A stretch of 64,000 nucleotides of DNA from a virus. The position numbers were made by a program, and so were the translations under genes. The DNA lies in IMG/VR virus record IMGVR_UViG_3300050014_000073, positions 19,141-83,140 of that record; one strand, given 5' to 3'. This document shows positions 1-64,000 of this stretch, piece by piece (position 1 is the first letter of the stretch; each line of letters begins with the position of its first letter). Below the pieces are notes generated by a model. It saw only the letters and a list, made by a program, of their open reading frames with translations, was not told where the DNA came from and searched no databases.

Positions 1-976
1 ACGAAGGCGGAGTCCTTTCTGTATTTGATTTGACTTCGAAGAACTTGTGACGGAGCGCTAGAAGCGACACCATGTTGCGGTCCGCAAGAAACTGTTCGAA
101 CTTCAGCTTGGCAGCTGCTCGTTCAATATTACTTCTCCAAAACGGTTCGGTTCGGTAAGATGGGATTCCATGAGCTTCGATGCAGGACTTGATTCGGGGA
201 TCGTACCAGGAAGTAGGAATCTGAGCAGCGTAATATGACTTCTTGATCTCGGGCCAGATTGGTTCTAGGTTTGCGTGAAGAAGCCGGAAGCTAGGAATCT
301 GGTCTTTAAATCCTGGAAGTCCTAAGTCAGCGCCGTCTTTCAGCAGCTTGATTGCCGTCTTCGGTCCCATCCCGCGCATTGGCTTGATATTGTCACAGGA
401 GTCCCCGCCAAGTGCGAGGTATTCATCCCAGACGTGAACCGGGATTCCGAACTCCTTCTCGACGTCGGTGTGTGAGATCCGGCGGAAGTTTCCGTTTTCC
501 TTCTTGGGAACGAGAACTTGTACGCGGGAGTTGAGCAACTGGTAGAAGTCTTTGTCAGTACTGAATATGAGCACGTCGTCCTTCAAGATCTTCGACAGTA
601 CTCCAATGACATCGTCAGCCTCAAGTCCCATCACGCTGACGCTGGAATAGCCTAGCAATGTCAGGATGTTGAAAACTTCTGGAAGTTGAGCGAGAATCCC
701 TCGGTACTCGTCATTGTTATGATTGCGGTTTGCTTTGTACTTCGTGACTACGTCTTCGCGCCAGTTGCGGGGTTTTGCTGCGCCTGGAATTGGAATGCCA
801 TGGTCCCATACCCACAAGATCCTTGGAGAGACGTTTTGCCGTAAGTCATGAAGGGTTTTCAGGATGCCGTATATGATACCAGTGGGTTTGCTTTCGTACG
901 AGAGGTTGTGGAATGCGTAGTGAGCCCGAAATACGGTGTTCATTACATCCACGAGGATTACAGGAGACTGTGGCAT
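1..976 (-). CDS. 5'-3' exonuclease / flap endonuclease (3' end cut by window edge)
   Basis: Reading leftward from the ATG at 976 gives 325 codons that run off the window, so the C-terminus is missing. The order matches the PIN/FEN-type 5'-3' exonuclease found in DNA polymerase I and in phages. Metal-binding acidic residues are visible at D10 (ILVDVMNT), E119-D122 (GLEADDVIG) and D141/D143 (STDKDF). A GGD motif at 190-192 leads into a helix-hairpin-helix (about 196-210, RGMGPKTA) that grips DNA. The likely job is removing RNA primers and flaps during phage replication. It is the last visible gene of the leftward replication operon and starts one base after the stop of the HTH gene, so the two are probably translated together. 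The family call is firm. Confidence 0.93.
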   Translation of the reverse strand, partial: MPQSPVILVDVMNTVFRAHYAFHNLSYESKPTGIIYGILKTLHDLRQNVSPRILWVWDHGIPIPGAAKPRNWREDVVTKYKANRNHNNDEYRGILAQLPEVFNILTLLGYSSVSVMGLEADDVIGVLSKILKDDVLIFSTDKDFYQLLNSRVQVLVPKKENGNFRRISHTDVEKEFGIPVHVWDEYLALGGDSCDNIKPMRGMGPKTAIKLLKDGADLGLPGFKDQIPSFRLLHANLEPIWPEIKKSYYAAQIPTSWYDPRIKSCIEAHGIPSYRTEPFWRSNIERAAAKLKFEQFLADRNMVSLLALRHKFFEVKSNTERTPPS

Positions 977-977
977 G

Positions 978-1151
978 TTACGCTACGTTCTTGTAAGTCT
1001 TACCACGCAGGATGTTGGAAATGGTTGCTTGGGTGACCCCGAGTTTATCCGCAACCTTTTTCTGGGTCAGTTCTTCACGAGGCTGAAGAACTTTGCGTAC
1101 CCACTCGACTTGAGCAGATGAGAGAGAAGCAGAACCTTTTTTACGTGCCAT
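978..1151 (-). CDS. small HTH DNA-binding protein, 57 aa
   Basis: A 57-codon frame from the ATG at 1151. Residues about 26-52 (REELTQKKVADKLGVTQATI) form a clear helix-turn-helix of the Cro/C1 or resolvase type. The N-terminus is basic and low in complexity (MARKKGSASLSS). Its start codon overlaps a perfect 14-bp palindrome at 1151-1164, which suggests autoregulation, though that is inference. It lies between primase and exonuclease in the leftward operon, with a 1-base gap to the exonuclease. It may be a transcriptional repressor of the replication operon; a DNA-targeting accessory protein is the main alternative. Confidence 0.82.
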   Translation of the reverse strand: MARKKGSASLSSAQVEWVRKVLQPREELTQKKVADKLGVTQATISNILRGKTYKNVA

Positions 1152-1164
1152 ACTTTATAAAGTA
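1151..1164. promoter_or_regulatory. 14-bp perfect palindrome, possible operator
   Basis: TACTTTATAAAGTA reads the same on both strands and overlaps the start codon of the 57-aa HTH gene. Half-sites TAAAGTA recur twice at 16893-16899 and 16906-16912, just after a rightward promoter. A related ACTTTATAAAAG lies at 2100-2110, in front of the primase gene. An operator for the HTH protein is plausible but unproven. Confidence 0.45.
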
Positions 1165-1204
1165 TAACGTATTGATTGGGAGTAGTAAAGGAATATTTAT
1201 TCCG

Positions 1205-2095
1205 CTACTTTAGGAGCAGACGAGCTCGGGTTCCCCACGTGTAAGGAACCAAGTTATTCGTGATCAGAGCTTGTAGTTCTTCTAGCGGAGCTTCATCAGC
1301 AGGAAGTCGGACGGGCCACACGATACTGACAGGATTCTTCCAGCGTTCAACGAGCTTCTCGGCGACGTGAACCGTTCCCTTCCGTCCTACGGAATCCGGG
1401 TCAGGATAGAGAACCAAGTGTTTGCAGGAACTCTCGGAAATCTGTTGGAGTTGAATATCCGTCAAATCGTGTCCTAGGAGTGAAGCGGAGCCGGAATCCG
1501 TGACCTGAGCAATCCGGAGTGCTTTGATTGCTCCTTCACTGAGAATCGTCACTTCCTGCTTCGGGTCAAATCTGAACAGGTATTTTTCCCCGCGACTATT
1601 GAGGTACTTCGGCGTAGAGTCGGTGAACGTTCGGGCGTTGATTGCCTTTAGCTCCTTGTCTACGAAAACCGGGAACAGGATTCGATAAGCATATCTTCCA
1701 CCGTACGAAACTCCGATACGATTCTCCCGGATCTGCTCTTCCGTGATTCCACGGTCTAGGATATACTTCTTGGCTTGGCAATCGAGATCGTCATAGACGC
1801 GAGTGAGAACCTGGAAATCCTTTGGGAACTCAACGCGCTCAAAGTTCCCGGAATCTGGAGCTTTCTCGACTCCTGTGACCTCGGCTGAAATCCCAAGTTG
1901 CTTGAGAACAGGAACGATAGCGTATCTATGCTTCCAATTGCACTTCCCGTTAAAACACCTGCCCCATTGTTGGGTTGTATGCACACACAGAAGAAGTCGA
2001 GGATCATTGCAAAAAGGACACGCGATGTGAATCTTACCGTCATGCCCCTGGCGGAACTTAATACCTCTGCGAAGGAGAGCTTCCTGGAAAGTCAT
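1205..2095 (-). CDS. DnaG-type primase with zinc ribbon and Toprim domain
   Basis: A 296-aa protein. The N-terminal zinc ribbon has cysteines at C26, C29, C47 and C52. A primase linker region follows, then a Toprim domain with the catalytic glutamate at about 187 (ILSEGAIKAL) and the DxD-type acidic pair at about 232/234 (LYPDPDS). It is shorter than bacterial DnaG and lacks a helicase domain; the DnaB-like helicase is separate in the same operon (4277-5647). It would lay down RNA primers at the fork. The ATG at 2095 lies inside an 18-bp sequence that is repeated at 2977-2994. Before the PEP-CTERM cassette entered, this ATG probably overlapped the stop of the upstream gene (ATGA). Confidence 0.88.
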   Translation of the reverse strand: MTFQEALLRRGIKFRQGHDGKIHIACPFCNDPRLLLCVHTTQQWGRCFNGKCNWKHRYAIVPVLKQLGISAEVTGVEKAPDSGNFERVEFPKDFQVLTRVYDDLDCQAKKYILDRGITEEQIRENRIGVSYGGRYAYRILFPVFVDKELKAINARTFTDSTPKYLNSRGEKYLFRFDPKQEVTILSEGAIKALRIAQVTDSGSASLLGHDLTDIQLQQISESSCKHLVLYPDPDSVGRKGTVHVAEKLVERWKNPVSIVWPVRLPADEAPLEELQALITNNLVPYTWGTRARLLLK

Positions 2096-2105
2096 GTCAA
2101 CTTTA
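2088..2105. repeat. 18-bp direct repeat, left copy
   Basis: AAAGTCATGTCAACTTTA, identical to 2977-2994. It contains the primase start codon. The two copies bound the PEP-CTERM cassette like a target-site duplication. Confidence 0.85.
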
Positions 2106-2130
2106 TAAAAGGGCGGATTACGCGCCGCCC
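2105..2130 (-). terminator. Rho-independent terminator after the PEP-CTERM gene
   Basis: On the minus strand a GGGCGG/CCGCCC stem with an 8-nt loop (2111-2130) is followed by TTTTAT. It lies just after the stop of the PEP-CTERM gene and just before the primase gene. The 24-bp hairpin block 2111-2134 recurs at 2786-2809 with one mismatch. Confidence 0.6.
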
Positions 2131-2158
2131 CGCGTGGTTGAACTGCCCTTTTCTTTCG

Positions 2159-2767
2159 CTACTGGATGGGCTCTGGCCGCCTGCGCCGCATTAGACTCAA
2201 TGCCAAAAGTCCCGCCCCGAGCAGAAATAGCGAGGTTGGCTCAGGCGCATTGGAGGATGCCACGAAAGCCTGGGTGCCACTCCCGGCCACTGGCTCGATA
2301 TATTCCACCGAGCCGAAATTGAACGTTGGGATCTCGGAGCTTGCCGTCCAGAGGTAGGAAGCCATACTCGCGGTCGTCGCAAAGGCCCCCTGGTCGAAGA
2401 CGTTCCACATATCCTGCTGGATGTCGATCTGCGACTGCGGTGTAGGCGTTAGCAGTGTCGAAAGCACGCCAATCAATTCGTAGCCTTGGAGTGCTCCCCG
2501 ATCGGCGGAGAACATGCCGGAGGACGCCGCCTCGCCCAGCGTGTCGATATTGGCCATCCAGCTTTCGCCGGTTGTGATTTCGTTGAATAGGTCGTAGCAG
2601 TCGGCGGATATGTCCAGACTTCCGACTGTGAGAAAGTAAGGCAGAACGTAATCGGAGCCGTTGTTTACCCCGGTTGTCCCGTTGAATGTGACCTGAATCG
2701 TTTCCGCATTCAGGCAAATTGTACCCACCAATAAGGCCATGGCGAGCAGTTTAATCGTCGTTTTCAT
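2159..2767 (-). CDS. PEP-CTERM surface protein, 202 aa
   Basis: The start is taken at 2767 (MKTTIKLLAMALLVG), after an AGGAGG about 12 bases upstream. A longer in-frame start at 2860 would bury the signal peptide. The protein has an N-terminal Sec signal ending near NAE, about 150 residues of unrecognised, probably beta-rich secreted domain, and a C-terminal PEP-CTERM tail: a PEP motif, a hydrophobic stretch (TSLFLLGAGLLALSL), then RRRR. Known PEP-CTERM tails are processed by host exosortase, and the protein is sorted to the envelope or secreted with exopolysaccharide. A phage copy needs a host with that machinery. It sits in a cassette bounded by direct repeats, so it is probably captured host cargo. 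Its benefit to the phage is unknown. Confidence 0.85.
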   Translation of the reverse strand: MKTTIKLLAMALLVGTICLNAETIQVTFNGTTGVNNGSDYVLPYFLTVGSLDISADCYDLFNEITTGESWMANIDTLGEAASSGMFSADRGALQGYELIGVLSTLLTPTPQSQIDIQQDMWNVFDQGAFATTASMASYLWTASSEIPTFNFGSVEYIEPVAGSGTQAFVASSNAPEPTSLFLLGAGLLALSLMRRRRPEPIQ

Positions 2768-2785
2768 GTTGTGTTCATTCCTCCT

Positions 2786-2809
2786 GGGCGGATTACGCAC
2801 CGCCCCGCG
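2786..2809. repeat. 24-bp hairpin block, second copy
   Basis: Matches 2111-2134 at 23 of 24 positions and has the same GGGCGG/CCGCCC stem. This copy is directly upstream of the PEP-CTERM ribosome site, so the gene is bracketed by two near-identical hairpins. The hairpins may have come with the gene from its source genome. Confidence 0.7.
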
Positions 2810-2976
2810 CTGTACCTGGTCCACTAGATTCTGCAAGGCGTGATAGGTTTTCTCAAGCATCTTCGTCTCCTTTTTGATCCAGTTTCTAATCCCTTAATTT
2901 GCTCTCAGTCCGGGATCGACATTATTGGGACTTGCAAGATAGACTGTCATGTGTTTGCTCAACAGGGTGAGTCTTT

Positions 2977-2994
2977 AAAGTCATGTCAACTTTA
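2977..2994. repeat. 18-bp direct repeat, right copy
   Basis: Identical to 2088-2105. It overlaps the stop codon of the gene at 2981-3392. Confidence 0.85.
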
Positions 2995-3392
2995 CAGGAA
3001 TCAGGTACTCTTGTATACAGTCGAGAGTGTAGTTCTGATTCGGATTCGGATCGTGGGCAATATCCGCCTTCCAATAGACCTTATTTGGATCGGGGCCTTC
3101 TTCTGAAAGGAATTTCAAAACGACGGAATGTCTCTCCTCAGTTCCTACTACTGAAAAGAACCCTAGTCCGTATACTCCGATAGCACAGACGGAGTCTTCC
3201 GGGTGGAAGTAGAGAAATCCATATCCTTGCTCTTCTAGCCAGTCCATTGCAGGATCAAACCAAGCCTTTCCCGGTCCAAATTCAGAGAAGTTAGGTACCT
3301 CGTCGAGAGGCAGGTCCAAGATACTAGCAAAAGCTGCTTGCAGACAATTGCCTTGAAGCTTCCCGAACTTATTTTTGAAATACCGGCGTCAT
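2981..3392 (-). CDS. Conserved phage protein, reading frame broken by a 1-nt shift near its start
   Basis: The uninterrupted part (TTG at 3319 to 2981) codes for 112 aa, but the frame is open further upstream and reads KLQGNCLQAAFASILDLPLDEVPNF-like sequence with no start codon. A well-placed ATG at 3392, after GGAGGAACC, reads MTPVFQK and then stops at TAA. Dropping one A from the five-A run (minus strand; T run at 3372-3376) joins the two into MTPVFQNKFGKLQGNC, a typical start for this family. So there is a real frameshift, a sequencing error or a recoding site. The GNC-alanine-serine motif recalls phage proteins with a cysteine-peptidase-like N-terminus; the function is unknown. The stop lies in the 18-bp repeat. 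Confidence 0.7.
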
Positions 3393-3413
3393 GGTTCCTC
3401 CGGGAACACTAGG

Positions 3414-4280
3414 TCATATCACAAGTTTTCTTGCAAGAACTCTTTGTATTCCAGCATCAGTATCAAGAACAGACCACGACTTGATTTTACTGCTTGCCTT
3501 CTTGATCTCTATAGCAATTGCTTCCGCGACGGCGGGAACGACTGCGTTCCCACACATTCGTTTACGAACGGCATCAGAAAATCCCGAAGTCCAGCCAATT
3601 GGAAATCCAAATCCGTATTCATACTCTTCCGCCAAAAGACGCCGTAACCCTTTTCCGGACTTCCAAACGAAATTTGCATTACGAACATTTCCGCCTTCTT
3701 GTGACATAAGACAACCCAAAACTGCATGTTGAACTTTAGACAGCGCTTTACGAGATGATGGATTAGTTGCTTGGACATGAAACATTCGAATTGCAGTTTT
3801 GGAAGTACAGCCAACGACAAAGGCTCTTTCGCGGTTTTGAGGTACAAATTGGGAGGCGTTCGCCCAGATAACAACGACTGCGTATCCGCAGGCTTCCAGT
3901 GCGAGAGCGAACTCGTTAACATTTGGTGAAGGAACATTCTCGCGGACCACCCACCGAGGCGCGAGTCGTGCTGCCACGGCAAGGTAGTATCCGGACAAGT
4001 CGGGATGACGGCTTTCATGATTTCCTTTCGCAATAGAGCGCGCGGGGCAGGGGTCTCCTCCGATGATTACATCTGGAACTGGAATGGGATTGTTCCCTAA
4101 AAGTCTAGTTTTTAGAAGATCCTTGACATCAGAATAAATTGGAACTCCAGGAAACTTGTTATGAAGCCGTTGACAGGATCGGTCTTTCTCACAGAACCAG
4201 ATTGTCTTGAATCCTGCGTTGCAAAAGCCGAGATCCATTCCTCCGATTCCTGAGAACAGACTTCCAACCGTCAGCTTCAC
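3414..4280 (-). CDS. C5-cytosine DNA methyltransferase
   Basis: A 288-aa protein with the conserved motifs in order: I (LFSGIGGMDLGF, about 8-19, SAM binding), IV with catalytic Cys78 (GGDPCPARS), VI (RENVPS, about 114-119), VIII (QNRERAF, about 148) and X (RMCGNAVVPAVAEA, near 236). The gap between VIII and X is short, so the target-recognition region is small. It would transfer a methyl group to C5 of cytosine in phage DNA, probably to evade host restriction. Its ATG overlaps the helicase stop by 4 bases. No partner restriction enzyme is visible, so it is a solitary methyltransferase. Confidence 0.94.
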   Translation of the reverse strand: MKLTVGSLFSGIGGMDLGFCNAGFKTIWFCEKDRSCQRLHNKFPGVPIYSDVKDLLKTRLLGNNPIPVPDVIIGGDPCPARSIAKGNHESRHPDLSGYYLAVAARLAPRWVVRENVPSPNVNEFALALEACGYAVVVIWANASQFVPQNRERAFVVGCTSKTAIRMFHVQATNPSSRKALSKVQHAVLGCLMSQEGGNVRNANFVWKSGKGLRRLLAEEYEYGFGFPIGWTSGFSDAVRKRMCGNAVVPAVAEAIAIEIKKASSKIKSWSVLDTDAGIQRVLARKLVI

Positions 4281-5647
4281 GGTTCCTCCGGAACGGCATT
4301 CATTTTCGCATACCGGGCCGTCGCTTCTGCGTCGTATATGCTTCCCTGCTTCAAGTCCGGGACGATCTCACACCCAATTTCCATCCGGGCGTTTTTATGC
4401 GCCGCAACCCATAAGTAAATCGAATCTTCAGTCCAGTCCCCTTTTCCCATCGAGATTCCACAAGCGACTTTCCGCATCTTGCCGATGTCTTCGGCAACAC
4501 GATCCCCGCTCAGGATCTTGAGATTCCGCGTATCACGCTGGGTCTGAGCAGCTACCCAGCCCACCTGGTTGTACCGAGCCATGAACTGCCGCAAGCCTCG
4601 ATAGACATCGTCAGATTCAAACCGCTTCTCGGAATATTTCCGGCTCGGTCGGATTTCCTCATCATAGTCAATGAGCGTCGCATCAGGTATGAATCCCTCA
4701 TCTCGAAATGACCCGACGGCAGATTCAAGAGTTGCAAGAGTAAATCCCCCCTCCGTCCCATCATAGATCTTGATCTTCCCGTGAACTGAGTTCTTGAACT
4801 TCTCAAATCTCTTGGTAAGAGTCTGAGGATAGTCTGCCAGTCCAATCATCGAAATATGCGAGACGATTGCGTCCAGCCGGTCCTCGACAGTTTTTCGTGG
4901 GTCTTCAAGTGTGACGTACAGTACATTGAGCCTCTGCCGTGCGTAGGCGATCGCTAGCCACTCTAAGAACATACTTTTGCCCCGTTTGTACGGGGCCAGG
5001 ACCATGCCCAGCTCCTTAGGTGCTACAAGAGGGACGATCTGGTCGAGAGGTTCAATAAGAGAGTAGGGAACCCGAACATGCTTTCGTTCAGCTAGACGGC
5101 GGGCGATACGGTCATCGAGAGTTGACAGATAGTCAGTAGTCCGGTTCTCGTTCTGGAGAACAAGAACTCCCTTCCTGACGATCTCTGCCCACTTCTCGTC
5201 TGTGAGCTGTCCCGAAGAGTGAAGATCGACTAACTCTTCTATCGCGTTCTTGCGAAGCTGGTTGCTTTTGAACTTGACAACCTTTTCTACTAAGGCATCC
5301 GGAGCTGAGAGCTTGAGTTTCTCTATTGAAGCAACGTACTCGAAAAGTTCGGCTTTCTGCATTGCCCCAAGATCAAGCTGATGGGCATACTCTAAGACGT
5401 CGGACTGCGCCAGTTTCCCGAGAGGTTCGTGATGTTTCTTCCAGAACTCCAACGCTCGTTCCGCTACAATCCAGCGAGCTCGGCCGCGAGGCGCTGCTTT
5501 GTCAGGACGGAAATCTTCGGGTGACAGTAACGTTCCACACTGCTTCAGAGTATGATGATCGAGAACGAGAAGAGCAACCAGACTGTCCTGGAAGTGTGTG
5601 TCGTCCCACCAGCGGCTTGGAGATGGATGTTTGGAGGCTATAGACAT
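4277..5647 (-). CDS. Replicative DNA helicase, DnaB type
   Basis: A 456-aa protein. Residues 1-170 form a DnaB-like helical N-terminal domain (SLVALLVLDHHTL). The C-terminal RecA fold has a variant Walker A at 218-225 (APYKRGKS), a Walker B near 318 (ATLIDYDEE) and an AAQTQR-like sensor strand. The usual GxxxxGK(T/S) is recognisable but starts with APY rather than G. It should unwind DNA ahead of the phage fork, working with the primase at 1205-2095. No good Shine-Dalgarno precedes the ATG. The gene starts 9 bases after the stop of a repeat-encoded mini-gene, so coupling to that gene is possible. Confidence 0.88.
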   Translation of the reverse strand: MSIASKHPSPSRWWDDTHFQDSLVALLVLDHHTLKQCGTLLSPEDFRPDKAAPRGRARWIVAERALEFWKKHHEPLGKLAQSDVLEYAHQLDLGAMQKAELFEYVASIEKLKLSAPDALVEKVVKFKSNQLRKNAIEELVDLHSSGQLTDEKWAEIVRKGVLVLQNENRTTDYLSTLDDRIARRLAERKHVRVPYSLIEPLDQIVPLVAPKELGMVLAPYKRGKSMFLEWLAIAYARQRLNVLYVTLEDPRKTVEDRLDAIVSHISMIGLADYPQTLTKRFEKFKNSVHGKIKIYDGTEGGFTLATLESAVGSFRDEGFIPDATLIDYDEEIRPSRKYSEKRFESDDVYRGLRQFMARYNQVGWVAAQTQRDTRNLKILSGDRVAEDIGKMRKVACGISMGKGDWTEDSIYLWVAAHKNARMEIGCEIVPDLKQGSIYDAEATARYAKMNAVPEEP

Positions 5648-5656
5648 TGAACTAGG

Positions 5657-5832
5657 TTATGACCGCGACTCCGACCCCGACCGCGACCCCGACCCCGACC
5701 GCGGCCTCAACCCCGACTGCGACCACGACCGCGACCCCGACCCCGACCACGACCTCGACCACGACCGCGACCCCGACCCCGACCGTGACCTCAACCCCGA
5801 CTGCGACCACGACCGCGACCCCGACCCCGACC
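5657..5832. repeat. NGGTCG hexamer tandem repeat, copy 1
   Basis: About 176 bp of GACCCC/GACCGC-type hexamers. The G-rich strand is the mRNA-sense strand of the leftward operon, with GG and GGGG tracts every 4-6 bases, so folding into G-quadruplexes is possible. The flank at 5833-5857 is identical to 6846-6870. Confidence 0.85.
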
Positions 5833-5857
5833 ATTTATGAAGTTTGTTCCAACGCAT
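5657..5857 (-). CDS. Repeat-built mini-gene, copy 1 (66 aa, Ser/Arg/Gly/Trp)
   Basis: Starts MRWNKLHKW and then is almost wholly alternating serine with G, R, W or Q, coded by a hexamer repeat NGGTCG. A larger unit of about 27 residues occurs twice. The ATG is one base after the stop of the 189-aa gene and follows CAGGAGAGCGTGAT, a good ribosome site. A second copy with the same first block is at 6604-6870. All frames of the repeat are open, so translation rests on the ribosome site and operon position. I know of no family it belongs to. It may be a small basic nucleic-acid-binding peptide or a repeat expansion with no protein role. Confidence 0.45.
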   Translation of the reverse strand: MRWNKLHKWSGSGSRSWSQSGLRSRSGSGSRSWSRSWSGSGSRSWSQSGLRPRSGSGSRSGSESRS

Positions 5858-5858
5858 A

Positions 5859-6428
5859 TCACGCTCTCCTGAAATTCCTTCTGGGATGAAGTTCCCGAAA
5901 TCGCTGTCGACGAATCTCGTTCTCGAATTGAATCCGTTTCTGAGGTATTGTCTTTAGATAGTTTTTCAGTTCCCTATCCGGATCGAGATCTTCTTTTCCC
6001 GACCAAGCTAGTTTTATACTTGGTAGATTGTAGGACTTCCGGTTCTCACCATTCGGATATGTCTTGATGACGGCTTCTTCGAGACGCTGTCGAGCTGAGG
6101 CGCTTGCAATGAGAGAAGCCGGAAGCCCAAGGTGGAGTTCCTTATCGTTGTTCGGATCGTACTTCCGTCCCTGCTTATAGACAAGAGTCAAGACGTCGAG
6201 AATAAACTCAGGCGTAACGCAGTAGCGCATCGACCATACTTTGAGAGTAAGTAGTAGGAGTTCAGCATTCGGTCCTAGAGGCATCCATACAATGACATCT
6301 TCTGAATAAGGTTTCCGGTTGGTTCGCTGTCTACGAGAGTTCTCGACTTGCAATAAAGCTTTCTCAAGTCGAGACGCCCAGGCAGTGACAGCCTCCCGCA
6401 GTGCATGTTTAAGTTCAAGGTCTACCAT
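5859..6428 (-). CDS. Conserved hypothetical protein, 189 aa
   Basis: Not recognised. It is a soluble, mostly helical, charged protein with a basic C-terminus (RRQRFRELHPRRNFRRA), which could contact nucleic acid. Start MVDLELKHAL overlaps the stop of the 73-aa gene (ATGGTAG). It sits in the replication operon between that gene and repeat mini-gene copy 1, so a role around replication is likely but not shown. Confidence 0.7.
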   Translation of the reverse strand: MVDLELKHALREAVTAWASRLEKALLQVENSRRQRTNRKPYSEDVIVWMPLGPNAELLLLTLKVWSMRYCVTPEFILDVLTLVYKQGRKYDPNNDKELHLGLPASLIASASARQRLEEAVIKTYPNGENRKSYNLPSIKLAWSGKEDLDPDRELKNYLKTIPQKRIQFENEIRRQRFRELHPRRNFRRA

Positions 6429-6643
6429 CTGGAGTGGTCTTGGAGAAGCGTACCATCTATGAAATGAGAGGGTAGTACGACGATGCCTCCGGGAAGGTCA
6501 AGGGTAACGAAAGCGTAGGATTGCCGCATTACTAGACCTTCCTGTCCTGCGAAAGCTCCTTGATTGATGCGAAGCTGAAGGCCATCGCGGTCGAACACTT
6601 CGCCTACAATATAGATTTTTTCGCCTTTGATGACTTTGGGCAT
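6422..6643 (-). CDS. Hypothetical protein, 73 aa
   Basis: Start at 6643 (MPKVIKGEKIYIVGEVF). A longer in-frame reading from 6847 only translates the hexamer repeat as valine/glycine and is rejected. The predicted protein is beta-rich with regular hydrophobic spacing (YIVGEVF, YAFVTL, GIVVLPSHF), compatible with a small OB- or SH3-like barrel. The stop overlaps the next start. Function unknown. Confidence 0.7.
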   Translation of the reverse strand: MPKVIKGEKIYIVGEVFDRDGLQLRINQGAFAGQEGLVMRQSYAFVTLDLPGGIVVLPSHFIDGTLLQDHSRW

Positions 6644-6870
6644 TGTGTTAGATTTTCTATAGCTGCGACCCCGACCCCGACCCCGACTCCCGACCGCGAC
6701 TCCGACCCCGACCGCGACCTCAACCCCGACCACGACCACGACCGCGACCACGACCCCGACCGCGACCTCAACCCCGACCACGACCACGACCGCGACCCCG
6801 ACCACGACCCCGACCACGACCGCGACCCCGACCACGACCCCGACCATTTATGAAGTTTGTTCCAACGCAT
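6604..6870 (-). CDS. Repeat-built mini-gene, copy 2 (88 aa)
   Basis: Starts with the same MRWNKLHKW block as copy 1 and continues with W/G/R-serine repeats. Its ribosome site is GGGAAGTAGGA, 9 bases after the stop of the 87-aa gene. Near the end an extra base (TCGGGAGTCGG) shifts the frame, so the last 28 residues read through into the start of the 73-aa gene. Without that base it would stop at TAG (6661-6663 region), just before that gene, as copy 1 does. Copy 2 therefore looks like a decayed or slipped version of the same cassette. Confidence 0.35.
   Translation of the reverse strand: MRWNKLHKWSGSWSGSRSWSGSWSGSRSWSWSGLRSRSGSWSRSWSWSGLRSRSGSESRSGVGVGVGVAAIENLTQCPKSSKAKKSIL
6660..6847. repeat. 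NGGTCG hexamer tandem repeat, copy 2
   Basis: About 188 bp of the same hexamer family as 5657-5832. The two tracts share the 25-base flank that begins the mini-gene but differ in the order of hexamers, as expected for slippage or unequal exchange. Confidence 0.85.
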
Positions 6871-6878
6871 CGGAAATC

Positions 6879-7142
6879 CTACTTCCCTTCGCCGAAACTT
6901 TCGATAGCTCCACGCTGCACATACCAAGACGTGCCCGGAAGCGGTTGAGCATCTTTGTAGCCCCGTTCGGTAAACGCACCCGTTTCGTAAACGATCTTGG
7001 CGTCGGTTAGCAGAACGCAAGACTCATTCACTCCGGAAAGAGTTCCGGCATAGATGTAGTTCAAGCAGAATAGAAGGACTGACTTTCCAATAAGAGAAAG
7101 CAATCCTTCTTCGTCTTCGGAAACTTCAATAAGCTTTTTCAT
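6879..7142 (-). CDS. Conserved phage hypothetical, 87 aa, possibly Sm-like
   Basis: MKKLIEVSEDEEGLLSLIGK starts the frame. The middle reads GKSVLLFCLNYIYAGTLSGVNESCVLLTDAKIVYETG, a strand-turn-strand pattern like an Sm/LSm barrel in which GTL-GV-ES-VLL marks the Sm1 motif. This resemblance is weak and rests on pattern only. It begins 6 bases after the 111-aa gene ends and precedes mini-gene copy 2. Confidence 0.65.
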   Translation of the reverse strand: MKKLIEVSEDEEGLLSLIGKSVLLFCLNYIYAGTLSGVNESCVLLTDAKIVYETGAFTERGYKDAQPLPGTSWYVQRGAIESFGEGK

Positions 7143-7148
7143 GATTGA

Positions 7149-7484
7149 TTATACGGTTACTGGATCACTGTTCCTTCTGGCAATTTTCCTAGACTGTAAC
7201 ACAGCGCGCCTTTGATGGTTAACGGAATGCAGGTAGGGAGTACCCACGCCCTCTCCAAAGTTCTCAGCGATTTCCGGTGCGAAGGTGAAGTAGCAGTATA
7301 GTGGGTCTTTCAGGACTGGCATAAGCATCCTCTCCGCGTGGGCCTTTCCTATGCCGCGAGACCGCAGGTAGAACAGCGCCTCTTCGGGGAAACCCGCCGT
7401 GGACGGAGACAGGAAGTGCTGCTGTTGGAGTTTATCGTCTTCGCCTGGAGTCCATTCGGGATTCGGAATCATTTTGGGAATCAC
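7149..7484 (-). CDS. Hypothetical protein, 111 aa, first gene of the leftward operon
   Basis: I choose GTG at 7484 because GGAGGTTCTGC precedes it. An upstream TTG at 7502 lies inside the promoter -10 box. Residues PEEALFYLRSRGIGKAHAERM resemble the EALFYLRSRGI segment of SufB/SufD iron-sulfur assembly proteins, but the protein is far too short for that family, so I assign no function. It heads the leftward operon, 5 bases downstream of which the 87-aa gene begins. Confidence 0.6.
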   Translation of the reverse strand: MIPKMIPNPEWTPGEDDKLQQQHFLSPSTAGFPEEALFYLRSRGIGKAHAERMLMPVLKDPLYCYFTFAPEIAENFGEGVGTPYLHSVNHQRRAVLQSRKIARRNSDPVTV

Positions 7485-7501
7485 GCAGAACCTCCACTTC
7501 A

Positions 7502-7507
7502 ATTATA
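7502..7507 (-). promoter_or_regulatory. Candidate leftward -10 box
   Basis: TATAAT on the minus strand, about 18 bases upstream of the GTG at 7484. The -35 region is poor, so this is a partial promoter call. Confidence 0.4.
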
Positions 7508-7539
7508 CGGTTGTGAAAAGACCACGGAATAAAAATCGC

Positions 7540-7568
7540 TTTACTTTGCACTGCTACCGTAGTATAAA
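7540..7568 (+). promoter_or_regulatory. Rightward sigma-70 type promoter
   Basis: TTTACT, 17 bases, TATAAA, giving a start near 7575. The -35 context CGCTTTACTTT is shared with the promoter at 16870-16898. It points into the structured RNA region. Confidence 0.6.
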
Positions 7569-7574
7569 AAAGGT

Positions 7575-8355
7575 AGCGTCGTTGGCTGGCAAGCTGGTGG
7601 CGTCGGACTTCTTCTGAGAAGTTCAAGGAATCGGGGCGGGTTTCAGTTCCACGAAACCTGTTACCCGCCCCTTCCGTTTTGTGGAAATGACAACTTCTTC
7701 AAATTCGGCCAGCAGCAAAATATCCCCTAGGCATACCGTAAGCCTCTCTAAGAGGCAAGGACTGGCGCTTAGGGTAATACGCTCTGCAAGTACTAGCGGT
7801 CTCCATACGTTCGGTTGCAGGGTGGGTAGTGTCTCTATGAAGCCCGTAAGGGCGGTTCCACAAGAGACAGCGCGGGGGTTTGAGACAGAAGCGCGGAACC
7901 GATCGAACTGCAACAGAGGAAACTCTCGGTCAAATTCTGTCAACGTCACCATCCTACAAATTCCCATATCTGGAATACCAAATGGCACAGATTCACGCCA
8001 GGTCGTGAGGAGAGACGTAAGAGTTGCATCTTACGTCACGTCTGCGGACGCGGCGATTTCTTACATTCAAGGTACGCTAGAGAAAAATCCTAGCGTGAAA
8101 GTTTTCTTATCAGGCAGCAGTCAACATTTCTTAAGCCTCGATATGGGCGTCTTGAGTGGCTTACGCTTCGCGCAGGGCAGGTTCTCCCTAGAGTCCTTTC
8201 GAGTAGTAAACTTCCTTCATGTACTGGGGTCTTAGAACCTCTTAAATTTGTGAAGAGGAAGTTTGCGTTTTGACCTCGATTGGGCCTAGGGGGAGCTCTG
8301 CCCCTTTCAAGAGAGGAAACCGCAGCTACGCTGCTCTTCCTATTCTCTTGAAAGT
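7575..8355 (+). ncRNA. Candidate large structured non-coding RNA, about 780 nt
   Basis: No plausible gene, but perfect hairpins follow one another. Stems: 7633-7640/7664-7671; 7742-7747/7751-7756; 7842-7845/7850-7853 with a GUAA loop; 7915-7918/7923-7926 with a GAAA loop; 7993-7997/8004-8008; 8015-8022/8029-8036; 8074-8080/8090-8096; 8132-8137/8158-8163; 8174-8177/8186-8189; 8238-8243/8253-8258; and 8304-8314/8344-8354 enclosing 8315-8318/8337-8340 and 8322-8326/8330-8334. Longer pairings (7831-7836/7863-7868, 7814-7820/7908-7914, 7854-7859/7895-7900) nest or form a pseudoknot. Two GNRA loops occur on the plus strand only, and the promoter at 7540 faces the same way. Size and ornateness recall GOLLD and ROOL RNAs of phages; identity not established. 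Confidence 0.6.
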
Positions 8356-8669
8356 GTCTTTACATCGCTTCGCGATACAAGCGGCCTGCTCAACCAAAGC
8401 GAAAATCAAGAAAGTATCCTTTACGAGAAACAAAAGGAAAAAGCTCGTTTTATCGTACATACATCCATTCTCCTGAGTGGTTCTCTTTCCGAGAACGGAT
8501 TCTTCTTGCCCGCGGAAGTCACTGTGAAGTATGCAAAGCATACCGAAGTCCACTTCATCTCCACCACGACACTTATGAAAACCTTGGGCACGAGAAAGAC
8601 GAAGACGTCCGTTTGCTTTGCGTTCCTTGCCACGAGACTTTCCACGGAAGGAAATTCAGAAACGTATAA
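8352..8669 (+). pseudogene. HNH endonuclease reading frame without a start codon
   Basis: The frame opens after TGA at 8349-8351 and runs 105 codons to TAA, with no ATG, GTG, TTG or CTG before the HNH domain. The C-terminal 65 residues are a classic HNH/zinc nuclease: YIHSPEWFSFRERIL, then CEVC, LHLHHDTYENLGHEKDED, LLCVPCHETFHG. The catalytic HH and both CxxC pairs are intact. Either translation starts at a rare codon, an indel in the nearby A runs broke the frame (an upstream frame opens at TTG 8270), or it is a relic. It follows the structured RNA directly, and HNH genes are common mobile passengers in phages. Confidence 0.6.
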
Positions 8670-8678
8670 TTAGCTATC

Positions 8679-9017
8679 ATGATTACCGTAACCGTTTCCG
8701 GTCCTTCCAAGTGCGGAAAAACCGCCGTTGCTGTATTCCTTGCTCGTCAGTTAGACGGTCTAACGAAATCCGTTCAGCTCCGTGACGAGACAAGCAATAC
8801 TCTTACTTTCCAAGCCGTCCTTGACGTTCTCGAAGATGCTGAAGTAACCGTCATTGCAAAAGATGACATAGAGATAAAACTTCCCCATGAACAAGACATC
8901 CTCTTCCCCGACGAGAAGAGCTACACTCCTCCTGTTCCTGAGACGGAGCATCCCGAACCGGAAGAGAATCTGCTCACCGAAGACGAAGCTCTTTCCCGAA
9001 TCCTTACGAACGCCTAG
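8679..9017 (+). CDS. Small P-loop protein, 112 aa
   Basis: MITVTVSGPSKCGKTAVAVF places a Walker A motif (GPSKCGKT) at residues 8-15, directly after the first strand. No clear Walker B or kinase lid is present, and the C-terminal third is acidic and proline-rich (ETEHPEPEENLLTEDEA). It is too short for a full kinase, so it may be a nucleotide-binding regulator or a cut-down NTPase. First gene of the rightward block. GTATAATTAG lies just upstream and may be a -10 element. Confidence 0.7.
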   Translation: MITVTVSGPSKCGKTAVAVFLARQLDGLTKSVQLRDETSNTLTFQAVLDVLEDAEVTVIAKDDIEIKLPHEQDILFPDEKSYTPPVPETEHPEPEENLLTEDEALSRILTNA

Positions 9018-9027
9018 GATTTAAATT

Positions 9028-9231
9028 ATGGAATCCTATGCACTTGTCATATCGGAACAGTATCGTATCCTAGTTCACGAAGCAGGACTGAAAGAGGGTC
9101 GGAGTGGGAAGATTATGTATCCCGGTCCACTTCCTGTAGGAGCAATCCTGAAAGCTGACTGGGATCAGGGAGTTGAAGAGGGTCTCAAGGTGTTCAAGCA
9201 ATCCAAGTCTCGCGAGAGGCTAGATTGCTAG
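9028..9231 (+). CDS. Hypothetical protein, 67 aa
   Basis: Start MESYALVISEQYRILVHEAG, 10 bases after the P-loop gene. No family recognised; no signal or membrane segment. It overlaps the next gene by 7 bases, so it belongs to the same transcript as the hypermodification genes. Confidence 0.6.
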   Translation: MESYALVISEQYRILVHEAGLKEGRSGKIMYPGPLPVGAILKADWDQGVEEGLKVFKQSKSRERLDC

Positions 9232-10022
9232 ACGTCATCACTTTCGGAGAGACGCTCTTACAAACACGGGACCTCGATCCAGTATACGTTATGCTGTACC
9301 GTTCTCAATTTTCGTTCTTCCAAAAAGAACGCTTTACCGTAGCGTACTGGCTATTCTATCATTCAGGAGTTTCTGCACTGCTTTCTGAAAAGATGGGGCA
9401 TGCGTTCTGGGACGCTTGCCAGGAACAGTTAACTCTTGCTCCAAGGGGAACGGAGAGACGACACTTCCGTGGATCTGCTGCAACGAAAGCAGTCCAGGCT
9501 CTTCATAGTCTCTATCCAGATCCTGAAGATTTTGTGGAAGCAATGTGTCCATCTCAGAGTACATGCGAGACGTTCCACACAGTTTCATCGCGAGTGGAAA
9601 AGCTTCCGCAGTTCGGACCTTGGATTGCTTTCAAAGTCTGTGATATGCTAGAACGTGTTCTAGATCGTCAGATTGATTCCTCAGGATGCATAGATCTTTG
9701 GTTTCGAGAGCCTCTTACTGGTGCAGAGAAAGCTGCTACTGCTTTCTCTCTTCCTTCCCGCGATGCTGCGATTCAGTTCCTTCTTGAGAAGTTTCATAGC
9801 TGGGGCGCTCCACCTGACTACAAGCGTAAAGTCAACTTGCAGGAGATCGAAACAATCTTATGCAAGTGGAAGGCACATCTTGGAGGCCATTACGAGATTG
9901 GGAAGGATACTTACGAGATATTGCATGGACTCCGAAAGTATTCCTCACGCTCTTCTAGTGCTGCGCACCTGATAGACTGTTTGCAAGAAGGGACTTTGTG
10001 CAAGAGGAATACTCTTTGCTGA
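9225..10022 (+). CDS. aGPT-PPlase-like amino-acid:DNA transferase (thymine hypermodification)
   Basis: A 265-aa, all-helical protein starting at TTG inside the previous gene's end. Features seen: DPVYVMLYRSQF, AYWLFYHSGVSALL, RGTERRHFRG (about 77-86) and FGPWIAFKVCDMLERVLDR (about 130-148). These match my memory of the alpha-glutamyl/putrescinyl-thymine pyrophosphorylase clades, now described as amino-acid:DNA transferases, which attach an amino acid or polyamine to activated hydroxymethyl-uracil in phage DNA. The next genes (P-loop kinase, HMUDK helical domain, radical SAM, hydroxymethylase) are the known partners, which strengthens the call. The substrate cannot be read from sequence. It overlaps the kinase gene by 25 bases. 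Confidence 0.72.
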   Translation: MLDVITFGETLLQTRDLDPVYVMLYRSQFSFFQKERFTVAYWLFYHSGVSALLSEKMGHAFWDACQEQLTLAPRGTERRHFRGSAATKAVQALHSLYPDPEDFVEAMCPSQSTCETFHTVSSRVEKLPQFGPWIAFKVCDMLERVLDRQIDSSGCIDLWFREPLTGAEKAATAFSLPSRDAAIQFLLEKFHSWGAPPDYKRKVNLQEIETILCKWKAHLGGHYEIGKDTYEILHGLRKYSSRSSSAAHLIDCLQEGTLCKRNTLC

Positions 10023-10597
10023 AACCACCTCACGTTCCGGTTATCAACATCCGTGGAGTAAACGGAAGTGGGAAGAGTTATCTAGTCCGTTCTTGGATGA
10101 AACTGCTTGGAGCGAAACCATATCCGCAGCGGTCAAATTTGTTTGGAGGAGAGACTGCAACTGGAGCGGAGTACTATTTGCTTTCAGACGATGGAAGGGT
10201 GATCGGGGACTACCGTACCAATTGCGGAGGCTGTGACCGCATCCACTCCCAAGATGAAGTTGCGGACCATATTCGGTTAGGGATTTCCTCTGGTTCACGT
10301 TACGTTCTGTTCGAAGGTGTGATTCTCTCAACAGTGTTTGAGTATTGGCATCAGTTCAGCCAGTCCATCAACGGGATGCTCTGGGTCTATCTTGACACCC
10401 CACTGGAAGTTTGTTTGAAGAGGGTTTCCGAGCGAAACAAGAACAAGGCATTCAAAGAGAATCTCGTTCGGGACAAGTTCCGGCAGGTTGCTTCCACGCG
10501 CCGTCGAGCAGAAGCCGCTGGAGAGAAAGTGTTTGAGATTCATTGGGAGAACGCAGAGAAAGAGCTAGAAAACCTCATAGCAGGATTAAACATATGA
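9998..10597 (+). CDS. P-loop kinase, probable 5-hmdU DNA kinase subunit
   Basis: A 199-aa protein from GTG 9998, after AAGGGA. Walker A is GVNGSGKS at about 20-27; a lid-type basic segment follows DTPLEVCLKRVSERN (about 132-146). An internal pair of cysteines (NCGGC) is unusual. The fold is that of small-molecule/DNA kinases. In thymine-hypermodifying phages a kinase of this kind phosphorylates 5-hydroxymethyl-dU in DNA to make the pyrophosphate leaving group. The helical domain normally linked to it is coded two genes on (10716-11633), so here the enzyme appears split. It overlaps both neighbours. Confidence 0.72.
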   Translation: MQEEYSLLKPPHVPVINIRGVNGSGKSYLVRSWMKLLGAKPYPQRSNLFGGETATGAEYYLLSDDGRVIGDYRTNCGGCDRIHSQDEVADHIRLGISSGSRYVLFEGVILSTVFEYWHQFSQSINGMLWVYLDTPLEVCLKRVSERNKNKAFKENLVRDKFRQVASTRRRAEAAGEKVFEIHWENAEKELENLIAGLNI

Positions 10598-10719
10598 AAC
10601 TTCCTAAAGTTCGTATGCTCCGGCAGATTCTATATTGGATGGAGGAGCGACAGAGACGAATGCGCCTGGCAAACGCCGCCGTATGGGTGTTACGGAAACA
10701 GAAGAGGAGACTTATATGA
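10594..10719 (+). CDS. 41-aa paralogue of the N-terminus of the next gene
   Basis: ATG overlaps the kinase stop (ATGA), and its own stop TGA overlaps the next ATG, so all three genes are coupled. The residues MKLPKVRMLRQILYWMEERQ align with MKLPPVRNLKKFLWFMEERQ of the next gene, then the frame ends with a basic tail. It looks like a partial tandem duplication kept as a separate mini-gene, perhaps a partner or decoy of the helical subunit. It is too short to be an enzyme. Confidence 0.6.
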   Translation: MKLPKVRMLRQILYWMEERQRRMRLANAAVWVLRKQKRRLI

Positions 10720-11633
10720 AGTTGCCTCCGGTAAGGAACTTGAAGAAGTTTTTGTGGTTTATGGAGGAGCGCCAAAGGGTTTATTTAAGGCGACAGGCAG
10801 GTGAACCTTATCCTTGGACTTCGGATCCCATCTTACGCCGCTTTCGATTTTGCAATGTTTATCGAGAGCAGGATCGGGTGACGACTTTTTGGCGAGAACG
10901 TTGGGCAAAGAAATACGCTGATCACTCGAACTTATGGTTTGCTGCTTGCTTGTTTCGGCACATCAACTGGCCCAATACGCTCGAAGAAATTGGATTCCCC
11001 AAAGAGTGGAATCCTCGTAAGGTCCTTCGCATTCTCGAGAAGCGGAAAGCACGGGGAGATAAAGTCTACACAAGTGCTTATCTTCTCGGAGGCGGAAACA
11101 CCAAGCATGAAACCAAAGTCCGCTACACGGTGATGACAGTATTGAATCCTGTGTGGAAGTGGGTTGAGAAGGCTCTTCCTGGAACGGGTCGTATTGCTCC
11201 TTGGTTAACTGACGGAACTGATGACGTTCCCTGTACGTTACGCGAAATGTTCGATTGGCTCTGCCAGTTCCACGGCTTCGGGAAGTTTCTCTCCTACGAA
11301 ATCGTCACCGATCTTCGTCATACTCGTTATCTATGCAACGCTCCTGACATAATGACTTGGGCGAATCTCGGTCCGGGAGCGCAGCGCGGATTGAACCGTC
11401 TTTACGAACGGGAGCTGAATCAGTCACATCCCCAGGCTCAGCTTCTCGAAGAGCTTCTGGCAATTCAAGAGTGGGTGGTTAAGAACCGTGATTCGAGAGT
11501 TCTTCCTACGATAGAGCCACGAGATCTCGAACATAGTTTTTGCGAGTGCGACAAACTTCTTAGAGCCAAGGAGCGCCTTGTGCAAGGACGTATAATCGGT
11601 CTAGAAAGATTCAGACATCCAGGCTTGATTTGA
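10716..11633 (+). CDS. 5-hmdU DNA kinase, helical-domain protein (HMUDK_hel-like)
   Basis: A 305-aa protein, start chosen at 10716 (AGAGGAGA, 5-base gap); a TTG start at 10635 is less likely. The family signature is PWTSDPILRRFRFCNVYREQDRV (about 33-55), preceded by FMEERQRVYLRRQAGEPY, and followed by NLWFAACLFRHINWP and further helical repeats. I recognise this as the helical domain associated with 5-hydroxymethyl-dU DNA kinases. It should work with the P-loop protein at 9998-10597 on hydroxymethyl-uracil in phage DNA. Length fits a stand-alone helical subunit. The residues most diagnostic of the family are intact. Confidence 0.72.
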   Translation: MKLPPVRNLKKFLWFMEERQRVYLRRQAGEPYPWTSDPILRRFRFCNVYREQDRVTTFWRERWAKKYADHSNLWFAACLFRHINWPNTLEEIGFPKEWNPRKVLRILEKRKARGDKVYTSAYLLGGGNTKHETKVRYTVMTVLNPVWKWVEKALPGTGRIAPWLTDGTDDVPCTLREMFDWLCQFHGFGKFLSYEIVTDLRHTRYLCNAPDIMTWANLGPGAQRGLNRLYERELNQSHPQAQLLEELLAIQEWVVKNRDSRVLPTIEPRDLEHSFCECDKLLRAKERLVQGRIIGLERFRHPGLI

Positions 11634-11651
11634 CGAAGGAGAAATCATAAC

Positions 11652-12134
11652 ATGATAAACGCAAGTGAGTTTTACGGACCGCGCCGTCTCAAGGCGCGAA
11701 ACAACAATACGCTGCTCAAGGGCAACATGATCCCGCGACGGTTCAAGTCCATCGTCATTCGTGTGACGGGAGTTCGTTCAGCTCCTTCTGACTGGGACTG
11801 CCGGCTTATTCTGGACTTCGATTTCCATCCCGAAGCTCTCGAAGCTCTTCGAGGATCGGAAGCAGCTAGTGCTCATTCCTGGGCTGTAAACAAGACTAAT
11901 GGCCAGCGGCTTCGTTCGTACTTATCAGCTTCTGACGACTTCGAGGAACTGGTCGACTGCCGTGTCCGTCTCAAGGTCATTCCGCAACGTGACCCGAAGT
12001 CGGGCGAGCGTGTTCGTTCGCTGGAAGTGACTTCTCTAGCACGCGAAGGGTCAACTCATTGGGAAGTGCTGGCCTCCTCCGGTAGAGATTGCGGAAGAAG
12101 ACGAAACGTATTTTTCGTATCCTCCTGTTTTTGA
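11652..12134 (+). CDS. Hypothetical protein, 160 aa, possible frameshift at its 3' end
   Basis: No family recognised. The first 130 residues look like a compact beta-rich domain (RFKSIVIRVTGVR, CRLILDFDFHPEALEAL, CRVRLKVIPQRD). The last 30 residues (RDCGRRRNVFFVSSCF) look unnatural, while the +1 frame over the same DNA reads KCWPPPVEIAEEDETYFS and stays open into the next gene. Either the gene has a 1-base indel near 12040-12065 or that frame is a leader of the next gene. It lies inside the hypermodification cluster. Confidence 0.55.
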   Translation: MINASEFYGPRRLKARNNNTLLKGNMIPRRFKSIVIRVTGVRSAPSDWDCRLILDFDFHPEALEALRGSEAASAHSWAVNKTNGQRLRSYLSASDDFEELVDCRVRLKVIPQRDPKSGERVRSLEVTSLAREGSTHWEVLASSGRDCGRRRNVFFVSSCF

Positions 12135-12156
12135 GGAGGAGAAAACGGAACTGTTT

Positions 12157-13050
12157 TTGAAGATCTTCATCCCCACTAAAGGACGTCCGGTTCGGATCAG
12201 TACTCACAAGTACTTCCCTTCCGCTTACGTTGTTGTACACAACGAGCAGGAAGCGGAGCAGTATCGCGCGAATGCAACGATCGATCCTAAACGGATTCTC
12301 ATTAGTGGAGCGAAGACCGATGCGTTCGGCCTAACTCGACAACGTGAATGGGTGTGCCAGACGCAAGCAAAGAAGAATGAGTGGATTCTGTTCGCTGACG
12401 ATAACATCTATTACTTGCTAGCGATGGATAAGGAACACTATGGTTTTCCAGAAGTTCTACTGACGGCAGACCATACCAGATTGTCGGAAGAAGAGAAAGC
12501 GACGGCTCGCAAGGAAGGTGCGATCTGGCGTCCTCGTTTCAACACGCGAGTCCCGGTAGAACGGTTCTTGAGGGAGATCGTTCCGGATACAGTTTCTCAT
12601 TGTGAGATTATCGGAGCACACCTTGCAGGGTTTTCTCTTACAGATAACATCTTATTTCGGCGAAAGAAGTTTGTTGACGTCGGATACGTCATAGGCAAGT
12701 TGATGCTCTGGCACAACACTGGGCATGTCCCCTTCGACCATACAGTCACGATGGAAGACTTCTATCACACAGCCGAGAACCTGAAGCGATACGGAGTTTG
12801 CGTAGTAAACAACTTCGTTGCGGTCCGCCCGACGAATTGTCACTATCTTCCAGGCGGAATGGGAACGTATGACGAGCGAGTTCCGTATCGCAAGCGGGAC
12901 GTGGAAACTTTGTTAGCACGGTATCCTGGGATGTTGGCAGTGAAGGACAGAGAGGGATTTGTTCCAGGAACTGACTTGCGTCTTCTCTTGCATTCACGTG
13001 AGGATGTTCAACGATGGCAACGAGCGCAGAAGCGCACAAGATTGTTTTAG
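12157..13050 (+). CDS. GT-A glycosyltransferase, TAGT-like, probable DNA-base sugar transferase
   Basis: A 297-aa protein. KIFIPTKGRPVRISTHKYFP at the N-terminus is the nucleotide-sugar-binding first strand. A segment FGLTRQREWVCQ and the metal-binding ILFADDNIYY (DDN in place of DxD, about 75-84) follow. This layout fits the TET/JBP-associated glycosyltransferase family, which adds sugars to hydroxymethylated bases. In this cluster it could glycosylate modified thymine, but a small-molecule target is possible. The start is uncertain: TTG at 12157 is far from the GAGGAGGAG, while a CTG at 12151 is 9 bases from it. The frame is open further upstream. Confidence 0.66.
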   Translation: MKIFIPTKGRPVRISTHKYFPSAYVVVHNEQEAEQYRANATIDPKRILISGAKTDAFGLTRQREWVCQTQAKKNEWILFADDNIYYLLAMDKEHYGFPEVLLTADHTRLSEEEKATARKEGAIWRPRFNTRVPVERFLREIVPDTVSHCEIIGAHLAGFSLTDNILFRRKKFVDVGYVIGKLMLWHNTGHVPFDHTVTMEDFYHTAENLKRYGVCVVNNFVAVRPTNCHYLPGGMGTYDERVPYRKRDVETLLARYPGMLAVKDREGFVPGTDLRLLLHSREDVQRWQRAQKRTRLF

Positions 13051-13059
13051 GAGGATTTG

Positions 13060-14082
13060 ATGCGAACTGTGGATCTTAGTCGTGGTGAGCAGGTTCGTCT
13101 GTTCAACGGTTTGGCAATCGAGATTGCAAGCAAGTGCAATCGAACTTGCTACTTCTGCCCGAACGGATACAACCAGCGTGAAGATGTCTTCATGCTGGAG
13201 GAAACGGTCTCACGTTTGCTGGAAGAGCTCTCACGCTTGAAGTACTCTGGGCGTATCGAGTGGTACATCTACAACGAACCGACACGTGACGAACGGCTGA
13301 AGATGTTCATTCGTTGGGCGCGAGTTCAGGTTCCGCGCGCTTGCCAGATGATCAACACGAACGGTGACTATTTCAAGGATAAGTTTGACATCGCTGCATT
13401 GTTCTTTGCTGGTCTCAATCAGATGCAGATCAACATCTACAGCGCGCAGGATAACGCAGAGAATGATAAGACGTTTGAGAACGGCGTTGCGCAAGCGCGA
13501 AAGCGTGAAGCGCAGCTACAATCGTGGGTTGATAAGATCTCCCCAACAATGAATATCCATTCGGATGCGAGTCTCTACTTGAACTCAGGCCCGCGAAAGC
13601 GTATTTGCAAAGTCGTGGCGAAGTATGGCGTCCGTCCCAGTTTCAAGGATAGTGATCTCGAGGGGCCAAATCACTTCTCGAACCGCAGTGGAAACATTCC
13701 TGGTTTCCGCAATGGGCTTACAGAACCACTGAAGAAGATGTGTGTGCGCCCGTTCAGGTTTCTCAATATAGATTACCAGGGCGATGCCCTTCTTTGTTGT
13801 AACGACTACCATGGAGTTGTTAAGATCGGGAACGTGAAGGACCATACGCTGGTGGAATTGTGGAACTCTTCGGTTCTCAATCGTTATCGTGTCAAGTTGC
13901 AAGGTCATGATCGTAATTCAGCACTGTGCGACAAATGCGACTACAACGGGGGACACTATCAACATCAGGTGGGACACGTTACGACGGGGTCAGCGGAACA
14001 GGATGTGGAGTGGGTACAGGAGCCGTTTTATCCGGGCGGACTGGTTCAGATCGCGCCGAAGACGGATAAGAGGTTGATTTAG
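13060..14082 (+). CDS. Radical SAM enzyme with SPASM-type C-terminus
   Basis: A 340-aa protein, ATG at 13060 after AGGAGG. The radical-SAM cluster motif is CNRTCYFC (C26, C30, C33). The C-terminal cysteines (CVRPF near 228, LLCCND near 245, CDKCD near 286) are arranged like a SPASM auxiliary Fe-S domain, followed by the usual GN-K---L-ELWNS stretch. In thymine-hypermodifying phages a radical SAM enzyme rearranges the amino-acid adduct on the base; in view of its neighbours that is the best guess here. A peptide-modifying role is the alternative, but no precursor peptide is visible nearby. Confidence 0.82.
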   Translation: MRTVDLSRGEQVRLFNGLAIEIASKCNRTCYFCPNGYNQREDVFMLEETVSRLLEELSRLKYSGRIEWYIYNEPTRDERLKMFIRWARVQVPRACQMINTNGDYFKDKFDIAALFFAGLNQMQINIYSAQDNAENDKTFENGVAQARKREAQLQSWVDKISPTMNIHSDASLYLNSGPRKRICKVVAKYGVRPSFKDSDLEGPNHFSNRSGNIPGFRNGLTEPLKKMCVRPFRFLNIDYQGDALLCCNDYHGVVKIGNVKDHTLVELWNSSVLNRYRVKLQGHDRNSALCDKCDYNGGHYQHQVGHVTTGSAEQDVEWVQEPFYPGGLVQIAPKTDKRLI

Positions 14083-14148
14083 AGCTATTACGGATTGCTA
14101 GGTCGTTTCCGTGGCATCCGGTTTGTGGAAAGTACCGTATAACTAGTC

Positions 14149-14176
14149 TAGCGACGGTCCTAGGGTCGCTAAACAC
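14149..14176 (+). repeat. Intergenic repeat, type B, forming a hairpin
   Basis: TAGCGAC (14149-14155) pairs with GTCGCTA (14165-14171) across a 9-nt loop. The block 14153-14176 matches 34157-34180 with one mismatch and carries the core GGGTCGCTA. The 138-base gap 14083-14220 has nothing else except a GTATAAC element at 14137. Confidence 0.75.
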
Positions 14177-14220
14177 AAACGTCTTCGACTTCTTTCTGGA
14201 AATCGGAAAGGAAAGAAACA

Positions 14221-15234
14221 ATGCAAGTAATACGAGTAAGAAACATCAACCAAGCGTGGGATCATGCAAAGATCCTTCTCAATGCCAATCACACAACTCG
14301 TCCCAGTCGGGTCGGGGAGGTGATTGAATACCCCGACCCAGTCACGACGGTCTACGAGAAGCCGTGTGAGCGTGTCCTCTTCAATGAGAAGCGGAATGCT
14401 AATTGCTTTTTCAATTTCATGGAAGCAATGCATATGCTTGCGGGCCGAAATGATGTCGCGTGGCTGGAACGATTCAATTCCAAGATTCGCGATTTCATCG
14501 GTAACGTGGAAGTGCAGCATGGTGCATACGGCTACCGCTGGCGAAAGTTCTTCGACATGGACGGGGGCGCAGAGGATGACTATGCGGACCAGATTCTCAA
14601 GATCATTCGGATGCTGAAGAAGAACCCCGATGAACGCCGCGCTGTTCTTACCATGTGGAGTCCGTTGGCGGACTTGGAACGACCAGATCTTGCAGACGTG
14701 CCGTGCAATTTGATCTGCACGTTCAAGATTCGAGGCGGTGCTCTCGACATGATTGTCTTCTGTCGTTCAAATGACATTGTGTTTGGCGCGTATTCTGCAA
14801 ATCAAGTGCACTTCAGCTTTCTGCTGGAGTACATGGCTTCTATGATCGGAGTACCGGTTGGGCGTTACTTTCAGATCTCGGACTCTTGGCACGCTTACAC
14901 TTCTCGTTGGTCCGAATTTGGCGGTCTTGATCCCACTCCGACGATTGATCGCTATGCGTTGGGCATGGTTCCGTTCCCGCTGGTTGATCATCCTGAGACG
15001 TGGGACGAAGATCTGAAGCGGTGGATGGAACGAGACTTCACGCAAGAGTTCTCCAATCGGTTCTTCTCACGAGTTGCTGAGCCGATGTGGCTCTCATGGT
15101 CAGAATACAAGCATAACAATCTCGACAACGCAATTAGGGTTATACGGAATTGTGATGCAGCTGACTGGCGCTGGGCGGGAACAGAGTGGTTGCTCAACAT
15201 CCAGAGGAAGCGAGCAGAGAAGGGGAAGAAATGA
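14221..15234 (+). CDS. dUMP (or dCMP) hydroxymethylase, thymidylate-synthase family
   Basis: A 337-aa protein. The catalytic cysteine is C162 in DVPCNLICTF. The nucleotide-binding signature CRSNDIVFGAYSANQVHF (181-198) is typical of phage hydroxymethylases rather than of true thymidylate synthase (RSCDLFLG). YFQISDSWHAY matches the C-terminal phosphate/ribose loop. It should make 5-hydroxymethyl-dUMP from dUMP with methylene-tetrahydrofolate, the first step of the hypermodification pathway coded from 9225. Which base it uses cannot be settled by eye; the 5-hmdU kinase neighbours argue for uracil. SD GGAAAGGAAAG precedes the ATG. Confidence 0.85.
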   Translation: MQVIRVRNINQAWDHAKILLNANHTTRPSRVGEVIEYPDPVTTVYEKPCERVLFNEKRNANCFFNFMEAMHMLAGRNDVAWLERFNSKIRDFIGNVEVQHGAYGYRWRKFFDMDGGAEDDYADQILKIIRMLKKNPDERRAVLTMWSPLADLERPDLADVPCNLICTFKIRGGALDMIVFCRSNDIVFGAYSANQVHFSFLLEYMASMIGVPVGRYFQISDSWHAYTSRWSEFGGLDPTPTIDRYALGMVPFPLVDHPETWDEDLKRWMERDFTQEFSNRFFSRVAEPMWLSWSEYKHNNLDNAIRVIRNCDAADWRWAGTEWLLNIQRKRAEKGKK

Positions 15235-15422
15235 GACAGGAAGATCCAAAGTCGACTTTAATTGAACGATTTCGGGTATGGCGTCTCTTCTGGGTTGCTT
15301 GCCGTGTCCCGAGACGGAACGATCTCTATATCAACAAGAACGGCTTGCTTCAACGTTGTAAGACGACGAACTACTCGCGTCGCGCTCAAAAGCGTACAAT
15401 TGTGAAAGAGGGATGGAAGTGA
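15231..15422 (+). CDS. Small basic protein, 63 aa
   Basis: ATG overlaps the hydroxymethylase stop (ATGA). MRQEDPKSTLIERFRVWRLF, then a basic body (RRNDLYINKNG, YSRRAQKRTIVKEGWK). No family known. The FRVWR--WVACR pattern resembles QFRVWREKHRKAVQLR in the gene at 17916, which may reflect a shared short helical motif. Confidence 0.65.
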   Translation: MRQEDPKSTLIERFRVWRLFWVACRVPRRNDLYINKNGLLQRCKTTNYSRRAQKRTIVKEGWK

Positions 15423-16009
15423 AGAATCTTTTTGAAAATCTGATGTGGTTCCGAAGATTTGGTTCAACGAGACGCTTCCATTCTGAGACGTTCATCGGAA
15501 CACCAGAGACAGTTCTACACCACTCTGCTAGTACAGCTCTTATCCTGATTCAGGTCTTAGGAGAAAACGTCTCCGTCAACTTGCTCAAGGCTGCTCTGTG
15601 CCACGATCTCGAAGAGGGACTTACAGGCGACGTCCCCGCGCCGGTCAAGTGGGCTATTGGAAATACGTTCGAAGAGTTGGAGCGTCGGATTCGTGTGTTC
15701 CACGATATTCCGTTCCCAGGATTGAACGGCGAGGAACAGCATCAGCTCAAGGCTGCGGATTTTCTGGACTGCGCGATGACGTGTCTCATGCAGCGAAAGA
15801 TGGGGAACTCTCTAATTGATACGGTTTTCGAGAACTTAGTCGAGTATGAAAACCGAAGTCCGATCTTGGGCTACGTTGAGACAATTCTGTTCCTCTATCT
15901 CTGGCGAGAAGTCAAAGCGGAATACAGACAGACGGTTAGCGGAAGCCGATATGGAAGCGTCGGTCACCCCTTCTGGAGTCAAGATGCCAAAAGTGAGAAG
16001 CAAAGCTGA
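15413..16009 (+). CDS. HD-domain nucleotidase, YfbR/DatZ-like
   Basis: A 198-aa HD phosphohydrolase. Histidine pair H36/H37 in TVLHHSAST, the HD pair H64-D65 in ALCHDLEEGLTGDVPAPVKW, and a later KAADFLDC aspartate make up the metal site. The E-TGD-P-PVK signature is that of YfbR 5'-deoxynucleotidases and of the DatZ dATP triphosphohydrolases of Z-genome phages. It may trim the host-type dNTP pool to favour modified nucleotides. Just downstream (16603) is a stub that looks like PurZ, so DatZ ancestry is attractive but not proven. It overlaps the previous gene by 10 bases and the next by 26. Confidence 0.8.
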   Translation: MEVKNLFENLMWFRRFGSTRRFHSETFIGTPETVLHHSASTALILIQVLGENVSVNLLKAALCHDLEEGLTGDVPAPVKWAIGNTFEELERRIRVFHDIPFPGLNGEEQHQLKAADFLDCAMTCLMQRKMGNSLIDTVFENLVEYENRSPILGYVETILFLYLWREVKAEYRQTVSGSRYGSVGHPFWSQDAKSEKQS

Positions 16010-16601
16010 GTTCTTCCGGCTGTCACAGGAAATGGTCTTCGGGAATCGTCTTCAGCAATTCGGGTGGAAACTCTTCGATGAAATGTTTCAAGACTGCCGG
16101 AACGCAAGATGTATTGGTCGCGAACCTTGGTACGATAGCGAACTTCCTCCTATGCCTGAAAAGGTCAGTGTTAGGAACGTACTTGCAGGTGGCGATGAAC
16201 GGGTTCAACGGTATCGTCTCGGACCAGCTTTCGCTCATGCTCATTGTGTCTCGTTGATCAAGACCCACATCGTCACTCCTGAACAGCTCATACTTGATGA
16301 GAGTGCTCCAGATCATCTAGTCACGTTGCAAGCAGAAGTCCGGAATAGCGAAAGGTTTATTGACATGCGATTCGCGCTGCATTCTGGAGTAGGGATGCGA
16401 CCTGCTTATGCCGCAATGAAGCCCGTGAGTGGGATTCGGGCCGTGACAATCCTGAAAGAGTACCTGGACGCACCGTCTTGGGACAACCTCTGTGAAATTC
16501 TTCATGTATATAGCGAAAGTGTCGTAGAGCTGAGTTCGTACTCAGTTCCAGTAGGAGTTCTGGGTCTCTCGACAATTATTTGGGAAGTGAGGAATTATTG
16601 A
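15984..16601 (+). CDS. Hypothetical protein, 205 aa
   Basis: Start at 15984 (GGAG, 5-base gap); ATG 15951 and 15846 are in frame but lack good ribosome sites and lie deep inside the HD gene. MPKVRSKAEFFRLSQEMVFG at the N-terminus; a helical body with FAHAHCVSLIKTH. No family recognised. Gene order, between the HD nucleotidase and the PurZ-like stub, hints at nucleotide metabolism, but nothing in the sequence proves it. Confidence 0.65.
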   Translation: MPKVRSKAEFFRLSQEMVFGNRLQQFGWKLFDEMFQDCRNARCIGREPWYDSELPPMPEKVSVRNVLAGGDERVQRYRLGPAFAHAHCVSLIKTHIVTPEQLILDESAPDHLVTLQAEVRNSERFIDMRFALHSGVGMRPAYAAMKPVSGIRAVTILKEYLDAPSWDNLCEILHVYSESVVELSSYSVPVGVLGLSTIIWEVRNY

Positions 16602-16602
16602 T

Positions 16603-16683
16603 ATGAGAGTTCTTGTTGTTGTTGGTGGCCAGCCTGGATCTGAAGCTAAAGGAAAGGCATGCGTATTTGTCTGGATTACCTAG
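16603..16683 (+). pseudogene. 26-codon stub resembling the N-terminus of PurZ/PurA
   Basis: MRVLVVVGGQPGSEAKGKAC then a few residues and TAG. The hydrophobic strand followed by GGQxGSExKGK matches the phosphate-binding loop of the adenylosuccinate synthetase family (GxQWGDEGKGK). A serine stands where PurA has its catalytic aspartate, as in PurZ, the 2-aminoadenylosuccinate synthetase of Z-genome phages. Nothing of the remaining 300-plus residues is present in any frame. I read it as a truncated remnant; a chance match of a short peptide cannot be excluded. Confidence 0.4.
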
Positions 16684-16838
16684 ACGCAAAGGACAGAAAC
16701 GTTCGTAGGAGCGTCGATTTGGGTAAGAGATCTCACAAGTTCCTTCACGAGTTGGAGACCCGTACGGAACTGAGAGTAGGTCTTGCATTCACAGGTCCGC
16801 ATCAAGACGATCTCGTTTATTGGGATTCTGTTTTGTGA
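16659..16838 (+). CDS. Small hypothetical protein, 59 aa
   Basis: MRICLDYLDAKDRNVRRSVD, start after AAAGGAAAGGC, ending WDSVL. It overlaps the PurZ-like stub in another frame. Hydrophilic, probably helical, with an LAFTGPHQDDLVYW tail. No family recognised. It may be a real gene that invaded the purZ position or a chance frame; the ribosome site favours translation. Confidence 0.4.
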   Translation: MRICLDYLDAKDRNVRRSVDLGKRSHKFLHELETRTELRVGLAFTGPHQDDLVYWDSVL

Positions 16839-16869
16839 TGTCAATCTCCTTTTGCCAAAAACCATTCGC

Positions 16870-16898
16870 TTTACTTTTCTATCGCGTTAGGGTAAAGT
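16870..16898 (+). promoter_or_regulatory. Rightward promoter of the small-gene block
   Basis: TTTACT, 17 bases, TAAAGT. The -35 context CGCTTTACTTT matches the promoter at 7540-7568. Two TAAAGTA half-sites (16893-16899, 16906-16912) overlap and follow the -10, as an operator would. Confidence 0.55.
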
Positions 16899-16914
16899 AG
16901 TAAGTTAAAGTACT

Positions 16915-16985
16915 CTTTGGGGTCCTATCTCGTTGATAGGATTAGCTTGCGGCGCGAGTAGAGACGTTTTCAACGGCTCGTTTGC
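16915..16985 (+). ncRNA. Structured leader RNA in front of the small-gene block
   Basis: After the promoter come two hairpins: CCTATC/GATAGG (16924-16929/16935-16940) and a double stem CGAG/CTCG (16955-16958/16977-16980) around CGTT/AACG (16965-16968/16972-16975). The first start codon is GTG 17006. It could be a 5' regulatory leader or a short independent RNA. The rest of the gap 16839-17005 holds only the promoter and half-sites. Confidence 0.4.
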
Positions 16986-17005
16986 CAGACAGGTGACCAT
17001 ACTCC

Positions 17006-17383
17006 GTGTCTCCTCGTAAATCACACAAGCTTCTTAAGGGCCCAGCTCTGTCCGAGATCCTTCGGGTCACAGTTCACCAAGTCAAGTGGTTCGTCGCGGG
17101 CCAGCCTACTCTTTTGATTCCTCCTTCAACGGCGCTTGCTCTTGTGAGAGAGGGCGAGTATGAAGGTAAGGCAAGTGCCCAGCGAGTCTACTACATACGT
17201 GAAATTGACAATTGTCCAAAGCCTGTATGCAATCCTTCGTATTGGGACGACCGTGCTGTCTACCCTGGTGAAACAGATTCGCCTTCACGACATACTGTAG
17301 ACCTCTGGGACCAAATTCTCAAGCGCCGTTCCAGTCGCGTAGCTGTTCAAGTTGTCGCCGCCCACGCGAGCGGCGTGGATTGA
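17006..17383 (+). CDS. Hypothetical protein, 125 aa, 3' end inside a CRISPR-like repeat
   Basis: GTG start; MSPRKSHKLLKGPALSEILR, then a region SEILRVTVHQVKWFVAGQPT that looks like a helix-turn-helix, and VYYIREIDNCPKP. The last ten codons and the TGA stop are supplied by the solitary repeat at 17354-17386, so the repeat may have landed in, and re-ended, this gene. Function unknown; a DNA-binding regulator is possible. Confidence 0.55.
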   Translation: MSPRKSHKLLKGPALSEILRVTVHQVKWFVAGQPTLLIPPSTALALVREGEYEGKASAQRVYYIREIDNCPKPVCNPSYWDDRAVYPGETDSPSRHTVDLWDQILKRRSSRVAVQVVAAHASGVD

Positions 17384-17386
17384 AAT
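17354..17386 (+). CRISPR. Solitary CRISPR-like repeat 1 (type I-C form)
   Basis: A 33-nt unit, GTCGCC...GCGTGGATTGAAAT. Stem CGCCGC (17356-17361) pairs with GCGGCG (17370-17375); the 3' end GTGGATTGAAAT is the handle of type I-C repeats. There is no second repeat within spacer distance and no cas gene. It shares 28 or more of 33 positions with 19751-19783, and the one differing stem pair is C-G here and T-A there, so pairing is kept. Such single repeats in phages can act as RNA anti-CRISPRs that occupy host Cas proteins. Confidence 0.8.
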
Positions 17387-17400
17387 CAGGTATTTGAAGA

Positions 17401-17733
17401 ATGGCTTCTCCTTCTTCCGGTTTCCTCGCAGCGTCGCTTTCATCTGCAGCTCCCGCTATTAGTTCCCGCCTTCGTTCCTCTGTTCGTTCCGCTCTTAACT
17501 CGCATCAGTCATTGAAAGCCGTCCGCGGTCGCGGATCAGAAGTTCAGTCACATCGTTCAGCTCTTGTCTACTTGCGCGAGCTTGAAGCTGAACTTTGTTT
17601 GGTCCAGAACTTGTTGTTGGACGCTTGGAAAGAGTGCGACTACTCGCGGGATTTCCGGAAGTTTATTCGTCATACTGACCAGGCTCAGCAGCGACTTCAT
17701 CAAGCGATCAAGAAGCTTGCCAGGACCGTATAA
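17401..17733 (+). CDS. Hypothetical protein, 110 aa
   Basis: MASPSSGFLAASLSSAAPAI: a low-complexity Ser/Ala N-terminus, then a helical second half (YLRELEAELCLVQNLLLDAW) with coiled-coil character. The start lies 14 bases after solitary repeat 1 and has a weak ribosome site (GAAGA). No family recognised. Confidence 0.55.
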   Translation: MASPSSGFLAASLSSAAPAISSRLRSSVRSALNSHQSLKAVRGRGSEVQSHRSALVYLRELEAELCLVQNLLLDAWKECDYSRDFRKFIRHTDQAQQRLHQAIKKLARTV

Positions 17734-17740
17734 TCAGGTT

Positions 17741-17914
17741 ATGAGAAATTGGAAAGACGATCCAAAGGCAGTTGAGGCAGTTGAGTATCTTCTGGGCATC
17801 GGAATGAATGCGGACGAGTTCCTTCAAGCAGATATAGAAGAGAGCAGTGATTTGGAATCTGATGATGCCGATCCGGAAGTAGAAAGCCGTATTCATGAGG
17901 TTGTTGAGGAATAG
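17741..17914 (+). CDS. Small acidic protein, 57 aa
   Basis: MRNWKDDPKAVEAVEYLLGI, followed by a strongly acidic tail (EESSDLESDDADPEVES). The start follows GTATAATCAGGTT, the same element seen before 8679 and 49748. Acidic mini-proteins of this kind are often DNA mimics or inhibitors of host enzymes, which is speculation here. Confidence 0.6.
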   Translation: MRNWKDDPKAVEAVEYLLGIGMNADEFLQADIEESSDLESDDADPEVESRIHEVVEE

Positions 17915-17915
17915 T

Positions 17916-18179
17916 ATGCCTATCCGTCAATGCAAGAACGGCCACCTGACAGGCTTTCGAAACTGTTCACTATGCGGCAGCAAGCAGACTCGTGATGTAG
18001 CGTGGAAGGCAGTTGCATCTCCTGATGTTGAGGAAGTTGCATCTCCTGCTGCAGAAGTGAAGCCTCTTCACGTTTCGTTCCTCAATCAGTTCCGGGTTTG
18101 GAGAGAGAAGCATCGGAAGGCTGTTCAGCTTCGATTGCGTACTGCACGTTGGGGATTCAAGGTGCACGAGAGGATATGA
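17916..18179 (+). CDS. Small zinc-ribbon-like protein, 87 aa
   Basis: Start at 17916, one base after the previous stop. MPIRQCKNGHLTGFRNCSLC gives a CxxxH...CxxC zinc-binding pattern, followed by a VASPDVEEVASPAAEVK linker and a basic helix (QFRVWREKHRKAVQLRLRTA). Possibly nucleic-acid binding. The stop overlaps the next start (ATGA). Confidence 0.6.
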   Translation: MPIRQCKNGHLTGFRNCSLCGSKQTRDVAWKAVASPDVEEVASPAAEVKPLHVSFLNQFRVWREKHRKAVQLRLRTARWGFKVHERI

Positions 18180-18394
18180 GCAGTGAAAGGCAGAGACAAG
18201 AGGCGAAGAGCCCAGTCGCGAAGGCGGACAGCTTTGGAGCACCGCTATACGACGAGCAATACGACTACTGGCTCCTCAAGTCTTACAGCAATCCCCGAAA
18301 TGGTCTCTGGATCAGAATTGAGCTGGTCCGAGCAATTCGAGACACAGGCCAATCCAGAAAGTCCGATCTTTTTGGAGGGGGTGGAATGAAATGA
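18176..18394 (+). CDS. Hypothetical protein, 72 aa
   Basis: MSSERQRQEAKSPVAKADSF, then QYDYWLLKSYSNPRNGLWIR and a short basic C-terminus. It overlaps both neighbours by 4 bases (ATGA at each end). Not recognised. Confidence 0.6.
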   Translation: MSSERQRQEAKSPVAKADSFGAPLYDEQYDYWLLKSYSNPRNGLWIRIELVRAIRDTGQSRKSDLFGGGGMK

Positions 18395-18654
18395 GCACTC
18401 ACGTTGTTATCATCGACCGTGACAGCTTCACTCCTCGGCATCTGGAAGCACCGAATCAGTTCATCATTGAAGTCAACTCCCAAGGCTTCAACGCATACCA
18501 GACTACGAGCAAAGGCGAGCGTGAACTGATAGCAACTAGTGCCTCCGTTCTCACGTTTGCTGCAGTCATGGCGAGGATTATCCATGACGCAGGCTTTGCT
18601 GAGCAAGTTCACTTCCTGGCCGTGAAGCTGGACCCGATGGAGGTCAAGCCGTGA
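18391..18654 (+). CDS. Hypothetical protein, 87 aa
   Basis: MSTHVVIIDRDSFTPRHLEA; an alpha/beta small domain ending with a helix (LTFAAVMARIIHDAGFAEQV) and a strand HFLAVKL. Coupled by 4-base overlaps to both neighbours. No family recognised. Confidence 0.6.
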   Translation: MSTHVVIIDRDSFTPRHLEAPNQFIIEVNSQGFNAYQTTSKGERELIATSASVLTFAAVMARIIHDAGFAEQVHFLAVKLDPMEVKP

Positions 18655-18926
18655 TCACGATTTGGAAATACCCTCTTCGTGTTCAATGTGAACAGAACAT
18701 TGATATGCCTGAAGGTGCTCAGGTCCTCTGCGTACAGAATCAAGGTCCTGTTCATACACCTCTTCCTTTCCTTTGGGCGAAGGTTAACACTGAGAAGAAA
18801 CTCGTTCCGAAAAAGATCTTGATTCGGGGAACAGGACACCCATTGGAAGGGGACGCGCATTATATAGGAACGTTCCAGATAGATGGAGGAGATCTTGTCT
18901 TCCACGTCTTCGAGAGGTTTCTATGA
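18651..18926 (+). CDS. DUF7352-like phage protein, 91 aa
   Basis: GTG start overlapping the previous stop. WKYPLRVQCEQNIDMPEGAQ, VLCVQNQGP, PFLWAKVN and ILIRGTGHPLEG follow the order of a widespread small phage protein family (KYPL---D-Q-I-MP-GA--L-V, then LW--V, then GTGHP). Its function is unknown; it is usually found among early small genes. Confidence 0.65.
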   Translation: MITIWKYPLRVQCEQNIDMPEGAQVLCVQNQGPVHTPLPFLWAKVNTEKKLVPKKILIRGTGHPLEGDAHYIGTFQIDGGDLVFHVFERFL

Positions 18927-19237
18927 TCATTCGTGCTCTCGATCTTCAAGGAGTTCCAGTCCCGATGAAGGCTATGCGTCTTCATGGTATCTTTTCTTTA
19001 GAGGCACGATCTCATGAACATCTATACGTTGGTCCAATCGAGATCGAATCTGACGAAGAGTATGAACGGGAAGAAAGACAAGCATACGTTCCAATGGGGG
19101 TTTGCATCATGAACTGCCAGCCTCGAAAGAACTATAAGGAAGTTCCTCCCTGCGAGAAGTCAATCTCGTTGAAGGAGTACCTCCTGTGGTTCGGCTTCGT
19201 CGTACTCCTGGCAATCCTCAGTCGGTGGTGGAGTTAA
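18923..19237 (+). CDS. Small membrane protein, 104 aa
   Basis: MIIRALDLQGVPVPMKAMRL; an acidic middle (EIESDEEYEREERQ) and one C-terminal membrane segment (EYLLWFGFVVLLAILSRWW). Probably tail-anchored with the N-terminus in the cytoplasm. Might be a superinfection-exclusion or other host-membrane factor; nothing identifies it further. Confidence 0.6.
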   Translation: MIIRALDLQGVPVPMKAMRLHGIFSLEARSHEHLYVGPIEIESDEEYEREERQAYVPMGVCIMNCQPRKNYKEVPPCEKSISLKEYLLWFGFVVLLAILSRWWS

Positions 19238-19458
19238 TGACTGCAATCCTCGAACGCCTGAACCGCTGGGTCCAAGCTCTTCCCAGCAATGATTCAATAC
19301 CTGTAACGCATCGGGAAGCTGATATCCTGGCAGAAGGCCTCTCAAAGAACTCTTTCTACTTCAAGATGTCAAACGCGAGTTCTGATCCTCACGTCCTCCG
19401 CAACTCCCTCCAGAAGGGAACATTCCGGTTCTGTAATCATAAGGTGTTCGTGCTATGA
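19237..19458 (+). CDS. Hypothetical protein, 73 aa
   Basis: ATG overlaps the previous stop (TAATG). MTAILERLNRWVQALPSNDS, a HREADILAEGL helix, and GTFRFCNHKVFVL at the end. The last codons lie inside a 22-bp sequence that is repeated after the next gene. Confidence 0.55.
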   Translation: MTAILERLNRWVQALPSNDSIPVTHREADILAEGLSKNSFYFKMSNASSDPHVLRNSLQKGTFRFCNHKVFVL

Positions 19459-19459
19459 T
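19438..19459. repeat. 22-bp direct repeat, left copy
   Basis: CATAAGGTGTTCGTGCT followed by ATGAT. It recurs at 19717-19738 with one mismatch. The two copies bracket the 88-aa gene. Confidence 0.8.
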
Positions 19460-19721
19460 GACCCCTCACAATTCAAAAGCAATCCAAGAGATGATCGCAG
19501 TCGGCGTCATTCCCCAAAACTGCCAGAAGTTTGAGATGCTATCCGACGCCGAAGGAGCTGTTCTGTTCAAGTACGAAGTCTTTGCTACCGAGGAACAGGT
19601 TCAGCAGATTGCCGATGCTCTTAAACGGAATCCAGAAGAAGCTCAGCGGATTACCAGAACAGTGTTGTTCGGGGTAAATGACAAGGACAGTTCCCCTACA
19701 GCTAAAGTAGAACTTCCATAA
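19455..19721 (+). CDS. Hypothetical protein, 88 aa, bracketed by direct repeats
   Basis: MMTPHNSKAIQEMIAVGVIP; a TEEQVQQIADALKRNPEEAQ helix. Two adjacent start codons; overlaps the previous stop. The direct repeats at its ends suggest the gene was inserted or duplicated as a unit. Not recognised. Confidence 0.6.
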   Translation: MMTPHNSKAIQEMIAVGVIPQNCQKFEMLSDAEGAVLFKYEVFATEEQVQQIADALKRNPEEAQRITRTVLFGVNDKDSSPTAKVELP

Positions 19722-19738
19722 GGTGTTCGTGCTGTGAT
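19717..19738. repeat. 22-bp direct repeat, right copy
   Basis: Matches 19438-19459 at 21 of 22 positions. It ends 12 bases before solitary CRISPR-like repeat 2. Confidence 0.8.
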
Positions 19739-19750
19739 TGATATCGTTCA

Positions 19751-19783
19751 GTCGCTGCCCGCGCGAGCAGCGTGGATTGAAAC
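19751..19783 (+). CRISPR. Solitary CRISPR-like repeat 2 (type I-C form)
   Basis: A 33-nt unit, GTCGCTG...GCGTGGATTGAAAC. Stem CGCTGC pairs with GCAGCG; the 3' handle is the canonical type I-C end. It lies in a true intergenic space between the small-gene block and the small terminase gene. No neighbouring repeat or cas gene is present. The T-A stem pair compensates for the C-G pair in repeat 1. Confidence 0.85.
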
Positions 19784-19809
19784 AACCCTTACCTCCTATT
19801 AAAATTCCA

Positions 19810-20166
19810 ATGGCACAAGGAAGTCAGTATCACGTCAACGCCCGGGATAAAGACCGGGTCCAGTGTATGGCAGAGGGCGGAGTTCCAGAGACTCGGATTG
19901 CAGAAATCCTCGACATGGCTCCGAAGACCCTACGCAAGTATTACGGAAAGCTCATCAAGGATTGTTTGGACGAAACCGTAGGCAAGATTGGTCACTCGAT
20001 TGTCCAGAGAGCCTTAGATCTGAACTGCCGTGACGGGGCTTCCTGTGCAATGTTCTATCTCAAGACCCGAGGCAACAAGTACGGATGGTCCGAGAAGATT
20101 GGGTTTGATGACGCAGCTGCTAGCTTGATTAAGCGGGTCATTGGCGTGAAAGACGACGAAATCTGA
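19810..20166 (+). CDS. Terminase small subunit
   Basis: A 118-aa protein. The start is put at 19810 (MAQGSQYHVNARDKDRVQ); an upstream in-frame GTG or ATT would translate the CRISPR-like repeat. An N-terminal helix-turn-helix (VPETRIAEILDMAPKTLRKY, about 28-47) would bind the packaging site, followed by a helical oligomerisation region. Position two genes before the large subunit supports the call. There is no clear ribosome site. Confidence 0.75.
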   Translation: MAQGSQYHVNARDKDRVQCMAEGGVPETRIAEILDMAPKTLRKYYGKLIKDCLDETVGKIGHSIVQRALDLNCRDGASCAMFYLKTRGNKYGWSEKIGFDDAAASLIKRVIGVKDDEI

Positions 20167-20183
20167 TCCAGGTTGGAAACCCT

Positions 20184-20576
20184 TTGCGTGAACATCGTGT
20201 TACTCACCCAACGTTCGGAGTTGTTACCTGGTTCGAAATCAAAGCTGGAACTGCTTCTCTTACCAAGTCTCTCAAAAAGCGGATTTGTAGCTGGTGCCTT
20301 AAGGAAGTTCATGGGTCTCGCCGGACACGTTGTGGAAGTAAGGAATGCGATGAGGCCTTGCACCGTGCGCAGCGTTATTCATATTGTCGAGGCATTCAGC
20401 TTCGTGAACACCGATTCTGCGAGTGTGGAGTACGCGGATCTGAAGTTGACCACGTTGTTCCAGTCAGTCTTGGTGGAACTGGTGACAAGAGCAACCTCCG
20501 TACTTTGTGTCGTGCCTGCCATAAGGTTGCAACTGCTTTGCTTCGCGCAATGAAATCCAAGTACAAGGCTATATAA
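20184..20576 (+). CDS. HNH endonuclease between the terminase genes
   Basis: A 130-aa protein with a TTG start. Zinc pairs CSWC and CGSKEC, then CECG, the HNH core SEVDHVVPVSLGGTGDKSN, and CRACH. The catalytic DH and N residues are intact. HNH proteins beside the terminase assist cleavage at cos ends in several siphoviruses, so this phage may package by a cos mechanism. A homing role is the alternative. Confidence 0.8.
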   Translation: MREHRVTHPTFGVVTWFEIKAGTASLTKSLKKRICSWCLKEVHGSRRTRCGSKECDEALHRAQRYSYCRGIQLREHRFCECGVRGSEVDHVVPVSLGGTGDKSNLRTLCRACHKVATALLRAMKSKYKAI

Positions 20577-20580
20577 AGCA

Positions 20581-22119
20581 GTGGCTGCTCTCGCTCAACC
20601 TCCGATCAAGAAGCAAAAGTGGATACCGAGGAAGGAATTTCTCAAGCAGATCCACGACCCTGCTTTTCAAGCACCTAAGGTTCAGTACATCGACTACGAA
20701 CCGAGGGGCAACGTCAAGGAGATGTTCCGTCATAAGGAACGTGAGATTATCCTTGCAGGTCCGGCTGGAACAGGTAAGAGCCGAGGGGCTCTTGAGAAGC
20801 TTCATTGGATTTGTGAGAAGTATCCTCGCGCTCGCTGCCTCATGCTGCGCAAGACTCGTCGCAGTTTGACGCAGTCGGGTATTATTACGTATGAGCAGCG
20901 TGTTCTTCCCGCTCCCAACTACGTTCCGTTCCACGGTGGCGAACAAGCCTACATCTATCCGAACGGGAGCATCCTAGCAGTAGGAGGCCTTGACGATCCG
21001 AACAAGCTGTTCTCTTCGGATTGGGATGTCATCTTCGTCCAACAGACTGAGGAGTTGAACTTAGGGGAATGGGAGAGCTTGCTCCGGTCTCTTCGTTCAT
21101 GGAAGGTTCCATATCAGCAGGTCATTGGTGACTGTAACCCTGGGCCTCCTACCCATTGGATTCTGTCCCGCAAGTCAGCGGGGTCCTGTACCTTTTTAGA
21201 GACGCGTCATGAAGACAATCCGGAACTGTGGAACGGCTACTGCCCGATGCACGGGAAGATCGAACCGGAGTGGACCTGTCGAGGACGCGAATACATCTCG
21301 GTGCTTGACGCCTATACAGGAGTCCGGTTCCTTCGTCTCCGCAAAGGGATCTGGGCAGCTGCTGAAGGGATTGTCTATGAAGACGTCTGGGATGTAGCGG
21401 TTCACGTCATTGATCGCTTTGTCACAACTCCTTTAGATAAGGACCAGGTTCCTAAGAGCTGGCCACGCTATTGGGGCGTTGACTTTGGCTATACGAACCC
21501 CTTCGTCTGGAGCGCCTTTGCGGAAGACCCTGACGGACGTCTGTTCCGGTACAAAGAGATCTACCGGACGAAGACTCTTGTTGAGGACCATGCCAAGCGG
21601 ATTCTAGAAGTGACGCAGGACGAACCTAAGCCTCAGTGGATTGTCTGCGATACGGATGCTGAAGACCGCGCTACTTTAGAGAAGCATCTTGGGATGAAGA
21701 CAGTCGGAGCTTGGAAGTCCGTCAGTCCTGGAATCCAGGCGGTCTCAACGCGCCTCAAGATTGCCGGCGACGGGAAGCCTCGGTTGTTCTATCTTAAGAA
21801 CTCTGTCGTGGACGTTGATCCTTTGCTCCTGGCGGAACATAAGCCAACTTGCACTGAAGAAGAGTACCCAGTATATGTTTGGGACACATCGAACAACCGG
21901 AAGCGCGGTGAAGAGCCTGTAAAGGAATTTGACCACGGGCAAGACTTGAGCCGGTACGTCATAACTAAAAAAGATGACACTTCCGGCAAGAAGCCGAAGT
22001 TCTTTGCGATTGGTTCCGTGACGAAGACGGGTGGTTCAGGAGAAGGTGGCAGCTTGGCTCGTCCTTCGCCTTGGAGAATGGGTGGAGGAATCGGATTGGG
22101 AACGCGGTGGGGACAGTGA
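20581..22119 (+). CDS. Terminase large subunit
   Basis: A 512-aa protein, GTG start. The ATPase domain has Walker A GPAGTGKS (about 61-68) and a Walker B strand WDVIFVQQTEEL (about 150-161). The nuclease domain has DFGYTNP (about 300) and VCDTDAEDRATLEKH (about 357), the acidic residues of the RNase H fold. It pumps DNA into proheads and cuts it. Its length and order are normal for the family, and the C-terminal 40 residues are Gly-rich. It is 4 bases downstream of the HNH gene. Confidence 0.95.
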   Translation: MAALAQPPIKKQKWIPRKEFLKQIHDPAFQAPKVQYIDYEPRGNVKEMFRHKEREIILAGPAGTGKSRGALEKLHWICEKYPRARCLMLRKTRRSLTQSGIITYEQRVLPAPNYVPFHGGEQAYIYPNGSILAVGGLDDPNKLFSSDWDVIFVQQTEELNLGEWESLLRSLRSWKVPYQQVIGDCNPGPPTHWILSRKSAGSCTFLETRHEDNPELWNGYCPMHGKIEPEWTCRGREYISVLDAYTGVRFLRLRKGIWAAAEGIVYEDVWDVAVHVIDRFVTTPLDKDQVPKSWPRYWGVDFGYTNPFVWSAFAEDPDGRLFRYKEIYRTKTLVEDHAKRILEVTQDEPKPQWIVCDTDAEDRATLEKHLGMKTVGAWKSVSPGIQAVSTRLKIAGDGKPRLFYLKNSVVDVDPLLLAEHKPTCTEEEYPVYVWDTSNNRKRGEEPVKEFDHGQDLSRYVITKKDDTSGKKPKFFAIGSVTKTGGSGEGGSLARPSPWRMGGGIGLGTRWGQ

Positions 22120-22226
22120 ACGAGCAGAACCGCTTCCATAAGCATCATCGCGCCGTTCGGTTCTGTCTTCGTGTTATGGTTATCAGTCATCATCATTTCT
22201 GGGAAGAAAACAAAAGGAGAAAGCAT

Positions 22227-22544
22227 ATGAACAACTACAACGATGGACAGAATCTTTTGATCCAAGTGGTCAATGTCGTCGATGTTTTCGGGCAACCGGC
22301 AGTATTGACTGTGGTCCCGTTCTGGAGTACTTCAGATGCAACGGTCTTCAATCCAGTTGCTGCTGCTGACGGTTTGTCAGCAACGGGAGTTGCCTTGAAG
22401 ACCGGAACAGTGACTATCACTGCAACGACAACCGATCAGGGATCAGCGTCGGTTACGCTTCCTGTTGGAGCGGGCCAAGCGGTCAGTTTCCAGCTCCAGG
22501 TTAGTATAGTACCAGTGGCAACTACTCTCAATCCGATTGCCTAG
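22227..22544 (+). CDS. Small Ig-like (Big-type) domain protein, 105 aa
   Basis: Start at 22227 after AAAGGAGAAAGC. Nearly all beta: VLTVVPFWSTSDATVF, LSATGVALKTGTVTITATTT, then SASVTLPV. The pattern matches a single bacterial Ig-like domain as found on virion surfaces. It may decorate the particle, although it lies far from the capsid genes. Confidence 0.65.
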   Translation: MNNYNDGQNLLIQVVNVVDVFGQPAVLTVVPFWSTSDATVFNPVAAADGLSATGVALKTGTVTITATTTDQGSASVTLPVGAGQAVSFQLQVSIVPVATTLNPIA

Positions 22545-22559
22545 ACCCTAAACCTGATC

Positions 22560-22582
22560 GCTACGGGTCGCTAGGACAGTCT
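22560..22582 (+). repeat. Intergenic repeat, type A
   Basis: GCTACGGGTCGCTAGG plus CAGTCT context; core GGGTCGCTA. Its exact reverse complement is at 55099-55121 and a near copy at 34092-34114. AGTCT-GT-AGACT forms a small hairpin just after it. Nothing else is seen in the 100-base gap. Confidence 0.75.
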
Positions 22583-22644
22583 GTAGACTCTGGATAGGTA
22601 CTTTTCTACGCCATAGTCAACGCTAGCCTTAAACGGTCTCTAAT

Positions 22645-22971
22645 ATGGGGACTTCATCCACTAACAAAGGACCTGTCGCGGACGCCAAAGTCCCAATCGT
22701 TCCGGGCGTCTATCCTGTAAAGGATCTGATGCAGCGGATCGAGGAGACTAAAGAATCCAAGACTCCTTCCCCACCAATGTCAATGAAGTCCTCTCCACTT
22801 GCTGTGAAGTCTGCTTGGTACGAGATGGACTATCTTGTCAAGTATCGCGATCCGCTGCTGGCAGTTGGATTCGGATTGGTAGTTGTGGGAATCTTTCGTA
22901 TCTATGTTCCAGCGGGGTTTGTGGTTCTGGGGCTAGGACTGACGGCAGCAAGTTTGTTCCTGTCGAAGTAG
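22645..22971 (+). CDS. Small membrane protein, 108 aa
   Basis: A proline/serine-rich cytoplasmic N-terminus (ESKTPSPPMSMKSSPLAVKS) and two C-terminal membrane segments (LLAVGFGLVVVGIFRIY and GFVVLGLGLTAASLFL). A holin is possible, but it is far from the endolysin gene. No family recognised. Confidence 0.6.
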   Translation: MGTSSTNKGPVADAKVPIVPGVYPVKDLMQRIEETKESKTPSPPMSMKSSPLAVKSAWYEMDYLVKYRDPLLAVGFGLVVVGIFRIYVPAGFVVLGLGLTAASLFLSK

Positions 22972-22978
22972 AGGAGAA

Positions 22979-23332
22979 ATGAAAATGAAACTTCGTTCAA
23001 TCTTGTTGGTTCTGTTCCTGAGCATTGCAAGCGCCCAGGGACTTCTTGCTCCTGTCAGTATCCCGGACATCTCGGGGACGGGATCAGCCGTTGCAATCGC
23101 AGCGTCAGGAACAGTAGTCCGCTTCTGTCAGCTCGTTGCTCCTTCGACGAACACGAACAACGTTCGTTGGGGAGACTCAGCGATTACGACGTCACGAGGA
23201 TCAATCATTGCTCCTGGAGGAGGACAGTTCATTCCTCCTGGCGGAGTTGGTTCTCCTTACACGATTGACCTTGGTCATTGGTACGTTCTGGTTCAGTCAG
23301 GCGACTATCTGACAGAGACTTGCGCGAAGTAA
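22979..23332 (+). CDS. Secreted small beta protein, 117 aa
   Basis: A Sec signal (MKMKLRSILLVLFLSIASAQ) precedes a small domain with two cysteines (FCQLVAPST, LTETCAK) and a glycine-rich turn region (APGGGQFIPPGGVG). It looks like a compact virion- or surface-type beta domain. First of a run of genes with export signals. Good SD GAGGAGAA. Confidence 0.65.
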   Translation: MKMKLRSILLVLFLSIASAQGLLAPVSIPDISGTGSAVAIAASGTVVRFCQLVAPSTNTNNVRWGDSAITTSRGSIIAPGGGQFIPPGGVGSPYTIDLGHWYVLVQSGDYLTETCAK

Positions 23333-23345
23333 GGAGAGTACTACA

Positions 23346-24863
23346 ATGAAACGACTTCTTCTTCTTGTACTTCTTCCACTCGGACTATTTGCGCAGTACG
23401 TGCCGGGGAGCAGATCGTTCACCGCGCTCACTGGCGGTGCTACCAGCACGGCCACGGGCGGCGCAACCACGATCAACGGCCTGTACGTGGTCACCGACAC
23501 TGGAACGGCCAACACCTACACGTCGGCAGTGGACGCGAGCGCCCCGGCCCTAGCAGACGGCATTCTCATCGACTTCGTGGCTGTTCATGCGAGCACCGGA
23601 GCCTCCACGTTTGCGTATCAGGGTGGGTCGGCCCGAGCCATTGTGGACCAGACCGAAACCGCGCTTACGTCGGGTATGATTCCAGTGGGGCACGTCTTAC
23701 TGAAATACAAGGCGACGGGAACGAAGTGGATCTTGCTCGACGCATTGAATCAAAGTACGACCGCCAACGCGGGGACGGCCACGACAGCGGCGAACCTCAG
23801 CGGAACGCCTGCCTTACCCAATGGGACCACTGCGACCACACAATCTCAGGCAGACGGCACGACCAAGCTGGCGACCACGGCCTATGTGGATACTGGATTG
23901 GGCGGCAAGGCCGCGTCGGGTGCTTCCACGTCCGTCAATTCTCAAACATGCGCACTCGGCGGATCTTGCACCGTGACCGTTACACCGACCGGGGCTGGAC
24001 TCAGCAACGTCACCAACGATACCCAAACCAAAGCGGCAGTCGTGCCTAACACCGCGCCATCTGCTGGGCAGATTCTTGTGGGCAACGCGGGCGGGTCGGC
24101 CTACGCTCCTGTGTCGGTGAGTGGATGCACTCTCACAAGTACCGGGGAGCTGTCATGTAGCGGTTTGCAATGCCTCGACACCGGCGCGGTTAACGCGATC
24201 ACCTGCACTCAGGCGGGCGTGACAGCTTACGCTGCCGGGCTCCAACTGACCGTTACCCCCTTGCATACAAATACCGGCGCAGCCACTTTGACTGTGAACT
24301 CGCTGGCATCTTTACCCGTGCAGCGCAATGGGGCGGCGTTGACAGGTGGCGACTACCTGATCGGCCAGCCGGTCACAGTTATCTGCGGTCTGACGGCGTG
24401 CCAGATAGGGGGATCTGGCCCGTGGTCCGACGATGGCTCGACGATCAGCGCGGCGAGTGGGAGGAGCGTAGCGATACCGACTGCGTTGCCTGGAGCGTTG
24501 CCCACAACGACGGGAGGCAGCGGAGTGCTTGTCCCGGTTCTGATCTCCACCTCTGGGCCTGTATCGCCCGTCGCCACGGGTTTTTACATCAACAACGCGA
24601 GCAGGGCGCTCACCTACACACTGCCCGCCATCACATCGGCTAACGTCGGCCTTCAGGTTTGCGTCCGCAACGCTGTCACCAAGACGGGCGCAATCACGCT
24701 TACAGCACCAGCATCCACGTATATTGACGTTTCCGGTGCGGTGGGCAGCGCAGCGGGAACGCTGGTAAGCGGTGGCGCGCTGGGGGATGCAGCGTGTGTG
24801 GTGGCGGTTGATACGACGCATTACTACGCTTTTATCGGCGTGGGGACTTGGAATAATAACTAG
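23346..24863 (+). CDS. Tail-fibre-like protein with signal peptide, 505 aa
   Basis: An N-terminal Sec signal (MKRLLLLVLLPLGLFAQ) is followed by low-complexity Thr/Ala/Gly beta-rich repeats. The motif TTQSQADGTTKLATTAYVD (about 164-182) is the common fibre motif that ends in ATTAYVD. Cysteines are scattered, as in exported proteins. A signal peptide on a phage fibre is unusual. By eye the DNA is more GC-rich than flanking late genes. It may be a fibre routed through the envelope, or an exported decoy. Confidence 0.6.
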   Translation: MKRLLLLVLLPLGLFAQYVPGSRSFTALTGGATSTATGGATTINGLYVVTDTGTANTYTSAVDASAPALADGILIDFVAVHASTGASTFAYQGGSARAIVDQTETALTSGMIPVGHVLLKYKATGTKWILLDALNQSTTANAGTATTAANLSGTPALPNGTTATTQSQADGTTKLATTAYVDTGLGGKAASGASTSVNSQTCALGGSCTVTVTPTGAGLSNVTNDTQTKAAVVPNTAPSAGQILVGNAGGSAYAPVSVSGCTLTSTGELSCSGLQCLDTGAVNAITCTQAGVTAYAAGLQLTVTPLHTNTGAATLTVNSLASLPVQRNGAALTGGDYLIGQPVTVICGLTACQIGGSGPWSDDGSTISAASGRSVAIPTALPGALPTTTGGSGVLVPVLISTSGPVSPVATGFYINNASRALTYTLPAITSANVGLQVCVRNAVTKTGAITLTAPASTYIDVSGAVGSAAGTLVSGGALGDAACVVAVDTTHYYAFIGVGTWNNN

Positions 24864-24865
24864 CC

Positions 24866-27211
24866 ATGCGAAAACTCTCTATTCTCACTCTGCTGGTGTT
24901 AGCCGGATCTCTCGCCGCGCAGATCCTTGCACCGATTGTGGCCGGCGGCCCTCAGTGCTGCACCTACTATATCTCAAACACAGGCTCTGACTCAGCCAAC
25001 GGCCTCACGCCTACAACTGCAAAGCAAACTATCGCAGCGGTCAATGCACTTACACTCTTGCCAGGTCAGTCGGTCGGTTTCAAGCGCGGCGGCACGTGGC
25101 GCGAGACGCTGACGCCGGGGCAGAGCGGCGCGGCGGGGAGCCCGATCACGTTCGGGTCGTATGGGAGCGGAGCGCAGCCAATCATCAACGGGGCGGACGT
25201 ATTTACTCCCTGGACTTCTCAGGCAGTTGGCGCTAGCGGTAATGTAGCTAAGGCCGACATGAGGTTGAGTACAATCTCAGGGACGGCGTTCGTGGATTTT
25301 GGCGCGGCGGGCTCCCTGACTCCATACCTGGGATCTACATTGGTAATCACTGACAGCGCAGGAAAACATCTTACGGGCTACATTAAAGCCGCTGGGTCAA
25401 GTGAGACCCTTGGCACAACCGAGTACGTCCCCAATACCGCGTTTTCCAACACGTCTAATGTCTGGACAAGCAACGCCAACATGGCAACCTCAAGCGGTAC
25501 GGGTTACGGCGGCAGCAACGCCCTTCAGGTAACCACCACGGCCGGATTTGGGTCTGCCCATGAGAGCTTGACTACCTCGGCGGGAATGTTGATAAAGAGT
25601 TCTGCGTACCTGAAAGTGGGGACTGGATCAAGCGGCCAAAAACTTGAAATCACTGATACCGCATACGGATCTCTTGCGGTGACTGCTTGGGTTGCTCCCG
25701 CCAACTGGACACAGTACGTTCTCTACGCTACCTCGGGAGTAACGAACCAAGTCGGCAATCAGTATTACTCCAACTACAACAACGGTACGATGTCGCAGTA
25801 CTCGGTGCCAAGTAGCAAACAGGTTATCACACCGAGCGCCACGGGCGTGACGATTACTTCTACTGCGGGCGGCTCTACCTATGCGTGGGCATCAGAGGAA
25901 TCGGGGTTTAATCGCAACGACACAACCTATTCGTATGCGATCACCAGCAGCACGGTCTATTACATTTCCTACACGACGGCCCCAACGCAAGTCTTTGAGG
26001 ACGGCAGTCGCCTATCTCAGAATGTGACTTCTTACGCTTCCCTTGTGCCTGGACAATGGTATCTGGATATGGTAGCCACCAAGATTTGGGTACGGCTGAC
26101 CGGAGACGATGCCCCATCTAACGGGCACACCATTCAGGCCAGCCAGCGGGCAATGGCTATTGACATTGGCGATGGCAACGCCTACGCGGGGGTGAGCTAC
26201 ATCACCGTGCAGGGAATCCATGCCACAATGTCAAACGGCGGCTATGGCAACATTGGGCTGGTTCACGCCGCGACGAACCACGTAATTATATCCGGGGTAA
26301 CATCCGACTACAGCGCCAATGACGGGATCAAGATAAGCTCCACGGTTGAGGGCGGGGATATCAACATCACCGGCAATGTCAGCAACAATAACCTGGGCAT
26401 CGGGGTCAGCACTAATCAGTACTCGGGGGCATCGCTTGGGCACGAAGTCTACATTCAGTACAACAATGTTTCCGCCAATCAAGCGGATGGCATCGAAACC
26501 TATGGGAATTACGCGATCATTCAGTACAACACCGTCCACGATAGCGGCACGACCTCGACCGACTGCATCGGCATTCACATTTATTCCGCGAGCGGTTCCG
26601 ATGGGCTTGGGCAACACAACATTATTCGATACAATACGGTCTACAATCAGATGTCAAACGGTTTCGATGGTTCCGGCATAGAGACTGACCACTACGCGGC
26701 TAACAACTCACTGTATGGAAATGTGATTTACAACAACCAAGGTCCATGCATCGACCTGTGGGACAGTGCCTCTGTGCTGGTTTACAACAACACCTGCTAC
26801 GGAAATTTGCGGAACCCGGCTTTCCCCGGAGGGCACGGCGAAATCGTCCTCGGTCAAGCTCTAGGGCTGACTAACAACATCACGGTGGAGAACAATATCA
26901 CCTACCCCACAAGCTCAGGCGCGTATTCGATTTACATTGACGCGACGACGGCTGCAAAGACCCTGGCATTCGTCCACAATCTTTGGTACGATCCGTCAAA
27001 CTCGGATTGGTGGTATGCGGGGTCTGCCGGGAGTACGCTCGCGGCGTGGAACTCCCAAACATTCGCAGGGTCGGACTTGTATGGTAACCCGCTGATGGTC
27101 GCTCCCGCTAGTGCAAACTTCCTGCTACAGCCCACTTCCCCGGCCCTAGCCGCTGGTGTCTTCATCCCCGGCGTGAGCACGGCGAATCCGCCGAACATTG
27201 GAGCCAAATGA
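24866..27211 (+). CDS. Right-handed beta-helix protein with signal peptide, 781 aa
   Basis: Sec signal MRKLSILTLLVLAGSLAAQ. A start module YYISNTGSDSANGLTPTTAK is typical of secreted beta-helix proteins. A carbohydrate-binding-like insert spans about 190-330. From about 420 the coils are clear (VQGIHATM, HVIISGVTSDYS, NNVSANQADG, YNTVHDSG). The fold suits binding or cutting host polysaccharide; catalytic residues cannot be assigned. It may be a receptor-binding depolymerase or a host-type secreted enzyme. It overlaps the next small gene by 4 bases. Confidence 0.7.
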   Translation: MRKLSILTLLVLAGSLAAQILAPIVAGGPQCCTYYISNTGSDSANGLTPTTAKQTIAAVNALTLLPGQSVGFKRGGTWRETLTPGQSGAAGSPITFGSYGSGAQPIINGADVFTPWTSQAVGASGNVAKADMRLSTISGTAFVDFGAAGSLTPYLGSTLVITDSAGKHLTGYIKAAGSSETLGTTEYVPNTAFSNTSNVWTSNANMATSSGTGYGGSNALQVTTTAGFGSAHESLTTSAGMLIKSSAYLKVGTGSSGQKLEITDTAYGSLAVTAWVAPANWTQYVLYATSGVTNQVGNQYYSNYNNGTMSQYSVPSSKQVITPSATGVTITSTAGGSTYAWASEESGFNRNDTTYSYAITSSTVYYISYTTAPTQVFEDGSRLSQNVTSYASLVPGQWYLDMVATKIWVRLTGDDAPSNGHTIQASQRAMAIDIGDGNAYAGVSYITVQGIHATMSNGGYGNIGLVHAATNHVIISGVTSDYSANDGIKISSTVEGGDINITGNVSNNNLGIGVSTNQYSGASLGHEVYIQYNNVSANQADGIETYGNYAIIQYNTVHDSGTTSTDCIGIHIYSASGSDGLGQHNIIRYNTVYNQMSNGFDGSGIETDHYAANNSLYGNVIYNNQGPCIDLWDSASVLVYNNTCYGNLRNPAFPGGHGEIVLGQALGLTNNITVENNITYPTSSGAYSIYIDATTAAKTLAFVHNLWYDPSNSDWWYAGSAGSTLAAWNSQTFAGSDLYGNPLMVAPASANFLLQPTSPALAAGVFIPGVSTANPPNIGAK

Positions 27212-27321
27212 AACCCCTTCTCATCCTCTTGCTCTGCGCTCCGGCGTGGGGCACAAACACCCAATCGCTGGCGGAAGCGGAGCAGCGGGCGGCAGATTTC
27301 GATGTAGCAGGAGACTTATGA
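27208..27321 (+). CDS. 37-aa exported peptide
   Basis: MKPLLILLLCAPAWGTNTQS is a complete Sec signal; only about 20 residues (LAEAEQRAADFDVAG) would remain after cleavage. It overlaps the genes on both sides by 4 bases. Possibly the cut-down start of a former larger gene. Confidence 0.4.
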   Translation: MKPLLILLLCAPAWGTNTQSLAEAEQRAADFDVAGDL

Positions 27322-27455
27322 AACGATCCGTTATCTTCTTGGTATTCGCAGCAATCGCGGCGGGGAATCCGCGCCCGGCCTCCGGCTCTTGGGACATCGG
27401 GGCGTATCAGTACGTGGCCGCTCCAGCATCCAACCTGCTGGCGGTGAGGCGGTAA
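27318..27455 (+). CDS. 45-aa remnant: signal peptide joined to a beta-helix C-terminus
   Basis: MKRSVIFLVFAAIAAG is a short signal; PRPASGSWDIGAYQYV is the characteristic closing segment of right-handed beta-helix proteins (DIGAYEY). Everything between is missing, so this is probably what is left after deletion inside a second beta-helix gene. Confidence 0.45.
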   Translation: MKRSVIFLVFAAIAAGNPRPASGSWDIGAYQYVAAPASNLLAVRR

Positions 27456-27620
27456 TGGCCCAAAACGACGCGGTGAGGATGGGCAGGGGTAAGCCCGGTG
27501 AAGCGTAGCGCACGGAAAGCCAAAATGATCGAATCCTCTGGTAGGTGTTTAATTGTGAAGTATAAGGTGGCAAAACAGATTTGCAATTTGGAGCAAAGAG
27601 TCAAAGAACTGGAGAATAAA

Positions 27621-27902
27621 ATGGCAACATTTGCAGCAGACTTGGCGGCCTTGCAGGCTGTCGTGACGAAGATGACGGGCGACTTGACCGCGATTGCGTC
27701 AGGTATCTCAAACCTAGTAACGGAAGTAGCTACGCTTACCAGCGAACTGGCGTCGGGAAGCATTACTCCAGCTCAGCAAGATGCGCTGGACACGGTTACA
27801 GCATCCCTCGCCTCTCTGGGGGTGACTGCCGACGCCGCTGTAGCTAGTCTTCCAGCTTCCTCAGCTCCCCCAGTGCCTGCACCTCCCGCCCCGCCCGCTT
27901 AG
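27621..27902 (+). CDS. Coiled-coil protein, 93 aa
   Basis: Start chosen at 27621 after CTGGAGAATAAA. An in-frame GTG at 27498 would add 41 residues that end in a coiled segment (ICNLEQRVKELENK). The body is a long heptad helix (LAALQAVVTKMTGDLTAIA) with a Pro/Ala-rich end. Probably a trimeric structural or spacer protein. Confidence 0.6.
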   Translation: MATFAADLAALQAVVTKMTGDLTAIASGISNLVTEVATLTSELASGSITPAQQDALDTVTASLASLGVTADAAVASLPASSAPPVPAPPAPPA

Positions 27903-27913
27903 GAGTGGTATAT

Positions 27914-28600
27914 ATGCGGCGGTTGATTCCATTTCTTCTGCTGGCGTCTGGTTCACTCATGGCACAGACGCCAGTAGGGCCTGGGCAGGTTGGCACGATG
28001 TACTGCATGGCTGTTCAACGGGCAGTCTGTGTGCTTCCGCCTGCTAACTGCCCGCCAGCACAGGTGCAGACGTATTGCTATCAGTATCCCGCAAACCCAA
28101 CTTGGGTGCTGGTTCATAACTCTATCGACAGTCTTCCTGCTAGCGGCGGATCGTTGACGGTCTCGTTTAATTGGGCGAGTGACCTCATCACTTGGTATTT
28201 TGTCTTGTCCGGCCCGGGCGATGGCGGAGGCACTGTAACTGCGCCAGCAGCCTTGGAATGGGAATACACGGCTGACCAAGATCCTATCCAGTATGGAATC
28301 TTCGGTCCGTTGACTTCCGCCGCTTGCGTCAGTACGCTTTGCACAGTCTACACGGACGCCTACGGCGCTGACATGATGGTGGGGATCGGGGCTTATCCAG
28401 CGGGAGTCAGCGGGCCGAGTTCGTTGGTCATTTTAGCTGGGTCCACTACGGCGCAGTTCACTATTGTGTTTGCGGGCACTCCGGTAGTGGTAAGTCCTAC
28501 AGTGACAAATTGGAACTATGGGGCGCTGCCGGGAAGCAATATGCTTTATACCCCTGGGCCAAACTTCCAGCCTACAGTATGGATGGGTGGAGTAAATTGA
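27914..28600 (+). CDS. Secreted protein of unknown function, 228 aa
   Basis: Start 27914 after TAGGAGTGG. Sec signal MRRLIPFLLLASGSLMAQ, then a cysteine-rich part (C-V-PPANCPPAQVQTYC, disulfides likely) and a beta-rich C-terminal half. A signal ending in AQ is common in acidobacterial secretomes. No family recognised. The stop overlaps the next start. Confidence 0.6.
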   Translation: MRRLIPFLLLASGSLMAQTPVGPGQVGTMYCMAVQRAVCVLPPANCPPAQVQTYCYQYPANPTWVLVHNSIDSLPASGGSLTVSFNWASDLITWYFVLSGPGDGGGTVTAPAALEWEYTADQDPIQYGIFGPLTSAACVSTLCTVYTDAYGADMMVGIGAYPAGVSGPSSLVILAGSTTAQFTIVFAGTPVVVSPTVTNWNYGALPGSNMLYTPGPNFQPTVWMGGVN

Positions 28601-28905
28601 AGAACATTCGTACCTGTGTTAAGTGTGGCCATCCGTTTCCTGCTTTTCAGCGTGAATCGAAATGTCAGCCTTGTAAGCAAGTTCCTGGCACGGTAGTTTG
28701 TCCCCCAGGAAGGGAGATGGGGATATTGGCGCTGCTTGAAACTGGAGCGACCAATAAAGAGATTGGCGCCGCACTGGCTCTTACTAAGGGGGCTATCAAG
28801 CAGTATATAATGGGTCTGCGTGTAAAATACCAATGCAAGAATCGCACAGACCTCGCGGTACACTTTGCGACTGGAACGCTTCTTAAGGAGAACACCAATG
28901 CATAA
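28597..28905 (+). CDS. Zinc-ribbon plus LuxR-type HTH regulator, 102 aa
   Basis: TTG start overlapping the previous stop (TTGA), after GGTGGAG. An N-terminal zinc ribbon (CVKCGHPF, then CQPCK, about 6-30) joins a GerE/LuxR helix-turn-helix: GREMGILALLETGATNKEIG and KGAIKQYIMGLRVKYQ. The residues for DNA recognition are intact. It could control the surrounding export-signal genes. A longer frame from 28510 exists but overlaps the upstream gene deeply. Confidence 0.7.
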   Translation: MKNIRTCVKCGHPFPAFQRESKCQPCKQVPGTVVCPPGREMGILALLETGATNKEIGAALALTKGAIKQYIMGLRVKYQCKNRTDLAVHFATGTLLKENTNA

Positions 28906-29422
28906 GTTTTCTATTTTCGCCGCCGTTGCTCTGCTCCTGCCGCTCGTAGGATGCAATGCTCCAGTCGTCACGGCTGTCACTCAGGCGACTATCGACAACG
29001 CTGCTCTAATCGCGTTGCTCTCAGACCCGAACCTTACATCCGTGCAGAAAACCGAAGTGATGAACTACGCTCAGGCAGCCTCAGTCGCTGTCGGGCAGGT
29101 GAGCATCATTCTGGCAGCAGGCGGGACCGCTGCGCAGATGAGTTTGGAGATTGCGTCGGCGCTGGCGCCGGTCGCTTCTCCGCTTCTGCCAGGACTGCCT
29201 GCGGATATCGTGACAGCCATCGGGTATGAGGCGCGGGACATTCAAGCTATCCTGACGGCCTACGGCGTGCCCGTGGCAGCAACAGCGTCCAGCGCACGCA
29301 CCGCAACGGTACAGACACAAGGCAAGGTTATCAATCTCAGTTCCGGAGACATTGCCAATCTGAAGGCAGCACATGCCAAGGTAGTGTTGAATGAGGCAGC
29401 CATCGCACAGGCAAAGAAATGA
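28898..29422 (+). CDS. Lipoprotein, 174 aa
   Basis: MHKFSIFAAVALLLPLVGCN carries a lipobox (LVGC), so the mature protein starts at C19 with a lipid anchor. The rest is helical and Ala-rich (VMNYAQAASVAVGQVSIILA). SD AAGGAG. A phage lipoprotein may be a spanin-like lysis factor or a superinfection-exclusion factor; no partner is certain. Confidence 0.65.
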   Translation: MHKFSIFAAVALLLPLVGCNAPVVTAVTQATIDNAALIALLSDPNLTSVQKTEVMNYAQAASVAVGQVSIILAAGGTAAQMSLEIASALAPVASPLLPGLPADIVTAIGYEARDIQAILTAYGVPVAATASSARTATVQTQGKVINLSSGDIANLKAAHAKVVLNEAAIAQAKK

Positions 29423-29988
29423 AATCTTCTCTACTCATCTTCATTGTCCCTCTCGTTGCCTTTGGGCAGACCTCTGGTTCTGGTATTCCTGTCCCGAACC
29501 CACCCGCTGTGCCGCAGTTCACGCAGCTCGTGGTTGGGACCGTGTACGACCAGCTCTATGGCTGGCGAGCCGCCTTCGCCGGTCTGCTTCCAGTGTCTAA
29601 GGGTTTCTGGTTCGCGGTCACAGCACTCGTGTCCCCAGAGCACTTGAACGACCCGAATACAGGTACGCGTGTGATGAGTCTGACTTCTACATTGTATGCG
29701 GAAGGCTATAAGTCACTCTACACGGGTCACAAGTTCAGTGCATGGATTGGTAGTGGCCTTCGTGTTAATATATCAAACTCTGGACAGGTTCAATCATTGA
29801 ATGGTTCTACCGGACTGAACCCTCCGATTAGCACGATGGTCCGCTATGCCATAAGCAGCAAGTGGTCCGTGGATGTCGGCACTCGAACTACGTACATCTC
29901 ACCGCCCAACGGGAGCACTGCGAAGGGCTGGTGGGACTTCGCTCTAACGACAGGGATTGGGTACGACCTCCCGAAATCGCTGAACTAG
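29419..29988 (+). CDS. Outer-membrane-like beta-barrel protein with signal peptide, 189 aa
   Basis: Signal MKSSLLIFIVPLVAFGQ; then alternating strands (AWIGSGLRVNIS, ISTMVRYAISSKWSVDVGTR, WWDFALTTGIGYDL) with aromatic residues at strand ends, typical of an 8-strand barrel. ATGA overlap with the lipoprotein. A phage-coded outer-membrane protein could alter the infected host's surface. Confidence 0.55.
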   Translation: MKSSLLIFIVPLVAFGQTSGSGIPVPNPPAVPQFTQLVVGTVYDQLYGWRAAFAGLLPVSKGFWFAVTALVSPEHLNDPNTGTRVMSLTSTLYAEGYKSLYTGHKFSAWIGSGLRVNISNSGQVQSLNGSTGLNPPISTMVRYAISSKWSVDVGTRTTYISPPNGSTAKGWWDFALTTGIGYDLPKSLN

Positions 29989-29997
29989 GATAAGTAC

Positions 29998-31002
29998 ATG
30001 GACCCGCTTAATCTTGAAGTCATCCAAGCTGCAGTCAAGACCGTCAACGAGAACACCATCCCGCTTCTCGAAGCAGCGTTCGCTAGGCAGCTGGCGCAGG
30101 CGACGAAGGACATGACCGACGTTGTGGATCGTGCCAACGTGCAGATAGCGAACCAGGTTCAGGGAGCACTGATTGGCTTTCAGGCAGTAGCTGACAAGGC
30201 CGCAAAGGATCATGCCCCAGAATCCGGCGCTCTGGTGCTCCGGCCACGATGGCGAGGCGGTGGGGGCCGTGCCGTTCTGCGCGGGCGGGAAGGTGCTGCT
30301 GGGGACGATGGGGGCGTTATGAAGCAGGAGAGCACAATGGTAAACACAACGGACATTCCGAACCTGCCGAGTTTCGATGAGCAGATCCGCGACTTGACCG
30401 GCCGCCAGGGGGATCTCCAGCGCGAGATCGACAACCTCAGCGAAGATTATCGGAGTGAGATCGACATACTGGTTTCTTCAAAGCAAACCATCCAAGCAAA
30501 GATAGATCGCTGCCGGTCTGAGGAGGACGCCCGTAAGGAAGGTGGATGGCGTTGCCCGCTTTGCGGAAACCGATACAGCTTTGCGGATGGGGTTCGTTAT
30601 CTCACGGCTTCCAAGGTTTGCCCGTGTCCAGAGATGCCTGCGGGAATCCGCACGGTGCGCGAAAGAAGGAATCAGCAGGTTCTCCAGTGCAACGTCGGTT
30701 ATCAGACGGGCGTTGACCATACCGTCGGGGCACAGAAACATCACGGCGAGACACCGACGCTATGGGCAAAGGTCCGCCTGAAAGACGGGGGCGAATGGGA
30801 GTCGGGAGGAATCCTGAGCGTTCACCCCGCGGCTGATGTCAACCTCCAGTTCGATAAGCCCAACAACCTCGGGGTTGTGTTCTTTCTGGATAAAATCGAG
30901 TCGGTCACGCTTCGGGTTGAACGGGAGCCCACGAGCTTGGGAGCAGGCGGTTATGACTGCCGTTCCGACATTGATGGAGAGGATACGTTAGGAAGTAGGT
31001 AA
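29998..31002 (+). CDS. 334-aa reading frame, probably two genes run together
   Basis: Residues 1-75 (MDPLNLEVIQAAVKTVNENT) are helical. Residues 76-107 are an unlikely Arg/Gly string (RPRWRGGGGRAVLRGREG) that overlaps a better-looking 36-aa frame at 30212-30322. An internal ATG at 30337 after AGGAGAGCACA begins MVNTTDIPNLPSFDEQIRDL, which has a coiled-coil (about 20-70) and a zinc ribbon (CPLCGNRYS, CPCPE). I think the real products are a short helical protein and a 221-aa zinc-ribbon protein (30337-31002) whose frames became joined by loss of a stop. Confidence 0.5.
   Translation: MDPLNLEVIQAAVKTVNENTIPLLEAAFARQLAQATKDMTDVVDRANVQIANQVQGALIGFQAVADKAAKDHAPESGALVLRPRWRGGGGRAVLRGREGAAGDDGGVMKQESTMVNTTDIPNLPSFDEQIRDLTGRQGDLQREIDNLSEDYRSEIDILVSSKQTIQAKIDRCRSEEDARKEGGWRCPLCGNRYSFADGVRYLTASKVCPCPEMPAGIRTVRERRNQQVLQCNVGYQTGVDHTVGAQKHHGETPTLWAKVRLKDGGEWESGGILSVHPAADVNLQFDKPNNLGVVFFLDKIESVTLRVEREPTSLGAGGYDCRSDIDGEDTLGSR
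30212..30322 (+). CDS. 36-aa overlapping small gene
   Basis: MPQNPALWCSGHDGEAVGAV, ending GGKVLLGTMGAL; its TGA overlaps ATG 30319. The composition is more natural than the same DNA read in the long frame. Translation is uncertain. Confidence 0.35.
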   Translation: MPQNPALWCSGHDGEAVGAVPFCAGGKVLLGTMGAL

Positions 31003-31902
31003 GTGCGATACATTATTTCAATTCAAGGGGGTGGCCTTCGTGGCATCATCCCCTGCCTGGCACTAGCCAAACTCGAAGCCCAAACCGGGATGCTTACGCG
31101 TGATTGGATCACGAGGCATGATGGCCTTATTGCAGGCACTTCAACTGGCGCTCTACTGGCTGCGTGTGTGGCCTGTGGCGTTCCGGCCGCCGATGCCTTG
31201 AAGGTCTACACCGAACAGGGCGCCAAAGTGTTCAGCCCGACGAATGACGTGGAACGTAAAGTCAGGCTCGTCGTCACTGGCCACCAGTTTGACAATCAGG
31301 TACTCGCGTCGGTCGTGAGGAACACATTGAAGTTTGATCCTATTCTCAACGACTTGCCGATTAGGGTGCTCATCACAGCCACGGCCATGGACGGGAATCC
31401 TTGGTATTTCGTCCGAGATAACCCGAACAATTCCCAGGTGATTGGAACGTACAAGTTGGCAGACGCCGCGATAGCTTCTGCTTGCGCTACGACGTATCAC
31501 GCGCCTTGGCCGATTGATGGTCTTGGCTGGTTTGCGGATGGTGGGTGCGGTGGGTTGTGCGACCCAGTCTACCAGGCTGCGGTGGAAGCGTTCTACTATG
31601 ATGCGTTTGATCCAGCGCAAACGCGGATTATCAGCCTGGGGACAGGTTGCTTACCGGCGAACACGCAACCGAAACCTCCGAGTGACCTACTAGAGAACAT
31701 CTCTTGGGTGATTGATGCTTTGCTGGGTGATTCCAAGACGTTCGCAGAACAGGCGGTGGATCGGCACTGGCCGGATCTATTGACAGTCTTCAATCCTCAG
31801 CTTCCTTACAGCATCGATGAAGCTGAAGTTAACCAGATCCCGACATTGTTGAAGATAGGACAGGCAGCAGCGGACAAGATGGACTGGAGCATATTTTCAT
31901 GA
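31003..31902 (+). CDS. Patatin-like phospholipase
   Basis: A 299-aa protein, GTG start directly after the previous stop. The oxyanion loop GGGLRG (about 9-14), nucleophile elbow GTSTG with Ser (about 47-51) and the DGG catalytic aspartate (ADGGCGG, about 178) are all intact. It should hydrolyse membrane phospholipids. Possible uses: lysis, membrane disruption during entry, or a toxin-like effector (compare CapV of CBASS). No cyclase or sensor gene is adjacent, so a full CBASS is not present. It overlaps a candidate holin gene. Confidence 0.88.
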   Translation: MRYIISIQGGGLRGIIPCLALAKLEAQTGMLTRDWITRHDGLIAGTSTGALLAACVACGVPAADALKVYTEQGAKVFSPTNDVERKVRLVVTGHQFDNQVLASVVRNTLKFDPILNDLPIRVLITATAMDGNPWYFVRDNPNNSQVIGTYKLADAAIASACATTYHAPWPIDGLGWFADGGCGGLCDPVYQAAVEAFYYDAFDPAQTRIISLGTGCLPANTQPKPPSDLLENISWVIDALLGDSKTFAEQAVDRHWPDLLTVFNPQLPYSIDEAEVNQIPTLLKIGQAAADKMDWSIFS

Positions 31903-32213
31903 ACGGCAACGGCAACATGAAAGCAAGCTCCTGGGTAGTGCTCGAATGCCTGATCATCTTAGCCGTGCTGGGTGGTGCGTGTTTCTTCGTGACTCCGAAA
32001 TATGAGGCAGGCGTGTCCATCGTTCTCGGTGCGGTAATCGCGGTTCTCAATCATCAGATGGGATCGGTTGCGGGCGGCAAGCTGCCTGAGCAGATTGGTT
32101 CCCCGCAACCCGGCCAAACATCACAGACAGATACCCACACGCAGTCCACGGAACCAGCACCGGCGCATCTTCCCCCGAATCCTCAATCTGAAAGCCTTCA
32201 CAACCCTCAATGA
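31899..32213 (+). CDS. Membrane protein, holin candidate, 104 aa
   Basis: Two close membrane segments (SWVVLECLIILAVLGGACFF and VSIVLGAVIAVLN) and a Pro/Ser/Gln-rich hydrophilic tail (HLPPNPQSESLHNPQ). This fits a class II holin. It is coupled to the patatin gene by a 4-base overlap. The endolysin is at 37172 and another two-segment protein sits next to it, so which is the holin is open. Confidence 0.5.
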   Translation: MNGNGNMKASSWVVLECLIILAVLGGACFFVTPKYEAGVSIVLGAVIAVLNHQMGSVAGGKLPEQIGSPQPGQTSQTDTHTQSTEPAPAHLPPNPQSESLHNPQ

Positions 32214-32440
32214 CGCCTTCAAACAGCGATGTTGAAAAATTAGCGTTCCCAGTCTGTCCTTACTGCGGAGCCGATCCGATGAACATCTCCAGTCTTCCGT
32301 TCAATATTGGACCTGCTCAGTTCCTAATAATCTTCTGCGGAAATGATGCCTGCCGGAAGCATCTGAGTATGCAGATGGTTGGTGTGCAGCAGACGGATAT
32401 TCTGACTCCCTTTCACCGTGGCCCGAAGCTGGTAGTGTAG
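32210..32440 (+). CDS. Zinc-ribbon protein, 76 aa
   Basis: CPYCGADPMNISS and CGNDACRKHLS give four zinc ligands. Overlaps the previous gene by 4 bases. A small protein of this type just before the portal gene is common in phages; role unknown. Confidence 0.6.
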   Translation: MTPSNSDVEKLAFPVCPYCGADPMNISSLPFNIGPAQFLIIFCGNDACRKHLSMQMVGVQQTDILTPFHRGPKLVV

Positions 32441-32469
32441 CCCCCTTCAGAAAAACAGGTAGAAACTCC

Positions 32470-34053
32470 ATGGCACTCACTGACAGAATCGTGAAGTCCT
32501 TTAGTGGGCCAGTCTATTCTGGGACCGGTCAGGAGTTTACTCCGATTCCGGGAAGCGAGTACAGTGCTCTTCCTAAGACTCCTCCGTTTTCGGAAATTGG
32601 CGTTTCTGGAGTTCTCAGGACTCGCGGCGTCGGGTATCTATACGAGGAATGGTTAGCTTCTCTATCCACTTCTCGAGGCAAGATGGTCTACCGTGAGATG
32701 CGGGACAACGACGCGGTTATTGGGTCGATGTTCTTCGCTCTCGAAATGATTCTCCGCCGCGCTCAGTGGCATATGGAACCCGGACCCGGAAAGAAAGGCG
32801 ACGACTACGGACAGTTCATTGATGAGTGCTTCAACGATATGAGCCATACGTTCGAGGACTTCATTGCTGAGTGCGTCAACATGTTTGTCTTCGGGTATTC
32901 ACTGTTCGAGACAGTCTACAAACGCCGCCAGGGACCCAAAGGAAAGAAAGCTTCCAAGTTCGACGATGGGTTGATCGGCTGGAGGAAGTTTGCCCCTCGC
33001 GCTCAAGAGAGCATCCTCTACTGGATTTGGGATGACGAAGGAGGACTGCAAGGTGCCGTTCAGCTTGCTGCTCCCGATTACCATACCGTCCCGATCCCAA
33101 TCTCGAGATTGCTTCTCTTCCGCACAACTTCTGTCAAGAACAACCCTGAAGGGCGGTCTCTTCTCCGTAACTGCTTCCGAAGCTGGTTCTTCAAACGCCG
33201 TATTGAAGAGGTTGAGGGGATTGGTATTGAGCGCGACCTTTGCGGCATTCCAGTATTGTACGCAAGCGCTGAAGCTCTCGCTGCAATGGGAGGACAAGCT
33301 GCTGCTGAGAAGTTGGTTAGTAACATCCGAGTTGATGACCAGGCCGGAATCATCCTCCCGTTGGCGTTTGACGAGAAGGGGAATCAGCTTGTTAAGATTG
33401 AACTGATGCGGACTGCCGGTCAGAAGCAGATGAATCCGTCGGAGACAATCGGACGTTATAACTCCGACATGTTGAATACTATGTTGGCAGGGTTCGTTCA
33501 GTTCGGACAGACGTCAGTTGGATCTCGGGCGCTTCACATGAGCGCCACACAGATCTTCAGTCTGGCGATCACGGCATTCATGGACTCAATTGCAGCAATC
33601 ATCAACCGTATTGCGATTCCCCGGCTGATGGCAATGAACTCGATGGACCTCTCGTCCGCGCCAAAGCTGGTTCCTGGTGAAATCGGGGTTCGTGATCTCG
33701 AAGAACTGAGTCAGTATGTTTATCAGTTGAGTCAGTCAGGTCTGACGTTCTTCGACAAGGAAACTACCAACTACCTTCGGAAGACTGCACGCCTGCCTGA
33801 AATGCCTGAGGACGACGAAGCCGGACCGGAAGAGAATCCGAATCAGGCTCCTCCTCCCCAACTGACTCCTGATCAGCAAGCTCAAGCACAAGTACAAGGT
33901 GAACCTCCAGATCCCAACGCACCTCCAGCTCCGGCAGCTCCCAGTGCTGCGTCTCCGAAAACACCTCCGGCGCTGAAGCCGAAGAAGCCGATTGCGGCAA
34001 CTCCGCCTTCCAGTCAAGCTTCTGCTGGTGAAAAACTTAGGCAAACCGCGTGA
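32470..34053 (+). CDS. Portal protein
   Basis: A 527-aa protein. MVYREMRDNDAVIGSMFFAL and ILRRAQWHMEPG are the start of the portal core; FVFGYSLFETVYKRR and IPISRLLLFRTTSVKNNPEG continue it. The layout resembles DUF935/SPP1-class portals. The C-terminal 100 residues are Pro/Gln-rich. It forms the dodecameric DNA gate at the capsid vertex. Position between terminase and MuF supports it. Confidence 0.9.
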   Translation: MALTDRIVKSFSGPVYSGTGQEFTPIPGSEYSALPKTPPFSEIGVSGVLRTRGVGYLYEEWLASLSTSRGKMVYREMRDNDAVIGSMFFALEMILRRAQWHMEPGPGKKGDDYGQFIDECFNDMSHTFEDFIAECVNMFVFGYSLFETVYKRRQGPKGKKASKFDDGLIGWRKFAPRAQESILYWIWDDEGGLQGAVQLAAPDYHTVPIPISRLLLFRTTSVKNNPEGRSLLRNCFRSWFFKRRIEEVEGIGIERDLCGIPVLYASAEALAAMGGQAAAEKLVSNIRVDDQAGIILPLAFDEKGNQLVKIELMRTAGQKQMNPSETIGRYNSDMLNTMLAGFVQFGQTSVGSRALHMSATQIFSLAITAFMDSIAAIINRIAIPRLMAMNSMDLSSAPKLVPGEIGVRDLEELSQYVYQLSQSGLTFFDKETTNYLRKTARLPEMPEDDEAGPEENPNQAPPPQLTPDQQAQAQVQGEPPDPNAPPAPAAPSAASPKTPPALKPKKPIAATPPSSQASAGEKLRQTA

Positions 34054-34080
34054 CGAGCTCGAAATGGACCGCTACAGTCG

Positions 34081-34107
34081 TAAAACTGAGTGCTACGGGT
34101 CGCTAGG
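34081..34107 (+). repeat. Intergenic repeat, type A
   Basis: Contains GCTACGGGTCGCTAGG. This 27-base block is the reverse complement of 55106-55132. Confidence 0.75.
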
Positions 34108-34156
34108 GCAGCTTGCAAGGGTCTAACTAGTATATTTCATAGGGTAGCCGGTCAGA

Positions 34157-34180
34157 GACCGTCCTAGGGTCGCTAAACAC
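34157..34180 (+). repeat. Intergenic repeat, type B
   Basis: 24 bases matching 14153-14176 with one mismatch; core GGGTCGCTA. It ends 12 bases before the next start codon. The 139-base gap thus holds one A and one B copy. Confidence 0.75.
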
Positions 34181-34192
34181 CTCGTAATTACA

Positions 34193-34672
34193 ATGCCAGT
34201 CAAAATGAGATTCCGGACCGACGGTTGGCACTACGCTAACTTGAAAACTCATGGCTGGACGCGGGAGAGGTTCGTTGCTGAGATGCATCACGAGCCTGAT
34301 TACATCAATACGTTTGAAGCAACTCCTATTGCAGAACCCGGCGATGTCTGGAGGATGTACTGGTACAAAGAAAACGGCGATCGCCCCTTGAATGGATACG
34401 CCATCTGTTGCATCAAGTGCGGTCACGTTCATCTATGGGGAACGGCGGGCAACTGCCAGACTGATGTTCAGGAAGTTCACTACAAGGACGATGCTGGGAA
34501 CGCCAAGTCGTATAAGTCTTGTGTGCATAAGCGGACTGGAACCGGGTCGTGCTGGAACTGGACGGGATGCGCGGAAGACAACACTCTTGATTGTAAGCCT
34601 TCCTTGTTAGTGACGCACAGCGATTGCAACTTCCACGGATTTCTTGATAATGGAATGCTGAGATTTTGTTAG
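34193..34672 (+). CDS. Cysteine-rich protein, DUF6527-like, 159 aa
   Basis: CIKCGHVHLWG and later CWNWTGCAEDN, PSLLVTHSDCNFHGFLDNGM. The order of a CxxCG pair, a W-tract, TLDCKPS and a C-(N)FHGFL-DG-L-F end recalls the DUF6527 family found among phage structural genes. Zinc binding is likely. Function unknown. Confidence 0.6.
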   Translation: MPVKMRFRTDGWHYANLKTHGWTRERFVAEMHHEPDYINTFEATPIAEPGDVWRMYWYKENGDRPLNGYAICCIKCGHVHLWGTAGNCQTDVQEVHYKDDAGNAKSYKSCVHKRTGTGSCWNWTGCAEDNTLDCKPSLLVTHSDCNFHGFLDNGMLRFC

Positions 34673-34692
34673 AGAGGAGGTGAAAAGCAAAA

Positions 34693-34986
34693 ATGGAAAG
34701 ACCTGACTTGTCGGGACTTCTAGTTGGAGGCAGGGTTATTTATGTTGATCCTGTTGCAGTCCAGCATGAAGCTCTGGTGACAACTGTTTTCGGCGATCCT
34801 TCAACTTGCGTTCCTTGCGTAAATGTCGTCTATGTTTCCGACGAAGAGAAGATGCAAGATCCGTATGGACGGCAGATCGCGCGTCAGTCGTCACTTTGTC
34901 ATCGGTCTGTCAATCCGGCACATGGGAACTATTACATGATGCCTGGCGATGAACCGAATTTGATCCAAGAAGCCTTTCAGAAGTAG
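34693..34986 (+). CDS. Conserved phage protein, 97 aa
   Basis: MERPDLSGLLVGGRVIYVDP; a beta-rich small protein with YVSDEEKMQDPYGRQIARQS. Strong SD AGAGAGGAGGTG. Genes of this type are often found next to the cysteine-rich protein above in phages. Not otherwise recognised. Confidence 0.6.
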   Translation: MERPDLSGLLVGGRVIYVDPVAVQHEALVTTVFGDPSTCVPCVNVVYVSDEEKMQDPYGRQIARQSSLCHRSVNPAHGNYYMMPGDEPNLIQEAFQK

Positions 34987-35059
34987 GATCATTTAGGTTA
35001 TCTGCGGAACCGATGAGGGACCACAAGCAGATAGCCTCCAAATTGCTTTTCACAATTCC

Positions 35060-36061
35060 ATGCCTCTCTCTTTCATCCGAAAAGCCAAAGCCACCGACGC
35101 AGTACTGCAAGCTGCGTCGCGTATGGAAGCTTCGCTGGCGCAGGCTTTTCTGGACGCCGTCGACGCGATGCAGGACGACGTTGCTCTTACCAAGCTCTCT
35201 GCTGCTATCGAAGCTGGTGACATGAACCAGGCTCTGGCGATTATGGCAGTGGATCAGGGGTTCGTACAGGCGCTTCAGGGGAAGGGACTTGAAGCCGGAG
35301 TGAAATCATTCCGAGATGCCGTTCAAGCAACGTTTGCAGCGGGAGCTCAAGCAGCTATTACTCAACTCCCGAAATCCGTATCATTGGATCTGGCATTCAA
35401 CTTGATGAGTCCCGAAGCGATCAATCATCTTGAGACATACTCGTTCAGCCTCATCCAGCAGATCTCCGAACAGACTCGTGAAGCAATTCGACAGACGATC
35501 TTGCGGGCATTCAAAGAGGGTGGTCATCCTTACGAACAAGCGCGCAGCATTCGGAACGTCATTGGACTGACGGCGCGACAAGAGCAAGCTGTAGCGAACT
35601 ACGAAGCTTCGTTGTCTGGGAACTCTGCTACACGAGACGCCCTGACTCGTGCTCTCCGAGACGGAAGGTTCGACTCAACGGTTGCCCGTTCAATCACCAA
35701 CCAGACTCCGCTGTCTCAAGCCCAGGTTGACAAGATGGTTGACCGATACCGAAGTCGGTTCATTGACTATCGGGCAAAGACCATTGCGAGAACAGAGTCC
35801 GTGCGAGCTTCAAATCTAGGACAACGAGAAGTCTGGCGTCAGGCAAAGCAACAGGGATTGATCGAAGAGGATCAGAAGCGGGTCTGGATCACTTCAGGCG
35901 ACGACAAAACTTGCGATGACTGCGCCGGTCTTGACGGAACTGAAGTCGGTCTTGATGAAGAGTTTGAGGATGGAGTCATGGACCCACCTGACCCCCATCC
36001 GGATTGCCGGTGTACTACTGCTCTATCAATTAAGAAACGGGACTCATTACGAGTTGCATAA
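35060..36061 (+). CDS. MuF-like head morphogenesis protein
   Basis: A 333-aa protein. The C-terminal MuF signature is complete: RTESVRASNLGQREVWRQA, WITSGDDKTCDDCAGLDGTE and PPDPHPDCRCTTAL. The N-terminal 150 residues are helical. MuF proteins sit at the portal vertex inside the head and help assembly or DNA ejection. No toxin domain is fused. Gene order portal - MuF is standard. Confidence 0.9.
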   Translation: MPLSFIRKAKATDAVLQAASRMEASLAQAFLDAVDAMQDDVALTKLSAAIEAGDMNQALAIMAVDQGFVQALQGKGLEAGVKSFRDAVQATFAAGAQAAITQLPKSVSLDLAFNLMSPEAINHLETYSFSLIQQISEQTREAIRQTILRAFKEGGHPYEQARSIRNVIGLTARQEQAVANYEASLSGNSATRDALTRALRDGRFDSTVARSITNQTPLSQAQVDKMVDRYRSRFIDYRAKTIARTESVRASNLGQREVWRQAKQQGLIEEDQKRVWITSGDDKTCDDCAGLDGTEVGLDEEFEDGVMDPPDPHPDCRCTTALSIKKRDSLRVA

Positions 36062-36077
36062 AAGAGGGAGATGAAAA

Positions 36078-36578
36078 ATGATTAATATTTATGATCCGGA
36101 AAACAGAGATGCGCAAAACAAGGATGCATCTCTCGAACCCGAACAGGAGCCCGTCATTCTGGCAAACAACCAGCGCGTCCGTTACGCCATCCATAGCGTT
36201 CCTGAGCACAACATCATCAAGGCAGTTGTGACCTCGTCTGACGCGTCGGCTATCAAAGTCGTTCCCGACGTCAACACGGAACAGGGGACCGTTGCTTCCG
36301 GATTTCTGGTTGGAGGTTACTCAGTTCGACGGAGCGCACTGCCAGGAGGTAGAGAATCTGAAGCACCTCTCGTGGTGGTTTCCGCCGAACTGACTTACGG
36401 AAACGACGGTGTCACGCGAACCATATCACAGACTTTCGGCGTGGAGGACCCGTTCGAAGGAGTTCATGAGTTCACTTTCGGTGAACCAGAACTCACACCG
36501 GCACCTCCGACGGCCGAAGAGTTGCAAGAGAGAGCTTCGCATCCTGCGGAGTTTCCGGTCTCGAAGAATCGGAGATAA
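36078..36578 (+). CDS. Hypothetical protein, 166 aa
   Basis: MINIYDPENRDAQNKDASLE; a beta-rich middle (YAIHSVPEHNIIKAVVTS) and a Pro/Glu C-terminus. Not recognised. A strong terminator follows at 36586, so it ends a transcription unit. Confidence 0.55.
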   Translation: MINIYDPENRDAQNKDASLEPEQEPVILANNQRVRYAIHSVPEHNIIKAVVTSSDASAIKVVPDVNTEQGTVASGFLVGGYSVRRSALPGGRESEAPLVVVSAELTYGNDGVTRTISQTFGVEDPFEGVHEFTFGEPELTPAPPTAEELQERASHPAEFPVSKNRR

Positions 36579-36585
36579 TTCCTAT

Positions 36586-36620
36586 GGAGTCCCGTTTCGG
36601 CGGGACTCCGGTTCTTTTAT
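36586..36620 (+). terminator. Rho-independent terminator
   Basis: A perfect 9-bp stem, GGAGTCCCG (36586-36594) with CGGGACTCC (36601-36609), loop TTTCGG, then GGTTCTTTTAT. Confidence 0.8.
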
Positions 36621-36625
36621 CTGGT

Positions 36626-37009
36626 ATGACTTGTCTTATCTGCTCAGGGAAATGCGTGAAGAACGGGCGCTGGCCTAATGGCGGACAACGCTGGAAGTGT
36701 AAGTCGTGTCGTAAATGGTACAGTGACGAACTCCATCCCATTCCAGGTTTCTACCTGCGACCTGGGCAGATTGTGACATTGAAAAGAAACTTCCTTTATG
36801 GGATTTCCGTTCAGGCAACAGTCGCAGAGTACCAGTATAATGACAGGACTATCCTGAAGTTCTTTCGCTATTGCCATTCTATCGGAATGAAGCGCAGTCA
36901 CTGTCCTTGCGGCCGACCAGCAGGACATCGTGCCTGTTGTAGGGAAATGAGACAGATTCACGACCATCTCACGAAAAGGAAAGGAAAACGAACATGCCAA
37001 CTAGCTTAG
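36626..37009 (+). CDS. Zinc-finger protein with an IS1 InsA-like ribbon, 127 aa
   Basis: Start 36626, just after the terminator; a longer in-frame start at 36584 would translate the terminator stem. CLICSGKCVKNGRWPNGGQR, then WKCKSCRKWYSDE is the zinc ribbon seen in IS1 InsA and related transposase-linked proteins. Later cysteines (HCPCGRPAGHRACC) may bind a second zinc. No transposase follows, so it is a domesticated DNA-binding protein or an insertion remnant. Confidence 0.6.
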   Translation: MTCLICSGKCVKNGRWPNGGQRWKCKSCRKWYSDELHPIPGFYLRPGQIVTLKRNFLYGISVQATVAEYQYNDRTILKFFRYCHSIGMKRSHCPCGRPAGHRACCREMRQIHDHLTKRKGKRTCQLA

Positions 37010-37167
37010 TTCTTCTGGGCATCATCACACTGGTGCTCCATCTGCTGTTTACGTATCTGCTGCCAGTTCCGAATCCTCCAAGCCGGTACTTCCGTCCGCT
37101 GGTCGCCACAGCGGTGATAATCATCGTACTGCTCCTGTGGTACGTTCTTCCCGTTCACGTCGGGTAA
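36994..37167 (+). CDS. Two-segment membrane protein, holin candidate, 57 aa
   Basis: MPTSLVLLGIITLVLHLLFT, a short loop (PVPNPPSRYFRP), then VATAVIIIVLLLWYVLPV. SD AAGGAAA. It ends 4 bases before the endolysin gene, the usual place for a holin. This is the better of two holin candidates. Confidence 0.65.
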   Translation: MPTSLVLLGIITLVLHLLFTYLLPVPNPPSRYFRPLVATAVIIIVLLLWYVLPVHVG

Positions 37168-37171
37168 CTAC

Positions 37172-37609
37172 ATGCCCCTCGCTCCACTGAATGAACCTTA
37201 CGCTTCCGATCCTACTCTACTCTTGGCTCTCTGTATCTGGAGAGAAGCAAGAGGGGAGTCGCATGATGCCAAGGTCGGAGTTGCGTCCGTAGTCATGAAC
37301 CGTTGCGTTATGGCCCCCGCTCAAGGCTTCAAGAGGTCCGTAACTGGGAATATTCTCCATCCGTGGGCCTTCAGTTCGTTTATGGAAGGTGACCCGAATG
37401 CAGTGAAGTATCCTGCGAGTGGGGATTCCTCCTGGACTGATTCTCAATTGGTTGCTCAAAACGAAATGCGGAATCATCTCAGTACTGATCCAACGGACGG
37501 AGCCATCTTCTATCACAGTAACGCGGAAGCTCTGCCTCCTCCTAAAGATTGGGGAAACGTGACGTTCACTGGAACCATCGATCATCTCCATTTCTTCAAG
37601 ATTGCCTAA
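37172..37609 (+). CDS. Endolysin, SleB-like cell wall hydrolase
   Basis: A 145-aa protein. LLALCIWREARGESHDAKVG and VASVVMNRC match the Hydrolase_2/SleB fold; the catalytic glutamate is E33 in WREARGE. PWAFSSFMEGDP and TDGAIFYHSN follow the family. No signal peptide, so it needs a holin (36994-37167). It would cut peptidoglycan glycan strands at lysis. Confidence 0.85.
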   Translation: MPLAPLNEPYASDPTLLLALCIWREARGESHDAKVGVASVVMNRCVMAPAQGFKRSVTGNILHPWAFSSFMEGDPNAVKYPASGDSSWTDSQLVAQNEMRNHLSTDPTDGAIFYHSNAEALPPPKDWGNVTFTGTIDHLHFFKIA

Positions 37610-37610
37610 C

Positions 37611-38102
37611 ATGGGAACGTTGGCAGAGTACCTGGTTGAGAAGTACAGTCCGGATCAGTCTCGCGCTGCGAATGGTGAGTTTGGTGAAGGTAGCATTGAG
37701 TTCAAGCCTTCTGCCCGGATGCAACGAGCCCTGGAATCGCGTGTTCCATGCGGAGTTGAAAAACAGCGTATCGCAGATGAGCAGGAACGGATAGTGAGCA
37801 AGGCCGTTGGTATCCCTCGTACGAAAGATAACTCTGCGTTCGACATGCGCAATGATGAAGTTGGTCTTGAACTTAAGTGTATGCAAGACAGTCGAAATGG
37901 CAAAATTACGATGTCAAAGACTGCCCTAGGTCGTAAGCTTGCTGAATCACAAGCTGAGGGGTTGAAGACTTACACCATCGTTGCAGATAAGCGTTCAGGA
38001 GGTGGCGGGACGCGTTACTACATCAAGTCCGGTCTCGGTTCATTTCACGTAAGCAATATGACTCCCACAACGCTGTCTGAAATACGGAGCATGGTTCGAT
38101 GA
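37611..38102 (+). CDS. Structural-region protein with YSPDQxRxxNGxFGEG motif, 163 aa
   Basis: Start 37611 (MGTLAEYLVEKYSPDQSRAA). The motif KYSPDQSRAANGEFGEG is one of the short glycine-ended signatures often seen in phage head proteins. The C-terminal half (VGLELKCMQDSRNGKITMSK) has an E-L-K pattern like nuclease/restriction folds, and ends YYIKSGLGSFHV. Function open; it overlaps the polyprotein gene by 4 bases. Confidence 0.55.
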   Translation: MGTLAEYLVEKYSPDQSRAANGEFGEGSIEFKPSARMQRALESRVPCGVEKQRIADEQERIVSKAVGIPRTKDNSAFDMRNDEVGLELKCMQDSRNGKITMSKTALGRKLAESQAEGLKTYTIVADKRSGGGGTRYYIKSGLGSFHVSNMTPTTLSEIRSMVR

Positions 38103-41100
38103 GCATCGAACTCACAAACGAAACTGGTTTGCTTGGGCAGGTGGCTAGCAATGCAGGCTACTCTGATCTCATCGAATCTGCGAAGGGCATCCCGGTTCTT
38201 AAGACTTTCTTTCAGCAGGGTGCTACTGAAGATGTTCCTCCTGTTGTTGAAGCTCTCAAGAAGCTGGACGGTCCGAAAGACGTTCTCGAAACGGCATTCT
38301 CTCTGGCGAAGCTGATGGAAGGACAGGAGCTGGTCATCATAACGGATGGAACCTCAGACGACGAAGTAGAAAAGGGTGGTCCTGGTTCCGGACCTCATGG
38401 ACAAGGCGGGAACAAGGTTGTTGCTTGGATTCAGCATCCAGCTTTGGGTGTTCGTTCAATAGGGAGATCTGGGAATTCATCAGCAGTACGGATTCCTACT
38501 CATGCGGAAGTTCTCGATCAAGCGCGAAAAGATACAGGGACGAATGTTAAGTACGACGCGCTAAATCGCGGCTATGCAACTGTTCGCGGAGGCTTTGCGA
38601 ACGTTGTGACTCATACTCAGGATTCGTCTAGGGCTCTCGTTGATCGCCCTATGCTGGATCACTCCGCCGTTGAAGAGCATCTGAAGAATACTTACGGAGC
38701 GAAGGACGCAATCTGGTTGACTGGGAAAGTCGCTGAGGCAGAGAACGAGGAGATTAACAAGATGAAGCTCTCGGTCATTCACTTCGGTTCCGATGCAGAC
38801 CTCCCAGCTTCGGTTCGCAATGCTATTCCTTCGTTCGCTCTGTCAGTCTTCCGCAATGCCTTCAATGAAGCGACAGGCAGCGGCAAGTCCGAGATGAACG
38901 CCTATATCAAGGGATACCGGGCTCTTGAAGACGCGGGCTATGTTTATGATGACGCAGGTAAATGGTCAGTGAAGAAGGACGGTCCTACTCTTGGAACGGT
39001 TCACATCAATCGACCTCTTGGTAGAGTACTCCCGAAAGATCAGAATGATCCTTTTGATGAGGCAATTGATGACGTTCTGCATCCGAAGAAGAGAATCAAA
39101 AAGATTGACCTCTCCCTTCCGTTGTTTGAGCATCTCATGATCGAGTGCGGGGATTTCACCCTGGGTGGTGACGTCGTGATGAAAGAAGATCAGATCACGG
39201 TGGACGTTCCTCTGTTCATTCGGCTTCTCGAACTTGCCCGCGAAGACATCAAGACCGATCCTCCAATCCACGAGGTCACCGAAAAGATCACTGAGCTGAT
39301 GGGCGACAAGACCTGCCTTGACATGGACGACTACGAAAAGATCGTATCCGTATTGAAGCGGAAGAAGAAAGAAAAGGACGATCCAGGAACCGAGGACGTT
39401 GACATCCCTGACGACATGTTCGTCGAGAACCCTCCTGCTGCTGGTCAGTCTACTACTTTGAAGAAACGTATCAGCGGCAACTCTGATATCGCACTCAACA
39501 CTAAGGGTCAGAAACTGGCCGACGCACTAGGGAAGCAGATTGCTCTTCGGGGCGGTCTCGATATTTTGTATTCCAGTCCTCTTCCCCGAGCTGTCGAAAC
39601 AGCCGACGCAATTATCGAAAATGCCAACACGAGTATCAAACGGGCTTCCCCGCTTCCAGCTCTTTGCCCTTGGCACCTAGGTGAGTATGAAGGACGGATG
39701 CCGGATGCTGTTCATAACCTAATCGACGGCTACATCGCCCATCCTGACGAAGCTCCTCCTGGAAAGTGTGCCGATGGCTCTCCATCCGAGTCATTCAACT
39801 CAGCTAAGAACCGGCAGCTTTCTTGCTTGAAGAAGCTCTATGAAGACTGGGCTGAACAGGACCCCACTCTCAAGATTGGTGTCGTGATGCACTCCCGGGG
39901 GATGGAACTCTTACAGTCCTGGGTTGACGAAGATTGCCCCGAAGACTTCGACCTGAAAGACTCTGATCTGGTTCATCCCGATGATCCCGAACACGCTACT
40001 ATGCTTCGCTGGCACAAAGACAATATCAAGGACGTGGATTTGGACGATGATGCTCCGCTGACTCCTGGAGTATATCTCATTCTTCACAGCTTGACTGATG
40101 ACGATACTGATGAGGGAAATCCTGAACTGACGAAGAGGCAGGAGAGAGAGGAGGCGATCCATTCCGTAGTTAAGAAATACCTCCCGCCTCTTGAGGTCCA
40201 TCAAGCTGCAAAACGCGCGTACGACGTGGGAATGGCAGTCATTGATATCACAGCTCCTTTGGCTGAAGGTGAAGGGCTTCCTGTTTCCGAAATTCAGAAG
40301 ATTGCTGATCACTTCGCTGAGACAACCTCTATTACCGAGCCGCAGACAACTCGTGATGCATGGGGCGGGAAATACGCAGCTAAGTGGGCAGCACGCGTCT
40401 TCAAGAAAGCTGCTAAGGACTTTCCAGAATGGCAAGGCATCGATTTGGACGGGACGTTATGCGAACCAACGGAACCTTATGATTCCACGAAAATCGGAAA
40501 GCCTATTGACGCGATGGTTGCACATGTCAAGTCTCTCCTCGCTGAAGGGAAGACGATCAAAATCTTCACCGCTCGTGTTGCTGACGATCCTGACGGTAAA
40601 GTCAAAGCTGCTATCGAAGCGTGGTGCAAAAGTCACCTCGGTCAAGTCCTACCTGTTACGAACGAGAAAGATCCCGGAATGATGGATCTCATCGATGACC
40701 GGAGCCACCGACCAGAAGAGGTTACCAAAGCTGGTGACGGAGTCATGGTTGCTCTATGGCCTGACCCTGATACCGCCAAACAGATTGCTGTAAAGGACGG
40801 TGAGTCTTCTGACGATCTTCATATCACGTTGGCGTACTTCGGTAAGAGTGTTGACGCGGATAAACTCCCGTTCTTGGAAGCAGCTCTCAAACACTTCGCT
40901 GAAACTCACTCTCCAATCAAGCTTCAGCTAGGTGGCTTGGGACGGTTCCCGGCCACTCCTTCGTCAGACGGTCAGGACGTTGCCTACCTAGGAGTTCACT
41001 CTCCCGAAATCCAGAAGTTCCGTCAAGACCTGGTTGACAGCGTAAAGGGAATGGGAGTTGATCCGAAAGCCAACTTCGGTTACAATCCGCACATGACGTT

Positions 41101-41686
41101 GAAATTCGTTGCTCCTCATGCGCCGCATCTGCTTCCTACTCCTGACTCGAAGAACTTGAAGTTCACTGAAATCGTGCTCAGTGTCGGAACGGAAAAGAAA
41201 GTCTTTCCTCTGACCGGTCTGAAAAGCGCAGTCACGAAGAATACTGATGAGTTCGAAATCTCTGGCGACATCATCAAGGTTGACAAAGACCGGCAAATGG
41301 TTTGGGGATGGTTTTCAATTGTTAGTGTTAATGGAAAGCCATTCGCTGATTCCCAGGGAGACGTAATCACGCCCGAAACAATCGAGGAGAGCGCATACGA
41401 CTTCGTTCTCAATGCTCGTAAGGGTGGTGAGATGCATGAAGCAAAGAAGGACGGTGATGTTGAAGGTGTAGGACGCCTTATCGAATCGGTAGTCTTCACG
41501 GATGAGAAACAGAAGGTAATGCAAGACAGCCTCCGTGAACAGGGGATTGATGCAGTACTCGCGCTGGGATGTGTGGCATGGTGGGGCGGAATGCACATAG
41601 ACGATTCTGACACCTGGGATAAGGTAAAGACTGGGAAGCTTCGTGCCTGGTCAATAGGCGGGCGTGGAAAAAGAGCTTCTCTGTAA
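38099..41686 (+). CDS. 1195-aa polyprotein: ChaB, histidine phosphatase, HAD, 2H phosphoesterase and XkdF prohead protease
   Basis: Domains in order: N-terminal helices; a GGPGSGP linker (about 92-105); a ChaB-like segment (about 230-275, LPASVRNAIPSFALSVFRNA); a DUF5661-like segment (about 385-420); a SixA-type histidine phosphatase (about 450-615) in which the second His survives (MHSRG) but the first RHG motif is not seen; a HAD phosphatase (about 778-880, IDLDGTL, FTAR, DLIDD); a 2H phosphoesterase with both HxT motifs (HITL about 907, HMTL about 999); and at about 1064-1195 an XkdF-type prohead protease (VWGWFSIV, DSQGDVI, MHEAKK, WSIGG). The protease should process the head and may also cut out the enzymes. 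The fusion is unusual; the 2H and phosphatase parts could act on nucleotide signals. Confidence 0.82.
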   Translation: MSIELTNETGLLGQVASNAGYSDLIESAKGIPVLKTFFQQGATEDVPPVVEALKKLDGPKDVLETAFSLAKLMEGQELVIITDGTSDDEVEKGGPGSGPHGQGGNKVVAWIQHPALGVRSIGRSGNSSAVRIPTHAEVLDQARKDTGTNVKYDALNRGYATVRGGFANVVTHTQDSSRALVDRPMLDHSAVEEHLKNTYGAKDAIWLTGKVAEAENEEINKMKLSVIHFGSDADLPASVRNAIPSFALSVFRNAFNEATGSGKSEMNAYIKGYRALEDAGYVYDDAGKWSVKKDGPTLGTVHINRPLGRVLPKDQNDPFDEAIDDVLHPKKRIKKIDLSLPLFEHLMIECGDFTLGGDVVMKEDQITVDVPLFIRLLELAREDIKTDPPIHEVTEKITELMGDKTCLDMDDYEKIVSVLKRKKKEKDDPGTEDVDIPDDMFVENPPAAGQSTTLKKRISGNSDIALNTKGQKLADALGKQIALRGGLDILYSSPLPRAVETADAIIENANTSIKRASPLPALCPWHLGEYEGRMPDAVHNLIDGYIAHPDEAPPGKCADGSPSESFNSAKNRQLSCLKKLYEDWAEQDPTLKIGVVMHSRGMELLQSWVDEDCPEDFDLKDSDLVHPDDPEHATMLRWHKDNIKDVDLDDDAPLTPGVYLILHSLTDDDTDEGNPELTKRQEREEAIHSVVKKYLPPLEVHQAAKRAYDVGMAVIDITAPLAEGEGLPVSEIQKIADHFAETTSITEPQTTRDAWGGKYAAKWAARVFKKAAKDFPEWQGIDLDGTLCEPTEPYDSTKIGKPIDAMVAHVKSLLAEGKTIKIFTARVADDPDGKVKAAIEAWCKSHLGQVLPVTNEKDPGMMDLIDDRSHRPEEVTKAGDGVMVALWPDPDTAKQIAVKDGESSDDLHITLAYFGKSVDADKLPFLEAALKHFAETHSPIKLQLGGLGRFPATPSSDGQDVAYLGVHSPEIQKFRQDLVDSVKGMGVDPKANFGYNPHMTLKFVAPHAPHLLPTPDSKNLKFTEIVLSVGTEKKVFPLTGLKSAVTKNTDEFEISGDIIKVDKDRQMVWGWFSIVSVNGKPFADSQGDVITPETIEESAYDFVLNARKGGEMHEAKKDGDVEGVGRLIESVVFTDEKQKVMQDSLREQGIDAVLALGCVAWWGGMHIDDSDTWDKVKTGKLRAWSIGGRGKRASL

Positions 41687-41759
41687 GAAATTTCTGGGAT
41701 TCGCCCACCAGCCTGCGCCTCACGGGGACGGACAAGGATGGGCCACCCTTAAGATAGAC

Positions 41760-42134
41760 ATGACTGATTTATCCATCGTACTGACGGCAGCTGGCATGGC
41801 GTCAGCCGCGACCGCTTGGGTGTCAATCCAAGTTACCCGCTCCGCTGCCGCTGCACGTAAAGAAGCATGCCGTGTAGCTAAAGAATTACAGCACTTCAAA
41901 GAGCACTTGCCGGTTTACCTGAATGGCACGTATCGCCGCACGCCAGAATGTGAACTCTTGCACAAGTCTGTTGAGAAACAATTTTCTTCTCTGCCTGCAT
42001 TACTGGCTGGGTCGGAAGAGTTCCGCCGCCTTATAAGCGTTTCTGTATCAGACGGCATCGTTTCTGTATCAGACGGCATCTGGGCTTCAAAGGCTAGGCG
42101 GCATTCGCATGGGGTGTCAGATGAAACTAAGTAG
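41760..42134 (+). CDS. Membrane-anchored small protein, 124 aa
   Basis: Start at 41760 (MTDLSIVLTAAGMASAATAW), which is an N-terminal membrane anchor, followed by a basic helix (SAAAARKEACRVAKELQHFK). SVSDGI is repeated because of a 21-nt tandem duplication at 42039-42080. It may act with the next two genes, which are also helical and membrane-linked. Confidence 0.55.
   Translation: MTDLSIVLTAAGMASAATAWVSIQVTRSAAAARKEACRVAKELQHFKEHLPVYLNGTYRRTPECELLHKSVEKQFSSLPALLAGSEEFRRLISVSVSDGIVSVSDGIWASKARRHSHGVSDETK
42039..42080. repeat. 21-nt tandem duplication
   Basis: Two exact in-frame copies (42039-42059 and 42060-42080) inside the 124-aa gene, adding seven residues. Confidence 0.9.
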
Positions 42135-42690
42135 AGTTTGGATCACCATGCTGTGCGTCTTGCTTTTGTGGACAGTGGTGTCCTTTGCAGAATCAAAAGT
42201 CGAAGTTGACCCCCGCGCCAAGTTGGCTGCTTCCGAATCCGCCCGAGCACAGGCGTTGCAAGAGAAAGCATCTCTGTCCGCCGCCATAGTGCGGTTAAAC
42301 AAAAGCCAATCCGTTACAAGGACAGCTTCCCAGGATGCTGGACTTGCCCAAGACACAGCAGAGAGCACTGCCCTTATTATTCAAAAAGCGGCAGCCGATG
42401 CTAGTTCGGCAGCAGTTCTCGCTGAGATTGAGGCAAACCGATTCAATAGCAATGCAATGGCGCTGATTGGTGTGCAGGCCCTTGTCTTATTGGGAATATT
42501 AGGAGGCTTTATAAACAGCGCATACTCATCTTCACGTGATCACAAGTGGGCTATGGATGCCACTGCCCGGACGGAAAAGCAAGTCCAGGAAACGCACTCT
42601 GTTATGAGGGCAGTGGAGAAGAATACAAACTCCATGGTTGAAAAAGATGCAAGCGTCGTCTTACAGGGAAGGATTTACTGCGGGGTCTAA
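42121..42690 (+). CDS. Signal-bearing coiled-coil membrane protein, 189 aa
   Basis: MKLSRVWITMLCVLLLWTVV is a signal or anchor; then a long Ala/Ser coiled-coil (LAASESARAQALQEKASLSA), a membrane segment (NAMALIGVQALVLLGILGGF) and a charged end. The layout resembles inner-membrane spanins, though without a clear outer partner. It overlaps the previous gene's end. Confidence 0.5.
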   Translation: MKLSRVWITMLCVLLLWTVVSFAESKVEVDPRAKLAASESARAQALQEKASLSAAIVRLNKSQSVTRTASQDAGLAQDTAESTALIIQKAAADASSAAVLAEIEANRFNSNAMALIGVQALVLLGILGGFINSAYSSSRDHKWAMDATARTEKQVQETHSVMRAVEKNTNSMVEKDASVVLQGRIYCGV

Positions 42691-42710
42691 AGAGTGAGAG
42701 GAGGACAACA

Positions 42711-42977
42711 ATGATTTCTAAACTTACGGCCAAAAAGAAAGCAGCGGCAGTGAAATTGAAGTTGAAAAAGCTTGTTGCTGTGCAAGAGCACATTCGTTTG
42801 GAGCACGAAGCTGTGGTGAAAGACATTGAAGAGGTTGAGGTTGCGCTCCACAACCACGAAATCCAACAAGAGGCAGATGAACCGGAACCTGTGATCATAG
42901 AAAATGATCCTGTCATACAGGAGAAGCCTGTTGTTCTGGAACGCTCGCGGTGGCAACGATTTCTGGATTCGTTTTGA
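42711..42977 (+). CDS. Coiled-coil protein, 88 aa
   Basis: MISKLTAKKKAAAVKLKLKK: a basic start, a heptad helix (AVQEHIRLEHEAVVKDIEEV) and an acidic Pro/Glu tail. SD GAGAGGAGG. Role unknown; lies between the protease polyprotein and the scaffold gene. Confidence 0.6.
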   Translation: MISKLTAKKKAAAVKLKLKKLVAVQEHIRLEHEAVVKDIEEVEVALHNHEIQQEADEPEPVIIENDPVIQEKPVVLERSRWQRFLDSF

Positions 42978-43008
42978 TAGCGTGAATCCACACTTAAAGG
43001 AGTAAACA

Positions 43009-44631
43009 ATGCCTCAGTCACTCAGCGAACTTCGGGTCAACGAGATTTCATTAGTTGACGCCCCGGCCTGCCGCCAGGTAGTCGATGGGAAGAAGATCCC
43101 GAGAGCAACTGTTGCGATCTGGAAACGAGACTCTTCCAACTTTGATGATGTTCTCAAAGCCGCCAAGGGTGTCAAGTTCCTGATCGGTTCCAAGGATGAC
43201 GTCTCTAAGGTCCAGTCTGTCGTATTCGACGCCGCTCAGTGGAACGAGACTTCTGCTAAGAAGTGGCTGACGGACAACATATTCAAAGCAGAGACGATGG
43301 ACAAGACGGAGAAAACTCTGCGGTTCCGTCAGGAGGACGCAGGACAGTTCACTCGGTTCACGGTTGTGGACTCAGGTCAGTTCCAGAAAGCTGAGGCTGA
43401 GGAGTGGGACGACAAGGACGAGACTTGCAAGGCAGTCGATGGGAAGACGTATGACGGGACGTCTTATCCAAAGAGCGACTTTGCCTACACTCCAACGGAC
43501 ACACCATCCGATTGGAAACTACGACTTACGAAAACTCCAGGTGGCAGGCCCGACGCTGGTATTGTTGGCGCGGCGGTAGCTGCTCTGGGAAAAGGATTCC
43601 GGGGGAAGAAAGTCATTATTCCGGCCGACGCGCTCCCCGGCGTGAAAGCCAAGGTCAGTGCCGCATGGCACAAAGCAAACCCGGACCGTAAGGAAGAAGA
43701 GCTTCCTCCGATCCTCAAATCCGAACAAGGAGAAAATAACACCATGACTCTAGCCGAATTGGAGACGAAGGTCACCAAGTTGGATGAGAACGTCGTGTCT
43801 CTGACTAGCGAGCGCGATGTTCTGAAAGCCGAGAACGCCTTGGTTCTCAAGATGTCGAAGAAGGAGCGCAAGCTCTACGCTTCGATGGACGAGGCCAAGC
43901 GCAAAGACTACATGACTGCCGACGAACAGAAGCGCAAAGCGCTCCTCGACGGTGCGCAGTCCCAGAAACGCCAGAAGAAGCTCTGTGACACAATGGATGA
44001 AGCCACCAAGGGCGCATTCGAGAAAGCAGGGCCGAAGGAACGCGCTACGATGCTGGCTGACGCCGACGCAAAGTGCAAGGCAGCGAAGGCCGGCAAGAAA
44101 AAGTCGGGTTCCAAGTCAGTTCCCAAGCCGGGCGATGCTGATTTCGATCCTGACGGTGACGATGACAACGACAGTGGTGATGACGAGGCAACCAAGACGC
44201 TGACCAAGAAGCTTGCCGCTGCCGAAGACAAGATCGCCAAGAACGATGCTCAGTTGGAAGTGATGACCAAGCGCGACCGGCTGGTCAGCTTCACCAAGCG
44301 GGCTGAATCCGAACTGCCTAACACTCCCGGAACGCCGGAAGAGAAGGGTGACATTCTCATGAAGCTGGCAGACAGCTTCGGGGAGAAGTCCGAGACTTTC
44401 ACGAAGATGCTCTCGCAGTTGAAGAAAGCTGACGAGGCTTTCAAGAGCAGCTTCTCTGAAATCGGAAAGACCGGTGGCAACATCCCGGCAGCGGCAGCTT
44501 GGATGGCCAAAGTCGCGGAGATTCAGAAGCGCGACAACATCAGTGAGGGGCAGGCTTCGTTGAAAGCCTATGAAGAGGCTCCCGATCTGGTCATGGACTA
44601 CGACCGCCAGCGTCCGGCGATGCGGGTCTAA
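43009..44631 (+). CDS. Capsid scaffold protein, 540 aa
   Basis: The N-terminus (LSELRVNEISLVDAPACRQV) is the segment that ends XkdF-type proteases in other phages. The region 30-240 carries VQSVVFDAAQWNETSAKKWL and other XkdF-linked pieces. Residues about 245-480 are long, charged coiled-coil with an ac-rich patch (DFDPDGDDDNDSGDDEA), typical of a scaffold. It should guide assembly of the major capsid protein and be removed by the protease. Confidence 0.78.
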   Translation: MPQSLSELRVNEISLVDAPACRQVVDGKKIPRATVAIWKRDSSNFDDVLKAAKGVKFLIGSKDDVSKVQSVVFDAAQWNETSAKKWLTDNIFKAETMDKTEKTLRFRQEDAGQFTRFTVVDSGQFQKAEAEEWDDKDETCKAVDGKTYDGTSYPKSDFAYTPTDTPSDWKLRLTKTPGGRPDAGIVGAAVAALGKGFRGKKVIIPADALPGVKAKVSAAWHKANPDRKEEELPPILKSEQGENNTMTLAELETKVTKLDENVVSLTSERDVLKAENALVLKMSKKERKLYASMDEAKRKDYMTADEQKRKALLDGAQSQKRQKKLCDTMDEATKGAFEKAGPKERATMLADADAKCKAAKAGKKKSGSKSVPKPGDADFDPDGDDDNDSGDDEATKTLTKKLAAAEDKIAKNDAQLEVMTKRDRLVSFTKRAESELPNTPGTPEEKGDILMKLADSFGEKSETFTKMLSQLKKADEAFKSSFSEIGKTGGNIPAAAAWMAKVAEIQKRDNISEGQASLKAYEEAPDLVMDYDRQRPAMRV

Positions 44632-44695
44632 CTTCGGAGAGCCTTCCGCCAAAGAGGGCTCGCCAGAACAAATTCACTAACAGGAGAACAACTCA

Positions 44696-45085
44696 ATGGC
44701 TTACGATCTCGTACGAACCAAATCGATCGTTTCCGCAATCAACTGCCAGCCGTCGATTCCGACTCAGGGCTCCCCTTTGCAGTACATCTTCGTTGCCCTG
44801 AACTCGTCTGGACAGCTTGTCAAACCGAATCCCTACGGGTATTCCATCGGCGTGTTGCAAGACACTCCGGCCATCGGGGACCCCGGTGCTGTCTGCTATC
44901 CTGGCGACCTCACAAAGGTCTTGGCAGGCGTTGGTGGTCTGGCTGCTGGTCAATACGTTTCAACCGACCAGAATGGCTATGGCATCGGCGCCGTTTCCGG
45001 AGCTGCTATGCTCGGCCAGTGCGTTATCGCTGCTGCTCAGGGCGGACTCGCAGTCATTCTGTACCAGCCGGGAGTCACGCCGTAA
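44696..45085 (+). CDS. Head decoration protein
   Basis: A 129-aa beta-rich protein: SIVSAINCQPSIPTQGSPLQ, IGVLQDTPAIGDPGAVCYPG, QYVSTDQNGYGIG. This resembles DUF2190-type capsid-stabilising proteins. It sits directly before the major capsid gene, as usual. Confidence 0.75.
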   Translation: MAYDLVRTKSIVSAINCQPSIPTQGSPLQYIFVALNSSGQLVKPNPYGYSIGVLQDTPAIGDPGAVCYPGDLTKVLAGVGGLAAGQYVSTDQNGYGIGAVSGAAMLGQCVIAAAQGGLAVILYQPGVTP

Positions 45086-45146
45086 CCGAGGCTCTTAAGT
45101 TCTGGAGACTCAAAACCAATAACAACTTTACGAGGAGAACAAAGAG

Positions 45147-46169
45147 ATGCCTCTACCGACTTTATCAGATGTACACGTAAACCGACCTTTGACGATGATG
45201 TCCGTCGGTTACTATCAAGACGCAAAAGACTTCGTCGCGGGTCAGGTGTTCCCGTCCATTCCGGTTCCCAACAAATCGGACATGTACTTCGTCTACAACC
45301 GTGGCGACTTCTTCCGCAACAACATGGCCCTGCGCGCTCCCGGAACTCCGGCCGTCGCGAGCGGCTACAAACTGGCGACCAAGACGTATATCACCAACGT
45401 CTGGGCACTGAAGAAAATCATCGACGACCAGATCCGAGCCAACAGCGACAACCCGTTGCAGCCGGATCGCGATGCGACGTTCTGGCTGACTCAACAGTCG
45501 CTGGTCAACCGTGACGTCAATTGGGCGGCAGCTTACTTCACCACGGGTGTTTGGGGGACTGCTGGCTCCACCGATATGGTAGGAGTCACTGGTACGCCGA
45601 CTGGTCAACAGTTCCTTCGCTGGGATGCTTCCGGGTCCGATCCCGTCAATGACATCCTCACTCAGCAGCTCACGATCAAACAGAACACCGGACTCTGGCC
45701 CAACACGCTGGTTCTCGGTGCCTGGGCTTACATCAAGCTGCTCACCAATGCTTCAATCATTGACCGCTTGAAATATGGCCAGACTGCTCCTGGACCCGTC
45801 ACGGTTCAGACGTCGGATCTCGAAGCCTTGTTCAAAGTCAAGCGCGTTCTGGTCATGGCTGGTATTCAGACAGCATCGGCCGAAAACACCCAGCTCGACT
45901 CTGACGGGACCGTTCCCGATACGTTCTCGTTCATCGCAGGCAAGAACGCCCTCTTGGCGTATGCCGCAGACGCTCCCGGAATCTTTGCCGCCAGTGCAGG
46001 CTATACCTTCAACTGGACGGGACTGACGGGTGCTACTGCTGCCGGAATGCGCATCAAGAAGTTCCGGTGGGAAGTGGATGCTGCGGATCACGTCGAGATC
46101 GAATCGGCTTACGCTTTCGGTCAGGTAGGACCCGATCTTGGCGTGTTCTTCAGCGGCGTGACGTCGTAG
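45147..46169 (+). CDS. Major capsid protein
   Basis: A 340-aa protein with no transmembrane or enzyme motif. It starts MPLPTLSDVHVNRPLTMMSV, has VFPSIPVPNKSDMYFVYNRG (an E-loop-like region) and ends with beta strands of an HK97 P-domain type (IKKFRWEVDAADHVEIESAY). Strong SD ACGAGGAGAAC. Order protease - scaffold - decoration - capsid is standard. Confidence 0.88.
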   Translation: MPLPTLSDVHVNRPLTMMSVGYYQDAKDFVAGQVFPSIPVPNKSDMYFVYNRGDFFRNNMALRAPGTPAVASGYKLATKTYITNVWALKKIIDDQIRANSDNPLQPDRDATFWLTQQSLVNRDVNWAAAYFTTGVWGTAGSTDMVGVTGTPTGQQFLRWDASGSDPVNDILTQQLTIKQNTGLWPNTLVLGAWAYIKLLTNASIIDRLKYGQTAPGPVTVQTSDLEALFKVKRVLVMAGIQTASAENTQLDSDGTVPDTFSFIAGKNALLAYAADAPGIFAASAGYTFNWTGLTGATAAGMRIKKFRWEVDAADHVEIESAYAFGQVGPDLGVFFSGVTS

Positions 46170-46196
46170 TTCCAGAAGTTCAATAGGAGTTAAAAC

Positions 46197-46658
46197 ATGC
46201 CGTTGCTTTGTGATCGTCCGCTTCTCCGAGAGCCTGACTACCGAGTTGCCCGATTCGTAGTTAGCAAGGTGAGTGGATTGAACGTCAACGGGCAAAGTCT
46301 CCAGCGCGGGGACGAGGTACCAGAAGGGGCGCTGTCAGCTCACGCCTTACAGCAGGCTTACGAGCGCCCTCTCCGGCAGATCGAACGGATTGACTTCGCC
46401 TTCCGTGACCCTGACCTTCGTGTAGCATGCGAGAGTCGGGGAGTCATTTTCAATCCTGATGAGGAGGTTGCGGCTCCGCAACAGACTGCTCCTCCTCAAC
46501 CTCAAGCTCAGAATCAAATTGTCTTTCATCCCGATCCGGAAAGCCTCAACAAAGAAGAGCTGATGGATCTCTGCCGACAGAACGGGATTGCAGATTCCGG
46601 AAGTCAAAAGAAGCTGCTCAAGCGGCTACAAGAACATTACACGGAGGTATCGAAATGA
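46197..46658 (+). CDS. Head protein with C-terminal SAP-like domain, 153 aa
   Basis: The N-terminal 90 residues form a small beta/alpha domain. After a Gln/Pro linker the C-terminus (LNKEELMDLCRQNGIADSGS, about 120-139, then KKLLKRLQEHY) fits a SAP/HeH DNA-binding motif. Likely a head-completion protein or one that touches packaged DNA. Confidence 0.65.
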   Translation: MPLLCDRPLLREPDYRVARFVVSKVSGLNVNGQSLQRGDEVPEGALSAHALQQAYERPLRQIERIDFAFRDPDLRVACESRGVIFNPDEEVAAPQQTAPPQPQAQNQIVFHPDPESLNKEELMDLCRQNGIADSGSQKKLLKRLQEHYTEVSK

Positions 46659-47077
46659 GTTCAATGCTGACGACGTTACTGCTAGCTGATGCAGTAAGCA
46701 AAGGTGGACCAGGATCTGGTCCTCGACCCGGTAACGGGCCAACTAAGAAAGAAACGGATTCTGCGCTTCGTTCATTATATAATCGGGATGATCCAGTTCG
46801 TTACAATCCTCCTAAAGAAGCAGGTGCTGCTTCTAAATTAGCAGAGGATCACTCGAAAGACGCTCGCGTTGTTGCAGCAGGTGCAGAAGCAGCTCGTAAT
46901 GATACGCACCTGAATGATCAGGCATCGAAGGCAGCTGGGGTGGCACAGTACGCGCATCAACGGGCAGCTACTGCTCAGAGTAAGGCGGGAAACAGCGAAA
47001 AAGCAGCTTACCACTCAGATCAAGCGAAACAATTTCGTTCGATGTATTCCCGTTACGGTCGCCGCGCTGGATATTAA
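46655..47077 (+). CDS. Protein with duplicated GGPGSGP head module, 140 aa
   Basis: MSSMLTTLLLADAVSKGGPG shares its first 12 residues and the GGPGSGP motif with the 64-aa protein at 54131. The rest is Ala/Lys/Gln-rich helix (SKLAEDHSKDARVVAAGAEA). The motif also occurs in the polyprotein at 38099. Possibly a common docking or protease-processing tag of virion-linked proteins. Confidence 0.55.
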   Translation: MSSMLTTLLLADAVSKGGPGSGPRPGNGPTKKETDSALRSLYNRDDPVRYNPPKEAGAASKLAEDHSKDARVVAAGAEAARNDTHLNDQASKAAGVAQYAHQRAATAQSKAGNSEKAAYHSDQAKQFRSMYSRYGRRAGY

Positions 47078-47713
47078 ATGACTTCCACCTTCATCATTGG
47101 CGGCGGTCCTTCAGCTCAGGAGTTTGACTTCTCAGTCATTGGCAATCATCAGGTCATTCTTGTGAACGGTCACTATCACTTCTGCGTAAAGACTGCGGCT
47201 GCGTTGTTTTCTCTTGACCGCAAGTGGATTCTACGCAGCCGCGATTTTATCACTTCATGGAAGGGACCGAAGTTCCTGGCAACTCCCGTGATGGAATGGC
47301 TCAATCCTCCGATCCCAGGAGTAGCATACCTGAAGACTGACAGCGCGAAGGGTTTGAGCGATGACCCGAATACCGTTCGAGGAAACAACTCCGGCCACGC
47401 AGCCCTGAACCTCGCAGTTCATCAGGGAGCCAAACAGATCTATCTCGTTGGGTTCGACATGGACTCAACAGTAGATTCCCATGAGCACGAGTTCCCGTAC
47501 TGGATCGACGACTTCCGCAAAACAGTTCCATTCCTGGAAGCAAAAGGAATCTCGGTCATCAACTTGAACAAAAACTCTACAATAGACGCCTTCCCGCGAC
47601 TTACGGTTCAGGAAGCAGGAATTGGCCGTTTAGCGATCCTAGGATGCGTTGCAGTTGACAGCCCTATGAAATATACCTTTTCGACCTCTCCGGACTGTCC
47701 TGCGGTCGCCTAG
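47078..47713 (+). CDS. DUF115-like protein (glycan-related), 211 aa
   Basis: FIIGGGPSAQEFDFSVIGNH starts a Rossmann-type fold; GNNSGHAALNLAVHQGAKQI then YLVGFDMDS is the second signature. Homologues are annotated as MAF/DUF115-like, with nucleotide-sugar or flagellin-glycan links. A paralogue is at 49748. Starts directly after the previous stop. Confidence 0.65.
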   Translation: MTSTFIIGGGPSAQEFDFSVIGNHQVILVNGHYHFCVKTAAALFSLDRKWILRSRDFITSWKGPKFLATPVMEWLNPPIPGVAYLKTDSAKGLSDDPNTVRGNNSGHAALNLAVHQGAKQIYLVGFDMDSTVDSHEHEFPYWIDDFRKTVPFLEAKGISVINLNKNSTIDAFPRLTVQEAGIGRLAILGCVAVDSPMKYTFSTSPDCPAVA

Positions 47714-47765
47714 CGAGTCAAAAACAGAGTTCTAGACCGTCTCAGAAGCGTAACGGAGACAAATT

Positions 47766-48242
47766 ATGGCTTATACCTACTCTGGCGACCCTACGACTTC
47801 AGCGAAAGACGAAATTCGTTTTCTCGTTCAGGACACAGGCCCGACGAAATGGTACCTCCAGGACGCCGAAATTAGCTACCAAATCTCATTGGTATCTGGA
47901 ACGCTGCAAAACGCTCCTGCTCAGGGGAACTTCTTGGCGGCTGCTTACTGTGCAGACGCAATCATGGCTCAGTTCTCGAGTCTCGCGGAAAGCAAGGCTG
48001 TCGGTGACTTGAACCTTAGCTATTCGAAGCGAGTTGAGAACTACCAAGCACTAGCTTACCGACTGAGGCAGCGAGCTGCAATTGCTGGAGTTCCGCTAAC
48101 GGTGACGGGTCAGTCTCTGGCAAAGAAGAAAATACTCCTCGGTGATCCGGATGCTACCAAAGCGGAGGTTGTCGTAGACGGAATGAATTACGCCGCCCCT
48201 GCGGACGCCTTACAGGGATCGGATGGAAGCGTAGGACCCTAA
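47766..48242 (+). CDS. Head-tail connector protein
   Basis: A 158-aa helical protein: SAKDEIRFLVQDTGPTKWYL, ADAIMAQFSSLAESKAVGDL, YQALAYRLRQRAAIAG. This is the pattern of gp6/gp15-type adaptors that bind the portal. Position after the capsid genes agrees. Confidence 0.75.
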   Translation: MAYTYSGDPTTSAKDEIRFLVQDTGPTKWYLQDAEISYQISLVSGTLQNAPAQGNFLAAAYCADAIMAQFSSLAESKAVGDLNLSYSKRVENYQALAYRLRQRAAIAGVPLTVTGQSLAKKKILLGDPDATKAEVVVDGMNYAAPADALQGSDGSVGP

Positions 48243-48245
48243 CTT

Positions 48246-48617
48246 ATGCCAGCTTCTTTCGCTTCTGAGTTTGCGGAACTTTGCCAGCAAGTTATCGTGT
48301 GGGAACCGATGACTTCCCGCGATGTTTACGGGAAGCCCATCTATGGCGCTCAGCAGACGTTCCAGGGACGGCGAACGTTTGAGATTAGCCGTATCCCGTT
48401 GAAGCACGGAGGGGCCGGTCCACGAGGTCAGGGCGTTGACGTTATCAGCGATAGTGTAATCTGGATGTTAGCCACTCCGAATATTCGTTATGATGATCTC
48501 GTGTTCGTGCAAGGAGATCAGCCTCCGATTCCTACTGTGTTGAGTGTAGAACGCTATCCTGACGAGACAGGACTGGACGTGTACTCGAAAATCTCCCTCG
48601 GAAGCGCCAATGGCTAG
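48246..48617 (+). CDS. Head closure protein
   Basis: A 123-aa beta-rich protein: VIVWEPMTSRDVYGKPIYGA, then VLSVERYPDETGLDVYSKIS. This resembles gp16/stopper-type proteins of siphoviruses, which plug the connector. Family call based on size, fold and order. Confidence 0.65.
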   Translation: MPASFASEFAELCQQVIVWEPMTSRDVYGKPIYGAQQTFQGRRTFEISRIPLKHGGAGPRGQGVDVISDSVIWMLATPNIRYDDLVFVQGDQPPIPTVLSVERYPDETGLDVYSKISLGSANG

Positions 48618-48888
48618 AGCGCCAAACTACCAGCGTTTCTCTAAGACAGTTCGCTACTACGGTCCTGTCTGGAGACGGCGTCGCCGTCGTGCAATTCGTA
48701 AACACAAGGAACCGGGTGAAGTCCTAGGTCTTCGAATCAAACTCGACTTCGAGACAACGTTCTCGGATAAGTTCAAGGACTCAGTCGAGTGGGCAATTGA
48801 AAACGGATTGCTTACAGAAGATGAAGCCGTAGTAGTCATGGCTGAGACAATCATTGGTGAGTTGGTAGTCGAAAAGGTGAAATCGTAG
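48610..48888 (+). CDS. Small structural-region protein, 92 aa
   Basis: A very basic start (WRRRRRRAIRKHKEPGE) and an amphipathic C-terminal half. It overlaps the genes on both sides. Probably a neck-associated protein; not recognised. Confidence 0.55.
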   Translation: MARAPNYQRFSKTVRYYGPVWRRRRRRAIRKHKEPGEVLGLRIKLDFETTFSDKFKDSVEWAIENGLLTEDEAVVVMAETIIGELVVEKVKS

Positions 48889-49340
48889 TGCCTGCTGACT
48901 TCACGATCAACTTCGGTAAGCTAACGGACCGTCTGAAAGCTGCTATCCCAGCGATGCATGCTGAAGTTGCAAAGGAACTATACCAATTCGCTGAAGAGGT
49001 CATGAAGGACAGCAAAGAAGTCGTTCCCGTTCTGACCGGAGCGTTGATGAACACAGGCAAAGTCCAACCTCCCAAAGATGAAAATGGCATGATCTCAGTT
49101 ACGTTGGGATATGGTGACGAAGCAGTTGGATATGCGCTCTATGTCCATGAAGCTCTTGAAGGCGCTCGTGCTCCTAATCCTAACTGGAGCTGGGCCAAAG
49201 CTGCTGCGAAAGGCCACCCGATAAAGTGGACTCGACCCGGATCAGGTCCTAAGTTCTTGTCCCGTCCGCTTCAGGCCAAACAAGATCAGCTTCCTGGTCG
49301 TGTCCAAGCCGGGATAATGCGGGCACTGAAATCCGTATGA
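48888..49340 (+). CDS. HK97 gp10-like neck protein
   Basis: A 150-aa protein, GTG start. DFTINFGKLTDRLKAAIPAM, then VVPVLTGALMNTGKVQPP (the P---G-L--S signature of the gp10 family), YALYVHEALEG, and KFLSRPLQAKQDQL. It joins head and tail. Confidence 0.82.
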   Translation: MPADFTINFGKLTDRLKAAIPAMHAEVAKELYQFAEEVMKDSKEVVPVLTGALMNTGKVQPPKDENGMISVTLGYGDEAVGYALYVHEALEGARAPNPNWSWAKAAAKGHPIKWTRPGSGPKFLSRPLQAKQDQLPGRVQAGIMRALKSV

Positions 49341-49741
49341 ACTTTCTTTTGGACGACATTTACGCTTACCTGAACGCGAACGGGATTCCTCCGACTGGTT
49401 GGGTCCTGTATGAGGGATTTTTTGCAGACGACCAGGACCAGGTGATTGCTATCTTTGACACAGGAGGGATGCCGTTCGATACGATGGCTCGAGAATATGA
49501 ACACGTTACGTTCCAAGTCCGCTGTCGTGCTTCTAAGCTCGATTACGTGACTTGTAGAACAATGTGGCAGACAGTCTTCAACCTACTTCAAGATGCGCAT
49601 CAGACTTCCGGATCGCCACTGCTATTGCCGGGATACGCACTGATACAATGTTTGCATGCTGGCCCGCTCACGTTTTTAGATGATAAAGGCCGACCGAATA
49701 GCACTATGAATTTCCGTGTCTACAAGACCCGAACGGTATAA
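49337..49741 (+). CDS. Tail terminator / minor capsid-type protein, 134 aa
   Basis: MNFLLDDIYAYLNANGIPPT, GFFADDQDQVIAIFDTGG, VTFQVRCRASKLDYVTCRTM and a closing MNFRVYKTRTV. The pattern fits the small tail-completion proteins after gp10. Four-base overlap with gp10. Confidence 0.75.
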   Translation: MNFLLDDIYAYLNANGIPPTGWVLYEGFFADDQDQVIAIFDTGGMPFDTMAREYEHVTFQVRCRASKLDYVTCRTMWQTVFNLLQDAHQTSGSPLLLPGYALIQCLHAGPLTFLDDKGRPNSTMNFRVYKTRTV

Positions 49742-49747
49742 TTAGGT

Positions 49748-50422
49748 ATGATCTATACAGTTCCCAAATCTTGGCAAGGTGAAACTTGCGTCATTCTTGC
49801 AGGCGGTCCTTCACTTCGAGACTTCTCGCGATTCCCATCTTGGATTACTGACAGTAAATGCCGAGTCATTGCAATCAATGACTCCTGGCGCCTCTGGCCC
49901 TACTCTGATGTCTGCTACTTCTGCGATCCGCAGTGGTGGCAGTATCAGTTAGCGAAGAACCTTCGGGACAAACCAACCGGGACGTTCAGCTTCCATGATG
50001 CGATCTACAAGGAGTTCTGGATCTCCACTGCTCCCGGTTTTGAGCATCATCCACAAGTTCACACTCTCAAGTTCAACGGACAGACAGGTCTCTCAACTGA
50101 CCCGACAGCTCTTCATCATGGATCGAACAGTGGATTTGCCTGCATCAACCTTGCCGCGCTTTTCGGAGCCAAGCGGATTGTCCTTCTCGGATATGACATG
50201 AAATGCGACAAGACAGGACGGACCCACTGGCACGATGAACCAAGACCCGATGGCTTCGCAAGGGTTCTCGAACAGTCAATGCTTCCTCTTTTCAGTACTC
50301 TCGTCACACCGTTGGAGGAAGCTGGAGTTGAAGTTATCAACGCAACTCCCGATTCGGCGCTTACCTGTTGGAAATACCAACCTCTCGAAGAGGCTCTGCA
50401 ACTCACTTCAATCAAGGAGTAA
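49748..50422 (+). CDS. DUF115-like protein, paralogue of 47078, 224 aa
   Basis: CVILAGGPSLRDFSRFPSWI and SNSGFACINLAALFGAKRIV, LLGYDMKCDKTG repeat the two signatures of the gene at 47078. The start follows GTATAATTAGGT. It opens the main stretch of glycan-related genes inserted among neck and tail genes. Confidence 0.65.
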   Translation: MIYTVPKSWQGETCVILAGGPSLRDFSRFPSWITDSKCRVIAINDSWRLWPYSDVCYFCDPQWWQYQLAKNLRDKPTGTFSFHDAIYKEFWISTAPGFEHHPQVHTLKFNGQTGLSTDPTALHHGSNSGFACINLAALFGAKRIVLLGYDMKCDKTGRTHWHDEPRPDGFARVLEQSMLPLFSTLVTPLEEAGVEVINATPDSALTCWKYQPLEEALQLTSIKE

Positions 50423-50426
50423 TATC

Positions 50427-50672
50427 ATGGCGACTGAGACACAAATTGGCAACGGATTTCGACGGAACATGACTACGTTTGGTTCCAGGAATTTCGAGGA
50501 TTCAGGGACGGTTCAGTATGCATCAAACCGTCCAAACCTCTGGTTCATGGGGTCCTACTACAACAAAGGCGTAACGCTGACTTTCGATGTTGGAGGAACG
50601 TCGTACAGCAAGGCAGCGATCCACTATCTCCGGCTGTATTGGGACAATCGGTGGATTCTCCCGCTCACCTAA
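50427..50672 (+). CDS. Small beta-rich protein, 81 aa
   Basis: Start 50427 after AAGGAGT. MATETQIGNGFRRNMTTFGS, then GVTLTFDVGGTSYSKAAIHY. May be a virion surface protein. Not recognised. Confidence 0.55.
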   Translation: MATETQIGNGFRRNMTTFGSRNFEDSGTVQYASNRPNLWFMGSYYNKGVTLTFDVGGTSYSKAAIHYLRLYWDNRWILPLT

Positions 50673-50678
50673 ACTACC

Positions 50679-51431
50679 ATGTCTGTCTGGCTTGTACTTC
50701 CTAGCAAACGTCCCATTGAGCAGTGCCGTCCAGTATTTGAAGCCTGGCGAAGCATGGGATACGAAGTTGCTATTCAGCGCGATGAAGGAGAATGGTGGTC
50801 TGGATCGGTCTGCAATAAGTTTGCGGCAGTAGTGTTTCAACGGGCTTACGCAGGCTACGCAGAAGCAGTGAATTATCTTTCCAAGCTAATCCTTCGAGAT
50901 AACCCTGATTGCGACTGGGTCGTTACTGCGGGTGACGATACGTATCCTGACCCGAAAAAGCAGGCAGATGAAATTGCAGAAGAATGTACGGAGTACTTTT
51001 CAGCGCATTCGCACCATTCTCATGGAGCAACTTTCGGGGTCATGCAGCCCACCGGTGATCCTTGGTGCGATAGCAAAGGCCGAATCATCGAACGTATTGC
51101 TGGAAGTCCATGGATGGGGCGTGAGTGGTGCCTTCGCGCAAACCAAGGACGTGGTCCTCAGTGGCCGGAGTATACTCACATGTTCGCCGACGAAGAACTC
51201 CAACTTGTAGCTCAAAAGTTAGGAGTCTTCTGGCAGCGTCCTGATCTCACTCACCGTCATGATCACTGGACGCGAGAGAACAACCGTTCAGTTTCTTCCA
51301 GTCAGGCGAAGAAGCCTATGCCGCAGTTCTTAGCGGAAGCTTACAGCCGTGAGCACTGGGACAAGTACAAAGCAATCTTCCTCGCTCGTCGCGCACAAGG
51401 TTTTCCTGGTTCCGATCCTCTTTCTGTGTAA
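50679..51431 (+). CDS. GT-A glycosyltransferase-like protein, 250 aa
   Basis: WLVLPSKRPIEQCRPVFEAW is the first Rossmann strand; CDWVVTAGDDTYPDPKKQ has a DD metal site (about 88-89); a later H-D-W (LTHRHDHWTREN) may finish the active site. Acceptor unknown. Part of the glycan cluster. Confidence 0.65.
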   Translation: MSVWLVLPSKRPIEQCRPVFEAWRSMGYEVAIQRDEGEWWSGSVCNKFAAVVFQRAYAGYAEAVNYLSKLILRDNPDCDWVVTAGDDTYPDPKKQADEIAEECTEYFSAHSHHSHGATFGVMQPTGDPWCDSKGRIIERIAGSPWMGREWCLRANQGRGPQWPEYTHMFADEELQLVAQKLGVFWQRPDLTHRHDHWTRENNRSVSSSQAKKPMPQFLAEAYSREHWDKYKAIFLARRAQGFPGSDPLSV

Positions 51432-51437
51432 AGTAAC

Positions 51438-52145
51438 ATGAAAGTCATCATCTGCACGCTAGCTCTTGGTGAGAACTATGTGCGCGGCGTCTGGCGTATG
51501 CGACAGACGTTTCGTAGTATCTCTCCGGGATATGAGTTGCAGACTTGGGTTGAGACTCTTCCTCTAGGTTCCCCAAATAATCAAGGAGAGTTCGCAGCAT
51601 ACTGCGCCAAGCCCTTCGTGTTAGGAGCAGCAAAGGATTCCGGAGCGGACATCGGAATCCTTCTCGACGCAGCTTTTGTTCCTATCCGGAGTATTCAGCC
51701 ACTTGTAGATTTCATTGCAGAGAGGGGATACTACTTCTGTGACAACGGGTTCAATGTTGGACAGTGGTCGACAGATCGCGCATTGGAGATGCTTAACTTT
51801 ACACGCAAGACGGCGTTTACGATCCCTGAGATTTCAAGCTACTGTGTAGGATTAGATTTCCGAGTTCCTCGTAGCGTGTTCCTTCTTCAAGACTGGAAAA
51901 CGACCTGGCCTGCAATTCCCGGTCCGCATACGAACGAGAACGCGGGTGACATGTCAATGAAGCAAAGAGAAGTTGGGTTCTGTTCGAGCGATCCACGTTG
52001 CTTAGGACATCGTCACGATCAGACTACGCTCTCGCTTCTTGCATATCGTGCAGGAATGCTAGAACGTACTCCCCGCCCGATCTTCACGGCTTATGCAGGG
52101 AGCGAAACTGAACAGACGGTTCTTGTAAACAGAGGGTGTAGTTAG
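51438..52145 (+). CDS. Glycosyltransferase-like protein, 235 aa
   Basis: VIICTLALGENYVRGVWRMR, then GADIGILLDAAFVPIRSIQP in which the expected DxD is LLDAA, so the metal site is weak. GHRHDQTTLSLLAYRAG is the C-terminal HDQ segment of GT8-type or sialyl-like enzymes. Possibly inactive or metal-independent. Confidence 0.55.
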   Translation: MKVIICTLALGENYVRGVWRMRQTFRSISPGYELQTWVETLPLGSPNNQGEFAAYCAKPFVLGAAKDSGADIGILLDAAFVPIRSIQPLVDFIAERGYYFCDNGFNVGQWSTDRALEMLNFTRKTAFTIPEISSYCVGLDFRVPRSVFLLQDWKTTWPAIPGPHTNENAGDMSMKQREVGFCSSDPRCLGHRHDQTTLSLLAYRAGMLERTPRPIFTAYAGSETEQTVLVNRGCS

Positions 52146-52624
52146 TGGACGAGAACGAGCATCTTCTTTGGGGGTCGCATCTGCCACCCTTGGCTGCTTG
52201 CTTAGGGGCTACCTCCGGTCCCGTCTTGGAGATTGGGTCAGGGATATTCTCTACCCCAGTGCTTCATGCCTACTGTCGAGGTGCCGGTCGGGTATTTATT
52301 TCAGTGGAGGAGCATCCACAGTGGGTAGAGAAGATGCGGGACTTTGGTGTTCGGTTCTTGGAGTATGACAAACTAGGCGAGCTTCCCCGCCTTTCATGGT
52401 CCGTTGTCTTTATCGACCACTCCCCTGGCTTTCGCCGCGCTCAGGACGCCATATTGTTTCGGGACTCAGCGGAGTTCATTGTGATTCATGATTGGATCTC
52501 TTCTGAGGTTCAGCGTCCTTTCGATAACCAGCTTGACCAATGGAAATATCGGTATGTTTGGCCAGAGATAGCGCCAAGCCCCGGAACAATCATCTTGAGC
52601 AATACTCGCGAAATCCTTGTATGA
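52145..52624 (+). CDS. SAM-dependent methyltransferase, 159 aa
   Basis: GTG start. PVLEIGSGIFSTPVLHAYC is motif I (GxGxxST) and VFISVEEHPQWVEKM is motif II with an acidic end (E). SWSVVFIDHSPGFRR gives motif IV. A class I fold, likely acting on sugar or small molecule in the glycan pathway. Confidence 0.7.
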   Translation: MDENEHLLWGSHLPPLAACLGATSGPVLEIGSGIFSTPVLHAYCRGAGRVFISVEEHPQWVEKMRDFGVRFLEYDKLGELPRLSWSVVFIDHSPGFRRAQDAILFRDSAEFIVIHDWISSEVQRPFDNQLDQWKYRYVWPEIAPSPGTIILSNTREILV

Positions 52625-53262
52625 GCCGAATATTTTTAGACTGGAATCTTGGTTTGGGGGATGCGATTCTCTGTAACGGCCTGGTCCGTGAGCTGGCCAA
52701 GAACCATGAGTTTATCGTTCTTCCCGTCAAGCATTCTTTGGAACTTAGCGTCAGACAATTGTTTTCCGATTTGAAGAACGTAGCTTATCTTCCGGTGGAC
52801 GGAGACAGTGTCAGGGAGGTCGAAGGACTGACGACTCTAAGAATCGGACTGCATGCTCATCCCCCACCACGGACAATATATTTCGACGAGGGTTTCTATA
52901 TGCTAGCCGGAGTTCCGTATGACTGCCGGTGGTCGAGTTTCCAGGTCCCCTCTCCTCCTGATCCTCTCTCTGACCGTCCACAGTGTTTAGTAGCGGAAGA
53001 ATGGAGTGGGGGTCACTGCTCCATTCCAGTAGAGGGATTGCGTCTCGATTCCAAACGGACTCCTGTTCTTACCAATTGGATTCCGGTAATTCAAGCTGCG
53101 GAGGAGATTCACTGTATTGACTCGGCTCCGATGCATCTGATAGAGTCCGTTCCCACAAAAGCACGGTTGTTCTTTTGGAATGAGCTGCGGAAAGGCTCTA
53201 ACTTCGCCCGTCGAAAAGCTTGGAGATACCGGGGGCTGATTGAAGGCTGGATGAATGCGTGA
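52621..53262 (+). CDS. GT-B glycosyltransferase, GT9/heptosyltransferase-like, 213 aa
   Basis: Start 52621 overlapping the previous stop. RIFLDWNLGLGDAILCNGLV is the classic GLGD start of GT9 enzymes. The second half (CLVAEEWSGGHCS, EIHCIDSAPMHLIESV) keeps the D-(S)APMH motif. It is shorter than bacterial heptosyltransferases. Confidence 0.72.
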   Translation: MSRIFLDWNLGLGDAILCNGLVRELAKNHEFIVLPVKHSLELSVRQLFSDLKNVAYLPVDGDSVREVEGLTTLRIGLHAHPPPRTIYFDEGFYMLAGVPYDCRWSSFQVPSPPDPLSDRPQCLVAEEWSGGHCSIPVEGLRLDSKRTPVLTNWIPVIQAAEEIHCIDSAPMHLIESVPTKARLFFWNELRKGSNFARRKAWRYRGLIEGWMNA

Positions 53263-54134
53263 ACCTGATTGCTACCATGCCGTGTCGTAATGAAGAATGG
53301 TGTCTAGGACTGACTCTTCAGGCCATCCTTCAGTGGGTGGACACAGTAGTGGTTCTCGACCATGCGAGTACAGATCATTCCCGAGAGATCATCCAGGAAA
53401 TCCAGAACGAGAATCGGAACCGTGTCGTCTTCCTTACCGACGACGATCCTACCTGGCACGAAATGGCTCATCGACAGCGGATGCTAGAGGAAGCAAGGAA
53501 GCAGGGAGCGACTCACATTGCTCTCATCGACGCAGACGAAATCCTTACAAGCAACCTTGTAAGCAGCGCACATCGACGGATTACTTCTGTATGTGCGGAC
53601 ATCACAGTCGAGTTTCCTTGGCTCTGCTTGAGCAAGTCTACTGATCGAGTATACGCAGCTGGAACTTGGGGTGGGTCTTTTGTCTCAACAGCGTTCTGTG
53701 ATTTCCCACATCTCCACTGGTCAAGCACTGAACGAAACGGATATGACTTCCACCGGCGTCATCCTCTCGGAAGAGATACCGGGCCGTTGCGGTTCTTCGC
53801 AGACCGTTCAGCAGGCGTAATGCATCTTCAGTTTGTCAATGATCGAAGGCTCCGTGCTAAGCAGTATCTCTACCAATTAACCGAGCGCCTTCGCTGGCCG
53901 AATCGTGAACCAATTCCGGAGACTCGAAAGCGGTATACGTTCACTGTTGAGCAATCCGAGAGTATTCAGACAAAACAGGTTCCAGCAGACTGGTGGAACG
54001 GATACGAAAACCTGATGCAGTTCTTACAAGTGGATGCTGAACCTTGGCAGTTGTTGGAGTGCCATCGGCTGCTGAAAGAAAATCCAGGACTCGGAACGGG
54101 CTTGAATGATTTTGGAGTGATGGAGGATCTATGA
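53259..54134 (+). CDS. GT2-type glycosyltransferase, 291 aa
   Basis: GTG start overlapping the previous stop. MNLIATMPCRNEEWCLGLTL, VVVLDHASTDHSREII, and THIALIDADEILTS (DxD) are the GT-A/GT2 motifs in order. The acceptor site region is present. An active inverting transferase is likely. Confidence 0.8.
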   Translation: MNLIATMPCRNEEWCLGLTLQAILQWVDTVVVLDHASTDHSREIIQEIQNENRNRVVFLTDDDPTWHEMAHRQRMLEEARKQGATHIALIDADEILTSNLVSSAHRRITSVCADITVEFPWLCLSKSTDRVYAAGTWGGSFVSTAFCDFPHLHWSSTERNGYDFHRRHPLGRDTGPLRFFADRSAGVMHLQFVNDRRLRAKQYLYQLTERLRWPNREPIPETRKRYTFTVEQSESIQTKQVPADWWNGYENLMQFLQVDAEPWQLLECHRLLKENPGLGTGLNDFGVMEDL

Positions 54135-54325
54135 GTTCTATGTTAACGACGTTACTACTTGCTGACTCAGTGAAGAAAGGCGGACCAGGTTCCGGTCCAC
54201 ATCCTGGGAGTGGAGGCAAGAGTCGGGAAGAAGTAGTTCATAACGGATATCATACTCCAGTCAGTACCGTAGTGAACGGCGCAAAGCAGAATTACTCCAG
54301 CGTACCAATTGGTCCAATTAAGTAA
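54131..54325 (+). CDS. 64-aa protein with the GGPGSGP head module
   Basis: MSSMLTTLLLADSVKKGGPG repeats the start of the gene at 46655; the rest (YHTPVSTVVNGAKQNYSSV) differs. Overlaps the glycosyltransferase by 4 bases. A duplicated short module within the glycan block. Confidence 0.6.
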   Translation: MSSMLTTLLLADSVKKGGPGSGPHPGSGGKSREEVVHNGYHTPVSTVVNGAKQNYSSVPIGPIK

Positions 54326-54327
54326 CA

Positions 54328-55071
54328 ATGAAATTCTCCGTCACAGCTTTCATGTGTGTGTTCAACGAGGCAGACATTTTGCCTTGGACGATTCGTCATC
54401 TCATTGCTCAGGGAGTTGACGTTCACGTCATCGACAATTGGTCTAGCGATGCTAGTCCTGCGATTGCACAGAGTTTTCCGTTGATTGGATGGGAACGGTT
54501 TCCAGCGGACGGCCCTTCAAAGTATTTCTCCTTGCGAGCACTCTTGCATCGAGTTGAAGACTTAGCTGAAGTATCGAAAGCAAACTGGTGCGTTCATCAT
54601 GACGCGGACGAAATCCGTCGATCAAATGTTCCTGGTGAAAGACTTGTCGAAGCGTACCAGCGATCTGCCTACGAAGGCTACAACGCCGTCAACCACCGGA
54701 CCTATGTCTTCTATCCGACGGACGAAGGCTACCAAGGCAACCCCGAAAACTATTTCCGATACTACACCGACGACACGATGCGAAGGATCAATGCCTGGCA
54801 GAACTCCGGGCATACTGGACGAGTTGATCTAGCTTCCACCGGAGGACATGCTGTCAGATTCCCACGAATGCAAGTCCATCCGCAAAAACTCATCTTGAAG
54901 CACTACCCAATTCGCAACTCCGTTCAAGGGGAACGCAAGGTCATTCATGAACGACTGGAACGTTATGATCCAGTGGAATTGAAGATGGGCTGGCACGTTC
55001 AATACACGGATCAGCAGTGGATCCGAAATCCTGCTTCTCTGAGTCTCTATAGCGGGCCGGACGGCGGGTAG
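54328..55071 (+). CDS. GT2/GT92-like glycosyltransferase, 247 aa
   Basis: FSVTAFMCVFNEADILPWTI, VHVIDNWSSDASPAIA and WCVHHDADEIRRS (DADE) are intact. GGHAVRFPRMQVHPQKL and LKHYPIRNSVQGERK resemble GT92/DUF23 ends. Expected to transfer a sugar from a nucleotide donor. Confidence 0.78.
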   Translation: MKFSVTAFMCVFNEADILPWTIRHLIAQGVDVHVIDNWSSDASPAIAQSFPLIGWERFPADGPSKYFSLRALLHRVEDLAEVSKANWCVHHDADEIRRSNVPGERLVEAYQRSAYEGYNAVNHRTYVFYPTDEGYQGNPENYFRYYTDDTMRRINAWQNSGHTGRVDLASTGGHAVRFPRMQVHPQKLILKHYPIRNSVQGERKVIHERLERYDPVELKMGWHVQYTDQQWIRNPASLSLYSGPDGG

Positions 55072-55098
55072 GTATAAAACCCCCAGCTAATCCGTCCG

Positions 55099-55132
55099 AG
55101 ACTGTCCTAGCGACCCGTAGCACTCAGTTTTA
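55099..55132 (-). repeat. Intergenic repeat, type A, inverted
   Basis: 55099-55121 is the exact reverse complement of 22560-22582, and 55106-55132 that of 34081-34107. It is the only feature in the gap 55072-55169. Confidence 0.8.
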
Positions 55133-55169
55133 GGTCTCCTACGCGCTAAAACGGACGTAAAAACCCAAA

Positions 55170-55895
55170 ATGAGCAATGGAGCCACCTTAATCACCGCTA
55201 CGGGAGGGCGACCGGAGGCTTTTCGGTTATGCCTCCGGTGGATGGAACGTCAGACCTGGAAGGATCCAATTCAGTGGATTGTAGTTGACGACTTTGAAGC
55301 TCCAAGTGAAGTTCCTCCGTTCCTGAAAGGCAATCCGGTTCTTTGTCTCCGACCGAAGCCCTTTTGGAAATTCGGACAGAACACTCTCGCACGGAATCTT
55401 CTCACGGCAATTCCTCATGTTGCACATGGAAGAGTTCTGTTCATCGAAGATGATGATTGGTATGCTCCCGACTATATTGCGTTCATGATGGGACGGTTGG
55501 AACATCAAGATGTTGTCGGAGAAACTCGCGCTCATTACTATCATCTTCCGACACGACGCGGTTCAATACTGAAAAACCTTTTCCATGCAAGTCTCTGCCA
55601 GACGGGAATCAAGTCAGAACTGCTTTCTACACTGAAACAAATCTGTGAGACCCCGGCTGGAAACTTCTTCGACGTGCGGCTTTGGTCGAACGCAATTGCT
55701 GATGAGGATGTAATCACGGATCTTGTCGAGAGTACTCGCTGCATCGGAATCAAGGGTCTTCCGGGACGGCCAGGAATTGGAGTTGGTCACCGTCCTGATC
55801 TAATGCGTGAGGGCTGGACGAAAGATGCTGATCTTTCCCTTCTACGAAGTTGGATTGGGGATGACGTGGAAGCATATCGTGAGTTTCTAAGATGA
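55170..55895 (+). CDS. GT2-type glycosyltransferase, 241 aa
   Basis: ATLITATGGRPEAFRLCLRW, QWIVVDDFEAPSEV and RVLFIEDDDWYAPDYIAFMM (EDDDW) are typical GT2 motifs. Last glycosyltransferase before the tail genes; overlaps the next start by 4 bases. Confidence 0.78.
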   Translation: MSNGATLITATGGRPEAFRLCLRWMERQTWKDPIQWIVVDDFEAPSEVPPFLKGNPVLCLRPKPFWKFGQNTLARNLLTAIPHVAHGRVLFIEDDDWYAPDYIAFMMGRLEHQDVVGETRAHYYHLPTRRGSILKNLFHASLCQTGIKSELLSTLKQICETPAGNFFDVRLWSNAIADEDVITDLVESTRCIGIKGLPGRPGIGVGHRPDLMREGWTKDADLSLLRSWIGDDVEAYREFLR

Positions 55896-56158
55896 GCGAC
55901 TTGTTTGAACAGCGGCTTTGGAAGAACCAGACGCGGTACTCCTGCAACCAATTCTGGGAGTCAGGAACCAAGTGTGAGTTCGATACGCATAGCATGGAGC
56001 TGATGGAAGATCACATTCGGACTCCTCACACCTATTCCGGGAAGCCACTCAAGACTTCACGGCAGCGGGTCTCTCCTATTTTGGACTCTGACGGAAATCA
56101 GATCGTTCACACCGAACCGTCTCCTGAGTTCCAGGACTACCAGTTCAAGGAAGAATAA
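55892..56158 (+). CDS. Small protein with possible C2H2 zinc site, 88 aa
   Basis: RYSCNQFWESGTKCEFDTHS and MELMEDHIRTPH place two Cys and two His in zinc-finger spacing. Not otherwise recognised. Between the glycan block and the tail genes. Confidence 0.5.
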   Translation: MSDLFEQRLWKNQTRYSCNQFWESGTKCEFDTHSMELMEDHIRTPHTYSGKPLKTSRQRVSPILDSDGNQIVHTEPSPEFQDYQFKEE

Positions 56159-56160
56159 TT

Positions 56161-56832
56161 ATGGCCCACCGAACCAGTTCTGCCGCTCTCCATGCTTCTC
56201 GAGTAGTCCTTCAGCATTATGAATTTACTCCGAAACCGGAAGATAAGGTTCATGGATTCGTTCCTGGTCTCAAAGGAGATGAAACCCATGTTGCTGTTGT
56301 GATCGACTACGCAACCAACGTCTTCAAGGTTGCTGAGCTACGTCCTGAACTCCGTTATTGGCAGGAACGCCTTCACATGGGAACAGCAACGGCTCCTCAG
56401 ATTGCAGCGTTCTTCTCCAAGGTTGTCGAGACGTTCGAGTCAGTTCCAAAAGAGATTAGCGAAAACAAGGTGACGACGATAGTTGAGGGACCGAGAGAGT
56501 TCCCCGGCGCAACGCATGTTTTGGTAGTCTCGAAGCCGGCAAAGGAAGCCTCACGGTTTCTATACCACTACTACTTTGTGAAGCCTAAAAGAGTCACCGT
56601 TATTCCGGATGAAAACTTAGAACGGATTCGTATTGCCGCTCTAGTGGATGCAAGTATGGCTTGGATGAAAGTCTCACGGGCGCTCCCGGTCCTGAGAGAC
56701 TGCCAAGCTGAGTTGAAGAAAGGACAGGCCACTGCGAATGATGTAGTGGAATGCTTACGGAAAGTAGGAATCTTCCTAGCCTACTTGCCGTCGTATCGGG
56801 ATCAGGAAGAAGAGACGAAACTATTGGTTTGA
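56161..56832 (+). CDS. Hypothetical tail-region protein, 223 aa
   Basis: Two similar halves separated by a YYFVKPKR segment: VIDYATNVFKVAELRPELRY...GTATAPQIAAFFSKVVETF and LVDASMAWMKVSRALPVLRD...GQATANDVVECLRKVGIFL. This internal duplication (motif G-ATA--I/V---F/L-KV) suggests a two-repeat structural protein. Confidence 0.6.
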   Translation: MAHRTSSAALHASRVVLQHYEFTPKPEDKVHGFVPGLKGDETHVAVVIDYATNVFKVAELRPELRYWQERLHMGTATAPQIAAFFSKVVETFESVPKEISENKVTTIVEGPREFPGATHVLVVSKPAKEASRFLYHYYFVKPKRVTVIPDENLERIRIAALVDASMAWMKVSRALPVLRDCQAELKKGQATANDVVECLRKVGIFLAYLPSYRDQEEETKLLV

Positions 56833-56851
56833 ACAACAAGGAGACAACGAA

Positions 56852-57277
56852 ATGGCCATTACCACCGCAAAAGGCACACTTTTGAAAATTTCGGATACTG
56901 CATCCCCGGCGTCCTACGCTTCTATGAGCCAGGTAAAGAGCATTTCTGGCCCCACTACGAAACCCAAAATCGTCGACGTGACTGCTCACAGCACGGCAGG
57001 ATTCTGGGCGGCGAAGCTTGCTGTCCTGATTGAAGCTGGTGATATCAGCTTCGACGTCAACTTCGATAAGTCCGATGCTACCATGAGTTTCACTACAGGC
57101 TTGTGGGCTCAAATGGTTGGACTGATCCTCACAGGAATCCAAATGGTATTCCCGAACGCTGCCGGAACACTTACGTTCCAAGGATACACGGGTTCGCATG
57201 AATTCAATGCTCCGGTCGATAACGTTCTGTCCGCGAAAATGCAAATCGCGATCACTGGGGCGATTACTGCTGCGTAA
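56852..57277 (+). CDS. Major tail (tube) protein
   Basis: A 141-aa protein: AKGTLLKISDTASPASYASM, QVKSISGPTTKPKIVDVTAH, GDISFDVNFDKSD, GSHEFNAPVDNVLSAKMQIA. The layout is that of siphovirus tail tube proteins. It polymerises along the tape measure. No sheath gene is present. Confidence 0.85.
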   Translation: MAITTAKGTLLKISDTASPASYASMSQVKSISGPTTKPKIVDVTAHSTAGFWAAKLAVLIEAGDISFDVNFDKSDATMSFTTGLWAQMVGLILTGIQMVFPNAAGTLTFQGYTGSHEFNAPVDNVLSAKMQIAITGAITAA

Positions 57278-57285
57278 GGAGCCTA

Positions 57286-57819
57286 ATGATTGCCGAAACC
57301 CGTATTCCTATCACTCTCGATAAAGAGAGAGTGATGTATTTCAATGCCAACAGCATGACCGCTTTTGAAGATGCTACTGGCAAGTCCTTTCTTGACGTCG
57401 TTGCTTCTCTCTACGACGTCATGCGCCCGATGATTGAGCAGGTCCGTAAGAACCAGAAGCTTTCGAAGGGAGACCCCGGTATCGTTCCTATCAGTTCCGG
57501 AGAGATCCTCAGAAAAGTTTCGATGAAGGATCTTACGGCTCTGCTCTGGGCATCCATCCACGAGTATGACTCGAAGGACGAACCCCACTGGCCTCTAACT
57601 CTAGGTCAGGTCCGCCGCTACATCACTCCTACTTCCATTCCGAAGATCTTTCATGACTTCCTCGCTGGGCAAACTTCCAACAGCCCCACGGTGGCTGAAA
57701 TGGGGGAATCCCCAGCGTCGCCCGCACCTCCTCCGATAAACGGAAACACGGCGGCGCTGAAAACCGATCCCGCTGGTGGGGAACGTTCTACCGAATTGCC
57801 CGTGGACGCCTTCGCCTAA
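57286..57819 (+). CDS. Tail assembly chaperone (zero-frame product), 177 aa
   Basis: MIAETRIPITLDKERVMYFN is the N-terminus of siphovirus G-type chaperones. Near its end a GGGGGAA run (57702-57708) lies just where a -1 frame opens and continues for 129 codons. The zero-frame tail is Pro/Ala-rich and poorly ordered. Position between tail tube and tape measure is diagnostic. Confidence 0.85.
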   Translation: MIAETRIPITLDKERVMYFNANSMTAFEDATGKSFLDVVASLYDVMRPMIEQVRKNQKLSKGDPGIVPISSGEILRKVSMKDLTALLWASIHEYDSKDEPHWPLTLGQVRRYITPTSIPKIFHDFLAGQTSNSPTVAEMGESPASPAPPPINGNTAALKTDPAGGERSTELPVDAFA

Positions 57820-58088
57820 CCGAACGCGAGGTAGGGCTTCTTACTTTACGGAAGCTCTATCTCCTGCTTGGTGAATGGTACTATCAACAACAGCTCGAAG
57901 ATGGGCGTTGTTACCGTATGATTGCTGTCCACTGCAAGGAACCTCCAGAAGCCGGAGTCCTGTTTCCGTTCCTTAGAGAGTCTTCTGAAGGTACTGAAGA
58001 TGATATAGATTCTGGCTCTATTGATGACTTCGCCAACTTCCAACAAGTGACCGCCTCTCTTACTGCTCCGATGATGCCTTCGAAGTAA
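57699..58088 (+). CDS. Tail assembly chaperone, -1 frameshift extension
   Basis: The -1 frame has no start of its own and reads RWWGTFYRIARGRLRLTERE and KLYLLLGEWYYQQQLEDGR, ending at TAA 58086-58088, 3 bases before the tape measure gene. It should be made as a fusion to the first ~139 residues of the chaperone, like gpGT of lambda. Confidence 0.78.
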   Translation, partial: NGGIPSVARTSSDKRKHGGAENRSRWWGTFYRIARGRLRLTEREVGLLTLRKLYLLLGEWYYQQQLEDGRCYRMIAVHCKEPPEAGVLFPFLRESSEGTEDDIDSGSIDDFANFQQVTASLTAPMMPSK

Positions 58089-58091
58089 TCT

Positions 58092-61000
58092 ATGAGTGAC
58101 ACTCTCGCAGACTTAGTGGTTCGTCTATCCGCAGATTTCGGAGACGTGTCTTCCCAGATAGGGAACCTCGGAAACCAGCTCGACAGTCTCAAGGGGACTT
58201 CCGAGGAAGTTGCTAACGAATTCAAAGCGCTCGGTGACCAGCTGGACCTTTTCGGTGACCAGCTGGCGATCCCGGTTGAGGATACGACCGGGCAGCTGGA
58301 ACTGTTTCCGTCGATCTTGGAGGAGGTTAGTTCATCTGCTGATGACGCCGGTGAAAAGTCTTCCCTGTTTGGGGATATTCTCAATTCACTGGGCATTGCA
58401 GCGGCCGGAGCTATTGAGTTCCTACAAAACTTAGGAGGCGCTGAAGACGAGGCAGGGGCGAGTGCTTCCAATGCAAGTGAGGGAACAGGTGAACTTCTCT
58501 CTAATTTATTGGAACTGGGAGGAATTACTCTTGGTCTGGTAGGTTTGAAGGAGGCAGCTACTGAAGCTTTTGAAGCATTCGCACATGAGGAACGCGCCAC
58601 TGAAGCCCTAACTGCACTCACGGGGAGTTCCAAGACCGCTGAAGAGATGATCGTCAACCTGAAAGCGCAGGCGATGCATCTGGGGCTTCCTATTGAAGAG
58701 ACAATCCAAGCTGCGCAACGGATGACAGCATTCGGATTCTCTCTTGATAAGATTCCGCCTCTTATAGAGGCGACAGCTAATGCTTCCCGCGCCATGAACA
58801 AGGACTTCGGTTCTCTGGCACAGATGATTGAACGGGTTGCAATGTCTGGAATGGCAAACAACCGCTTCCTAGCCCAGATGGGTCTGTCTACTGAACTTCT
58901 CGGTAAGGCAATGGGCATCATGGGTTCGCAGGTTCAGAAAGCCTTTCGGGACATGAGTCAGGAGCAGCGCATTGATGTCATGCTTACGGCGCTGGATAAG
59001 TTCAAAGGATTAGCAGCTTCCACAGCAGACGATCTTACTGGCTCCTGGCAGAAAATGAAGGATCAAAGCGAACTGGTTTTCGAGTCTTTTGGTTCCGCAA
59101 TGAGCACTTTCGCTAAGGACTTCTTGGGAAGCGTGGGCGAAATCATCCGTTCTATTGGAGACATCGGAAAGGGAGTGGGATCTTTAGTAGAGTATTTGAA
59201 TCATGTTCCGGAAGCAATGGAAGCTGCAAAAGTTTTCATTCTTGCCAGTCTTACGGCAATTGCTCCCGAACTGGTCATACTAGGAGTTACGGCTGCAAAG
59301 TTGATGGACCTCATCAATGCTTTGCACGCGGAGCAAGATGCGCAGAAGCTTACGTCGGAAGCTGAAGATCAAACAGCCGACAGTCTTGGGAAGATGCACA
59401 ACAAAGTCCAGGATCTGGCGAAGGCGTATCCCGAAGTGATCGCAAAGCTGGAAGCTTTCCGAGATCAATATGAAAAGGGGCAGATCACTGCAGTAGGTTA
59501 TGCAAACCGGATGGTTCAGATAAAAGAGTCTCTGATAGCTCTCCATCCTGAACTAGTAAAGACTGCAACGGCAATCTCTTTAGCAGCTGCGAAGGCTGAA
59601 GGCACTGCGTCAACAATGAAGAGCCTTCACGAAGGAGTTACACGAGCAGCTGATGCACTCGTGAAAGCTGATGCTGCCTTCAAAGCCGGAACTGGATCTG
59701 AAGAGGATCTCCAGAAAGCTACCAAGGGGCTTACCGAAGCTCAGTCCGCTCTCGAAGCAGCAACCCAGAAGTCAACTGCTGCTCAAACTGAACTGATTAC
59801 TGCTACGACTGCTCACCAGGTTGCACTGTTGAATGCAGAGCGGACCGGAATCGAGGCAAGGAAAACTCTCAGGAACGCCAGCGATGCTGAGACGACTGCT
59901 GCTCTTATCGATCTCAACAACACGGAGATGGCTATCGAGATTTCTGGTCTGACAAAAAGGATGGCGCTTGAAGCTGATGCTCCCGCAAAACAGGAACGTC
60001 TCAAAGCGCAAGTCCAAGCCGTGAAAGACAAGTGGGCCGCTAAGAATCAGGAACTGACAAACAAGCAGCTTGAAAGCGACCAGAAGTTTGTAGACAAGTG
60101 GCAGGATTACAAGGAGAAGTACGGGCACATTCTTAGCGACATGAATGCTGAGACCCATGGCTACATCTCGACGATGCTGGGAATAGATCCTACCATTGAC
60201 AAAGTTCTAGAAGCAGAAAAGAAATTAGAGGATGAAGTAAAGAAGCAGCAGAAGACCTTTGACAAGTCGATGATGAAATGGGATGAGACGAATGCCATCG
60301 CGGCAAAGATGGTCCCAATTACAGTAGACATCACCGATCGTTTGACTAAGATGGGAACGGAAGGATCAGCAGCTCTCGCAAAGATTCTTGGAGCTGAACA
60401 GAAACTTGGAGTTGGGGGTAAAGACACAGGCGAGGAACTGGTTGCTGCATTCTCCGAATTGTCTCAATTCTCGAGCACAGTAGGATTTGCCAAGATTGCT
60501 GAAGCCGCGGAAAGGGTTAGCAGTATTGTCTCCAAACTAGCACGGACTGATCTACCTGCTGCTATTGAAGCGCAGAAAGCTCTAGTTGCGGGTCTTCAGA
60601 ACACTGAGGGAGCAACTGGACTGCTTAACATCGAGCAGGAGAAGCTGCTTGAGATGCAAATCAAGTTGGCAGCAGAGAGCGGAAAAGATGCCACAACTGA
60701 AGCAATTGCTTTAACAAACTTGCAGGCGAAAACTCAAGCATTAAAAGAAGTTAGTACTGGAGTTGGCGAGATCTATGCAGGCTTACTGAAGGATTTCGAA
60801 GGCACGTTTGACGCTTTGGGACGTGGTATCACTGACGGGATCATGAAAACAGAGAAGTGGGCAGAGGTTTGGAAGAAGTTTGCAAAAGACGTAGGAACGG
60901 AATTGATCTCTACTCTCATCAACGGGGCTTTGAAACTTGTCGTAGCAGGAATTATGGCGCAGCTCCCAGCGCTTGCGGTGGTCACTGCTGCGCATACTAC

Positions 61001-61466
61001 AGCTGCTTCTACAGCAGCTGCTTCCGAGACAGCAATTACGGCGGCGATGCGGATTTCTGAAGTAACAGGAGAAGCCGGTGTTGCAGCAGCGTCAGCATTC
61101 GCAGCCTACGCGGGAATCCCATTTGTTGGGGAGGCTCTTGGAGCTGCTGCTGCAACGTCAGCTTTCGCAGCAGTAATGGCGTTTTTGCCAGCTGCTGCTG
61201 CTGAGGGAGGTTTTGACGTAGGCAACGTAGCTCCTATAACTCAACTCCATCCGAAGGAAATGGTTCTTCCTTCATATATCTCTGAGGGACTTCGCGGAAT
61301 GATTCGAGGACAGAGCCCTTCCGCTATGACAGCAGCAACAGGGCAAGCAGGATCTAATGGTTTGACATTGAATAATCCTCACTTCCATGGCTACAGCGTC
61401 CAGGATGCAGATGGACTGATGAATGCCGTCTTTAAAGCAGCACGACGAGTAGGATTAAAGGCGTAA
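58092..61466 (+). CDS. Tail tape measure protein, 1124 aa
   Basis: A long, mostly helical protein with N-terminal coiled coils (LADLVVRLSADFGDVSSQIG), a TP901-type core (FGSLAQMIERVAMSG, NNRFLAQMGLSTELL) and a hydrophobic Ala-rich stretch (about 955-1040, AAASAFAAYAGIPF). It sets tail length; at roughly 1.5 angstrom per residue a tail near 170 nm would be expected. No lysozyme or peptidase domain is visible. Confidence 0.9.
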   Translation: MSDTLADLVVRLSADFGDVSSQIGNLGNQLDSLKGTSEEVANEFKALGDQLDLFGDQLAIPVEDTTGQLELFPSILEEVSSSADDAGEKSSLFGDILNSLGIAAAGAIEFLQNLGGAEDEAGASASNASEGTGELLSNLLELGGITLGLVGLKEAATEAFEAFAHEERATEALTALTGSSKTAEEMIVNLKAQAMHLGLPIEETIQAAQRMTAFGFSLDKIPPLIEATANASRAMNKDFGSLAQMIERVAMSGMANNRFLAQMGLSTELLGKAMGIMGSQVQKAFRDMSQEQRIDVMLTALDKFKGLAASTADDLTGSWQKMKDQSELVFESFGSAMSTFAKDFLGSVGEIIRSIGDIGKGVGSLVEYLNHVPEAMEAAKVFILASLTAIAPELVILGVTAAKLMDLINALHAEQDAQKLTSEAEDQTADSLGKMHNKVQDLAKAYPEVIAKLEAFRDQYEKGQITAVGYANRMVQIKESLIALHPELVKTATAISLAAAKAEGTASTMKSLHEGVTRAADALVKADAAFKAGTGSEEDLQKATKGLTEAQSALEAATQKSTAAQTELITATTAHQVALLNAERTGIEARKTLRNASDAETTAALIDLNNTEMAIEISGLTKRMALEADAPAKQERLKAQVQAVKDKWAAKNQELTNKQLESDQKFVDKWQDYKEKYGHILSDMNAETHGYISTMLGIDPTIDKVLEAEKKLEDEVKKQQKTFDKSMMKWDETNAIAAKMVPITVDITDRLTKMGTEGSAALAKILGAEQKLGVGGKDTGEELVAAFSELSQFSSTVGFAKIAEAAERVSSIVSKLARTDLPAAIEAQKALVAGLQNTEGATGLLNIEQEKLLEMQIKLAAESGKDATTEAIALTNLQAKTQALKEVSTGVGEIYAGLLKDFEGTFDALGRGITDGIMKTEKWAEVWKKFAKDVGTELISTLINGALKLVVAGIMAQLPALAVVTAAHTTAASTAAASETAITAAMRISEVTGEAGVAAASAFAAYAGIPFVGEALGAAAATSAFAAVMAFLPAAAAEGGFDVGNVAPITQLHPKEMVLPSYISEGLRGMIRGQSPSAMTAATGQAGSNGLTLNNPHFHGYSVQDADGLMNAVFKAARRVGLKA

Positions 61467-61477
61467 ATGGAGCAAAT

Positions 61478-63988
61478 ATGAGCGGCTATGTGCCTTCACC
61501 TGCGAGTGCAAAGAGTCTGCATGTTCTTCTTGGTTATGTTGCTACCTCAGTGAACAATAGCGTACTCACTTCACCTGTCACTTCAAATCTGAATGCAATC
61601 AATATCGTGTCTGCTCCTGGAACACTTCAGTCTTTTCTTACTTCTGATGTGGGTTGTATCGTGCAGGTCTTCGGCTGTGGACCTCCGGATGCAAACGGAA
61701 ATCCGACACCTTTGTGGACAACGATAGCGAGTGTTGCATCAGTGAGAGGGCAACGCTCTGCGACGATTACAGACGCAGCTTCAATTGGGTTTACAGGAGT
61801 ATGGATCGTTCTCTACCGTGAACTTCTTTACGAAGGACCAAGCAGCTATGCTCCCTATGTTTTGCAGGGTTCGATGCGTTTCCAACAATCGATCACTAAC
61901 ACTGGGACGTTTGAGTTTACAGTTATATCGAATACTGGAAGCATAACCGCACCACCAGTAGTTGGACAGCCTGTTCTTCTCATAGACGACGAGATGGGTG
62001 ATGTGTTTGGCGGTTCCATCACGCAAACAACAGCTTCGAACATTCCGGGAAGTGCTCTTGTCAAGACTGAATGCCAATGCGAATCCTGGGATCAGATTTT
62101 CCGGCGGCGATTGCTCATGATGACGGGAGCTTTTGCTCTCGGGAATGCAACGCAGAACATTCTTGAATCTGTTCCCGGACAAGTCATTTTCGTTCTTGAC
62201 TTCCAACCCACTGCAATCTACTCTATTACGTTGGGAGGCGTAGCACAGACCTTTGCACTTGCTCCAACTCCTGGAGTCGATTTTCAGTGGACTCTTTGGG
62301 ACCCATGGCTCTACCAAGTTTCTGGAGCGCCACCGAGCGAAGACAATCCACTTGTCATCAACTACCAGGGGCAGGGTGCGACGGACAGCCCGCCAAGCTA
62401 TAGCAACTTATCAGCAGGTGAAATTGTCTCCACGCTGGCGTTGTTATTGTGGCAGGAGGGTATAAGTCTTGGAACAATCATTCCTGGTCCGATGGTAGAT
62501 CTTCTATCCCTTACAAAGCAGGACACTATTGGCTCTGCATTTGACACACTCTGTAAGTATATTAGCACTCCGACTGGAGGAACATACTTAGTACAGATGG
62601 GGGCGCGGCGGCAATTGAATTTCACTCTTTGCGGAGTAACGAACCCTGCTCCTTGGAATATCGATGTGGACGACCAGAGTGATGAGAATGTTCTTATTCA
62701 GATCAAACAGTTAATCACTCGTGAAAAGTTTGCGGATGCTGCATTAGTTTCCACAAATACTCTCGCGGGTGGAACGGTCACGCTTCAATTTTGGGGTACT
62801 GGCAGCACTGAAAATTGGAACACGCCACTTCCTATTGGTGCTGCTCCGACGATCACCAGAACAACCAATGTAGGCGTACCTGGTTACGGTCCCATACCTC
62901 CTCCGATTGTCCGCACTCAGACCGTGAAGCTCCTCTCGACGGCTCCTGTTCCACCTCCAACATTTGACTGGTACTGGAATCCTTCGTCTACAGGGCTCAC
63001 ACGTGCCGGAGCTCTCGGAAACTGGCTAGCAAGTTTTACATACGGTATATCGGATATCGTAAATCCTTCGTTAGGAGGCAATCCGCAATACATAAGTCTT
63101 CAAGCAGGGAATATTGGACACTGGCCGCAACTGTTACCCTTCGACGGAAGCGGACGGGTAGGATATAGCGTAGGAGATATCGTAACCAGCATTGGTACGC
63201 CACCAACCTGGATTTGCATTCAAGCTATCACCGCTGATGAGGCGGCATTCACTGAGTATGTGCCACAATACCCCTCCATATATTGGTCTCCGATTGAGGG
63301 ATGGGAAAACCTGCCGACGACTTACGATGCGTTTCCTAGCAGCTCCCACGTGTGCTCTTGTTTCTTTGGGTCGCGTGTCTACAAATGCATTGCAGACACA
63401 AGCGGCGCTCCGAATAATCTCTACCCGGACGAATACCCAACCTACTGGCAGGACATCACGGATGAATGGTGGCAATACAGGGATCTTCAAAGCAATGAAT
63501 ACTTGACGGTCACTTATGCTCCAGAGACGATTCTGGTACAGCAGTATGTTGAAGCCTCCGTTGCGGCACAGCGCGCAGCTATTGAGGGAGGGACGGGTGA
63601 GTATGACGCTTACGAGGACACTAGTTCTTCTCAGCCCTTTGTGCTTTTGCCAGATCAGAGCGTAGCGCAGATTGTAGCAGCTACCTACGACCAACTTACG
63701 CAAGAGGTCACGGTTGCTACATACCGTAGTGGTTTGATGCCTGCGCAGTCAATCACGGTCAACTTGCCTGAGATACAGGCAGTCGGCTCATTTGTCGTAC
63801 AATCAGTGGAACTGACTGACGAGGACAATCTCTCGCTCTGGAAAGTCACGATTATCGCAGGCGCAGTGATTGGTGATTGGAAGAATGCAATCAAAGCAAT
63901 GTCTAGTGGAGGGACAACCGCGAGTGGCAGTGGAGCGGTATCGGCGGCATCTGGCGTGACCATTCACGGCGTTCCGGCGGATTACTAA
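61478..63988 (+). CDS. Tail hub / baseplate-type protein, 836 aa
   Basis: Starts MSGYVPSPASAKSLHVLLGY. The first third has a fold pattern like distal-tail/hub proteins (YVLQGSMRFQQSITNTGTFE, VGQPVLLIDDEMGDVFGGSI, CESWDQIFRRRLL). The middle is carbohydrate-contact-like with many Trp/Tyr. Probably the central hub at the tail tip. Confidence 0.7.
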   Translation: MSGYVPSPASAKSLHVLLGYVATSVNNSVLTSPVTSNLNAINIVSAPGTLQSFLTSDVGCIVQVFGCGPPDANGNPTPLWTTIASVASVRGQRSATITDAASIGFTGVWIVLYRELLYEGPSSYAPYVLQGSMRFQQSITNTGTFEFTVISNTGSITAPPVVGQPVLLIDDEMGDVFGGSITQTTASNIPGSALVKTECQCESWDQIFRRRLLMMTGAFALGNATQNILESVPGQVIFVLDFQPTAIYSITLGGVAQTFALAPTPGVDFQWTLWDPWLYQVSGAPPSEDNPLVINYQGQGATDSPPSYSNLSAGEIVSTLALLLWQEGISLGTIIPGPMVDLLSLTKQDTIGSAFDTLCKYISTPTGGTYLVQMGARRQLNFTLCGVTNPAPWNIDVDDQSDENVLIQIKQLITREKFADAALVSTNTLAGGTVTLQFWGTGSTENWNTPLPIGAAPTITRTTNVGVPGYGPIPPPIVRTQTVKLLSTAPVPPPTFDWYWNPSSTGLTRAGALGNWLASFTYGISDIVNPSLGGNPQYISLQAGNIGHWPQLLPFDGSGRVGYSVGDIVTSIGTPPTWICIQAITADEAAFTEYVPQYPSIYWSPIEGWENLPTTYDAFPSSSHVCSCFFGSRVYKCIADTSGAPNNLYPDEYPTYWQDITDEWWQYRDLQSNEYLTVTYAPETILVQQYVEASVAAQRAAIEGGTGEYDAYEDTSSSQPFVLLPDQSVAQIVAATYDQLTQEVTVATYRSGLMPAQSITVNLPEIQAVGSFVVQSVELTDEDNLSLWKVTIIAGAVIGDWKNAIKAMSSGGTTASGSGAVSAASGVTIHGVPADY

Positions 63989-63989
63989 T

Positions 63990-64000
63990 ATGCCAACTCA
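63990..64000 (+). CDS. Start of the next tail gene (cut by window edge)
   Basis: ATGCCAACTCA begins one base after the hub gene's stop codon. Only three codons are in the window. Confidence 0.4.

What the first reader, a model, noticed from the sequence alone, without database searches (positions are those of the whole stretch)
17354..19783. Two solitary type I-C CRISPR repeats in a phage: candidate RNA anti-CRISPRs
Units at 17354-17386 and 19751-19783 each have the full 33-nt form of a type I-C repeat: GTCGC start, 6-bp stem, GTGGATTGAAA(C/T) end. Neither has a second repeat at spacer distance, and no cas gene is in the window. They differ at one stem base pair (C-G versus T-A), a compensatory change, so the hairpin is under selection. 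Phage single repeat units that mimic crRNA and trap Cas proteins (Racr) are established. Two in one genome, at the ends of a small-gene block, would be a strong example. Basis for the I-C class is resemblance to known repeats recalled, not searched.
Basis: partly seen in the sequence, partly recalled or inferred. Interest (0 to 1): 0.92.

Follow-up and report, generated by a model that had tools for sequence, protein, structure and literature searches.

The report
Phage copies of host CRISPR repeats
A phage, probably of soil or water Acidobacteriota, carries two lone copies of a bacterial immune-system (CRISPR type I-C) repeat and, outside the window, a tiny CRISPR array of the same repeat; these are most likely RNA decoys that jam the host's immunity, a strategy already demonstrated in other phages.

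Summary
In detail: 33-nt units at 17354-17386 and 19751-19783 (+), none expected by chance. The same repeat, differing at 1 base (SRU2) or 3 bases (SRU1), forms arrays in Acidobacteriota MAGs, beside complete I-C cas operons in two of them. The window is part of an 83,140-bp virus record holding exactly four copies. The two unseen copies, 28 kb upstream, form a mini-array: two repeats around a 34-nt spacer with no match found. No cas gene was found. All four copies carry a phage-specific A16 that shortens the host's 8-bp hairpin to 6 bp, while the handle that host Cas5c binds stays intact apart from its naturally variable last base. Solitary I-C-like units occur in 54 further IMG/VR contigs. 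RNA anti-CRISPRs (including I-C) and viruses carrying both mini-arrays and stand-alone repeats are published. So this is a new member of a known kind, with an unusual four-unit set. Best explanation: co-transcribed crRNA decoys processed by host Cas5c, plus one real phage crRNA. The compensatory change is real but modest evidence: both end states also occur in host repeats, and SRU1 overlaps a probable gene end.

The parts
17354..17386 (+). SRU1, solitary 33-nt I-C repeat GTCGCCGCCCACGCGAGCGGCGTGGATTGAAAT; identical to repeat 1 of the phage mini-array (record 8655-8687, -)
   Evidence: 90.9% identical to the array repeat of L014
19751..19783 (+). SRU2, solitary 33-nt I-C repeat GTCGCTGCCCGCGCGAGCAGCGTGGATTGAAAC; one base from the array repeats of L006 and L008
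   Evidence: 97.0% identity
17356..17375 (+). predicted 6-bp stem of SRU1 (pairs 3-22 to 8-17) with C9/A16 mismatch and loop
19753..19772 (+). predicted 6-bp stem of SRU2, T6-A19 in place of C6-G19, same C9/A16 mismatch
17376..17386 (+). 11-nt stretch that would become the 5' handle bound by Cas5c (TGGATTGAAAT)
   Evidence: sequence; handle role from established I-C biology and PMC7684278
19773..19783 (+). 11-nt stretch that would become the 5' handle bound by Cas5c (TGGATTGAAAC)
   Evidence: sequence; as above
17006..17383 (+). probable ORF (125 aa, no family match) whose last nine codons and TGA stop lie inside SRU1
   Evidence: codon score 0.105 against -0.10 and -0.24 in the other forward frames
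17401..19721 (+). block of short, mostly unassigned genes between the two units (only 18651-18926 has a family, DUF7352 / phrog_3848); no known acr or defence gene recognised
19810..20166 (+). 118-aa ORF just after SRU2; small terminase subunit proposed from position only
   Evidence: structure model low confidence
20581..22119 (+). terminase large subunit, marks the packaging module that follows SRU2

Best explanation
The two units are candidate RNA anti-CRISPRs (Racr) against a type I-C system of an Acidobacteriota host. They lie on the coding strand inside a run of phage genes, so they would be transcribed within phage messenger RNA. Host Cas5c would bind the hairpin and its 3' flank and cut there. 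This leaves phage RNA that starts with the 5' handle UGGAUUGAAAY, followed by phage sequence instead of a guide. Cas5c with Cas7 on a handle starts I-C Cascade assembly, so these RNAs would tie up Cas5c, Cas7 and perhaps Cas8c in complexes with useless guides. The bases next to each would-be protospacer in phage DNA are repeat sequence (AAT or AAC) instead of the TTC motif, so the phage would not be cut. The mini-array outside the window would supply one genuine phage crRNA with a 34-nt guide against an unknown target. Shown: sequence, I-C class, solitary state, mini-array, no detectable cas genes, intact handle. Inferred: transcription, processing, sequestration and inhibition.
For: Near-identical repeats occur in four genomes of one Acidobacteriota family; in two of them the repeat sits beside cas3-cas5c-cas8c-cas7c-cas4-cas1c. 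Within 2 mismatches the repeat is found in 3 of 81 genomes in each of two draws from that family, against 1 of 396 across the phylum. All 10 inner handle bases are unchanged in all four copies and no difference among copies breaks the 6-bp stem. The four copies show C-G, T.G and T-A states at pair 6-19. In 43 distinct solitary viral I-C-like units the inner stem pairs 3.65 of 4 against 2.82 shuffled (maximum of 2000 shuffles 3.09), so such units keep the hairpin in general. Precedent: RacrIC1, a solitary I-C unit in a prophage, restores infection under I-C targeting (PMC10651486). Cas5c-Cas7 on the 5' handle nucleates I-C Cascade (PMC7684278).
Against: No expression data. RNAfold gives the canonical hairpin only 0.01-0.18 probability in the phage units because of A16. 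Promoter-like sites near the units are no more frequent than in shuffles. No known acr gene nearby. The true host is not established: no array spacer held here matches the phage, and no array with A16 was found. SRU1 overlaps a probable gene end.
Confidence: 0.6

Rival explanations
1. The solitary units are relics. Array repeats entered the phage by recombination with a host array (or with the phage's own mini-array), were copied, and now have no function of their own.
For: SRU1 is identical to mini-array repeat 1 and SRU2 is one base from repeat 2, so the two units look like a second, split copy of the same pair. The same 5 bases CAGGT follow SRU1 and repeat 1, though flanks otherwise do not align above chance. 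A16 weakens the hairpin in all copies.
Against: Ten inner handle bases and all six outer pairs are intact in all four copies, with a two-sided change at one pair. Solitary units in other viruses also keep the stem.
Confidence: 0.17
2. The units are processing sites. Host Cas5c cuts the phage transcript before the gene at 17401 and before the gene at 19810, setting the 5' ends or stability of the small-gene block and the packaging transcript.
For: Each unit ends 14-26 nt before an ORF start on the same strand. The mini-array also lies between two co-directed genes (clamp-loader-like and SbcCD-like). Cas5c cutting is specific to the repeat.
Against: It would make phage gene expression depend on a host defence that many hosts lack. 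The three terminase relatives found carry no such unit, though they are only 45-51% identical in TerL.
Confidence: 0.12
3. The units act as guide or insertion sites: solitary repeats whose downstream phage sequence acts as a guide, or landing sites for new spacers made by host Cas1-Cas2-Cas4, giving rise to mini-arrays like the one on this record.
For: The phage has a mini-array with host-like spacer length (34 nt; L008 spacers 33-35 nt). Stand-alone repeats and mini-arrays occur together in SPV1 and SPV2 (PMC6858448).
Against: No host leader sequence precedes the mini-array or SRU2; a weak SRU1-L006 leader similarity (p about 0.01, one of 28 comparisons) is not convincing. The two mini-array repeats differ at three positions, unlike a fresh acquisition. 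No target for the spacer was found, and the downstream stretches had only short chance matches in the loci held.
Confidence: 0.08

Closest known systems
RNA anti-CRISPRs (Racr), solitary repeat units; RacrIC1 of a Bifidobacterium pseudocatenulatum prophage (PMC10651486)
   Same: Solitary I-C repeat in a phage genome, on the strand of and directly beside a gene; at least 90% identical to a host repeat; no other repeat within 100 bp
   Different: Two solitary units plus a mini-array in one record; no recognised acr neighbour; shared A16 weakens the host hairpin; SRU1 overlaps a gene end; activity untested
RacrIF1 (PMC10651486)
   Same: Repeat mimicry as decoy for Cas proteins
   Different: I-F: Cas6f cuts and the product lacks a 5' handle, leaving a Cas6f/Cas7f filament. 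In I-C the unit itself supplies the handle to the RNA downstream, so a handle-bearing decoy is expected (inference)
Virus-borne mini-CRISPR arrays with stand-alone repeats, SPV1 and SPV2 (PMC6858448)
   Same: Same virus carries a mini-array and stand-alone host-type repeats, no cas genes needed
   Different: Archaeal; leader present and spacers match related viruses there; here no host leader was found and the spacer has no match
Other viral I-C units: L016, L082/G431, L015
   Same: I-C units in IMG/VR viruses; L015 and L016 carry the exact L014 repeat; G431 also has four units
   Different: In G431 and L016 each unit is copied with a shared upstream element; in this phage the four units share no upstream sequence

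Membership tests
Racr / solitary repeat unit | at least 90% identity over at least 90% of a CRISPR repeat of known subtype | tested here: met
   SRU2 97.0% to L006/L008, SRU1 90.9% to L014; subtype from adjacent I-C cas operons in L006 and L014
Racr / solitary repeat unit | no other full or partial repeat within 100 bp | tested here: met
Racr / solitary repeat unit | lies in an intergenic region | tested here: inconclusive
   SRU2 lies between ORFs 19455-19721 and 19810-20166; SRU1 overlaps the last 30 nt of a probable ORF
Racr / solitary repeat unit | repeat-like RNA hairpin | tested here: inconclusive
   6-bp outer stem possible in all copies, but canonical fold disfavoured by RNAfold
Racr / solitary repeat unit | host carries a CRISPR system of the same subtype | tested here: inconclusive
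   I-C systems with near-identical repeats exist in one Acidobacteriota family, but the host link is by repeat only; no spacer match
Racr / solitary repeat unit | expressed small RNA that inhibits CRISPR interference | not testable with these tools
   needs RNA sequencing and interference assays
Virus-borne CRISPR mini-array | host-type repeats around only one or two spacers, no cas genes | tested here: met
   record 8588-8687 (-), one 34-nt spacer, outside the window
Virus-borne CRISPR mini-array | spacer matches a related virus | tested here: inconclusive
   no match in phage records, no exact 20-mer nor three reading-frame patterns in IMG/VR, none in 61 family genomes
Ordinary CRISPR array end | array continues next to the unit | tested here: not met
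   no repeat within kilobases of either unit

The most novel reading that the evidence does not exclude
The A16 change shared by all four phage copies is an adaptation: it loosens the hairpin so that the units bind Cas5c but are cut slowly or assemble into dead complexes, and a phage-borne mini-array and decoys are used together, one to block the host's own crRNAs and one to load the phage's chosen guide.
Probability: 0.12. Interest if true: 0.7.

Novelty: new member of a known kind. Interest (0 to 1): 0.42.

Why it matters
It adds a clear I-C case to the catalogue of RNA anti-CRISPRs, in a bacterial group with little phage biology, and one phage with both decoy units and a mini-array. I-C differs from the well-studied I-F case because the processing enzyme Cas5c stays on the 5' handle, so it is a good system for asking how an I-C RNA decoy works and whether a shared hairpin change (A16) tunes it.

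Tried and rejected
Ends of a normal array: rejected, no neighbouring repeats. A cas locus on the phage: none found by tblastn. Shared promoter or leader with the units: none among the four copies, and no convincing match to host leaders. Spacer target: phage records, IMG/VR by exact 20-mer and by three reading frames, Acidobacteriota family genomes, own genome, all negative. Host spacers against the phage: only short chance matches. Conserved position in relatives: only three distant TerL relatives found, none with a unit. Structure prediction of two neighbouring proteins: confidence too low to use. PADLOC, Pfam and PHROGs on the small genes: no anti-CRISPR or defence lead apart from an HNH gene.

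Full report
Observation. The two 33-nt units are exactly where stated, on the + strand, and are not chance. The window is bases 19141-83140 of an 83,140-bp virus record. The record holds two more copies, outside the window, at 8655-8687 and 8588-8620 on the minus strand, 67 bp start to start, around a 34-nt spacer. Nothing else in the record comes within nine mismatches of the repeat consensus. The mini-array lies between a clamp-loader-like gene and an SbcCD-like gene, all on the minus strand (gene names read from the translations).

Class. A search of 85,462 species genomes with a relaxed form of the repeat gave nine contigs, four of them Acidobacteriota. The repeat of L006 and L008 differs from SRU2 at one base; that of L014 differs from SRU1 at three. 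L014 (Candidatus Sulfopaludibacter) and L006 (a Terriglobia MAG) carry cas3, cas5c, cas8c, cas7c, cas4 and cas1c of type I-C beside the repeats. The four Acidobacteriota genomes appear to fall in one family, since family searches centred on three of them return overlapping sets that include the others; NCBI places Sulfopaludibacter in Solibacteraceae. Within that family the repeat is present, at up to two mismatches, in 3 of 81 genomes in each of two draws, against 1 of 396 in a draw over the phylum (each draw includes the genome it was centred on). This points to an Acidobacteriota host but rests on the repeat alone. The same repeat form also occurs in Hydrogenedentota, Sumerlaeota and Cohnella, and no spacer held here matches the phage.

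Structure. Host repeats form an 8-bp hairpin with pair probability 0.97-0.99. All four phage copies have A at position 16, opposite C9, and keep six outer pairs; RNAfold then prefers other folds (canonical probability 0.01-0.18). None of the host repeats found has A16, although the search pattern allowed it. Between the copies, pair 6-19 is C-G (SRU1, repeat 1), T.G (repeat 2) or T-A (SRU2). All other differences are in the loop or at the naturally variable last base. Four random substitutions would keep the stem and handle and include a compensated pair in 0.5% of trials, or 1.8% if only transitions are drawn. This favours selection on the stem, but both end states exist in host arrays, so it is not strong proof.

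Setting. SRU1 ends 14 nt before an ORF at 17401 and overlaps the last nine codons and stop of a probable ORF at 17006-17383. SRU2 ends 26 nt before the ORF at 19810, which precedes an HNH gene and the terminase large subunit. The genes between the units are short and mostly without family; no known anti-CRISPR or defence gene was recognised. No promoter-like signal stands out above shuffles, so transcription from within a longer phage transcript is the natural assumption.

Population. The pattern GTCGC-N16-GTGGATTGAAAY occurs in 71 IMG/VR contigs, solitary in 54. Across 43 distinct solitary units the inner stem is paired far more often than when halves are shuffled. Of 33 such records searched whole, 30 have one unit, two have two, and one (G431) has four. 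So solitary I-C units are common in viruses, and four units in one record is rare but not unique.

Mechanism. Racr activity of a solitary I-C unit is published (RacrIC1, PMC10651486). In I-C the processing enzyme is Cas5c, and the Cas5c-Cas7 clamp on the 5' handle starts Cascade assembly (PMC7684278). A solitary unit in a transcript would therefore give RNA that begins with a proper handle followed by phage sequence, a decoy crRNA. This differs from RacrIF1, whose product lacks a 5' handle. The step from sequence to decoy is inference. The mini-array matches the definition of virus-borne mini-arrays (PMC6858448, PMC11656645), where the same virus may also carry stand-alone repeats; its spacer has no known target.

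Verdict. A confirmed, well-classed I-C repeat set in a phage: a new member of a known kind. The added facts are the mini-array on the same genome, the matching I-C operons in Acidobacteriota, and the shared A16.

Noticed in passing
L082 / G431 (IMGVR_UViG_3300047539_000079), record 16114, 24637, 30587, 30703 (-): Four I-C-like units in one virus, each preceded by the same or nearly the same 60-nt sequence (TTCCAGGTACGTCTAGGCCTTGCGGCCC...), as if a promoter-plus-unit cassette had been copied to several places. A strong Racr candidate set.
   Followed up: partly
L016 2683-2781 (-): Tandem duplication of a 66-nt cassette: hairpin GGCCAGCTTGTTTAGCTGGCC followed by a unit identical to the L014 host repeat, or differing from it only at the last base. 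It looks like a mini-array but the 'spacer' is the repeated upstream element.
   Followed up: partly
L015 1775-1803 and 2294-2326 (+): Two different I-C-like units (29 and 33 nt) about 490 bp apart in one viral contig.
   Followed up: no
window 14157, 22560, 34092-34174 (+), 47632, 47784, 55106 (-); L005 718, 8477-8559, 11782, 18440 (-): Recurrent phage intergenic element (GCTACGGGTCGCTAGGAC ... AGCGACGGTCCTAGGGTCGCTAAA, complete or in part, some copies approximate), perhaps a phage promoter or operator; one copy sits 28 nt after the mini-array.
   Followed up: partly
L005 9971-11695 (-): RecA-like protein that appears to be interrupted by an intein-like insert with an HNH-type motif (read by eye from the translation, not tested).
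   Followed up: no
window 5628-5905 and 6653-6918: Two stretches of 12-nt-periodic repeats similar to each other (family D1).
   Followed up: no
window 19438-19459 and 19717-19738: The 22-nt gene-start sequence CATAAGGTGTTCGTGCTATGAT is repeated just before SRU2, where a GTG-start short frame runs through the unit.
   Followed up: no

What the first reader, a model, noticed from the sequence alone, without database searches (positions are those of the whole stretch)
47078..55895. Glycan-enzyme cluster inside the head-tail module
Two DUF115-like proteins, six glycosyltransferase-like enzymes and a methyltransferase are mixed with connector genes. The phage may glycosylate its virion, or build a surface glycan in the host. 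Placement among late genes favours the virion.
Basis: partly seen in the sequence, partly recalled or inferred. Interest (0 to 1): 0.72.

Follow-up and report, generated by a model that had tools for sequence, protein, structure and literature searches.

The report
Phage sugar-enzyme genes among capsid-tail genes
This soil phage carries a block of sugar-transferring enzymes between its capsid and tail genes; unrelated phages carry similar blocks in the same place, which suggests, without proving it, that these phages put sugars on their own particles.

Summary
The observation largely holds. Between the major capsid gene (45147-46169) and the major tail gene (56852-57277) lie two DUF115/PF01973-type proteins, three GT2-type enzymes (two above Pfam cut-off, one just below), three further glycosyltransferase-like proteins and a methyltransferase-like protein. 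Neck genes separate the two DUF115 genes. The last four assignments rest on motifs or linkage, not on family hits.

Relatives with 66-76% identical capsid proteins show that the glycan genes are accessory and exchangeable. DUF115-1 is in 8 of 10 contigs. The 4.5-kb block 50673-55169 is absent at the same junction in L014. L007 has none of the enzymes.

Related cassettes sit between capsid and connector genes in HK97-type soil phages, including a prophage of the isolate Acidobacteriaceae KBS 96. DUF115 plus methyltransferase and GT-like genes also lie in the head-tail module of P. aeruginosa phage D3 and after tail genes in Caulobacter phage CcrSC.

No membrane glycan-export gene is seen, and the cassettes occur apart from the DNA-hypermodification module (9225-15234). 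Virion-protein glycosylation is the best explanation (about 0.62); no acceptor or sugar is shown. The process is known in mycobacteriophages; Maf-like DUF115 genes with a swappable cassette appear to be a variant.

The parts
47078..47713 (+). DUF115-1: Maf/CstII-like putative glycosyltransferase, third gene after the capsid gene
   Evidence: PF01973 E 5.7e-5 (below cut-off), phrog_4603 E 3.7e-23; found in 8 of 10 capsid relatives, absent from L007 and L009
47766..49741 (+). Neck / head-tail connector genes between the two DUF115 genes (context, not glycan genes)
   Evidence: phrog_1732, phrog_5 Neck1, phrog_2595 head-tail connector
49748..50422 (+). DUF115-2: Maf/CstII-like putative glycosyltransferase, directly after the last neck gene
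   Evidence: PF01973 E 9.6e-7 (below cut-off), phrog_4603 E 9.9e-35; AF2 pLDDT 86, top fold hits sialyltransferase ST8SiaIII and MptE/HPPK; in 4 of 5 relatives that span this position
50427..50672 (+). 81-aa conserved protein, found soon after a DUF115 gene in all four cases; candidate adaptor or acceptor (inferred)
   Evidence: Alignment A5 with L010, L012, L014, 40-54% identity
50679..51431 (+). Putative GT (GDD..PD motif); a family found almost only in phages here
   Evidence: No family hit; 11-sequence alignment with many invariant residues; AF2 model too weak to assign fold
51438..52145 (+). Putative GT-A enzyme, divergent (DAA in place of DAD)
   Evidence: 30-35% identity to cassette members in L020, L030, L032; about 20% to the DAD-motif family
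52145..52624 (+). Putative SAM-dependent methyltransferase
   Evidence: EIGSG motif only; no family hit. Sibling cassettes hold FkbM and TylF methyltransferases
52621..53262 (+). Putative GT-B-like (GT9-type) enzyme; start corrected from 52540
   Evidence: N-terminal GLGD motif; no family hit; 4-bp overlap with the gene before
53259..54134 (+). Family 2 glycosyltransferase
   Evidence: PF00535 E 3.7e-8 and PF13704, above cut-off; conserved in sibling cassettes
54131..54325 (+). Small GGPGSG-motif protein, same N-terminus as 46655-47077; role unknown
54328..55071 (+). Family 2 glycosyltransferase
   Evidence: PF13704 and PF00535 above cut-off; 65% identical over 96 aa in the L012 cluster
55170..55895 (+). 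Family 2 glycosyltransferase, shared at the same position with L009 and L014
   Evidence: PF00535 E 1.9e-4, just below cut-off; 44-48% homologues

Best explanation
The genes form an accessory virion-glycosylation locus. The two DUF115 proteins resemble the catalytic (PF01973) domain of Maf flagellin glycosyltransferases. They are proposed to attach a first sugar from a host nucleotide sugar to Ser/Thr of structural proteins in the cytoplasm, before or during assembly. DUF115-1 would act on the capsid or its decoration, DUF115-2 on neck or tail proteins. The GT2-type and other GT-like enzymes, with the methyltransferase, would then extend and cap the glycan. Shown: gene content, position, accessory and exchangeable nature, recurrence in unrelated phages. 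Inferred: co-transcription, acceptor identity, order of reactions, sugar chemistry, benefit to the phage (shielding or altered particle surface).
For: Family evidence: PF01973 and phrog_4603 for both DUF115 proteins, GT2 for three enzymes. A DUF115 profile finds CstII sialyltransferases first in the PDB (E 0.0036, weak), and the AF2 model's best fold matches are a sialyltransferase and MptE. PF01973 is the central, CstII-like domain of Maf, which O-glycosylates flagellin on Ser/Thr (PMC11339370).

Position: the cluster is colinear and tightly spaced with the neck genes, with GC equal to its neighbours and no excess of terminator-like sites.

Accessory: in ten capsid relatives the content varies while the structural frame stays.

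Recurrence: 50679/53259-type cassettes lie in the structural module of HK97-type phages whose capsid protein has no detectable similarity to this one, including a prophage in Acidobacteriaceae KBS 96. DUF115 with a methyltransferase and GT-like genes lies in the head-tail module of D3 and PP9W2 and right after tail genes in CcrSC, with GT9.

Phage-specific: the 50679 family was found in 2 of 396 genomes drawn from the KBS 96 phylum, one of them the KBS 96 prophage and the other a weak partial match.

No protein in the 83-kb record has more than three hydrophobic segments, so no Wzx-, Wzy- or Gtr-like partner is seen.
Against: No acceptor, glycan or sugar donor is identified. DUF115 also includes MptE pyrophosphokinases, and the fold search cannot separate the two (TM about 0.42 for both). 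Three GT-like proteins and the methyltransferase have no family hit. Cassette position could reflect a permissive insertion site in long late operons rather than function. The HK97-type cassettes have no detected DUF115 gene, so the initiator would have to differ there. Contigs are incomplete.
Confidence: 0.62

Rival explanations
1. The enzymes build or alter a host surface glycan late in infection, for example to stop progeny from re-adsorbing to debris or to exclude other phages.
For: GT2, GT9-like and FkbM/TylF-type enzymes are typical of cell-surface glycan loci; phage genes that alter host O-antigen are well known. D3 carries iap, an O-antigen acetylase gene and wzy(beta).
Against: No multi-span membrane protein such as a polymerase, flippase or Gtr-like protein in the record. 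No strand switch, GC shift or excess of promoter- or terminator-like sites. D3 keeps its O-antigen genes apart from the DUF115/GT/MT set. Late-operon placement recurs in unrelated phages.
Confidence: 0.14
2. The enzymes decorate hypermodified bases of the phage DNA.
For: The phage has a thymidine-hypermodification module: ADDT, 5-hmdU kinase, TAGT glycosyltransferase, radical SAM, thymidylate-synthase-like.
Against: That module is over 30 kb away with its own GT. Records L012, L014, L030, L032 and L029 have cassette genes but no HMUDK or TAGT; L010 has HMUDK and TAGT but not the GT block. Some of these contigs may be incomplete.
Confidence: 0.07
3. The genes are passengers: exchangeable morons that happen to be tolerated in late operons, with varied functions not directed at the virion.
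For: Other cargo (GIY-YIG/HNH-like genes by eye, an ADP-ribosyltransferase, large proteins of unknown function) sits in the same gaps in relatives, and L007 lacks all of the enzymes.
Against: The DUF115 genes are kept in most relatives at fixed positions, and similar enzyme sets recur at comparable positions in unrelated phages.
Confidence: 0.17

Closest known systems
Virion glycosylation of mycobacteriophages Che8, Corndog, Myrna (Freeman et al. 2023, read here only through PMC12363180 and PMC11256854)
   Same: Phage-encoded glycosyltransferases; there, capsid and tail-tube proteins are reported to carry glycans
   Different: Not shown here; no sequence comparison was possible (records not held). 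In the Che8-like phage Maravista the GTs lie near the 3' end of the genome, not among head-tail genes
Maf flagellin glycosyltransferases (PF01973 / Maf_flag10)
   Same: PF01973-type catalytic domain; an assembled structural protein as proposed acceptor
   Different: Stand-alone domain of about 200 aa without the N- and C-terminal Maf domains; acceptor unknown
CstII / GT42 sialyltransferases
   Same: Weak profile match including the N-terminal GxGPS motif and the Asn after it
   Different: Very low identity; donor unknown; no CMP-sialate genes identified
Pseudomonas phage D3 orf7, orf12, orf13
   Same: DUF115 plus methyltransferase (and an orf12 counterpart annotated GTB in PP9W2) within head-tail connector genes
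   Different: HK97-type capsid, fewer enzymes; no glycan evidence found here
Serotype-converting phage genes (D3 iap / O-acetylase / wzy-beta)
   Same: Phage-borne glycan enzymes
   Different: Those act on host O-antigen with membrane proteins; none seen here

Membership tests
PF01973 (MptE-like / Maf_flag10, DUF115) | Score above curated cut-off | tested here: not met
   23.4 and 29.2 bits against 34.6; filed only as DUF115-like / phrog_4603 members
PF01973 (MptE-like / Maf_flag10, DUF115) | Fold like CstII/MptE | tested here: inconclusive
   Best matches are of that kind (prob 0.99) but TM about 0.42
PHROG 4603 (named alpha-2,3-sialyltransferase by annotation) | Near full-length profile match | tested here: met
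   E 3.7e-23 and 9.9e-35 over almost the whole profile
Maf flagellin glycosyltransferase | Three-domain architecture and flagellin acceptor | tested here: not met
   Proteins of 211 and 224 aa hold one domain; no flagellin gene recognised nearby. Works-like claim only
GT2 glycosyltransferases | PF00535/PF13704 above cut-off | tested here: met
   53259 and 54328 met; 55170 just below; the other three no hit
Virion-glycosylation system (Che8/Corndog kind) | Glycan covalently on virion proteins | not testable with these tools
   Needs mass spectrometry
Virion-glycosylation system (Che8/Corndog kind) | Phage-encoded GTs needed for it | tested here: inconclusive
   GT genes present in the late module; need not shown
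O-antigen / surface glycan conversion cassette | Polytopic membrane polymerase, flippase, Gtr or acetylase | tested here: not met
   At most 3 hydrophobic segments in any ORF of the record, and those in the tape measure
DNA-base hypermodification GT (TAGT kind) | Linked to the base-modification module | tested here: not met
   Module lies at 9225-15234; cassette and module occur apart in relatives

The most novel reading that the evidence does not exclude
A 'glycotype locus' shared by unrelated phages: fixed Maf-like DUF115 enzymes start O-glycosylation on the capsid and on the neck or tail separately, and a swappable GT/methyltransferase cassette sets the outer sugar, so that related phages differ in particle surface the way bacteria differ in serotype.
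Probability: 0.3. Interest if true: 0.72.

Novelty: new variant of a known kind. Interest (0 to 1): 0.5.

Why it matters
If right, sugar-coating of phage particles would reach well beyond mycobacteriophages, into soil phages, Pseudomonas phage D3 and Caulobacter giant phages, with a recognisable gene signature. It would make the question directly testable in a classic laboratory phage (D3) and raise the question of why phages of soil bacteria, with no animal immune system to evade, vary their particle sugars.

Tried and rejected
AF2 of the 50679 family gave pLDDT 65 and no significant fold match, so its GT status stays open. PDB profile searches for the 50679 and 51438 families found nothing. 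D3 orf12 and 52621 both have a GLGD start but no significant similarity. GGPGSG-motif small proteins were considered as acceptors; the motif also occurs in a protein between terminase and portal and in a protease fusion, so no special link to glycosylation is shown. A capsid-based host search in 396 genomes of the KBS 96 phylum found only 24-35% matches, so the host is not settled. Literature searches for DUF115 or PF01973 with phage found nothing relevant; the Freeman 2023 paper is not held.

Full report
Setting. The window is bases 19141-83140 of an 83,140-base linear IMG/VR record. Its late genes run portal (32470), MuF-like (35060, by eye), protease fusion (38099), a head-decoration-like protein by position (44696), major capsid (45147), neck genes (47766-49741), major tail (56852) and tape measure (58092). 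The capsid protein is about 43% identical to those of Roseobacter phage RDJL Phi 2 and Pseudomonas phages RSP/KPP23. The genome also has a thymidine-hypermodification module; hydroxymethyl-dUMP synthesis and 5-hmdU kinase genes are reported for Yuavirus phages (PMC11946847). RDJL Phi 2 and RSP have no annotated glycan genes between capsid and tail.

Observation. Between 47078 and 55895 lie two DUF115-like proteins, three GT2-type enzymes (two above cut-off), three further GT-like proteins and one methyltransferase-like protein. Spacing is tight, all genes are on one strand, GC is 0.47-0.53 throughout, and terminator-like sites are fewer than in shuffles. Co-transcription with the neck and tail genes is inferred.

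What DUF115 is. PF01973 covers archaeal MptE and the central domain of Maf, which O-glycosylates flagellin; that domain resembles sialyltransferase CstII (PMC11339370). A profile of 14 phage DUF115 proteins finds CstII structures first, weakly (E 0.0036), with MptE further down. The AF2 model (pLDDT 86) matches human ST8SiaIII (E 7.6e-4) and M. jannaschii MptE (E 1.6e-3) about equally. So a glycosyltransferase role is favoured by context, not proven by fold.

Accessory and exchangeable. A capsid search gave eleven contigs, ten of them with 66-76% identity over the whole protein; L015, a short contig whose gene set duplicates L010's, was set aside. tblastn of each cluster protein shows: DUF115-1 in 8 of 10; DUF115-2 in 4 of the 5 that reach past the neck with room for it (L006, L009, L010, L014; not L007); 55170 in L009 and L014; the 81-aa protein in L010, L012, L014, each time soon after a DUF115 gene. 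In L014 the 81-aa gene is followed almost at once by the 55170 homologue, so 50673-55169 is an insertion in this phage or a loss there. L012 has a different cluster of about ten genes with GT2, GT1-type and methyltransferase enzymes and a 54328 homologue. L005 has a TylF-like methyltransferase and a GT4-type enzyme after DUF115-1. L007 keeps capsid, neck, 55892, 56161 and major tail but none of the enzymes.

Recurrence elsewhere. Thirteen non-self viral contigs carry a 50679 relative at 41-47%. Most that show the flanks have it with a 53259 relative, and often with a DAD-motif GT and FkbM or TylF methyltransferases, between capsid and head-tail adaptor; in L022 between adaptor and head closure, in L029 just before the portal. 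Their capsid proteins have no detectable similarity to this one. These contigs are partly related, so they are a few independent cases, not thirteen. The same arrangement is integrated in the 6.7-Mb scaffold of Acidobacteriaceae bacterium KBS 96, with portal, capsid, adaptor and a 50679 relative. Among 396 genomes drawn from that phylum only KBS 96 has a strong match to the 50679 family. In P. aeruginosa phage D3 and PP9W2 a DUF115 gene (D3 5813-6409; deposited as the shorter orf7; 31% identical, E 1e-22) lies between capsid and connector, and orf12 and orf13 (methyltransferase, PF13489) lie after the adaptor; the PP9W2 counterpart of orf12 is annotated GTB glycosyltransferase. In Caulobacter phage CcrSC a DUF115 gene follows the tail genes and is followed by unknowns, a methyltransferase and a GT9.

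Rivals. Host surface glycan: no polytopic membrane protein is seen in the record, and D3 holds its O-antigen genes elsewhere. DNA: the base-modification module is separate and does not track with the cassettes. Passenger: cannot be excluded, since other cargo uses the same gaps.

Verdict. Virion glycosylation is the best reading (0.62). It is a known kind of process; Maf-like DUF115 genes with a swappable cassette, recurring in unrelated phages, is a variant that I did not find described in the library searched, which lacks most subscription journals.

Noticed in passing
window 9225-15234 (+) and 3414-4280 (-): DNA-hypermodification module: ADDT, 5-hmdU DNA kinase in two genes, TAGT glycosyltransferase, radical SAM/SPASM, thymidylate-synthase-like; a C5 cytosine methylase lies apart.
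   Followed up: partly
window 38099-41686: 1195-aa head-region fusion: histidine phosphatase, 2H/LigT phosphoesterase and XkdF-type protease, with a GGPGSG motif.
   Followed up: partly
window 46655-47077 and 54131-54325; L071:3001-3324; L012:13483-14271: Shared N-terminus like SMLTTLLLxDAV..K, often followed by GGPGSG, on small proteins in the structural module; a similar start (without GGPGSG) precedes an ADP-ribosyltransferase in L012. Possibly a head-targeting tag.
   Followed up: partly
L037: Prophage with a GT cassette between capsid and adaptor in the isolate Acidobacteriaceae bacterium KBS 96: a possible test system.
   Followed up: partly
L075:5813-6409 (phage D3 orf7): The deposited D3 and PP9W2 orf7 are shorter than the DUF115 reading frame, which starts upstream.
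   Followed up: partly
window 22979-29988: Several proteins with signal-peptide-like starts between terminase and portal; one has a homologue in L010 downstream of DUF115-2.
   Followed up: no
window 6422-6847 (-): Low-complexity Val/Gly repeat frame; probably not a gene.
   Followed up: no
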